DNA of 37,939 bases from Flavobacteriales bacterium (GCA_012965955.1 DTRK01000078.1:1-37939); one strand, 5' to 3'; positions 1 to 37,939 are shown, counted from the stretch's first letter. The notes: generated by a model from the sequence alone, not told the origin. Program-made: numbers and translations.

Positions 1-2497
1 GCCAGGTAACTGCTATGCTTTCCGTGCCATTGCCCACATCAATGGTACCGCTTGTTGCCGTCCAATCATAGGTAGAGCCGCTGGCTCCTGTCACCTGGTA
101 AATTTCAGTAAGCCCAACTCCAACCGTGTCATTTCCAGCAATGGCAGAGGTAACAGGATGTGGGTACACGGCAATGAAAATGGAATCATAGTATTGGGTG
201 CCGTACCCATCATCAGCAGTGTATCTCACTCTTTGGGTTTGCTGTGCAACAAAGCTGGAGGTACTGCTGTCTGACAGCAGTCCGTTCACATCCGAATTCC
301 AGGAGAGCATATAATCGGTATTGGCAAACCCGGCAAACACCTCCTGGCCGTATTCAACAACCTGGCAGCTATTACCATGATTTTGAAATGAAGCACGGTC
401 CTTGAGCTGGCCCTTACAGCCCGAACGGATGTTGTAGTTACCCACCAAATTATTGTATTTGGGATGGGAGGCATCCACGGGACCTGCCATCAGATCTGTG
501 ATTTCCTGTGTAGAGAGCACCTCGTTCCAAACACTTATCTCTGCAATTGACCCATTGAAATGGTTGGTGGCCACCCGGTCATCATATTCCTGCCCAATGG
601 AGACCAGGTCCGTTGTAGAGGAGGTCAAATCTACGGTAAAGGTAGCATCCAGGGTACCATCCACCCATAGCTTGAGCTGCTGGAGGGCAATGGACCAGGA
701 ATAGCCCACAAAATGCCAATTGCCATCATTCACTGGTATGCTGCCTGTATGGTACGTCCCCGGCACATAGATATCCATGGCACCGTTGTACACCCCAAAG
801 AGGCTTACGTTTCCACCCACCATGTCGTTGATGGCAAACAGCCTTTCGTCATTGGTGGGGTTATCGGTCTTTATCCATGCAAAAAAGCAATGGGACCTGC
901 CTGCAAGGTCAGCGGCCATGTTGTTGATATTGAAAAAATCAAGGGAGCCATCCAATTGAAAGATCGTTCGGGGCAATACGGTTTGGGAAAGATTGACCAC
1001 ACCAGAATCGCAAAAGGCAAGGTCCGCATTTTCATCCAAGCCAAGACCTTCCAAAGAAATGATTTCATCAGCAGGAGTACTGCAATCCATACCGGCTGTG
1101 TAAAGTGCTGACACTTCCTGCCTGGTCAAAGAGCGGTTATATATCCTGAATTCGTCCAGCATGCCGTCAAAAAAGCTGCCGTTGTTATGGCCAAACTGCG
1201 CCTGCTGTCCTGTCTGCAACAGGTCCAGATTCGAATTCCCATGGTAATCCATCAGCTCGCCATTGAGGTATATCATCGCATTGAATCCATTGTACACCCC
1301 CGCCACGTGCATCCAGGTTCCTGTGTAAAGATCGGCTTCAGCGATACCCGGCCGTTCGGCATCCCCATCGTCATCCTTGACCTTAAAACGCAGCTCCGCA
1401 TTGGCCTGGTCCAGATAGAGAATGTACGCATCCTCATCAGAATCGTAGATGGGCCCAAAAGTATTGGACATGGCAGAGGGAAGCACATCGAGGTATACCC
1501 AACCACTTATGCTCACCCCATCGCCGGAGATATCAAGGGATGAAGATAAGGGCACCACCAAAGAGTCGGAATTTCCATCAAAAGACAAGCCGCCCCCGCT
1601 ATTCCCAGTGGACCAGGAGGGGCCGTACAATGTCCCGTCATTACTGTTCCCCGACTGGTCTTCAAGGGTAAACCCGGAACCCTCGTCAAAATCCCAGTGC
1701 GCCATCAAACCATAATCGGTAAGCAGGGTTTTGAGGCCAAGCAGGTCCTGGGGGTTATCGGTGATGATACCATCCACCCCTTTGGATAGGGCATAGAGCA
1801 TGTCATCGGTATTGTTGATAGTCCACTTCCAAAATTGGATATCTAGGTTCTGGGCATATAATATCTCATCAAACCCGGAGGCATCAGAGCCTACTATTTC
1901 TCCTCCTATGAGCCACAGGTCATTGATATCCGTGATGGTGATGGGATTGTTCAAATAGCAGACCTTTAGGTTGTTGTTGAGTGCTTTGATGGTGTATAGT
2001 TGGTTGAGGTCAAAAGAAAAAATGACCACGTCATCCACCATTCCCAGGTCCTCTATCATGGAAACCGCCACAGCTTCAATATTGGCGGCTTTGAGTTCCA
2101 CACACACCTTGGCCTTTCCCCTGGCCAGAGACAATACTTCGTATAAGGTAGGTATCTGCTCTCCGGTAAAGGCGGGGCTGAACCAGGATCCTGCATCCAG
2201 GGCTTTCAGCTGAAGGTAGGTTTTGGAGTTCACATTTCCCGTACCATTGGTGGTGGCATTTACGGTGGCATCGTGTATGACCATCAGAGAATCATCAGAT
2301 GATTTCTGCACATCCAATTCCAGGTAATCAACACCCATGTCAATGCCGAGCTGGAAAGCGGGAAGGGTATTTTGTGGTGCCAGTGAAGAAACGCCCCTGT
2401 GGGCAATTACGGTAGTAGTATCACATCCATTGGCATTAAACGATGTGAATGCAGAAGCAACAAAAAACAGTACAATAGTTTTGAAAGAGTAATTCAT
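1..2497 (-). CDS. Secreted glycerophosphodiester phosphodiesterase (GDPD) domain protein with two LamG/concanavalin-A-like regions and a PKD-like domain; C-terminus truncated by window start
   Basis: Manual reverse-strand translation from ATG at 2497: MNYSFKTIVLFFVASAFTSFNANGCDTTTVIAHRGVSSLAPQNTLPAFQLGIDMGVDYLELDVQKSSDDSLMVIHDATVNATTNGTG (GDPD HRG/E-D/HD motifs). LamG-like: SWSTGNSGGGLSFDGNSDSLVVPLSSSLDISGDGVSISGWVYL ... YNRSLTRQEVSALYTAGMDCS, with a second copy further on. Ends ...VGLTEIYQVTGASGSTYDWTATSGTIDVGNGTESIAVTW at the edge. Frame was consistent at the points checked (about 1618, 1141, 4). Absent from the ORF track because it has no stop inside the window. Confidence 0.88.
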   Translation of the reverse strand, partial: MNYSFKTIVLFFVASAFTSFNANGCDTTTVIAHRGVSSLAPQNTLPAFQLGIDMGVDYLELDVQKSSDDSLMVIHDATVNATTNGTGNVNSKTYLQLKALDAGSWFSPAFTGEQIPTLYEVLSLARGKAKVCVELKAANIEAVAVSMIEDLGMVDDVVIFSFDLNQLYTIKALNNNLKVCYLNNPITITDINDLWLIGGEIVGSDASGFDEILYAQNLDIQFWKWTINNTDDMLYALSKGVDGIITDNPQDLLGLKTLLTDYGLMAHWDFDEGSGFTLEDQSGNSNDGTLYGPSWSTGNSGGGLSFDGNSDSLVVPLSSSLDISGDGVSISGWVYLDVLPSAMSNTFGPIYDSDEDAYILYLDQANAELRFKVKDDDGDAERPGIAEADLYTGTWMHVAGVYNGFNAMIYLNGELMDYHGNSNLDLLQTGQQAQFGHNNGSFFDGMLDEFRIYNRSLTRQEVSALYTAGMDCSTPADEIISLEGLGLDENADLAFCDSGVVNLSQTVLPRTIFQLDGSLDFFNINNMAADLAGRSHCFFAWIKTDNPTNDERLFAINDMVGGNVSLFGVYNGAMDIYVPGTYHTGSIPVNDGNWHFVGYSWSIALQQLKLWVDGTLDATFTVDLTSSTTDLVSIGQEYDDRVATNHFNGSIAEISVWNEVLSTQEITDLMAGPVDASHPKYNNLVGNYNIRSGCKGQLKDRASFQNHGNSCQVVEYGQEVFAGFANTDYMLSWNSDVNGLLSDSSTSSFVAQQTQRVRYTADDGYGTQYYDSIFIAVYPHPVTSAIAGNDTVGVGLTEIYQVTGASGSTYDWTATSGTIDVGNGTESIAVTW

Positions 2498-2551
2498 ATG
2501 GTTCCGTTTTTCCATCCATAAAAACCACGGCATAACAATGGGGACCGATAT

Positions 2552-4853
2552 TTATTCCATGATCAGCTTATAAACATTATGTCTACCTGCCTTCATGATA
2601 TCCAGAAAATAAACACCACTCTTGAGCCCTTCCCTGCTGATCTCCACCCTGGGAGTATTTGGGTTTGTACGGTGCATTACCACCTTACCCTGTATGTCCC
2701 AAAGAGAAATACCCTCCACATCCTGGTAATTATCAAGCACAATGGTAAACTGGTCATTTACCGGATTTGGAAACACCTGGATCCTGCCCTCCACCAGAGA
2801 AATGGATTCTGTCCCTGTAACAACAACCATCCCAGTGTGGGTATACAAACCCGTTCCGGTACCCACCATCAATTCGTCATAGTACAACACATTGATCTCT
2901 GTGCCTTCCGGATAGGTATAGCCAGTAATCCAGGAAGAGCTACCTGGCGTCATAAGATAAATCTTATTGGCTACTGCACAATAAAGGGTATCTAACCCAT
3001 AGGTAATGGCTGTAGCCATTGTGTCAGTTGGGGAAAAACCGGAGGAGGTAAGAGAAGACCATTTATTTGTTACTACCAGGTCTTTATAATAAACATGTGG
3101 CTCATTAACACCTGCGTCCGTACCACAAGCAAATAATGTATCACCTCCAGCATTAAAATTCAAGTCTTTGATGGTTACAACGATGGTGCTACCTGATGTT
3201 GTATGGGCAGCATCCATATCCTGGTCGACGACCCAGCTTGCACCATTTTTTACCAGGCGATACACAGACCTGCCCGTTGGATAATCCAGATCATATTCTA
3301 CACCAACATAAGCCACCGTATCACTTGCTTCCAGGTTGAATATGATATCATGAACATCCACATCCTCTCCATCTACCGTGCCTTCCAGCAACTGCTGGCT
3401 CCATGTAGCACCTTCATCCAGGGAATAAAAAAGACCACCTTTTAAGGAATCGCCTAAATAATAACCGGCCATAACAATATTGGAATTGTAGGGGCATACC
3501 TCCAACGCTTCTGCCTTGGTAACATCTCCTTTCATGCCAAAAGAAGGATAATTCCATGGCGGATCTTCTGGTGTAAATACCTTTGTCCAGCTAGCTCCAT
3601 CATCATCCGTTTTATACACCCTTACATTACCTGCATAGATCGTATTGGAATCGGCTGGATCCATCGCAATGGAAAAATAGGGTGAACCGTCATCATTGGG
3701 GTATCGAGCATTGGACCAGCTGGGGGAGCTTAGGTAATCAGTAACACTCCTAACTCCAGATTTAGACGCTACCCATGCACGGTTCTTGCTTGCCGTCATA
3801 TCGATATCATCCACACGCACTGCTTCCACCCCGTCATCGATCTCAAAAATGGTCGGGCCATAGTTTTCCGAGGCACCAATACCCTGGTCAGTGGTCATAT
3901 AAACAATCTCCATGAAATTAGGATCCTGAAGCACATCGCCATCATTGGCATTGGTTTCTAATCCCGTTGTTCCAAAACCAAACCAATAGGTACTGTCCCC
4001 GCCATAATGGTTGTACATACTTGAATTATAAACAAAATAGTCAGGCCCACTGGTATATACAAAAGCAAAGCTCCTGCCCACCATCCCAGAATACGGCAGG
4101 GAATAATCAACCCATGTTGACTCATCATCTGTATATGCGATGTACTTATTGTTGACATCAGTCCCTGCAAAGAAGATCCGGCCATCAGGTCCAATTCCTG
4201 CACCATTCCAGGAAATATTAGGATCAAGTGAAGGAGAGATATCCGCATAAGTAGTGGCTGATGACAAAGCATTATAGGCATCGGAAAATTTATACAACTT
4301 GGGGTTCTTTCCTTTTTCAAAAATGTATAAAATGCTGTCCACAGGATTTACCAACAGCAAAGGAGGTTCCTTATAAGCTGATATGGCCAAAGGAGAACCC
4401 AATTGTGGGGTATTATCTGCATTAGGAGCCAATAATTCAAAGTGCAGGAATGAATCTTCGAGAAACAGCAAAATGGAATCTTTGATAAGCAATGAATGTA
4501 CACCAACCGTAAAAACAAGATCACTGGAGATAGATTCTGGAGGGCGCATGGGCAGCAATGATCGATATCATATCTCCCAACCCTGCATTGGCATCCATGC
4601 CGGCCATGACGGTAAAATCAGAAAACACAATGCTGGATCCAGTATTATACACATCTGCATAAAATCCTGAATTAGCGCTCTCGGTCGTTATATAGATTCT
4701 GGAAGTATCGACATGGGTAGAGATGCCTGCCATCCCTATAATCCGCCCTCCATACACATCCTCAACATTGGGCACATTAAGCTGTGCCAATAGGGATTGG
4801 TAACTAAAAATGCAGATGGCAATGAGCAACACGAGGGAAAGCGATCGTTTCAT
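2552..4853 (-). pseudogene. Secreted beta-propeller (BNR/Ycf48-like) protein with T9SS type A sorting domain, split by a frameshift
   Basis: N-terminal part in frame of ORF 4521..4940 with signal peptide MKRSLSLVLLIAICIFSYQSLLAQ (ATG at 4853). The rest is ORF 2552..4558 with repeats such as VYKTDDDGASWTKVF and LFYSLDEGATWSQQL, and CTD VFPNPVNDQFTIVLDNYQDVEGISLWDIQGKVVM...GVYFLDIMKAGRHNVYKLIME. The two halves overlap in different frames near 4521-4570. Confidence 0.75.
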
Positions 4854-5160
4854 GGGATTTGTATTAATGGGTTTATCAGATAGATTGCATACGTAATCAC
4901 CACCCATTGTGTTACAAAAAATATGTCGATCAACAGACACAGAATCATGCGATGATACCCAAGTTTTTTGGTCTTTTATATAAAACCGCTCTGCTCTGGC
5001 AACCCAGAGACCGAGAATAACTCTTGCATCGTGCTGGGTTGGGTGAAGATGTTCTTTCGGATTAAGGTGTTTTCCATCAGATTTTGTAACTTTGAATATA
5101 ATTTTTGTGCGCGGCCTCCAGCGAGCACCTCTTCTTATACGAACATAACAATCACGCTTT

Positions 5161-8100
5161 ATGAAGTCACTAATCTCTATGTTAATATCCGTATTACTGG
5201 CAGTAGTATTTCTTACCTCGATGTGCCAAACTACTCATGCCGCCTGTAGCGCTGGCGAAGTCGAGGTTACAATAGAGGTAGTTACCGATACCTATGGCTA
5301 TGAATGTTATTGGGAGCTGGTGCCTAGCGCCAGTCCTTGTGGTACAGGAACCATATTTACAGGTGGTAACCTTACTGTTGGATGCTCAGGTGGCTGCCTC
5401 CAGGCGCAAGATCCGAGTGGCTATGCGAACAACTCGACAATAACAGAAGGCCCGTGGTGCTTGCCCTTGGCCAACAACTATGATATTGTGTCGGTTGACG
5501 ATTGGGGAGATGGAGGAACCACATTTAACGTATACATGGATGGGGCACTTACAAACACCTTCACTGCAAGCGCTGTGTGTACCGAGACTTTTACGTTTAC
5601 AACTACATCAGCGCCCAACAACAACCTTACGATGAGCGCTGGCTTTTATAATACTTCTTCAGATTCAGCGTATATCAGATATTATACGCAAATTCCTGAA
5701 CAACAAGCAGCGGCAACTACGCTAATGTTTGGTGGCCATGTTAAGAATAATGGAGTTTTAGTACAGAACAACACGAACTTCTTTACGGACATTACGGGGC
5801 CGGTTACCTACTCCGGAAGTAGCACAGCAATCACATTGAATCCAGGCGTACAGGCTTCATTTGATATTTCAACGCCCTTTACGCCTTCTTTACAGGGTAC
5901 GTACGGTGTTACTTTCAGCACTACTTCTTCAGCTACCGACGATGTCCCGTCGGACAATTCCCTTACAGAATCCTTCATTGTGGGTGATACCACTTATGCA
6001 CGGGACAATGGCGTATCAGCTGCAACATACTGGTATGGAGCTGCAACGCTATACCATGCAGGACACAATTTTGAAGTATATGCCGCCGATACGGTGAGCT
6101 CAATATCATTGTACTTGTCATCTTTTTATTCTGCAGGCAACCCAATAAATTATCATCTTTGGGATGGTGGTCGGACCACTATCCTTGCAACAGCTACACA
6201 CATTGTTGCTGCGGGAGAACCAGACTCATGGGTGACATTGGGATTGGACAGCGGACCCTATGGCGTCGCGCCGGGTACCTACTTCGTGGGCATTGAAACC
6301 TTTACTGATACTGCTACTTATGAAGTTGACGGGACAACCAGCCCTCCAGGGGTATGCTGGGGAGACATTAATAAAGATGGTACCTGGACAGCTAATGACC
6401 AGACAATATTGTTAAGGGTCAACCTCAACTCAGCAGCTGGAGGTGGATGTAATATTTCTGCTACTACCAGTACAAGCAATGTATCTTGTAATGGAGGGTC
6501 GGATGGTTCTGCGACAGCTACTGTTACGGGTGGTACAGCTCCGTTTAACTATGTATGGACTCCAGGTGGAGGAACAACTGCCACAATCAATGGGTTGTCT
6601 GCGGGAACGTATTCGGTAGTTATAACTGATGCTGCAGCATGTGTTACTACAGGATCTGCAACCATTACAGAACCTGGCGTTTTTACTGCAACTACTACAG
6701 GTAGCAACCCATCCTTCTGTGGTGGCTCAGACGGAACCGCAATGGCAATACCAACAGGCGGGGTAAGCCCTTTTTCCTATTCCTGGGACAGCAGCACCGG
6801 GAACCAAACTACCCAGATAGCCATTGGGCTAGCGGCGGGAAATTACTCTGTCACAATTACTGACGGTAATGGCTGCACAGCCCTTGGTAGTACAGCTCTA
6901 TCAGACCCGGGTGGAACAACGCTCACAAGTTCAAGCACCGATCCAACCGCATGTGGACTAACTGATGGCACCGCAACAGTGACAGCAACAGGAGGGACTG
7001 CTCCTTATACATATGCCTGGGATGATCCAGCAAATCAAACCAATCAAATAGCAACTGGACTGAGTGGCGGTACTTTCTCCGTAACCGTTACAGATGCTAA
7101 TGGATGTACAGCAATGACGTCAGTTACACTTACTTCAGCTTCTGGACCAACTGTAAACACCACCGGAACGAATCCAACGTCATGTGGATCAACGGACGGC
7201 ACAGCAACTGCTACAGTCACAGGAGGATCTACACCGTACACCTATGCCTGGAGCTCTGGTGGAAATACATTGATAGAAACCAACTTAGGAGCAGGTACTT
7301 ACACCGTTACCGTTACCGATGCTGATGGGTGCGCCGCCACTTCCTCAACTACATTGACCTCCTCAGGAGCACCGACATTAACAACTACAGCGACCGATGC
7401 GAGTTGTTCATCACCAACTGGTACGGCTTCGGTATTTGCAACAGGAGGAACGACTCCGTACTCTTATTTATGGAGTAATGGGCAAACCTCTTCAATGGCC
7501 ACGGGACTAAGTCCGGGCTCTCATTCTGTGACGGTAACAGACAATGTGGGTTGTGCATCGATTGCTTCGGCCACGGTTGGTTCATCAGGCATAGGGCCAA
7601 CGCTGACTTTTATCACATCTAATCTGAATTGCTTTGATGATGGGAGTGGATCTGCAGCGGTTGCTGCATCAGGAGCAACATCACCATACACTTACTACTG
7701 GAGTACGGGTGCAACAACTTCGATTATCAGTGGTATGGATGCTGGGATCTACGATGTGACAGTTAGCGACAACCTGGGTTGTCAAACGATACAGTCAATT
7801 ACGCTAACGGAGCCAGCCGAAATAGTATCGATTTCTACGGTTTCGAACGCAAATTGTGGTGCTTCGGACGGTGTTGCTTCTGTGTTTTCAACAGGTGGAG
7901 TGTCACCATACAACTATCAATGGGACGCAGCCGCTGGAAATCAAACCACCGCAACAGCGACTGGTTTGAGCGCAGGCACTTATGACGTCACGACCACGGA
8001 TGCCAATGGTTGCCCAATGCCTTCACAAGTAAATGTGAGCAATATTGGAGCTCCTTCCTTAACGTTAGTGGGAGCTGATGCAGTATGTTTTAACACAAAT

Positions 8101-8778
8101 ACAGGTTCTGTTACCTCTGTAGCAAGTGGGGGAAGTGCTCCTTATACCTACTCTTGGAATACCGGGTCGAATGGAGCTAATCTATCCAATGTATCAGCTG
8201 GTACCTATACCTTGACATTGACGGATACTTCTGGATGTATCGCAATACAATCGGCAATCGTTGATGAGCCCCCTGTATTCTACGGAACCACTTCATATCT
8301 GAATGTCTCTTCTTCTTCGAGTTGCGATGGACAAGCTACTATCAGCCCATTCGGTGGAACAGGCGCTTATACCTATAGCTGGGATGATCCTGGAACACAG
8401 AGCAATGCAACCGCAATTGGGCTGTGCCTTGGCACTTATAATGTAACAGTAACAGATGCCAATGGGTGTAATTTTACCTTACCTGTCTACGTGGATTCTA
8501 TTGCCATGGGTGTAACCTCACTTGAGGCTCATCAAACAATTGAAGTGTATCCAAACCCAGCAGTAGGTACGGTAAATATTTCCTGGGATATGCCTTCCGA
8601 AGAGTTGGTAATTATACGCCTATTTGGTTTGGATGGACAAGAAATTCATAGTGCGACAATCACCGATAATGCAGCCTATGTCCATAAAGTAGAGCTTACA
8701 GGTTATGCAAAGGGACTCTATTTTATTCAGGTGGCTACCTCCAACAATTTGATCACCCATAAGTTGGTTCTCCATTAA
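5161..8778 (+). CDS. Large secreted SprB-repeat protein with T9SS type A C-terminal sorting domain
   Basis: Signal peptide MKSLISMLISVLLAVVFLTSMCQTTHA. About nine ~75-aa repeats of form (N)xxxCxxxDGxAxxxxTGGxxPYxYxW...GLxAGTYxVTVTDxxGC. CTD IEVYPNPAVGTVNISWDMP...KGLYFIQVATSNNLITHKLVLH. Confidence 0.9.
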   Translation: MKSLISMLISVLLAVVFLTSMCQTTHAACSAGEVEVTIEVVTDTYGYECYWELVPSASPCGTGTIFTGGNLTVGCSGGCLQAQDPSGYANNSTITEGPWCLPLANNYDIVSVDDWGDGGTTFNVYMDGALTNTFTASAVCTETFTFTTTSAPNNNLTMSAGFYNTSSDSAYIRYYTQIPEQQAAATTLMFGGHVKNNGVLVQNNTNFFTDITGPVTYSGSSTAITLNPGVQASFDISTPFTPSLQGTYGVTFSTTSSATDDVPSDNSLTESFIVGDTTYARDNGVSAATYWYGAATLYHAGHNFEVYAADTVSSISLYLSSFYSAGNPINYHLWDGGRTTILATATHIVAAGEPDSWVTLGLDSGPYGVAPGTYFVGIETFTDTATYEVDGTTSPPGVCWGDINKDGTWTANDQTILLRVNLNSAAGGGCNISATTSTSNVSCNGGSDGSATATVTGGTAPFNYVWTPGGGTTATINGLSAGTYSVVITDAAACVTTGSATITEPGVFTATTTGSNPSFCGGSDGTAMAIPTGGVSPFSYSWDSSTGNQTTQIAIGLAAGNYSVTITDGNGCTALGSTALSDPGGTTLTSSSTDPTACGLTDGTATVTATGGTAPYTYAWDDPANQTNQIATGLSGGTFSVTVTDANGCTAMTSVTLTSASGPTVNTTGTNPTSCGSTDGTATATVTGGSTPYTYAWSSGGNTLIETNLGAGTYTVTVTDADGCAATSSTTLTSSGAPTLTTTATDASCSSPTGTASVFATGGTTPYSYLWSNGQTSSMATGLSPGSHSVTVTDNVGCASIASATVGSSGIGPTLTFITSNLNCFDDGSGSAAVAASGATSPYTYYWSTGATTSIISGMDAGIYDVTVSDNLGCQTIQSITLTEPAEIVSISTVSNANCGASDGVASVFSTGGVSPYNYQWDAAAGNQTTATATGLSAGTYDVTTTDANGCPMPSQVNVSNIGAPSLTLVGADAVCFNTNTGSVTSVASGGSAPYTYSWNTGSNGANLSNVSAGTYTLTLTDTSGCIAIQSAIVDEPPVFYGTTSYLNVSSSSSCDGQATISPFGGTGAYTYSWDDPGTQSNATAIGLCLGTYNVTVTDANGCNFTLPVYVDSIAMGVTSLEAHQTIEVYPNPAVGTVNISWDMPSEELVIIRLFGLDGQEIHSATITDNAAYVHKVELTGYAKGLYFIQVATSNNLITHKLVLH
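6463..8510 (+). repeat. Nine tandem SprB-like repeats, protein-level
   Basis: Successive units such as CGLTDGTATVTATGGTAPYTYAWDD...GLSGGTFSVTVTDANGC and CGSTDGTATATVTGGSTPYTYAWSS...NLGAGTYTVTVTDADGC within CDS 5161..8778. Boundaries approximate. Confidence 0.85.
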
Positions 8779-9056
8779 GATCATTTTACAGGACAATCAC
8801 TCTGTCATAAGTCGGGGAAAAACTCCAAAAGTCTGGCATATATTTCGCTCAGAGCCTTCCTAAATCAACTGATAATCTCCACGATGAGAATTATCACATT
8901 GATTTTGAGTTCTTGAAAAAGAAGGGCCAATGGATGGAATTCCCAACCGGTTTCCACGGATATTTTCAATGATACCATGTTTCAGCTCTTTTCACTGTAC
9001 CGTTCCAATAAATACAGTATTTGCTTAGTTTTGCACCACACCAGTAATACCTTATC

Positions 9057-12000
9057 TTGAGATCACCATTATCAAAGAAGTCTTCATTTCTCACTTTTCT
9101 GTTGTACCTGATTTACCAGGTGTGTCTTGCCCAGCAGGTCAGCTTTCAAGTATCTTATGATGTTGGATTGCTCGATTTGTTTGCCAATGTAAAGCAGACC
9201 AATGACAACGGTTATATCATTGGTGGATCGCCCGTGAGCTTTTTGCCTCTTGGCGGATTAATCAAAACAGATACCGCGGGAGCAGTAGTATGGGCCAAAA
9301 CATACGATGAAGGATTCCTTGGACCTGCCTACTCTATCTCCGATGTTCAACAAACCATCGATGGAGGATACATTGCAACAGGCCAAATCGGTAATGGTGT
9401 AATGCTGATGAAAACGAATGCCACCGGTAGTGTTACATTTACAAAAAGGTTCGGTGGTAGCGACACGGATTACGGATCGGTCGTCAAGCAAACTTCTGAT
9501 GGAGGCTATATCATTGCAGGATCTAGCTTTAGCTTTTCCTCAAAGGACTCCGCCAATTTCTATCTGTTAAAAACCAATAGCTCTGGCACTTTGCTATGGG
9601 ATAAGGTGTATCAAATAAGCACCATCGACGATGAGAATGGCATAGCCCTGGAAGAGCTGGTGGATGGCTATCTCGTTGCTGGCTCAACCCCGCAGGTGTT
9701 TGGATCAGATACTACACGAGATGCGGTGTTAATCAAGACTAACCTCAACGGTGACGTCACCTGGGCCAGGACCTATGGATCTGACACGTATTCGGAAGAA
9801 ATATATGATGTCAAACTCATCAGTACCAACGAGATATTGATTAGCGGATATACCACTGAACCCTCAACTGGCTCAGTGAGTGATGTTTTCATAATGAAAA
9901 CGGATACCACTGGATCGGTAACGTATAGCACAAGTTATAATATCGGGTTTGAAGATTTGCCCTACTCAGTGCAAGAAACCAGCGACGGGGGCTTTGCGGC
10001 GATGGGCTGGACCATCACCAATCTATTCCCTTTGACTATAAAGACATTCTTGTTAAAGACATCCAATACCGGTACCGTTCAAATCTCTATGCAATATGGA
10101 GCGGGCATTGGATCTATATTTGGCAAGGGCGAACAAACCAGTGATGGAGGTTATGTGCTGGGCAGCATGCAGGGAAATACATCCTGGGATTTTCATCTGT
10201 ATAAAACTGACAATACCGGATCAACGGTATGTAATCAAACCAGTACCAGTGCATCCCAAAATGCCTATGTTCCACCGGCAACCACGCCTGGTGTGAGTAC
10301 TTTTTCCGGAGGTTCTACGAGTAATAGATCCGCAAGTGCCAATAACGTGACACCTACAACCACGGTACTTTGTATTAACGCTCCCTGTTCACCTGCTCCT
10401 GACCCTACGCTAACCATAACTGATGCCAATGTTTGTTTATCGGAAACAGGTGTTATCTATACCACGCAGAGTGGGTTTGACTCCTATACCTGGACCGTAA
10501 CCGGAGGTACTATTGCTTCTGGACAGGGTACCAATAGTATTACCGTTGATTGGGGAACTGGACCTAGTGGAACTGTTGATCTATTAATTGATAGCTCAGG
10601 CTGTGCTGGTAATCTAATCACAGAGAACGTAAGTATTGCTGATCCCGCCCCAACTCTCTCAGCAACTGACACTGATGTTTGCGAAGGCGAAACGAGCGTC
10701 ACATACACTACCCAAACTGGCTTTACCACCTATACATGGATAGTTGCCGGCGGAACTATTGCAAGTGGATCCGGGACTAACAGCATAACCGTGGATTGGG
10801 GGTCACCAGGTGCTGGAACAGTGAATTTAACTGTGGTGGATGCGTTTGGGTGTACCGGATCACTTTCAGCCACTGAGAACGTCACGATAAACGCAAGTCC
10901 TACTCCGACGCTGACTGTATCTGATACTGTCGTTTGTGAGGGACAAATTGGTGTTACCTATACTACTCAATCAGGTTTTTCAACATATACCTGGACGATA
11001 GGCGGAGGGACAATTGCAAGTGGTTCGGGAACCAACAGTATTACCGTGGATTGGGGTACCGGCGGAGGTGGTACTGTCGACCTAACAGTGATTGACGCAA
11101 ACGGATGTTCCGGATCACTTTCAGCCACTCAGTCAATCTTAATTAATCCCAGCCCTAACCCCACTCTAATAATCTTCGATACCATTGCATGTGAAAACCA
11201 GACAGGTGTGGTCTTTACGACCCAATCATTTTATACAGCATATATCTGGTCTATTACAGGAGGTGCTGTCAGTTCTGGTGTAGGAACGGATAGCGTCAAT
11301 GCTGATTGGTTTTCACCAGGAGGTGGAACCATTTTTTTAACGGTGGTAGATACCAATGGATGTTCAGGATCTCTTTCGTCCCCTCAATCAATTGTTATCA
11401 GCGCTAACCCTGCACCAACGCTCTCCGTTTCTGACACGGCAGTTTGTGAAAATGAGACTGGTCTAATCTATACAACCCAAGCTGGCTACACGACCTATAC
11501 CTGGACCGTTAGTGGAGGATCAATTGTCAGTGGAGCTGGCACCAATAGTATTACCGTCAACTGGGGAACTTCCGGAGGCGGAACAGTAGATTTAACGGTT
11601 GACTCAAATGGTTGTTCGGGGTCATTGTCAGCCACAGAAACCGTAAACATTTATGCTGCGCCAACAGCTAATATTACACCTTCCGACAGTACTAATTTTT
11701 GTACGGGTGATAGTGTTCAGCTCATGTCTGATACAGCTACAACTTATTTTTGGTTGCTCAATGGTGGTTCAACAGGTTTAACATCACCGGGAATTTACGT
11801 CACTGTCGCAGGAGACTATCAGGTGATAGTAACCAATACAGCAGGCTGTCCCGACACTTCCTCAATCACAACAGTCATTGAAAACCCCTCTCCAATTGCC
11901 AATATTATAGTACTAGGCTCAACAACATTCTGCTCAGACGATAGCGTAATATTACAGGCTGACACCGCCTTAACTTATTTGTGGTTTCTCAACGGTATCA

Positions 12001-13880
12001 GCACTGGACAAACCACCCAAACCATCACAGTTGCTGGAGCTGGAGATTATCAGGTTGCAATCTCAAATGCATTTTGCCAGGACACTTCAGCTATAGTAAC
12101 CGTGGCCGTGAATGCTATCCCAACAATTGATACCTCAGCAACAATCATTGATTCCAGTAATTGCGGAAACAGCGATGGGTCAATTACGGTAATCGTGGCC
12201 AATGGCACTGGACCGTTCACGTATGAATGGACCAATAGCTCCAGTACAGTTGTGGGTGGAGACTCTGCTAAACTGGTGAACATGCCTGCGGATTCCTATA
12301 CGCTCGTAATTACAGACTCACTTGGATGTACAGCTTCAAGCACATTCACCATCAACGATATTGGCGCACCTCCAACGCCAGTCGCCTCTGCTGATGCAAG
12401 TTATTGCCAGGGCGATCCAATTGCTGATTTGACAGCTGCAGGATCAGGAGGAACGTTAATCTGGTATTCGGACGCACTGCTCACCGACTCCATTGGCACG
12501 GGATCACCATTCTCTTCAGGCGCCATAGTATCAGATACCTTTTACGTAGCAGAGACCATTGCCGGCTGTGAAGGTCTGGCAGATATGGTAATCATTACCA
12601 TTAATGCAACTCCAGCTCAACCTGTGGCAGGAGCTGACAGCACCTATTGCCAGGGAGACGTCATAGCTGATCTTACCGTTACTGGTGGTGGCGGAATTTT
12701 CACCTGGTATTCTGATCCAGCGCTAACGACTTCAATTGGAACAGGCAGCCCATTCTCATCAGGAATAACTGTTACTGATACGATCTTTGTGACCGAGGAA
12801 GTGGGAGGATGTGAGAGCATTCCAGACACGGTAATTATCACTTTCATCAACGCACCTATTGGTCTGACGACTGGAGGAGATTCCAGCTATTGCCAGGGAG
12901 ATGCAGTTGCCGATCTTACAGCAACGGGATCAGGTGGAATAATCACATGGTACTCCAACAGTGGGCTAACAGACACGGCTTTCACCGGCTCACCTTTTGC
13001 ATCAGGTGCCTTTACTGATACCACCTTTTATGTGACCGAAACCTCAAATGGATGTGCAAGTGCAACTGACTCAGTAACCCTGACCTTCACACCCCAGCCA
13101 ACGGTTGTTCTCACATCTAGTGCTGATACAATTTGTCCTGGAGGGGATGTGACACTAACAGCTAACGGAGCAGATTCATATCTATGGAGCACGGGTGATA
13201 CTGCTGTATCTATAACTGTCAGTCCGATTATAAATACTGTCTACACCGTAATTGGAATGACAATGGCTGGATGCACGAGCGCAGCGGATACAACAACGGT
13301 AAGCATAAGCGCTGGAGGAGTAGTTGCCGGATTTACGGCCAATCCAACCACTGGAAGCATTCCTTTGGACGTTGCGTTCACGGATACTAGCATCGGAGCA
13401 GTATCATGGGCTTGGGATTTCTCTTATGACAGCATATTCTTCAATACTGAATCAACCGACCAGAATCCAAATTACACATACACTACCGGAGGAAATTTTC
13501 AAATAATCCTGGTAGCCTCTGACGCCAATGGTTGTTCTGATACGGCATCGATGACCCTGAACTTGGATATAACCGAGGAAGTCTTTATACCAAACTTATT
13601 CACCCCGAATGGAGATAACAGTAATGATGTTCTTTATGTGCGGGGAAATGGAATCGACGATCTGTTGCTGATAATCTATGACCGCTGGGGCGAGAAGGTA
13701 TATGAGGGCGCATACTCTCAGGCATGGGCCTTGGAAGACACATATCCCACGGGTATAGGTTGGGATGGTACATTCAATGATCAGCCGATGAACCCAGCTG
13801 TGTTTGTATATGTTCTAACAGGGACATTTATAAGTGGTGAAGCGATCGATCAGAAGGGAAACATAACATTAGTTAGATGA
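9057..13880 (+). CDS. Giant secreted adhesin-like protein: N-terminal QTSDGGYI-type propeller repeats, five PKD-like repeats, Ig-like modules, PKD, and gliding-motility-associated C-terminal domain (CHU_C / T9SS type B)
   Basis: TTG start; signal-like N-terminus MRSPLSKKSSFLTFLLYLIYQVCLAQQ. Repeats QTSDGGYIIAGS...LLKTNSSGTLLWDK and YTTQSGFxTYTWTVxGGTIASGxGTNSITVDWG. C-terminus VFIPNLFTPNGDNSNDVLYVRGNGIDDLLLIIYDRWGEKVYEG...GWDGTFNDQPMNPAVFVYVLTGTF is a classic CHU_C signature. Confidence 0.92.
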   Translation: MRSPLSKKSSFLTFLLYLIYQVCLAQQVSFQVSYDVGLLDLFANVKQTNDNGYIIGGSPVSFLPLGGLIKTDTAGAVVWAKTYDEGFLGPAYSISDVQQTIDGGYIATGQIGNGVMLMKTNATGSVTFTKRFGGSDTDYGSVVKQTSDGGYIIAGSSFSFSSKDSANFYLLKTNSSGTLLWDKVYQISTIDDENGIALEELVDGYLVAGSTPQVFGSDTTRDAVLIKTNLNGDVTWARTYGSDTYSEEIYDVKLISTNEILISGYTTEPSTGSVSDVFIMKTDTTGSVTYSTSYNIGFEDLPYSVQETSDGGFAAMGWTITNLFPLTIKTFLLKTSNTGTVQISMQYGAGIGSIFGKGEQTSDGGYVLGSMQGNTSWDFHLYKTDNTGSTVCNQTSTSASQNAYVPPATTPGVSTFSGGSTSNRSASANNVTPTTTVLCINAPCSPAPDPTLTITDANVCLSETGVIYTTQSGFDSYTWTVTGGTIASGQGTNSITVDWGTGPSGTVDLLIDSSGCAGNLITENVSIADPAPTLSATDTDVCEGETSVTYTTQTGFTTYTWIVAGGTIASGSGTNSITVDWGSPGAGTVNLTVVDAFGCTGSLSATENVTINASPTPTLTVSDTVVCEGQIGVTYTTQSGFSTYTWTIGGGTIASGSGTNSITVDWGTGGGGTVDLTVIDANGCSGSLSATQSILINPSPNPTLIIFDTIACENQTGVVFTTQSFYTAYIWSITGGAVSSGVGTDSVNADWFSPGGGTIFLTVVDTNGCSGSLSSPQSIVISANPAPTLSVSDTAVCENETGLIYTTQAGYTTYTWTVSGGSIVSGAGTNSITVNWGTSGGGTVDLTVDSNGCSGSLSATETVNIYAAPTANITPSDSTNFCTGDSVQLMSDTATTYFWLLNGGSTGLTSPGIYVTVAGDYQVIVTNTAGCPDTSSITTVIENPSPIANIIVLGSTTFCSDDSVILQADTALTYLWFLNGISTGQTTQTITVAGAGDYQVAISNAFCQDTSAIVTVAVNAIPTIDTSATIIDSSNCGNSDGSITVIVANGTGPFTYEWTNSSSTVVGGDSAKLVNMPADSYTLVITDSLGCTASSTFTINDIGAPPTPVASADASYCQGDPIADLTAAGSGGTLIWYSDALLTDSIGTGSPFSSGAIVSDTFYVAETIAGCEGLADMVIITINATPAQPVAGADSTYCQGDVIADLTVTGGGGIFTWYSDPALTTSIGTGSPFSSGITVTDTIFVTEEVGGCESIPDTVIITFINAPIGLTTGGDSSYCQGDAVADLTATGSGGIITWYSNSGLTDTAFTGSPFASGAFTDTTFYVTETSNGCASATDSVTLTFTPQPTVVLTSSADTICPGGDVTLTANGADSYLWSTGDTAVSITVSPIINTVYTVIGMTMAGCTSAADTTTVSISAGGVVAGFTANPTTGSIPLDVAFTDTSIGAVSWAWDFSYDSIFFNTESTDQNPNYTYTTGGNFQIILVASDANGCSDTASMTLNLDITEEVFIPNLFTPNGDNSNDVLYVRGNGIDDLLLIIYDRWGEKVYEGAYSQAWALEDTYPTGIGWDGTFNDQPMNPAVFVYVLTGTFISGEAIDQKGNITLVR
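10390..11660 (+). repeat. Five tandem PKD-like repeats inside the giant adhesin-like gene
   Basis: Units (PxPTLxxxDTxVCExxxGVxYTTQSGFxTYTWTVxGGTIASGxGTNSITVDWGxxGGGTVDLTVxDxNGCSGSLSATxxVxI). Also a 20-nt exact DNA repeat CCGGATCACTTTCAGCCACT in two adjacent units. Confidence 0.85.
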
Positions 13881-14947
13881 TGAATTTGACAAGTTGTTCG
13901 CTAAACCGTCTTATGACGATTGTTGTAATAATATTCTTAGTTCTTCCTTTTACCATAAGCCGAGCTCAAGACTACCATTTCTCGCAATATAGCTCTACCC
14001 CTCTTGCTATCAACCCAGCTTATGCTGGAACATATGGAGGTACACACCGCATCATCTTGAATTATAAGGACCAGTGGAAAGCGTTTGGAGCCCCTTATAA
14101 AACGTATGCCTTTTCTTATGATTTTGTCTTGTTTAAAGATAAGTGGGATAATATGACCCTGGCTGGAGGCCTGCTCTTAACCCAAGACGAAGCTGGATAT
14201 ACTAATTTCAGAAACACCAATGTATCGCTTACCGCAGCGAGCATGATAAAGCTGAATGATCACCATGCGGCGTCAGCAGGTTTACAAGGTGGTTTTGCTC
14301 AGCGATCAATTGACTTAACGGAGGCTACTACGGATAATCAATTCGATAATGGCACTTATAGTTCAACCAACAATCTTGGTGAAACGAATTCATTCGGGAG
14401 TCAGTCAAACGGAGATTTCACTGCTGGAGTGTCCTGGATGTTTACCAAGAACACCAAAAATAGATTTGCAGAAGACCAGATCAAGGCTCGCATTGGTATT
14501 GCACTGTATCACTTAAACAGGCCGCCGCAAGAGTTCTATGATCTCAATGACAGCAGACTCTATTCCAAATTCAGTATCAACGGGGAAGGGTATATTGGAC
14601 TTAAAGGATCGCGTTTAGGCTTGGTTCCGTCATTCTTATTCGCAAATCAAGGTCCCACAAAGGAAATCCTGGTCGGTTCTATGTTTCGATATCGAATTAA
14701 AGAAGGCGGAATTACCAAGGGATTACCTCAGGAGGCAGGTGTGGCTATTGGTGGTTATGCGAGATTTGGTGATGCATTCATCCCAGCATTTACGCTTGAG
14801 ATTGCCAATTTTGTTTTGGGAATTTCTTACGATGTAAATATGTCTGACCTCAAAACTTCTACAGGTGGACAAGGTGGCCTAGAGGTATCTCTCAAGTTTG
14901 TCAATCCCAATCCATTCATTAGAGCCAAAACTTCGACTCTGCTCTAG
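13877..14947 (+). CDS. PorP/SprF family type IX secretion system membrane protein
   Basis: MMNLTSCSLNRLMTIVVIIFLVLPFTISRAQDYHFSQYSSTPLAINPAYAGTYGGTHRIILNYKDQWKAFGAPYKTYAFSYD is a canonical PorP/SprF N-terminus. ATGA overlap with the preceding CHU_C gene. Confidence 0.93.
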   Translation: MMNLTSCSLNRLMTIVVIIFLVLPFTISRAQDYHFSQYSSTPLAINPAYAGTYGGTHRIILNYKDQWKAFGAPYKTYAFSYDFVLFKDKWDNMTLAGGLLLTQDEAGYTNFRNTNVSLTAASMIKLNDHHAASAGLQGGFAQRSIDLTEATTDNQFDNGTYSSTNNLGETNSFGSQSNGDFTAGVSWMFTKNTKNRFAEDQIKARIGIALYHLNRPPQEFYDLNDSRLYSKFSINGEGYIGLKGSRLGLVPSFLFANQGPTKEILVGSMFRYRIKEGGITKGLPQEAGVAIGGYARFGDAFIPAFTLEIANFVLGISYDVNMSDLKTSTGGQGGLEVSLKFVNPNPFIRAKTSTLL

Positions 14948-15095
14948 GTATCGCAATTCAGATATTCCTTGCCAGGTTTAGCACGTTCCCCAGTTCATTT
15001 TCGGAGCTAATGGATAACGGTTGCACATTCATCACAGAGTATAGGTTGGATCGACCTCTGCCGCCAACTTTTTGAAATTGAGATTACTATAACTG

Positions 15096-15440
15096 TCATG
15101 CTGCAAATATCCCAATCCGGTCATTTGGCAGATCCTCTAAAAACCTGAAATTGCTGTCTTCCGGATCAAGGTATAACTATTCCATTTCCCGGGTCTTAAT
15201 TTTAATACTTGATCTTCCGTCTTCAGGAATGCCATATACGCAATCTATTTGATACACTTGGTTGTCGATGCCCTCGCTCATCTCAAATTTGGCATTTGTT
15301 TTAAACGTATTCTGTTGGCCAGCTTTAGATTCCAACACTGCGCGAAGAATTATTAAAATTGTTTTGTAATAATTAAGAGAAATATCACCGTATATACTCC
15401 ATAAGAGCATAGAAGCAGGATGGATTACTGAGCTGTTCAA
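15096..15440 (-). pseudogene. Possible decayed ORF with in-frame TAG, unknown function
   Basis: ORF 15177..15440 (TTG start) ends ...IPEDGRSSIKIKTREME-TAG. The same frame continues as LYLDPEDSNFRFLEDLPNDRIGIFAA-TGA, ending at 15096. Confidence 0.3.
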
Positions 15441-15444
15441 TCAT

Positions 15445-16482
15445 CTACTTTGCAAACGACTCTTTCAAGTAGGTGAGGTATTTCGAAAAATCGCCAGCAA
15501 AACTGCTATCAAATTCTTCCTGGAACATGTTCTGCTTTCCCCGATAGCGTTTGAAACTCATAAAATAAGTGTTGTTGGGTATATAATCCAGGTCCAGGAG
15601 ATAGGAATAACTATCGCTCCCATGAAAGGAAATAGTATCAGAACTTTGCAGAATTGACCTGATGAGTTCATTCTTGAGTGCCCTCTTTTTTCCCTCAGGG
15701 TATGACGCTCCCACAAAGCCTCTATAAAGTTCTTCAAGAAGGGCGGTGCCCCTTGTCATGTGATCACTGTATTTCTCTATGTCATTCAGGGCTCCTATAT
15801 ATCGCTCCAGCTCGATTGAATTCTCCCCAAACTTGTGCTTCATGAATACTATTGCACCATTGTCACCAACGAAGGTAGCCAGGTTTTCATTGAATGCATC
15901 CTCCCCTTTCACATAAAGGGTTCCATGGGTCAGCTCATGAATGACCAGCCTAGCCAATCCCCCTGACGACTTCCTTAACATATTGGATAGGATAGGGTCA
16001 TTGAAGAAACCCAAGGTGGACCAGGCGTTGACGGCACCGAGATCCGTGTCAAAGTCCAGGGCTATTAGCTCCTCCTCTTCCCTAAGCGCTTTCTCCTTGA
16101 CAAAAAATCCTTTATACCCGAGTCCTCCCAGGAACGGAAAATACCATTCGTATTGCTCCAACTCAAAAGGTTTGGCGGCTGTGAGGACCCACAGCGCTGG
16201 TTCCCCTTTCTGGTCATATAATTTCTTGTAACTCTCCGAGTTATTGAGTCCCAGTGAATCTATCGCGAACTCCCGTATCTCCTGAATGAGACGCAACTTC
16301 ACCTTTTGATCCTCCGGATAATCAGGATCATCTAACAGCTCATTAATAGGAACGGCATCGTAAAGAATATGGAACTGTCCTATCCCCTGGTGGATTCCAT
16401 ACTCAATCAAGTCTCCATACAGCAAACCGCCAATCAGAGAGACCAGCAGTGCCGCATAGATGAACTTATTCCGTCTTCTCAT
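15445..16482 (-). CDS. Putative aminopeptidase (Aminopep / PF10023-like), membrane-anchored
   Basis: N-terminal TM segment MRRRNKFIYAALLVSLIGGLLYG. Zinc-protease motif RLVIHELTHGTLYVKGEDAFNENLATFVGDNGA; preceding LGAVNAWSTLGFFNDPILSNML typical of this family. Confidence 0.82.
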   Translation of the reverse strand: MRRRNKFIYAALLVSLIGGLLYGDLIEYGIHQGIGQFHILYDAVPINELLDDPDYPEDQKVKLRLIQEIREFAIDSLGLNNSESYKKLYDQKGEPALWVLTAAKPFELEQYEWYFPFLGGLGYKGFFVKEKALREEEELIALDFDTDLGAVNAWSTLGFFNDPILSNMLRKSSGGLARLVIHELTHGTLYVKGEDAFNENLATFVGDNGAIVFMKHKFGENSIELERYIGALNDIEKYSDHMTRGTALLEELYRGFVGASYPEGKKRALKNELIRSILQSSDTISFHGSDSYSYLLDLDYIPNNTYFMSFKRYRGKQNMFQEEFDSSFAGDFSKYLTYLKESFAK

Positions 16483-16486
16483 AGAA

Positions 16487-18007
16487 CTACGGATCTATAA
16501 TCCTTCCCCGCACCTGGGGTAAAGAAACAGCGGCTTCTTCACTGACCACACCATCCGCAAAGTCTTGCACCTGGCTCAATCCAACAAGTTCGAGATCCAC
16601 AAAATCAGATCGATTGAGCATGGTTCCCTTTTTTTTCAGCTTGACCAGGAACATTCTATCAATAACCTCGAATGCGTAAATAGGGGAATTGGGAATGAAC
16701 ACATACCAGGAGGTATCGCCTTTCAAAACAATCCTCCGAACCAGTACACCTGATACAGGTAAAGATTGCTGAAATGACTCAAGTTCCGCATCCCCGCTGG
16801 GATCACATGTGACATATATCGTTTCACCAGTATAATTCTCACTTTGCCCAATTTTGGGAATCAAAAAGGCCATTATGTTTTTCGGCATTTGTATGGGAGC
16901 GATATATCCTTGAATCAATTTGAAGTTCTCGAAGCTGACTGCCAGATACAGGACCATGTAAACATTGAACAACCATGACTGTATAAGAAAATGATTGGCG
17001 GCACTCTTTCCGTAGAGCAAGAAATAGGCGATATATGCCACATTGAAGATTGCTACCAGGCCCAATATGATCTTGTACTTGAACGAGGAGCTGTTCAACC
17101 TGACTGTCCGGTCAAAGAAAGATGATATGTTTATAAGATTGTTCTTCATTGTTACCCACAGGTGAATGCAGAACAATAGAAAGAGTGTCGTGATCAGGTA
17201 AAACTGCTGCGCAATTGGGTTGATGAGCCAGAAATCATAAAACCCATGACCCAAAGCGGCAAGCGCGAGAAAGATCGGGAGGGCATAATTCTTCCAGGCA
17301 TAGTTCCGGTGCTTCGCAATTGCCATACCGTAGCATATAATGGAGGTGAAGAACATATGAGCAACAGATGCGTAAAGGGCCCTTCCGTACACAGCAGTGA
17401 GGTTACTCCCGTAGATGTACTGGATATTCTCTATAAACGCGAATCCCAAGGCGGAAACCGAACCATACAAGATATAATCAAATGGTTCGTCCACCTGATC
17501 TGTAACTTTCAGTATTATCAAGAATGGAATAATTTTAACGATCTCTTCTACCAGGCCAATGGCAATTACACAATACCACCAGTCGTTCCAGAAGTTTCCG
17601 TTCAGTTCAAAATTCAGTGATTGCTCAATAGCGTCTGTCATCGGATACACCAGGAAGATGGTCGCACAGGACATCAGGAAAGTCCAGAAGATAAAAATCA
17701 GGCGCTCGTGCTCAAAGATATCCAGCCATGTCAGGTATTGGTACCACATCAGGGAAATTGCAAAAGACAGCAACACGCTTATTACATATAGTGTCTCATC
17801 CCCACCAGTATCCAGTGATCGTCCAAATGTTGAGAAATTCACATATAAGAGCGGCAATATTACGAGGATGGCAAACCACAAGGTCTCATAAAATTTCTCT
17901 GATGCAAGGAAAGTATCCAGCTCTCCTGCCTTCTTCCAGGCCCCGATAAGGTCTCTGAACCAGTACTGTACAAACAACAAAGAAATAGCGATTGTGAGAA
18001 ACCCCAT
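16487..18007 (-). CDS. PrsW-like intramembrane metalloprotease with C-terminal soluble extension
   Basis: Polytopic membrane protein with GLVEEIVKIIPFL, GFAFIENIQYIYG, ASVAHMFFTSIICYG and ALGHGFYDFWL, matching the PrsW EEhhK / ENhhY / HxxxT / HGFYD motifs. Confidence 0.85.
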   Translation of the reverse strand: MGFLTIAISLLFVQYWFRDLIGAWKKAGELDTFLASEKFYETLWFAILVILPLLYVNFSTFGRSLDTGGDETLYVISVLLSFAISLMWYQYLTWLDIFEHERLIFIFWTFLMSCATIFLVYPMTDAIEQSLNFELNGNFWNDWWYCVIAIGLVEEIVKIIPFLIILKVTDQVDEPFDYILYGSVSALGFAFIENIQYIYGSNLTAVYGRALYASVAHMFFTSIICYGMAIAKHRNYAWKNYALPIFLALAALGHGFYDFWLINPIAQQFYLITTLFLLFCIHLWVTMKNNLINISSFFDRTVRLNSSSFKYKIILGLVAIFNVAYIAYFLLYGKSAANHFLIQSWLFNVYMVLYLAVSFENFKLIQGYIAPIQMPKNIMAFLIPKIGQSENYTGETIYVTCDPSGDAELESFQQSLPVSGVLVRRIVLKGDTSWYVFIPNSPIYAFEVIDRMFLVKLKKKGTMLNRSDFVDLELVGLSQVQDFADGVVSEEAAVSLPQVRGRIIDP

Positions 18008-18208
18008 AAAGCTGGTCTTAATCTTTCTTAAAAGTATAGAAATTTAGCTGAACAACGCAGCCGTATGTGGATCTAAAAACAACCCAAGCCACCTTGTGTT
18101 TTACCGTTTTCTACCATACGATCCTGAGATGCTCTTATGAGTTAATATAACCTGGCGTATGAAACCTTAATATATTAGTTTACGTCTTAAGAGACAAATA
18201 CAATAACA

Positions 18209-19003
18209 ATGAAGTATCCACAAGTTAGCCGTTATCTCTTTTTTATTGCGCTAACACTCTTTAGCTGCGGGAAAGACCCCGAAAATGTGCCCGGCCCTTC
18301 ATCTTTGAGTAATGAACCAGCAGAAATCATGGTGGTAATGCTGGACTCCATTCCCGATGGTTCCGGGTACACCTATATCGCTGTACCAACGGGGACAGGG
18401 CCGTTCCCAGCAATATTATACAACCACGGTGGCCTGGGCCCGAATGTTGGAGGTAATTTAAGAGAAACAGCAAGGGCACTGGCCGAAGCAGGATATGTTG
18501 CCAGATCAGAAAAACGGGCAGAAACGTTCCCTATTGCGGGTCACCTCGTAGAAGTGGAACAAGCCTTTGCCGATCTCAAAGCTCACCCTGATGTGGATAT
18601 CCAACGAATGGGAATGATTGGTTTTTCCAGAGGGGGACTATTGACCTTACAAGCTGGAATTATCCATTCAGACGAGTTGTGTGCAACAGTGTGCATGGCT
18701 CCCGCAGCAGCGGGGATAGAACTGAGCAATACGCTTGCCGACGTTTCGATGTTCAACGACTCTTTACTGATAATGGTGGCTTTGAACGACTTGTATCAAG
18801 CCAATCATGTGCAGCTTGCGCAGGATGTGCAAAACGCCATGGTGGCAGCAAGCAAAAATTCAAGGTTGGTTCAGTATCTTGAGTTCGATGCCAACTTCGA
18901 TAGCATTATCGATTCTAACGATGATGGACACGAGCTTTTTTGGGAAGTTCGTGAACCTTACTGGTCAGATTTAATACAATTTCTGGACAGACAGCTCAAA
19001 TAA
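18209..19003 (+). CDS. Alpha/beta-hydrolase (dienelactone hydrolase / prolyl oligopeptidase-like) lipoprotein
   Basis: Lipobox-like LTLFSCGKDPE; YNHGGLGPNVGG oxyanion region; GMIGFSRGGLLTL nucleophile elbow; DANFDSIIDSNDDGHELFWE with C-terminal His. Confidence 0.82.
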   Translation: MKYPQVSRYLFFIALTLFSCGKDPENVPGPSSLSNEPAEIMVVMLDSIPDGSGYTYIAVPTGTGPFPAILYNHGGLGPNVGGNLRETARALAEAGYVARSEKRAETFPIAGHLVEVEQAFADLKAHPDVDIQRMGMIGFSRGGLLTLQAGIIHSDELCATVCMAPAAAGIELSNTLADVSMFNDSLLIMVALNDLYQANHVQLAQDVQNAMVAASKNSRLVQYLEFDANFDSIIDSNDDGHELFWEVREPYWSDLIQFLDRQLK

Positions 19004-19035
19004 CGTGACTGACGCCTGAGCCCCGAGTTAGTTAA

Positions 19036-19740
19036 CTAGTCAAAATATGCCATGTATTTCAAGCCGTTGTCCACGTATTTAGGGTCATGGGTTGTCGGAA
19101 TGCCATTTTTGGGGTAGGTGTTACCGGTATTGTGGTAATGGAAGGCATCCTTGTAGCGCTTCTTCCTCAGGAGATGCCCATATTCCAGCTTTATCCACTT
19201 GGCTCCCCAGTCCAGCGCATCGTCTCCTCTTAAGTCTTTCACTTTCACCTCCAGATGCAAGCACTTATAGCCCATCAGTTGGAAAGGCCCCCAGGATTTT
19301 GCTAAATTCTTGAGCGCATCATCAGGTGCATCTGCGATCATCTCATGCGTGATCATCTCAAATGTTCTGCCTTTTTGATCTCTCACTTTTTTGAGCTTTT
19401 TGAAAACGTGACGTTCATATCTGGGCTGTACAGGCTTCTTTCCGGAGCACTCCAACACAATCAGCGCCTTTAGATAGGATGCAGGCAGCCCGTATTTTTC
19501 AGCAGCCTTTTCAACCCCGCTGCCATAATTTGATTCGGTCAATTTGAAAGCGCTCATCGTAGTTCGCCCCCCCTTCTTGAAATATGCTCTCAGGTATTTT
19601 TCAGCCTTGTCCGCATAATGACGCACGGTTGTACTGTCTTTCACGAAATAGACACCCACACCCATGGCCCCAAACAAGAGAATAGTGATCAGGCAACCGA
19701 TCGTGCTGACGCGCTTTTTCCTTCTTCTTCTCTTAGCCAT
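19036..19740 (-). CDS. Membrane-anchored N-acetylmuramidase / lysozyme-like protein
   Basis: Basic N-terminus plus one TM (MAKRRRRKKRVSTIGCLITILLFGAMGVGVYFV). Then AAEKYGLPASYLKALIVLECSGKK...RYERHVFKKLKK...SWGPFQLMGYKCLHL, resembling N-acetylmuramidase (PF11860-type) motifs. Confidence 0.6.
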   Translation of the reverse strand: MAKRRRRKKRVSTIGCLITILLFGAMGVGVYFVKDSTTVRHYADKAEKYLRAYFKKGGRTTMSAFKLTESNYGSGVEKAAEKYGLPASYLKALIVLECSGKKPVQPRYERHVFKKLKKVRDQKGRTFEMITHEMIADAPDDALKNLAKSWGPFQLMGYKCLHLEVKVKDLRGDDALDWGAKWIKLEYGHLLRKKRYKDAFHYHNTGNTYPKNGIPTTHDPKYVDNGLKYMAYFD

Positions 19741-19785
19741 AAATAATAATTCAAGTGAATACGCTCAACAAAGATGGCGATTTTA

Positions 19786-21747
19786 CTAATCTTCTTTGGT
19801 CACCTTTTGCGCCTCAAGGCGCTCAAGCTCCTGAACAGCCCCTTCCCAGTCCTCCATCAAATCCGCAAGTTTCTTTTGTTTGGCATCATAGTTACTGAAG
19901 AAGCCAGGCTCTGCTGACAGCTCCTTGAACTTAACGGGATCCAGCAGATCATCATCATATTGCTTCAGCTCTTTTTCCAATTCATCGACCTCCTTTTCCA
20001 GTCTGCCGCACTTGTTTTTTAACTTTCGATGGGACTTCCGCAATGCCTTCTTCGCCTTGTAGTCCATCTGGTGTGCCGACTCGGTTTTGTCCTTTGTTGG
20101 CTTTGCCTTTAGCCTGGCCATTTCCAGCGCCTTGAGGTCCGTGACATTTCTTGCTTCTAAAAACGCGGTTACATCTCCTATGTATTCTTTGATCTGCTGG
20201 TTCTTGAATTCATAGACCTTATCCGTGAGGGACTGCAGAAAAGCTCTGTCGTGAGACACGATAATCAAAGTTCCGTCATAATGCACCAAAGCCTGTTTCA
20301 AAATCTCCTTTGAGCGCATATCGAGGTGATTGGTGGGCTCATCCATGATTAGCAGGGAAACCGGCGTCAAAAGAAGTTTGCACAACGCCACTCTTGCTCG
20401 CTCACCTCCGGAAAGCACGGAGATCTTCTTCTCTACCGTATCACCTGAAAATAAAAACGATCCCAAGAGAGCGCGGACTTGTGAAGACGTCTGCTCAGTA
20501 GCTGACTTATCCACTGCTTCTAAGACTGTCATTTTATCATCTAGCAGATCAGATTGGTTTTGGGCATAATATCCCACGTTCACCAGGTGGCCAAGCTTGA
20601 GGTCTCCCTTATAGTCTAAATCACGCGCAATGATCCTGGCCAGCGTTGTCTTGCCCTCTCCATTTTTACCAACAAATGCGACCTTATCCCCTTTATTCAC
20701 GGAAAGTGAAACATCTTTCAATACTTCCAGGCTATCGTAATTCTTATAAATGTTTTTCGCTTCGATGGTCACCTTGCCTGAGTGAGGAGCTGGAGGAAAG
20801 CGAAACTTCATAGTTGAATTGTCAGTAGCATCAATCTCTACCCTATCCAGCTTGGCAAGCTTTTTAATTAGGGTTTGGGCGAATGCCGCTTTACTGGCCT
20901 TGTACCGGAATTTCTCAATGAGTTTTTCGGTTTGCTTGATGTGTTGATCCTGGTTCTTCTTAGCCTGTAACTGAATGGAAAGTCGCTCTTCTCTCAGCTG
21001 TACGTACTTGGAATAAGCTGCCTTGTAGTCGTAAATTTGCCCACTTACAATTTCTATGGTTCTGTTGGTCACCGCATCGAGAAAGGTCCTGTCGTGCGAC
21101 ACAAGTATTACGGATCCAGGATAGTCCTGCAACCAGGCTTCCAACCAGATTATAGATTCGATATCCAGGTGGTTGGTAGGCTCATCGAGAAGTATGCAAG
21201 CGGGTTTTTGAAGCAATATCTTCGCCAGCTCAATACGCATTCTCCAACCACCGGAAAAGGTGTTGGTTTGCTTATCAAAATCCTCTACTAGAAATCCCAG
21301 TCCTTGCAATACCCGGGAGCACTCAGCTTCCAGGTTATACCCATCCATGGCAATAAAGGCTTCCTCCATCTCCCCAATAATTGCGATCAGATCAATGTAG
21401 GCATCACTCTCGGTATCTGTACGGGTTGCCAGTGCATTCTGGGCTTCTTTTAAATCCCACTGGAGCTTTTTGACCTTTTTGAAGGCAGTTTGTGCTTCGT
21501 CAATTACGGTTTCCCCATCAGTAAAGTCGAGATCTTGTGTCAGATAAGAAATTTCGTAGTTCTTGGAGGTGCTGATGCTTCCCGCATTTGGTGCAAGGTC
21601 ACCGGACATCACGTTGAGAAGGGTTGACTTGCCGGCACCATTCTTACCGACCAGTCCAATGCGCTCCCCCTTATTGACCATGAAGGTGATATCATTGAAG
21701 AGGGATTGCCCTCCAAAATAAACCGTGATTTTGTTCAACTGTATCAT
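19786..21747 (-). CDS. ABC-F family ATP-binding cassette protein
   Basis: Two ABC cassettes: GLVGKNGAGKSTLLNVMSG / FSGGWRMRIELAKILLQKPACILLDEPTNHLDIES and AFVGKNGEGKTTLARII / LSGGERARVALCKLLLTPVSLLIMDEPTNHLD. No TM segments; C-terminal coiled coil. Confidence 0.95.
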   Translation of the reverse strand: MIQLNKITVYFGGQSLFNDITFMVNKGERIGLVGKNGAGKSTLLNVMSGDLAPNAGSISTSKNYEISYLTQDLDFTDGETVIDEAQTAFKKVKKLQWDLKEAQNALATRTDTESDAYIDLIAIIGEMEEAFIAMDGYNLEAECSRVLQGLGFLVEDFDKQTNTFSGGWRMRIELAKILLQKPACILLDEPTNHLDIESIIWLEAWLQDYPGSVILVSHDRTFLDAVTNRTIEIVSGQIYDYKAAYSKYVQLREERLSIQLQAKKNQDQHIKQTEKLIEKFRYKASKAAFAQTLIKKLAKLDRVEIDATDNSTMKFRFPPAPHSGKVTIEAKNIYKNYDSLEVLKDVSLSVNKGDKVAFVGKNGEGKTTLARIIARDLDYKGDLKLGHLVNVGYYAQNQSDLLDDKMTVLEAVDKSATEQTSSQVRALLGSFLFSGDTVEKKISVLSGGERARVALCKLLLTPVSLLIMDEPTNHLDMRSKEILKQALVHYDGTLIIVSHDRAFLQSLTDKVYEFKNQQIKEYIGDVTAFLEARNVTDLKALEMARLKAKPTKDKTESAHQMDYKAKKALRKSHRKLKNKCGRLEKEVDELEKELKQYDDDLLDPVKFKELSAEPGFFSNYDAKQKKLADLMEDWEGAVQELERLEAQKVTKED

Positions 21748-21790
21748 CTCATAAGGCTAATCACCACCTGCATTATTTGATACTTGGGTT

Positions 21791-22657
21791 CTACTTATTC
21801 TTAAGATATCCATTGAGCAAGATGCAAGTAACGATGACAAGACTCCCTAAATAAAAGCCCGGTTTCATGTACTCAGATTGACCAAAAATTGCCACGGCCA
21901 GTACAATCGCATAGATCGGTTCCAGATTCAGGCTTATGGCAATCGAAAAAGGAGTTAACACTTTCATCAGCTCAACCATCATTACAAATGCGAAAGAGGT
22001 ACACACCAACCCGAGTATAAGGAGATAAGACAAGTCTGGTGTGGATAACGTCATCATACCCAGATTCAGCTCACCTGATACAAACAGATAGACACTGAGC
22101 GCCGCCACTCCCCCCAACATTTCATAAGTAGTGATCACAACAGCGTCGTAATTTTTGATGAAACGCGCATTGATCACAGAAAACAGACAACCCAGGAAAG
22201 CTGCCAGAATCCCCAAGGCAATTCCCAGCTTGTATTCTACCTCCACGTTGAAGATAAAGTACAAACCACATATCACCAACAGGCCAAGCAGGACCTCGTA
22301 TGGAATCAGCTTTCTCTTGAGAAAGATGGGTTCCAGGAAGGCCATAAAGAAGGTGGTCGCCGAGAAACAGATGAGCGCTACGGACACGTTGGAGACCTTG
22401 ATTGCCATGAAGAAGGCCAACCAATGTGCAGCCGTGATGGTTCCATTCAACAACATCTTGGCAGCTGTCTTGCCAGGCAATTTGAATTTGATTCCCCTTA
22501 CCAACAGATATAATGACAATCCTAAAAGAGCAATCAGCATGCGCCACCATACCAAAGGTTCAGCCCCTATGCTGATCAGTTTGCCCAACACGCCTGTAAA
22601 GGCCAGAAGCAGAACCAATAAGTGTAAGTATATCTGACTGGTCAATGTCTTTTTCAT
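21791..22657 (-). CDS. EamA/DMT-family transporter
   Basis: About ten hydrophobic segments; MKKTLTSQIYLHLLVLLLAFTGVLGKLISIGAEPLVWWRMLIALLGL; LNGTITAAHWLAFFMAIKVSNVSVALICFSATTFFMAFLEP typical EamA. Likely ATG at 22657; the track's upstream start at 22690 is less plausible. Confidence 0.88.
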   Translation of the reverse strand: MKKTLTSQIYLHLLVLLLAFTGVLGKLISIGAEPLVWWRMLIALLGLSLYLLVRGIKFKLPGKTAAKMLLNGTITAAHWLAFFMAIKVSNVSVALICFSATTFFMAFLEPIFLKRKLIPYEVLLGLLVICGLYFIFNVEVEYKLGIALGILAAFLGCLFSVINARFIKNYDAVVITTYEMLGGVAALSVYLFVSGELNLGMMTLSTPDLSYLLILGLVCTSFAFVMMVELMKVLTPFSIAISLNLEPIYAIVLAVAIFGQSEYMKPGFYLGSLVIVTCILLNGYLKNK

Positions 22658-22732
22658 AAGGAGCGCGAAGGTAGTGCAAAGTATCCTCAAATTGTTTGCC
22701 AGATTTCATTAGTAATTGGCTAAATTCATGGT

Positions 22733-24253
22733 ATGAAAATAATGTGGAGCCTGCTAATTTGCCTTGTTATCGCCCTACCCTCTTTCTCCACGGGAGATGG
22801 AGATGAAAAGCTACGCCTGGCAATTCTCTACTTTGATAATTCAGGCGATAGCGAGAAACTGCAAATGCTTCGCAAGGGAATGGCGGATATGCTCATTACC
22901 GATTTATCCAAGGTTAAGAGTCTTGATATTGTGGAGCGTGCCAGATTGGAGGAGATTATGAAGGAGCAAGAAATGTCCAACTCAAAAAGCTTTGACAACA
23001 ATACTGCTGTTTCGATGGGTAAACTGCTGGGAGCAGAGACCATTCTCACCGGATCGTTCTTTGAAATGATGGGTACACTGCGTGTAGACGCACGCTTTAT
23101 AGATGTTGAAACCGGCAAAATATTGAAATCAGACGGTGTACAAGGCTTGGTTAGCGACTTCTTTACTCTGGAGAAGGACCTGGTTGATAAGATCATTGTG
23201 AATTTGGAATTAAAACTTACCGATGATGAGAAAGCATACCTTAAACTAAATCGGGAAGGCGAGCAATTAAGTTATGAGGATGCACTGACATTCTCTGAGG
23301 GCTTGGACCTCATGGATTTGGGCAAGAAAGATAAAGCCAGGGCCAAATTTGAAGCAGTATTGACAAAGCATCCAAAATTTGAGCCCGCCAATAATGCTAT
23401 CGCTAAATTAAATGAAGCTCCTGTCGTTGTTGCGAGCTCTGAAGTCAAACCAGCAAAGGTAATGAGGGGTACTGGAGACCCGCTGAAAGGACTCAATGTA
23501 TCCAAATCCCTATCTAATAATGATATTGGGAAATACTATGCACTCATCATAGGCATTGATCAGTATAGCGGAGAATGGACCAAGCTAAACAACGCAGTGA
23601 ATGACGCAACTACTATCGAAAAAACGTTGAAGGCCAATTATCGATTTGACGAGTTCCAAACATTATATAACTCTGAAGCAACGCGATCTGCAATTATGAA
23701 AAAACTAGAGTGGTTGGTGAACAATGTAAAAGAGGAAGACAATGTATTCATCTATTATTCAGGCCACGGAGAATTCAAAAAGTCGATGAATAAAGGATAT
23801 TGGGTACCTCAGGATTCGAGGACTAAGTCGGTGTCGGAATATATTTCCAACAGTGATATACAAACGTTTTTAGGTGGCATTAAATCCAGGCACACACTCC
23901 TGGTATCTGACGCCTGTTTTAGTGGTGACATTTTCCGTGGCTCTACGGTATCTGTTCCGTTTTCTGATACTGAGAAGTACTATGAAAAGGCATACAGTCT
24001 GCGCTCCAGACATGCGATTACCTCAGGCGGCATAGAGCCTGTAATGGACGGAGGCAAAGACAATCATTCCGTATTTGCCTACTACTTGCTGAAAGTATTG
24101 AAGAGCAATGACAAGAAATACCTGGATGCCTCTCAGCTATATGAGGGCTTAAAAATACCTGTGATCAACAACTCGGAACAGTCGCCGAACTTCAGCCCCA
24201 TTAAGAACACCGGAGACGAAGGCGGACAGTTTATCTTTATCCGTAAGACTTGA
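22733..24253 (+). CDS. CsgG/FlgO-like domain protein with C-terminal caspase (peptidase C14) domain
   Basis: Signal peptide; KLRLAILYFDNSGDSEKLQMLRKGMADMLITDLSKVKSLDIVERARLEEIMKEQE...LLGAETILTGSFFEMMGTLRVDARFIDVETGKIL (CsgG-like). KYYALIIGIDQYSGEWTKLNNAVNDATTIEKTL...DNVFIYYSGHGEF...HTLLVSDACFSGDIF (caspase His/Cys dyad). Confidence 0.9.
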   Translation: MKIMWSLLICLVIALPSFSTGDGDEKLRLAILYFDNSGDSEKLQMLRKGMADMLITDLSKVKSLDIVERARLEEIMKEQEMSNSKSFDNNTAVSMGKLLGAETILTGSFFEMMGTLRVDARFIDVETGKILKSDGVQGLVSDFFTLEKDLVDKIIVNLELKLTDDEKAYLKLNREGEQLSYEDALTFSEGLDLMDLGKKDKARAKFEAVLTKHPKFEPANNAIAKLNEAPVVVASSEVKPAKVMRGTGDPLKGLNVSKSLSNNDIGKYYALIIGIDQYSGEWTKLNNAVNDATTIEKTLKANYRFDEFQTLYNSEATRSAIMKKLEWLVNNVKEEDNVFIYYSGHGEFKKSMNKGYWVPQDSRTKSVSEYISNSDIQTFLGGIKSRHTLLVSDACFSGDIFRGSTVSVPFSDTEKYYEKAYSLRSRHAITSGGIEPVMDGGKDNHSVFAYYLLKVLKSNDKKYLDASQLYEGLKIPVINNSEQSPNFSPIKNTGDEGGQFIFIRKT

Positions 24254-26346
24254 GGGTGCTTTACCACAACATTGTCAGATCCAGCCTCAAACTCCTACTG
24301 GCACTGAGCCTTATCGCTCCACATTCGGCCTGGGCGGAGAAGACCATTGCCATTTCTTATTTCGACAATACTTCAGGAGATGTCAGGTTCAACCCTCTCT
24401 CTAAGGGAATTGCAGATATGCTGATCACCGATCTCTCTAAAATCCCGGAAGTGAATATTGTTGAAAGAGAAAAATTGGAGAAACTGCTACAAGAAATTGA
24501 GCTGGGTAGTTCCAAGTATTTCGATCAGAAGACAGCTCAAAAATTGGGTAAAGGATTAGGCGCGGAAGCCATACTCACCGGAGCCTTTTTGGTTCTGGAT
24601 GAACAGCTACGCATCGACGCGCGTTTGGTGGATGTTGCTTCGGGAAATATCCTGACCGCCGAGTCCGTGTCTGGCAGCAAAGATGATTTTTTCGCCTTGC
24701 ATGCAAAGCTTGTTCAGCTACTGGTCAAGGAGCTTAAAATGGATTACAAAGCAGGTGCCGGAGCCAAAGCAAAGAATGTCACGCTGGATGCGGTGGTTGA
24801 CTACTCTACCGCCATCGACTATTACGACAAAGGACTATCCGCTGATGCGAGTGCCATATTGGCCAGTACCGTTAAAAATAATCCCGGATTTACCTTTGCA
24901 AAGAACAGGCTTGAAGCCATAAAACAGTGGCTGGTAGATATTGAAGCTGAACGGGAGCGCCTAATCCAGGAGGAGACAAAAAAACTACTGTCCAATCTGG
25001 ACACTGAAAATGCCCAGGTAGGACAACAGATAAACCAGATATGGACGTCCATGATGACAGCTCAAGCATATAGCAAGATCATCGCTATCAACAAACAGCT
25101 GGCACAGAAGAGCCTGTCTGACGATTTCAGAATATATGGAGAAGCGTCGCCAATTACATTTGGTGAGATGCGATACTTTTACGATGCCTTTTCTTTTTAC
25201 ATGTTGAAGGACTACAACAACACCCTCCTCGCTGGCGAAGCCTTTATCAAGCGGTATCCTATTAGCATGTACTTCGCGGGAGTCAAGGCCAATATGGATC
25301 AGTCCATTGCGGAACTTGAAGCTCGGGAGAAAGGCAAAGCGGTAATCAATGAGCGCCTGCAATATGCCGAATTTGAAACATATGTCAATAAATTTGACTG
25401 GATGAATTCACGCTGGCGACTTGATTATATGAGTAGGGAAATGTACGAAAATTACAAGGCAATCTTCATCAAACGCATCTTCAACTTCGGCGACAAATTG
25501 CTGATTGCATATATAAATGCAGGGGGTGAAGAAGCAGATGAACTACTTGAGTTCAAGGGTGTGGCAATGCATTTTCTGGATGAAGATTTGATGCGGAAGA
25601 TCAGTGAAAAGGCCATTGCAATTTACAGCGAGACGAGCATGGAGGAAAAAGGCTATCAGATTGAAGAATCGATAGATCGCGATTTGGCGGAGATCCAGAA
25701 AACCAACGCAACCGTTGAGGAAGCACGCTCCTCAATGAAGAGTGCCCAGCCTGAAGAACTGCTGCGAATGGTAAAGCACTTTCGCAATTTGTCGAAGGGC
25801 CTGGATTGGCAGCTGTTGCTGGACATCAGCACGAAGTTTATCAAGTTACCATTTGATGAAAAGAATGCTAATTACCTCCGAACGGCTTGGGAAATGCAGG
25901 TCGTAGCTCTCGCCCATCTCCGCAGGCTTGACGATGCAAAAAAGCAGCTTGAGGCCTATAAGGTGGTCAAGGAACTCAATGATCCAGACCCTAAAAAACA
26001 CACTAAGTCCTATCGGGATTTGCGTTCCACGCTCAGCGAGGCGAAGAAATCCATTGCTTCGGCAGATCAAAATGTGCTGCCCCTGGCCATCTACCGCTCC
26101 AGGGCGGAGATATACCGTTACAGCCATCAATTCGTGGATGAAGCTTACACGAGAAGGGCGATGTTAGACAAGTTAGAGCTTGATGAAGATCAGGGGAGCC
26201 AACAATTGTTCATGCTATTAACAGCTTACAGTAACCTGGGGTATTTCGATAAGGCCAGGGCGGTGGCCAAGGAACTCAAGACTAAGTATCCTACAGGGAG
26301 TTACACGGATAGTGTGGATTCAATGTTGAAATATATGCCTCAATAA
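24250..26346 (+). CDS. CsgG/FlgO-like domain protein with long TPR/helical C-terminal region
   Basis: EKTIAISYFDNTSGDVRFNPLSKGIADMLITDLSKIPEVNIVEREKLEKLLQE...LGAEAILTGAFLVLDEQLRIDARLVDVASGNIL is paralogous to the upstream CDS. TTG start overlaps the upstream TGA (TTGA). Confidence 0.88.
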   Translation: MRVLYHNIVRSSLKLLLALSLIAPHSAWAEKTIAISYFDNTSGDVRFNPLSKGIADMLITDLSKIPEVNIVEREKLEKLLQEIELGSSKYFDQKTAQKLGKGLGAEAILTGAFLVLDEQLRIDARLVDVASGNILTAESVSGSKDDFFALHAKLVQLLVKELKMDYKAGAGAKAKNVTLDAVVDYSTAIDYYDKGLSADASAILASTVKNNPGFTFAKNRLEAIKQWLVDIEAERERLIQEETKKLLSNLDTENAQVGQQINQIWTSMMTAQAYSKIIAINKQLAQKSLSDDFRIYGEASPITFGEMRYFYDAFSFYMLKDYNNTLLAGEAFIKRYPISMYFAGVKANMDQSIAELEAREKGKAVINERLQYAEFETYVNKFDWMNSRWRLDYMSREMYENYKAIFIKRIFNFGDKLLIAYINAGGEEADELLEFKGVAMHFLDEDLMRKISEKAIAIYSETSMEEKGYQIEESIDRDLAEIQKTNATVEEARSSMKSAQPEELLRMVKHFRNLSKGLDWQLLLDISTKFIKLPFDEKNANYLRTAWEMQVVALAHLRRLDDAKKQLEAYKVVKELNDPDPKKHTKSYRDLRSTLSEAKKSIASADQNVLPLAIYRSRAEIYRYSHQFVDEAYTRRAMLDKLELDEDQGSQQLFMLLTAYSNLGYFDKARAVAKELKTKYPTGSYTDSVDSMLKYMPQ

Positions 26347-26397
26347 CCACCCTGGTTACTCGCTCCGCGATCAAACTTGTCCCTTGAGCACAGCAGC

Positions 26398-26421
26398 GCC
26401 CCTGTACAGTGGAACAGGGGC
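26398..26421 (+). terminator. Hairpin between convergent genes, candidate terminator
   Basis: Perfect 8-bp inverted repeat GCCCCTGT-acagtgga-ACAGGGGC followed by TTACTTTTC, directly abutting the stop codon of the minus-strand gene at 26422. Confidence 0.5.
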
Positions 26422-27921
26422 TTACTTTTCAACCGTCAGCATATACTCCGCTACCGCCATCCTCGTCTCCTCTGACAGGTAGTTCTGAGGTGGCATCTCA
26501 GGATAGTTCTCCCGCCTGCGGATCGGGTTGGTAATATAATCCACAATGCCCTGGGGATTGTTGTTGTATATCGCCTGGAGGTCTCTGGTTGGAGGGCCAA
26601 TCATCCTGATACCATATGCATGGCAACCTGAACATACTCCATAAAAGGTGAGTTTCCCCTTCTCCTCGGCTGATATATCTCTAGGAGGCACCGGTTCGGC
26701 CAGCATATAAGACTTCACGGCAATGGATGTCCGCACCTGACATTGGCCGTAATCTTCCAGACCAAAGGTGCGGTACTTGTTTTTGTCCAGGATACAACCG
26801 CCACTACCTCCTCCAAAGTGGATGATATCTGGTCCTTTGGATTCCATTTGCGTAGCCATCAATGCTTTCAACTGCCCCCCGGGATCATTACCGTTGTTGC
26901 TCATAAAGTTATCGAGGATTACCAATCGGTCGGGATTAGGCTCCGATTCCGGATCTGTGGCCACATTGGCAACCAGGGTCAGATCTGTGATCGTGATGCC
27001 TGCATTATTATTTCCTGTAATGATATTTCCTTCCAAAGTCACATCGTCTGCAGCCATTATCAATATTCCGGTTCCCTGTGGAATTCCTGATACAATAGAT
27101 CCGGGTGCAGCGAAATTCTCGAGGTTGTTATCCACCACAAAGTTGTTTCGAACAATAATATCAAAGCAAGTTTTGATCGGCAGCCCAGGAGTGATAAAGA
27201 CCAGAAGCCCTCCCGTGTTGTTGTGGGTATAATTGTTCTCCACCAGGCAGTGTCTGGAATTTTCAATCTCAATTCCCGCAACGCTTTCATAGGTCTCATT
27301 GTGTAACACATCAATGTTGTCACACATGCCCACGTAAATTGCAGCATCTTCAATTCCCGACAGCACATTGTGTTCTACCAGACCGTTCTTTCCAAACTCA
27401 GGGAATATCCCATACACCCCGGCATCTACCACCCAGTTATTGCGAATGACGAAGTTATTTCCCGCCTGGCCCATTATTCCATTGCCCTTGTAATTGATGA
27501 TCTTAAAATTCTCTATTATGATGCCATTACCAGAGTAGAGAAACCCGTCGTTCAACTCTTTCCCCCCATCCAATGTGGGCCATTCCCCCTCAATGATGAT
27601 TCCCTGAAAGCTAATGTCATCCTTGTCGATGTACACGGTTTCCCTGTAGCTACCAGGATAAACCCTGATTAAGTCTCCAGGGTTCGCTTTTTTCACGGCA
27701 TCCTGAATCTTATCCCCATTGCGGACCTCTATGATCTCACCTTTAAATCCTGCCAGTGCAGTATCCGCTCCTGCCAGGCCAGGGGTGTAACCACCTTGAG
27801 CTTCGTACAACTTAACTGGAGTGAGTGCAGTGGATGTCGGTTTGCTCTTAAAAAGAAACTTTCCAGCTAGTATTCCGACAGCCAACAAGACCAGCCATAT
27901 CATCAGCATTTTCCATTTCAT
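26422..27921 (-). CDS. Right-handed parallel beta-helix (NosD/PbH1-like) protein with C-terminal cytochrome c domain
   Basis: Repeats such as GIIIENFKIINYKGNGIMGQAGNNFVIRNNWVVDAGVYGIFPEFGKNGLVEHNVLSGI. C-terminal heme motif FYGVCSGCHAYGIRMIGPPTRDL. Confidence 0.87.
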   Translation of the reverse strand: MKWKMLMIWLVLLAVGILAGKFLFKSKPTSTALTPVKLYEAQGGYTPGLAGADTALAGFKGEIIEVRNGDKIQDAVKKANPGDLIRVYPGSYRETVYIDKDDISFQGIIIEGEWPTLDGGKELNDGFLYSGNGIIIENFKIINYKGNGIMGQAGNNFVIRNNWVVDAGVYGIFPEFGKNGLVEHNVLSGIEDAAIYVGMCDNIDVLHNETYESVAGIEIENSRHCLVENNYTHNNTGGLLVFITPGLPIKTCFDIIVRNNFVVDNNLENFAAPGSIVSGIPQGTGILIMAADDVTLEGNIITGNNNAGITITDLTLVANVATDPESEPNPDRLVILDNFMSNNGNDPGGQLKALMATQMESKGPDIIHFGGGSGGCILDKNKYRTFGLEDYGQCQVRTSIAVKSYMLAEPVPPRDISAEEKGKLTFYGVCSGCHAYGIRMIGPPTRDLQAIYNNNPQGIVDYITNPIRRRENYPEMPPQNYLSEETRMAVAEYMLTVEK

Positions 27922-27933
27922 GGGTAGTGTGTT

Positions 27934-29109
27934 CTATTTATTTTCATTTCTTACCAATCCTGGCTTTAATCCAGAAGGCAATCTTTGTGGGATCTGGGGC
28001 ATAAACCCCTCATCCGTTAGCGTCTCCAGGAAATCTACCAGGCGATCCAACTCTCGATCGCTGAGATCAGGTTCCCAGATGTGCCAGTGCAATTTCAAAT
28101 CCTCACCTTCAGGTACAGCATGGCCCCTGCCCTTGGTGTAAAAGGCTACTGTTTCCTTCAGCGTTTCAAAGGTGCCAGAATGCATATAAGGAGCGGTACG
28201 GGCCACATTCCTGAGGCTAGGCACCTTAAATCCCGCACGAAACTTAGGATCTGCATATGTCTTTTGTGCGCCTTGGTCCAGTGGGAGACCATCTGGCTCG
28301 GGTGTACCCAGCACCGCCACTTGCTGATTGGTAAACAACGGCGGCGTATGACACTCTGCACAGCGTGCAACAAAGGAGCGGAAGATGTTCAACCCCTCAA
28401 TCTCATTTTCGTTGAGCGCCTCATGATATCCATGTGCATAGTGGTCGTAGCGGCTATTGAGTGAAACCAGTGACGACTCAAATGCCGTGATGGCTGTGTG
28501 TACATCTTGTACGCGAATATCTTTTTGCGCTGACGGGAATGCGTCAGCAAACAAGCGACGATACGCTGGAATATTATTCAATGTAGCAGCCAGTTTCGCC
28601 GGAGTGTTACCCATCTCCTCCGCCGAATAAAGCGGTCCTTGCATCTGCTCCTCAAGCGTAGAAGCTCTGGCGTCCCAAAACAACGACTGTAAAAATGCTA
28701 CGTTCCAAAGGCTCGGTGCACCTCTTTGCACTATTGCCCCATCCATTCCAACTGCCCTGCCTTTGCCATCGCTAAAGCCATAATTGGGATCGTGGCAGCT
28801 ACTGCAAGCCAGGGATCCGTCAACAGATAAGACCGGGTCAAAAAACAAGTAACGACCTAGGTCAATTTGTTGGGGACTGAACCCATCACGTATTGCAGGA
28901 AGTCCTGTTTTCAACCCGCCCACTCCACTGCCCCGCAAGGATTCGTACTGCTGGTACATATTTCTGCACTTGCAGGCATTATCGTCGGTAAGTTCAAAAC
29001 CGGGAGGGCAATGCGACGCGAGTATTATCTGTTCGCTATCGCTTTGCACAGTTGGCGAAATAGCAATAATTGTAATAGCCAGGATGGTTATCACTCGAGC
29101 GGTTCGCAT
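27934..29109 (-). CDS. Diheme cytochrome c peroxidase (CCP/MauG family)
   Basis: Two CxxCH motifs (LACSSCHDPNYGFSDG; FVARCAECHTPPLFTN); LGRYLFFDPVLS; RGAPSLWNVAFLQSLFWDARASTLEEQ; FKVPSLRNVARTAPYMHSGTFETLKE. Confidence 0.95.
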   Translation of the reverse strand: MRTARVITILAITIIAISPTVQSDSEQIILASHCPPGFELTDDNACKCRNMYQQYESLRGSGVGGLKTGLPAIRDGFSPQQIDLGRYLFFDPVLSVDGSLACSSCHDPNYGFSDGKGRAVGMDGAIVQRGAPSLWNVAFLQSLFWDARASTLEEQMQGPLYSAEEMGNTPAKLAATLNNIPAYRRLFADAFPSAQKDIRVQDVHTAITAFESSLVSLNSRYDHYAHGYHEALNENEIEGLNIFRSFVARCAECHTPPLFTNQQVAVLGTPEPDGLPLDQGAQKTYADPKFRAGFKVPSLRNVARTAPYMHSGTFETLKETVAFYTKGRGHAVPEGEDLKLHWHIWEPDLSDRELDRLVDFLETLTDEGFMPQIPQRLPSGLKPGLVRNENK

Positions 29110-29226
29110 ACCTTGATTTTGAAAAAATTAAAGTATCGAAGATACTATTTACATCGCTAACAACAGAGCATCAAATACGTCTTCACGTCACAACCCTGGG
29201 ACGTGAATATCTCCACAAGAAGCACA

Positions 29227-30225
29227 TTATGGATGCTGCCAGCACCTGCCAGAAGCGTTTTTCGTCTGACGTTTGCAGCGGGTGCCGGATAGTGTAGTGG
29301 CGCTGCAGCGCATGGCTGTAGCGTTCTTGCCCTGCTTGACTGATCTGGGAACCTGACTCTGATGAGCATGGCAATATCCATTCTGGTTCTTTGTGCGGTT
29401 GTGGCAGCGTTCTCCTGTAGCAGCAGCCCTTCCACGACATTGTTCAGAAGTAGCCGCTTTATGATTATTGGAGAAATTCAACGGCTTGAACTGCCACCTG
29501 CTGAGATCATTGCGGGATTCCAGCAATACCTCCAGATCATCAGGAAGTTCGGGGAAAAAATCTATCCCCGTTACGCTTTCTACATAATCAATCGTCACAT
29601 TATAAGTACTGAGCTTCCGGGCCCCTCTTTCATTGGGCAAAACAAATGCTATCGCCTTGACTTCCGGAGCGGTATAATCCAATATTATCTTGTAGTATCT
29701 AGGTGGTACAGTAACTTTATTGCCCCCGATATTATCAAGTGGCTCCTCCTTGAGTATTGGGCCGGTTACCACATACAAATGCTCGTTCCGCACTGCCCAT
29801 TGCCGTACCTGCTCTTCCAAACTCTTCCAAATACCGCGATTAAAGCCTGGTACTTGTGGACTCATATTGCTCATAAAAAAACTTTCAGACATGGCTTTTG
29901 CACTGAATTTCATATCTCCGGCAGGAGCCAAATGGCCACGATCATATCCAGAACCTTTATAATCTGGCAGCTCTGCTGAGCCAGTCGTTACCTGAGGATC
30001 AATGCGAAAGTCGTTGGATCGTCCCTTTGTACCTCCCGTGGCTTTCCTGGTAAGCTCGTACGCTACCCACTCTGCCTGCTCATGCTCTTCAGCATAGGAT
30101 AGAGAATAAAAGCTGTGCTCCACTATCTGCCCAGTTGTAGAGGTAGGCAGATAGTTAAAGGTCTGGGCCCATCCCCATAAGGGTATTGTCAGCGTCAGCA
30201 ATAATGTATGGATACGTCGCTTCAT
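29227..30225 (-). CDS. DNA/RNA non-specific endonuclease (NUC1 type) with two tandem C-terminal Cys/His modules
   Basis: Active-site region YKGSGYDRGHLAPAGDMKFSAKAMSESFFMSNMSPQVPGFNRGIWKSLE. Tail CRGRAAATGERCHNRTKNQNGYCHAHQ ... RCSATTLSGTRCKRQTKNASGRCWQHP. Confidence 0.93.
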   Translation of the reverse strand: MKRRIHTLLLTLTIPLWGWAQTFNYLPTSTTGQIVEHSFYSLSYAEEHEQAEWVAYELTRKATGGTKGRSNDFRIDPQVTTGSAELPDYKGSGYDRGHLAPAGDMKFSAKAMSESFFMSNMSPQVPGFNRGIWKSLEEQVRQWAVRNEHLYVVTGPILKEEPLDNIGGNKVTVPPRYYKIILDYTAPEVKAIAFVLPNERGARKLSTYNVTIDYVESVTGIDFFPELPDDLEVLLESRNDLSRWQFKPLNFSNNHKAATSEQCRGRAAATGERCHNRTKNQNGYCHAHQSQVPRSVKQGKNATAMRCSATTLSGTRCKRQTKNASGRCWQHP

Positions 30226-30305
30226 CTGATTTATAAGTCAAAAATAGTCTACGATATTACCATCGTAACGCTGTATATAAAAACTTGCCAACATGGAATT
30301 GTGGA

Positions 30306-30398
30306 ATGTTAGACGAGGATGGCATGGGTTTTCAAAAGGTATTAGATGTTTTGGAAGTTGAGGAGGTAATGATTTGTGCAAAACACAGAGATCTCTAA
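30306..30398 (+). pseudogene. Short fragment duplicated from CDS 32887..33681
   Basis: 30306 ATG reads MLDEDGMGFQKVLDVLEVEEVMICAKHRDL-stop versus LLMDENAKGFQKVLDVLELEEEAMIRAKYESG in the intact gene. Exact 30-nt DNA identity GGTTTTCAAAAGGTATTAGATGTTTTGGAA at 30327-30356 and 33160-33189. Confidence 0.8.
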
Positions 30399-30519
30399 CC
30401 TGGAACAACGTACTTTTTATTTGAACTACCCTACCAAGCAAGCAGACGGCTACAAGGATGAGATAGTCAGCAGCAAGATAAGAAAATGGAGAAATTGAAT
30501 AAACCTTGGTAATTTCTTT

Positions 30520-31806
30520 TTACTCTATAACCAAAGGAGCTCTTTGCTGCATGGCATTATTACCCAGTTCAACAATATAAATTCCTGAACTTAACACAGG
30601 AATTGCAAATCTATTATTTAGAATACTTTCTCTAAATACTTCTTTACCAGATAAATCGGTGATTATGACATAGGCATAATCTATTTTCGAATTCCAGTTT
30701 AACATTGAACCAGATGCAACGGGGTTAGGGTAGAGGGTCAATTGATTTACATTCCTTTCAACCGGAGTGGAGATACTGGTAAAGCTACCATTCCATTTAA
30801 AAAATTGATTGGTAAATCCGGTGTAATACCCAGAATTAGAAGTTAGCTCAATGTCCAAGGCATAAGCCACACCTATAGAATCATTAAAACTCCATGAAAG
30901 CCCTCCATCTACAGTCTTGTAAATATGCACACCTCCAAACAAACCGTCAACAACTACAACTCCATTAAGTTCATCAATAAAGTCAAATAATACCAGTCCA
31001 GTATGTGGAATTTGAACGGATAAATCTAGGGTATCCCATGATACACCACCGTTGGTAGATCGATATAGTTTCATAAAATTACCTGATCCCCAACCCGAAC
31101 TTGCTGCGAATGAAGTTGAAGGAGAAACCTGGTCTACCGCTCCTACTACGGAGTACCAGGTCGTTAAATCTGTTTGTGTAAAAGTTACTCCACCATCAGT
31201 AGTTACAAACATACTTCCCAGGTACGCAAATGAGCCATCGTGAATTCCAATGATGCCGTTGTTGGCATCGTAAAAATCCATTGATTGGGTATTAAAATAC
31301 ATATTAGCGGGGCCAATGCTAGTGGTATCCCAGCTAATACCACCATCAATTGTGCGGTACAAGATATTTCCAACAGACCAAAAACCAATATTCTCATCAA
31401 TAAACTGCATAAAAGAATTCCCGTAACCGACAATAGTTGAATCAGGCGTAATGTTTTGCCATGAAGAACCATTATCGATAGTTCTATAGATAATACTAGG
31501 CGTTGCCAGGTTGTTCATATCCCTGTACACAGCAAAACCCACACTGTCTTTTGGAAAGCTCACATCCATAAAGTCCACGCCTGCAACCGGAGCCGGAATA
31601 GAATCCCAGGATGCACCACCATCGGTGGTCTTACTGAAAAATGGTGGATTCGTCATCAATGCGTAACCGATGTCATCTGTTATAAAGTCAAATTTTTCAA
31701 CAGAGTTATTTGGTGTGGTGTTCATCTCAGACCATTGAGAGAAAGCTGTACCGCGGAATACTGTCAATAATAGAAGAGCTACTAATATATGTGAAGTCGT
31801 TTTCAT
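30520..31806 (-). CDS. Secreted Ycf48/BNR-like beta-propeller protein with T9SS type A sorting domain
   Basis: Signal peptide MKTTSHILVALLLLTVFRGTAFSQ. Repeats SKTTDGGASWDSIPAP, YRTIDNGSSWQNITP, YRTIDGGISWDTTSIG, YRSTNGGVSWDTLDL. CTD LTLYPNPVASGSMLNWNSKIDYAYVIITDLSGKEVF. Confidence 0.88.
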   Translation of the reverse strand: MKTTSHILVALLLLTVFRGTAFSQWSEMNTTPNNSVEKFDFITDDIGYALMTNPPFFSKTTDGGASWDSIPAPVAGVDFMDVSFPKDSVGFAVYRDMNNLATPSIIYRTIDNGSSWQNITPDSTIVGYGNSFMQFIDENIGFWSVGNILYRTIDGGISWDTTSIGPANMYFNTQSMDFYDANNGIIGIHDGSFAYLGSMFVTTDGGVTFTQTDLTTWYSVVGAVDQVSPSTSFAASSGWGSGNFMKLYRSTNGGVSWDTLDLSVQIPHTGLVLFDFIDELNGVVVVDGLFGGVHIYKTVDGGLSWSFNDSIGVAYALDIELTSNSGYYTGFTNQFFKWNGSFTSISTPVERNVNQLTLYPNPVASGSMLNWNSKIDYAYVIITDLSGKEVFRESILNNRFAIPVLSSGIYIVELGNNAMQQRAPLVIE

Positions 31807-31932
31807 AATTTTTGCGTTTAATTTATAAGCTAAAATTAGCCATGATAATCAGAATAGCGATAAGATATTTCTGACGTTTTATGGTAGATTTTTCACCGAT
31901 TTAAAACACAAGTTTTAGTATTTTTGAGTTGG

Positions 31933-32796
31933 ATGGACATCAAGAACGTCATACCGCTTCATAACTTTTCGGTTGATAACGATACTAGTGGAGCTTTTAA
32001 GTTAATCTCTCTTGAATCTAGAACAGGGTACGATACATCGGTTCCTCACCGTCACAATTACTACGAAATATTTCTGTTTGAAAAGGGTGGAGGGACGCAC
32101 GAAATAGATTTTAACCTTATTGCTATTGAGGATCGAAGCATTCACTTTGTTTCTCCAGGTCAGGTACATAAAGTGAATAGAGAGCTGGATTCCAGAGGAC
32201 ACCTTATATTGTTCAGTAGAGATTTCTTTTATTCAAACAGTATTAACCAAAACAGCTTATTCGATATTCCGTTTTTGAACAATAATTTTCCTGAGCCAGT
32301 TATCAATCTTACAGGATCTGATTATGATGAGATATTAAGTTTAATATTGAGCATGAAGGGAGAATACGCTAACGAACAAGAGTACCAGAGAGACGTTATT
32401 CAATCGTATCTAAATTTATTGATCATTAACTGTAAACGACTATTTGACAAGCAAGTAGGAGATATAGGGATATACAACAAAGCTTTACAGGATTTTAAAC
32501 GTTTGTTGGAGAATGAGTTCGATAAAAATCACCAGGTAAGTTATTATGCGAATCAGGTGCACGTGAGCGTAAAGCAGTTGAGCGCGATCACCAAGAAAGC
32601 GGTTGGTAAAACGGCTTTAGAGCTAATACACGATAGAATTATCCTGGAAGCTAAACGATTGCTAAGATATTCAGACCACAGCATAAAGGAAATTTCGTTC
32701 TTCTTAAATTTTGATGATCCTTCTCACTTTGGTAAATTCTTTAAGAGCAAACAAAATCAGACTCCAAAAGAGTATAGAACGGGCGCTGAATCTTAG
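31933..32796 (+). CDS. AraC family transcriptional regulator
   Basis: N-terminal cupin-like PHRHNYYEIFLFEKGGGTHEIDF. C-terminal HTH VSYYANQVHVSVKQLSAITKKAVGKTALELIHDRIILEAKRLLRYSDHSIKEISFFLNFDDPSHFGKFFKSKQNQTPKEYR. ATG at 31933. Confidence 0.95.
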   Translation: MDIKNVIPLHNFSVDNDTSGAFKLISLESRTGYDTSVPHRHNYYEIFLFEKGGGTHEIDFNLIAIEDRSIHFVSPGQVHKVNRELDSRGHLILFSRDFFYSNSINQNSLFDIPFLNNNFPEPVINLTGSDYDEILSLILSMKGEYANEQEYQRDVIQSYLNLLIINCKRLFDKQVGDIGIYNKALQDFKRLLENEFDKNHQVSYYANQVHVSVKQLSAITKKAVGKTALELIHDRIILEAKRLLRYSDHSIKEISFFLNFDDPSHFGKFFKSKQNQTPKEYRTGAES

Positions 32797-32913
32797 GGCA
32801 TCTTTTTGACAATCAACAAGGACGTAATAAGCTCATCATGACAACAGGATCACGGCAATAGGCACAGAAGAACGCACTGGACTGAGGTGCAAGCAAATCA
32901 ATCCAAATCGATT

Positions 32914-33681
32914 ATGAGGGACAGAGTTTATATTATCATGGTGTTGGCCTTAAGTCAGCTAACCCTATTGGCACAGGGGCCTCAAGCAATTTTGGAGCAA
33001 TACCTCGAACATATTGCCAATAAATCATACGCCGAAGCTACTAAGCTGCAAACGGAGAACGCCACCGTAAGGATCGCCCTATCTGCGTCCGAACTGGGAA
33101 AGTCCGAAGGCTTAGGAAAGGAAGTCGCCGTGCATCTGTTGATGGACGAGAATGCCAAAGGTTTTCAAAAGGTATTAGATGTTTTGGAATTGGAGGAGGA
33201 AGCAATGATACGCGCAAAATATGAATCTGGTATCAGCCAGGCCTTTTACCTTATTAGAAAAGAAGGGAAGTGGTATGTGGCAGCGCCCAAAGAAGTGGAG
33301 AAAACCGGGCGCTACTACATTTCCTGTATGGACGGGGAAAAAGAAGTGATATTTGCTGAATCTGAGTTGAACCCTGACCAGATCTTTAGAGATGAGAACC
33401 TCAATATTGCCTATACACTTTCCATGAAAGAGGTGGATATGCTAAAGAAAGACTCGTACGCATACATTATGATGGCTGGAAAGCTAATGACGCTCACGAT
33501 CGGAGAAGTGTCTGATAAAACCGGGCGTTCCATAGAGGCAGAGAAAATTGAAGGACGAATAACACGTGCTGAACTCATCCAACGGAGTTCTTCTTCTACC
33601 TTATACCGTTTTGATGGCACATTCCATGGAGAACGATTCGATAACGGTAAGTTCTCCGTGTCTTATGAGGTGAAAAAGTAG
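32914..33681 (+). CDS. Hypothetical secreted protein (parent of the 30306 fragment)
   Basis: Signal peptide MRDRVYIIMVLALSQLTLLAQ; then GPQAILEQYLEHIANKSYAEATKLQ..., DUF4878/NTF2-like in style but not confidently assigned. Track start GTG at 32887; ATG at 32914 gives the better signal peptide. Confidence 0.7.
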   Translation: MRDRVYIIMVLALSQLTLLAQGPQAILEQYLEHIANKSYAEATKLQTENATVRIALSASELGKSEGLGKEVAVHLLMDENAKGFQKVLDVLELEEEAMIRAKYESGISQAFYLIRKEGKWYVAAPKEVEKTGRYYISCMDGEKEVIFAESELNPDQIFRDENLNIAYTLSMKEVDMLKKDSYAYIMMAGKLMTLTIGEVSDKTGRSIEAEKIEGRITRAELIQRSSSSTLYRFDGTFHGERFDNGKFSVSYEVKK

Positions 33682-33963
33682 CTACCTCTAAATTCCAGAA
33701 CCTCAATTACCTGACTATTTCTACGGACAACCTTAACCCCGGTTTACCTCCTGGGGACTTGTGGACATATAGTTGAAGTGGGCAGGAGGTAATTGTATAG
33801 TAGGTTGCTTGTTTCAATGAACTACGTTGAAGAAGTTCGGAAGATTAATTTAGCTTTTGCCGTTGGTTTTGGTATTTTTGACTTTGCTGCCGTAGGCAGC
33901 TATAGATGGTAATTAGATAAATTCCCTCAGCTTTTTCTATTTTTGGTTTAAATTGTTTGGCAC

Positions 33964-34335
33964 ATGGAAGATTTGTTAATCGAGGGAACTGAGGAGACTC
34001 CAACGGTTCATCTGCAAGTAGGAGGTGAACTTAGCTTGAGCGGAAATTCATATCCTGAGGATGCGCTGGAGTTTTATTCACCCTTATTAAGTTGGTTGGA
34101 TGAATATAGGAACAGTCCGGCAGATAGTACCATAACGACCTTCAATATCTCCTACTTCAATTCCGCATCTACAATGCCGTTGTTAAAGATCCTCTCTGCT
34201 TTAGAGGTTATGCATAAAGCTGGCAATAAAGTTCAAGTCATCTGGAGACATGCTGTTGGCGACACGCTCATGGCCGACAAAGCTGAAGAGATGAGTTCCT
34301 TGGTTGAGCTGCCTTTTGAGATTAGAGGGGAGTAG
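33964..34335 (+). CDS. SiaC-like regulatory protein (DUF1987)
   Basis: MEDLLIEGTEETPTVHLQVGGELSLSGNSYPEDALEFYSPLLSWLDEY...TTFNISYFNSASTMPLLKILSALE...VIWRHAVGDTLMADKAEEMSSLVELPFEI; highly characteristic of DUF1987/SiaC. Confidence 0.87.
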   Translation: MEDLLIEGTEETPTVHLQVGGELSLSGNSYPEDALEFYSPLLSWLDEYRNSPADSTITTFNISYFNSASTMPLLKILSALEVMHKAGNKVQVIWRHAVGDTLMADKAEEMSSLVELPFEIRGE

Positions 34336-34371
34336 GTTTGCTTCAAGGTTAAGAGAGAGTTTAAAATAACA

Positions 34372-34404
34372 AAGTCGCTCACGTGACGAGACTTCGATTT
34401 TTTT
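34372..34404 (+). terminator. Candidate rho-independent terminator downstream of the SiaC-like gene
   Basis: AAGT(CG)CTC-acgtgac-GAGACTT hairpin with 2-nt bulge, then CGA and TTTTTTT. Confidence 0.45.
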
Positions 34405-34423
34405 GAACCTCTATTTCCCTGCC

Positions 34424-34648
34424 TTAGCCTTTCCCTTGGGAGCATTTCTTAATGCAGCACTTCTCTTCGCAGTTTGAGGCACTGCATTTCCTGGCCTGCT
34501 TACAGCAAGACTTCTTGCAAGTTTTGCCTGCCTCTATCTTGAAGGTGTTGTTCCTGGAAGGGTTATGATTTTTTTACTGTGCTATTGCGGAGTTGAAACT
34601 GAATGTTCCCTGACCTATGAATAATATAGTGGTGGATAGCTCTTTCAC
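34424..34648 (-). pseudogene. Cryptic Cys-rich small secreted protein interrupted by an in-frame stop
   Basis: From GTG at 34648: MKELSTTILFIGQGTFSFNSAIAQ-TAA-KNHNPSRNNTFKIEAGKTCKKSCCKQARKCSASNCEEKCCIKKCSQGKG-TAA. Signal-peptide-like N-terminus ending AIAQ, then an 8-Cys, Lys-rich mature region in the same frame. Confidence 0.5.
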
Positions 34649-34695
34649 AGGAGGTAAGTTTAGTGTTCTTTTTGACACAAATCGAAGAGAGCGGT

Positions 34696-36159
34696 TTAGT
34701 GAATCAATAACTTGCCTCTATCCTCTTTGTTCGCGCCTGTTAGAACGTAAAAGTAGGTTCCAGGTTTCAGCGTCTCTGCTGATATCACTTCTGAATCCGA
34801 ACTTGTCCATATCTCTCTGTGCAATTTCCCTGCAATATCATAAATCCTCAGACTAAACAGCCCGTTGTTGGGATTGTCGAACTTCAGTGTTGTTGAGGCG
34901 CTGAACGGATTCGGACTTAGAACAGCGTCAAGAGCGTGTTGGTGCCCCTCTCCTATCCCAACAGAGGCGGTGTATGGAACGGTAACAGACCGATACATAA
35001 CTACACCAGAGTCATTGTCTTTCCACACGATATGAAATGTTCCGTCTGCATAGGCAATATCAGGGCTCTGCTGAAGTCCATCCGTAGATATATTCGCCGT
35101 GTCGATATTGTCGACCATTGCTGCTGAACCAGAGTTGGAGGTGGTGAAATAGACATTGGCATTCCCAAATTCTGTATGCTGCCACACTGCGGCAATAACA
35201 TCGTCTCCGCCAGCTACACGTATGTAATTAGCTTGTGCTGTAACCGGATCGGCAGTTTGAAGTTTAGATTGAAAGTCAACAGTAAAATTATTCGACAGAT
35301 CAGTTTCCGAAATATACACCTTGGACTTACCGCTTCCTGCGCTCATATACACTGTGGTGAGCTGATCGTCCATAAGTACAGCATCAGGGCCAGTGGATGG
35401 ACAAGCGAATATGATCCATTCTGACGTATCGATCTTGCCTGCTGCAGCAAAGGTGGCGCCCCCATCTTCCGATACCGCCGCCCATGTCTCACGCAGGTTG
35501 GCCATATTGTTTCTGAAAGTAAGTACCTGCCGCTGACCTTGAATTTGTACGTTCGCAGGACAGCAATCACATACCTCCTCCGGCGCAAGTGCCGTACCCG
35601 CCACATTGGCATTGAAGGTCAATCCACCGTCGGAAGAATTGGCAACATGATACTGAGGATCCATCCAGTTAATATCAAATTTCATGTACGCAAATACAGG
35701 TTTCCCGCCTGCTGCGATGGCCACCGTCGGAAAGCGCGTCAGGCTATCCACAGTAAGATCGACCCTGACCGTGTCATCATAAGTCTGTCCAGCGTCAATT
35801 GATCGCACTGAGTACACCCCATGTTGATCTTCTGGAATAATCTTCAAGCCAATAAATACTGTATCACCCGAAGCAGCGATCTCCGGTCCAGCCCAATAGG
35901 AAGTAAATGCATCCGAATTCATCGAGTGTACCCTCACAGGTGTATTGAATCCGCTCCCGTTCCATGTGGCAGTGTACACTGCATTGTTTACATCATCACC
36001 CCATAAGACAATAGGTGTATTGTCTGTCATCAGGGCGATCCTGGGACGGACGTTGTTGTACCCCGTTCCAGAGACGTCGAATTGAGCAGACCAGTTTTGG
36101 GTCTGTGCAACAGCAACGCCGCAGAACAAGATGCAAATGATGCTGAGTAGTTTCTTCAT
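34696..36159 (-). CDS. Secreted BNR/sialidase-like propeller protein with T9SS type A sorting domain
   Basis: Signal peptide MKKLLSIICILFCGVAVAQ; BNR-like VRSIDAGQTYDDTV, NSSDGGLTFNAN, SEDGGATFAAAG; EEVCDCCPANVQI motif; CTD LSPNPFSASTTLKFDNPNNGLFSLRIYDIAGKLHREIW...GKLLIH. Confidence 0.88.
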   Translation of the reverse strand: MKKLLSIICILFCGVAVAQTQNWSAQFDVSGTGYNNVRPRIALMTDNTPIVLWGDDVNNAVYTATWNGSGFNTPVRVHSMNSDAFTSYWAGPEIAASGDTVFIGLKIIPEDQHGVYSVRSIDAGQTYDDTVRVDLTVDSLTRFPTVAIAAGGKPVFAYMKFDINWMDPQYHVANSSDGGLTFNANVAGTALAPEEVCDCCPANVQIQGQRQVLTFRNNMANLRETWAAVSEDGGATFAAAGKIDTSEWIIFACPSTGPDAVLMDDQLTTVYMSAGSGKSKVYISETDLSNNFTVDFQSKLQTADPVTAQANYIRVAGGDDVIAAVWQHTEFGNANVYFTTSNSGSAAMVDNIDTANISTDGLQQSPDIAYADGTFHIVWKDNDSGVVMYRSVTVPYTASVGIGEGHQHALDAVLSPNPFSASTTLKFDNPNNGLFSLRIYDIAGKLHREIWTSSDSEVISAETLKPGTYFYVLTGANKEDRGKLLIH

Positions 36160-36222
36160 GACATTTTATTTTGAATCGACTCTTCTCCGCCGAACGCTTA
36201 TTCAAAGTTAAGCTATTGCCAA

Positions 36223-36990
36223 TTAATGAATGAGCATTAGTCTTTCCCTGCTGATAACATCGGCACCATAAGACATCTCTATCAAGTAATACCCAGATTG
36301 AAATTCACGCACATCCCAACGAATTCTGCCTTCCTGTACCTGGATTTTCTTGAGCAATACACCATGAATATTGTAAAGGGCGAGTGAAGTGGTCTCATTT
36401 TCTATCGTGGATAAATCCAAATTCACAAAACCATAGGACGGGTTGGGATATATAAGCGGTGCCTTGTTCTTTAATGCATACTTATCAATCGAAGTAACTA
36501 TATCACAGGTATCAATCTTATTGCGAAGCTCAGCCATTCCTATTGAGGGGTTAACACCCCAGAAGATGCTTGTATCTGTACAGACAACAGCGTAGTTCGG
36601 CCAGGAGAAGAATGGAAACCACAGCGCATATAAATTTGTGATTGTATTGCCGTTTCCCTGAGTTCCACCCGTTGGATAGGAAACACCATAGGTGCTATCA
36701 AATGAGGCGAGCGCAGCGTTGTTATCCCTATCGCTGATACCCAACACTACAAGATTCCCTGCACCAGATCCATAATCCTGAAAGATCATCTCAATCTCGG
36801 GCGTATATGTCTGGCATGGGACACAGGATGCGAAGAAGAAATCCAACAGGACGGTATTGCCCTTTCCCAGCTCTTCATATAGGTTCCAGGGTATGCTATC
36901 CTGATCGTAAAGTGTAAAATCGGGAGGTGCCTGAGCAAAGGAGTGCCAGGTACTGCTAAAAATAAAAACTGCGACGAACAGGATTCTCAT
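36223..36990 (-). CDS. Secreted thioredoxin/redoxin-like protein with T9SS type A sorting domain
   Basis: Signal peptide MRILFVAVFIFSSTWHSFAQ (ATG at 36990); VLLDFFFASCVPCQTYTPEIEMIFQDYG (CxxC); CTD PLIYPNPSYGFVNLDLSTIENETTSLALYNIHGVLLKK...ERLMLIH. Confidence 0.88.
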   Translation of the reverse strand: MRILFVAVFIFSSTWHSFAQAPPDFTLYDQDSIPWNLYEELGKGNTVLLDFFFASCVPCQTYTPEIEMIFQDYGSGAGNLVVLGISDRDNNAALASFDSTYGVSYPTGGTQGNGNTITNLYALWFPFFSWPNYAVVCTDTSIFWGVNPSIGMAELRNKIDTCDIVTSIDKYALKNKAPLIYPNPSYGFVNLDLSTIENETTSLALYNIHGVLLKKIQVQEGRIRWDVREFQSGYYLIEMSYGADVISRERLMLIH

Positions 36991-37158
36991 AGAGTAAAGA
37001 TAGGGACATTTCGAAAACGTGACTTCGGGTTCATGTTCGCCCTCATTGATTCTCTTATCGAGCAATATCAATATTGATATGAGGCAAATGCCATGGGAAA
37101 CAAAGCACCGTGAACCTATGCCATGCCTCTCAGGTAAATTTAGAGTGAAATTGCAGCG

Positions 37159-37539
37159 TTAATCTTCTATCGGGGTAGGGTTCCTATCCTCGTCCACCTT
37201 TACAAAGGTGAATTCTCCTTCCGTGACCAGTATAATTTCCTCCTTATCAAACTCCCGGTTTACCCAGGCCTCGATGTGAACAGTAATAGATGTGCGGCCC
37301 TGCTTAACAAAATTGACATAGCAACACAGTGTATCGGCAATGAACACCGGGAGCCTGAACTGTGTTGAATCAATCGCAATCGTTACCACCCTTCCCATTG
37401 CTATCTGCTTGCAGAATACCCCGCCAGCTATGTCCATCTGACTCAGGATCCATCCACCGAACACGTCACCTGACGGATTGGTATCCTTAGGCATCGCCTG
37501 CACTCTTATGGTAAGTTCTCCTCTTGGTGTTCTGTCCAT
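37159..37539 (-). CDS. YciA-like acyl-CoA thioesterase (hotdog fold)
   Basis: MPKDTNPSGDVFGGWILSQMDIAGGVFCKQIAMGRVVTIAIDSTQFRLPVFIADTLCCYVNFVKQGRTSITVHIEAWVNR. Confidence 0.93.
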   Translation of the reverse strand: MDRTPRGELTIRVQAMPKDTNPSGDVFGGWILSQMDIAGGVFCKQIAMGRVVTIAIDSTQFRLPVFIADTLCCYVNFVKQGRTSITVHIEAWVNREFDKEEIILVTEGEFTFVKVDEDRNPTPIED

Positions 37540-37644
37540 AAAGTTCTTGGTAAGATTATGAGCTAAAGTACAGAATTTCAGGGTATGTCTATCTGTGTAT
37601 CCACACTATCGCTTTCTCAGAGGACTAGTTAGCTGTCGATCAGC

Positions 37645-37939
37645 TTAATGATGGTGCCCCCCGGGCCCATGAACGTGGCCATGGCTGATCTCCTCATCGG
37701 TAGCATCACGGATATCAGTGATCTCTACATCAAAGTGCAAGGTCACCCCGGCAAGTGGATGGTTAAGGTCTATGGTTACCTGCGACTCTTGAATATCTGT
37801 AACAGTCGCGATCTGTATTCCGTGGTCTGTTTCTGCCTGCACCTTTATCCCCACTGCCAGGTCATCCATGCCCTTGAAAGCATCTCTTGGCACCTTCTGT
37901 ACCATGGTTCCATCCTGATCGCCATACCCTTCCTCAGTA
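37645..37939 (-). CDS. SlyD-like FKBP-type peptidyl-prolyl isomerase, N-terminus truncated by window end
   Basis: Frame stays open to the edge: TEEGYGDQDGTMVQKVPRDAFKGMDDLAVGIKVQAETDHGIQIATVTDIQESQVTIDLNHPLAGVTLHFDVEITDIRDATDEEISHGHVHGPGGHHH; DxNHPLAGxxLxFxVxI is the SlyD signature and the tail is His-rich. Confidence 0.92.
   Translation of the reverse strand, partial: TEEGYGDQDGTMVQKVPRDAFKGMDDLAVGIKVQAETDHGIQIATVTDIQESQVTIDLNHPLAGVTLHFDVEITDIRDATDEEISHGHVHGPGGHHH

Follow-up and report, generated by a model that had tools for sequence, protein, structure and literature searches.

Results

We examined a 37,939-nucleotide stretch of DNA from a Flavobacteriales bacterium (DTRK01000078.1, assembly GCA_012965955.1; hereafter the window), in which two plus-strand genes encode proteins with a CsgG-like domain behind a predicted hydrophobic export signal at the N-terminus. 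Gene 1 (P0001; 22733-24253, 506 aa, ATG start) carries, in order, a predicted Sec signal peptide with no lipobox (approximately residues 1-20, 22733-22792; a hydrophobic segment, Kyte-Doolittle 2.8), a CsgG-like/TolB-N/LpoB-type alpha/beta domain without pore segments (residues 26-165, 22808-23227; assigned by Pfam, AF2, Foldseek and alignment with E. coli CsgG), TPR-like helices (residues ~180-226, 23270-23410; helices in the AF2 model and a CpoB TPR domain profile match at 4.7e-6), a linker motif, M-RGTGDPLKGLNV (residues 244-256, 23462-23500), and a caspase (C14) domain (residues 266-505, 23528-24247), which could be aligned with the metacaspases 4f6o and 4afr. The codon of Arg245, the proposed autocleavage P1 residue within the motif, lies at 23465-23467, those of the catalytic His345 and Cys395 at 23765-23767 and 23915-23917, and Asp291 and Asp393 are the predicted S1 aspartates. 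Gene 2 (P0002; 24250-26346, 698 aa, TTG start) encodes a signal peptide, a CsgG-like domain (residues ~31-164) and a long helical C-terminus, with no caspase.

An initial annotation had described the two genes as an operon-like pair of paralogues, one of them fused to a caspase, and much of this description held. Both N-termini match the Pfam CsgG family (2.1e-14 for gene 1, 5.4e-15 for gene 2) and share 38% identity over residues 13-233, while the gene 1 caspase (Peptidase_C14, residues 269-487, 1e-20) retains both residues of the dyad, making gene 1, with its N-terminal hydrophobic signal, a predicted exported caspase. The TTG start of gene 2 overlaps the stop of gene 1 by 4 bp, an arrangement repeated in both congeneric genomes and consistent with an operon. 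The C-terminus of gene 2, described as helical/TPR, is indeed long and helical, but its TPR character is weak (only TPR_14, at 5e-4); similarly, the hairpin noted 3' of the pair is present as sequence (8 pairs, 26398-26421, plus strand, between convergent genes) and is a possible terminator, but terminator-like sites around the pair are in no excess over shuffled sequence (5 vs 4.0). Beyond this pair, no further CsgG matches were found in the assembly (3.1 Mb, 316 contigs).

Elsewhere in the window we observed a T9SS-type surface cluster (5161-14947; an SprB-repeat protein with a Por secretion tail, a PKD/Ig protein with a CHU_C tail, and PorP/SprF), a PrsW-family intramembrane metalloprotease (16487-18007, minus strand) adjoining a putative aminopeptidase (15445-16482, minus strand), and a right-handed beta-helix protein with a C-terminal cytochrome c domain (26422-29109, minus strand) beside a MauG/MbnH-like di-heme enzyme.

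Using P0001 as query, we found that residues ~240-505 were matched many times per genome, at 62-73% identity and behind unrelated upstream sequence. Residues 244-505 thus form a multi-copy cassette, which also occurs elsewhere in the same genome. We defined the cassette family as the 72 members with at least 60% cassette identity; as no more than six candidates were scored in each genome, copy numbers per genome are lower bounds, and they reach at least seven. In these copies the motif is followed by a short spacer of low conservation and then by the caspase, ending GDEGGQFIFIKK (GDEGGQFIFI(R/K)K across the set). The cassette forms the protein C-terminus in 97% (70/72) of members, and therefore offers no space to a T9SS tail. 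Two members alone extend past the caspase, those encoded at L045 6313-8985 (plus strand), where the extension includes repeated helix-hairpin-helix (HHH_3) units, and at L039 1-2361 (plus strand).

The sequence in front of the cassette is far more diverse, with about 15 kinds of signal-peptide-bearing N-termini, among them CsgG, WD40, LRR, ankyrin, ankyrin with a C-terminal HHH tail, Sel1, DUF2846 and coiled coil; Reg_prop, SBBP, PQQ-like and DUF5122 propellers; WG repeats, PEGA lipoproteins, Glucodextran_B/Ig-like domains and a 3-keto-disaccharide hydrolase; and, in a 309-aa member, a bare signal peptide joined directly to the cassette. In one further protein (L059) we read the N-terminus as barrel-like. 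A hydrophobic N-terminal export segment was detected, by hydrophobicity, in 69 of the 72 proteins, the remaining three being cut by contig ends, and the linker before the motif is rich in proline (9.3% vs 2.9% in the N-terminal domains). Gene 1 is one of about 15 exported architectures with a common caspase cassette, a wider setting than the CsgG-caspase fusion in which it was first framed, and the fold, export and modularity of the family are well supported.

The family occurs in ~28 of the 395 genomes sampled from the class Bacteroidia (one of them, G018, represented by a fragment only), and was not detected in the other classes sampled. Among orthologues within one N-terminal class, cassettes are mostly 80-97% identical and N-termini more divergent, while cassettes within one genome average ~64-74% identity. 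The cassette tree groups mostly by N-terminal class, with LRR and ankyrin fusions split. Within-genome sister cassettes occur in G021 and G004; those of G021 (support 100/100) belong to an ankyrin protein and a protein with no recognised domain and, together with the split LRR and ankyrin fusions, they point to repeated re-fusion of cassettes. Tandem cassette genes with unlike N-termini were found at five loci (L044, L056, L061, L120 and L140). Concerted evolution or gene conversion need not be invoked, as cassette trees mostly follow N-terminal class, the sisters of G021 and G004 excepted, and mobility by phage or plasmid was discarded after viral-contig scans and phage and plasmid searches returned distant caspases only.

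The caspase itself is predicted to be of metacaspase type. Metacaspase structures were matched by profile at an E-value of 2e-12, and His345 and Cys395 are retained in every cassette that has sequence at these positions (71/71; one gap for each residue). Asp291 and Asp393 are invariant in 72/72 cassettes as well as in six relatives that lack the motif, and align with Asp95 and Asp211, the S1 residues of TbMCA2 (PMC4357240), which predicts a specificity for arginine or lysine at P1.

An RG[ST]GDPLKGLN motif precedes the caspase in all 72 members, minor variants included (Gly246 is lost in one member, and a few carry one-residue deletions). Its full form is (Y/M/F/L/T)-R-G-(S/G/T)-G-D-P-(L/M)-K-G-L-N-(V/I), with Arg245 kept in 72/72 and conservation reaching Asn255, 10 residues further on. 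The residue before Arg245 is hydrophobic or aromatic in most members, and information content falls sharply upstream. Searching six family genomes with RGxGDPxKG returned 21 sites, all of them preceding cassettes, compared with no match for the reversed-pattern control; these genomes thus contain no trans substrates bearing the motif. Motif codons vary among the 21 sites, implying selection on the protein. Neither P0002 nor, in their periplasmic juxtamembrane portions, the SpoIIE partners described below showed a conserved Arg/Gly cleavage-like site.

The six motif-less relatives (L147, L148 and L185-L188) are 53-64% identical to the cassette; L185-L188 (~57-64%) come from other classes of the phylum and follow Ig-like/Glucodextran_B domains. 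Comparing the 72 cassettes with these six, we found that motif residues are the only fixed differences, catalytic and S1 residues being common to both sets. Because of this, a substrate site of the attached enzyme is a better fit for the motif than a co-evolved docking groove, and we propose that the caspase may cleave itself after Arg245.

A rather unlikely alternative, though the best of those considered here, is that RGSGDPLKGLN is a docking or latching segment that folds back on the caspase, places Arg245 in the S1 pocket and thereby holds the enzyme inactive until the sensor draws the segment off. Clan CD enzymes offer precedents, as the N-terminal region of their pro-forms often blocks the active site (TbMCA2, and RgpB with an arginine; PMC4357240), and conservation of the motif over 10 residues past the arginine would suit such a role. 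However, one would expect a dedicated docking site and its segment to evolve together, and no caspase-core position changed together with the motif, while the hydrophobic P2 and the disordered-type linker upstream resemble a cleavage site. An AF2 model of the cassette, built from three sequences, had a pLDDT of 42.7, too low to place the motif relative to the active site. We favor autocleavage, adding that the motif may also bind something, since its conservation far exceeds what a cleavage site needs.

The genes around the cassettes suggest where such a cut might be read. At 16% (11/68) of loci the cassette gene has a same-strand SpoIIE neighbor no more than 100 bp away; these loci represent at least four N-terminal classes (seven WD40 and two DUF5122 propeller loci, with WG and ankyrin), and two further SpoIIE genes lie at 540 and 727 bp. 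Most of these neighbors are Reg_prop-Y_Y_Y-SpoIIE proteins of ~1,100 aa for which a single membrane segment is predicted. Most genomes contain 14-47 SpoIIE genes (87 in G104), and by our estimate chance adjacency would yield less than one case, although related loci are not independent; as 7 of the 11 loci belong to the single WD40 class, the association may reflect one ancestral arrangement. No SpoIIE gene adjoins the window pair. WD40 cassette members in seven genomes lie near T9SS PorP/SprF and CHU_C proteins.

These neighborhoods favor signalling over death as the role of the family. That its members are instead envelope proteases for programmed death, development or the killing of prey or competitors, with no tie to phosphatase signalling, seems to us improbable: cell death is the role widely proposed for prokaryotic caspases (PMC3501461) and the PADLOC caspase model does match P0001, but the pair has no other PADLOC match, the proteins are directed out of the cytoplasm, the neighbors are of signalling or T9SS type, and the spread is chromosomal and patchy, at up to at least seven copies per genome, with no phage or close plasmid copies. 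A known anti-phage defence system was likewise set aside, as no complete PADLOC system was present and the generic caspase model matched alone.

Turning to the N-terminal half of gene 1, alignment with E. coli CsgG (NP_415555.1) revealed that P0001 and P0002 lack ~23 residues between the last two core strands of the domain and a second, shorter stretch after them, where CsgG has its membrane hairpins, and that neither protein has a lipobox cysteine. Structure prediction recovered the alpha/beta fold of the CsgG/TolB-N/LpoB superfamily (AF2, six sequences, pLDDT 83.1). Foldseek placed the CadC periplasmic domain first (2.8e-6), followed by TolB (~5e-6), GNA1162, LpoB (3e-5) and then CsgG (9.6e-5) and PelC, with probability 1.00 to CadC, TolB, LpoB and CsgG, and CsgG was not among the matches of a PDB profile search with the P0001 N-terminus. 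The suggestion of an outer-membrane secretion pore is thus not supported, whereas an alpha/beta domain of the periplasm that belongs to the TolB-N/LpoB/CsgG superfamily and forms no pore is well supported. That gene 1 encodes a CsgG-type pore of the outer membrane bearing a caspase is highly improbable, for although CsgG appears among the Pfam matches of both proteins and the Foldseek matches, the pore segments and lipobox are missing, CadC, TolB and LpoB fit better, and the same cassette is also joined to about 15 other, non-pore domains.

The pair is kept beyond the strain, in three congeneric genomes, in family f16 and, in a form without the caspase, in family f21. Both congeneric genomes show the same gene order and 4-bp overlap (L033 6790-8310/8307-10406; L032 1113-2633/2630-4723); gene 1 orthologues at L027/L028 share 77% identity, and gene 2 has orthologues in G001 and G002 and further copies in f16 and f21. 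Within f16, the pair of G131 lies on two separate contigs, and in G064 (L204) a CsgG-caspase gene with a stop inside the caspase precedes a CsgG-helical gene. This gene (4648-5937, minus strand) has an in-frame TGA soon after the 'GGIEP' of the caspase, and is either a pseudogene or an assembly error. In f21 (G104 and G220) the helical partner is retained and the first gene encodes a DUF4145-TM-CsgG protein that stops approximately where the cassette would start, followed by TPR-SpoIIE genes within ~11 and 6 bp. The products of these first genes (L206 5343-6665 and L207 5504-6823, both minus strand) have a CadC-like topology, and each gene is accompanied by one for a CsgG-helical protein and by a TPR-SpoIIE gene. 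As f21 has the pair without the caspase and G006 has the CsgG-caspase gene without its CsgG-helical partner, the caspase is a unit that can be separated from the CsgG-like pair.

Discussion

The export signals, intact dyad, cassette modularity, motif invariance and SpoIIE neighborhood of this family are features of the sequences themselves. On this basis we propose, with about even confidence for and against, that gene 1 belongs to a multi-copy family of exported sensor-proteases that cut themselves after Arg245 and relay envelope signals; for the cassette family as a whole, envelope signalling is moderately supported. The variable N-terminal domain would sense something in the periplasm, the presumed site of action, either by itself or in complex with P0002, the CsgG-like paralogue, whose part in the process we infer. 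For gene 1 this sensor half would be the CsgG-like alpha/beta domain with its TPR-like helices, resembling the periplasmic sensor of CadC, and the effector would be the nearly constant C-terminal metacaspase-type caspase with its predicted preference for Arg/Lys at P1. The two halves are joined by a proline/glutamate-rich linker ending (Y/M/F)-Arg-Gly-Ser-Gly-Asp-Pro-Leu-Lys-Gly-Leu-Asn. A stimulus would activate the caspase, which would cut after the motif arginine, in cis or in trans, and this cut would free or switch on the protease, which would then attack envelope proteins in their periplasmic portions. For several lineages, the protein encoded beside the caspase gene would be the likely output: a propeller/Y_Y_Y sensor anchored in the membrane and bearing a SpoIIE (PP2C) phosphatase on the cytosolic side.

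The closest known relatives are the orthocaspases (MEROPS C14B; PMC3501461, PMC6426788), which share the C14 fold, His-Cys dyad and predicted Arg/Lys P1, fusions to interaction repeats (WD40, Sel1, TPR) and high copy number. Bacterial metacaspase architectures are diverse, with possible signal peptides, and 28 are found in the Bacteroidete Haliscomenobacter (PMC3501461). In contrast to orthocaspases, the cassette family has an export signal in every complete copy, a caspase that is nearly always C-terminal, a fixed RGSGDPLKGLN linker, and CsgG, WG, PEGA and propeller fusions, of which CsgG goes unmentioned in the orthocaspase surveys consulted. In the literature searched, whose coverage is partial, we found neither a CsgG fusion nor a linker motif of this kind, nor any exported caspase family with multiple sensors, and we regard the family as a new form of orthocaspases, apparently undescribed in that literature.

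More distant systems share single aspects of this design. In gingipain RgpB and the MARTX cysteine protease domain, both of clan CD, N-terminal regions likewise control the protease, and RgpB, which autoprocesses after arginines in its pro-region, also provides a precedent for an N-terminal arginine in the active site (PMC4357240); however, these belong to other families (C25 and C80, respectively) and do not have swappable sensor domains. Polymorphic toxin systems (PMC3482391) also shuffle a C-terminal module, but there the effector varies, whereas in the cassette family the effector is constant, the N-terminus varies and no immunity gene was recognised. Finally, the P0001 N-terminal domain shares its fold with the CadC periplasmic domain, TolB-N, LpoB, GNA1162 and CsgG, and, as in CadC, its alpha/beta part is followed by helices; unlike members of this superfamily, P0001 has no DNA-binding domain, peptidoglycan-synthase activator or pore part, and is joined to a protease.

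Considering the family more broadly, we tentatively raise the possibility, which we rate below the proposal for gene 1, that some Bacteroidia operate a combinatorial periplasmic protease relay, in which one caspase serves a wide range of envelope sensors, attached to each by a universal self-cleavage tag, RG|SGDPLKGLN, and propeller/Y_Y_Y-SpoIIE phosphatases detect its cuts and pass the signal across the inner membrane. The role of bacterial caspases is a long-standing question, usually framed in terms of programmed cell death. With its constant effector, its many interchangeable sensors, a candidate self-cleavage site that never varies and a phosphatase gene often alongside, the exported family provides a directly testable alternative, namely envelope signalling by limited proteolysis, and the motif is a ready tag for finding all family members and possibly their substrates. 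If true, the relay would represent caspase-based outside-in signalling in bacteria, rather than a death pathway.
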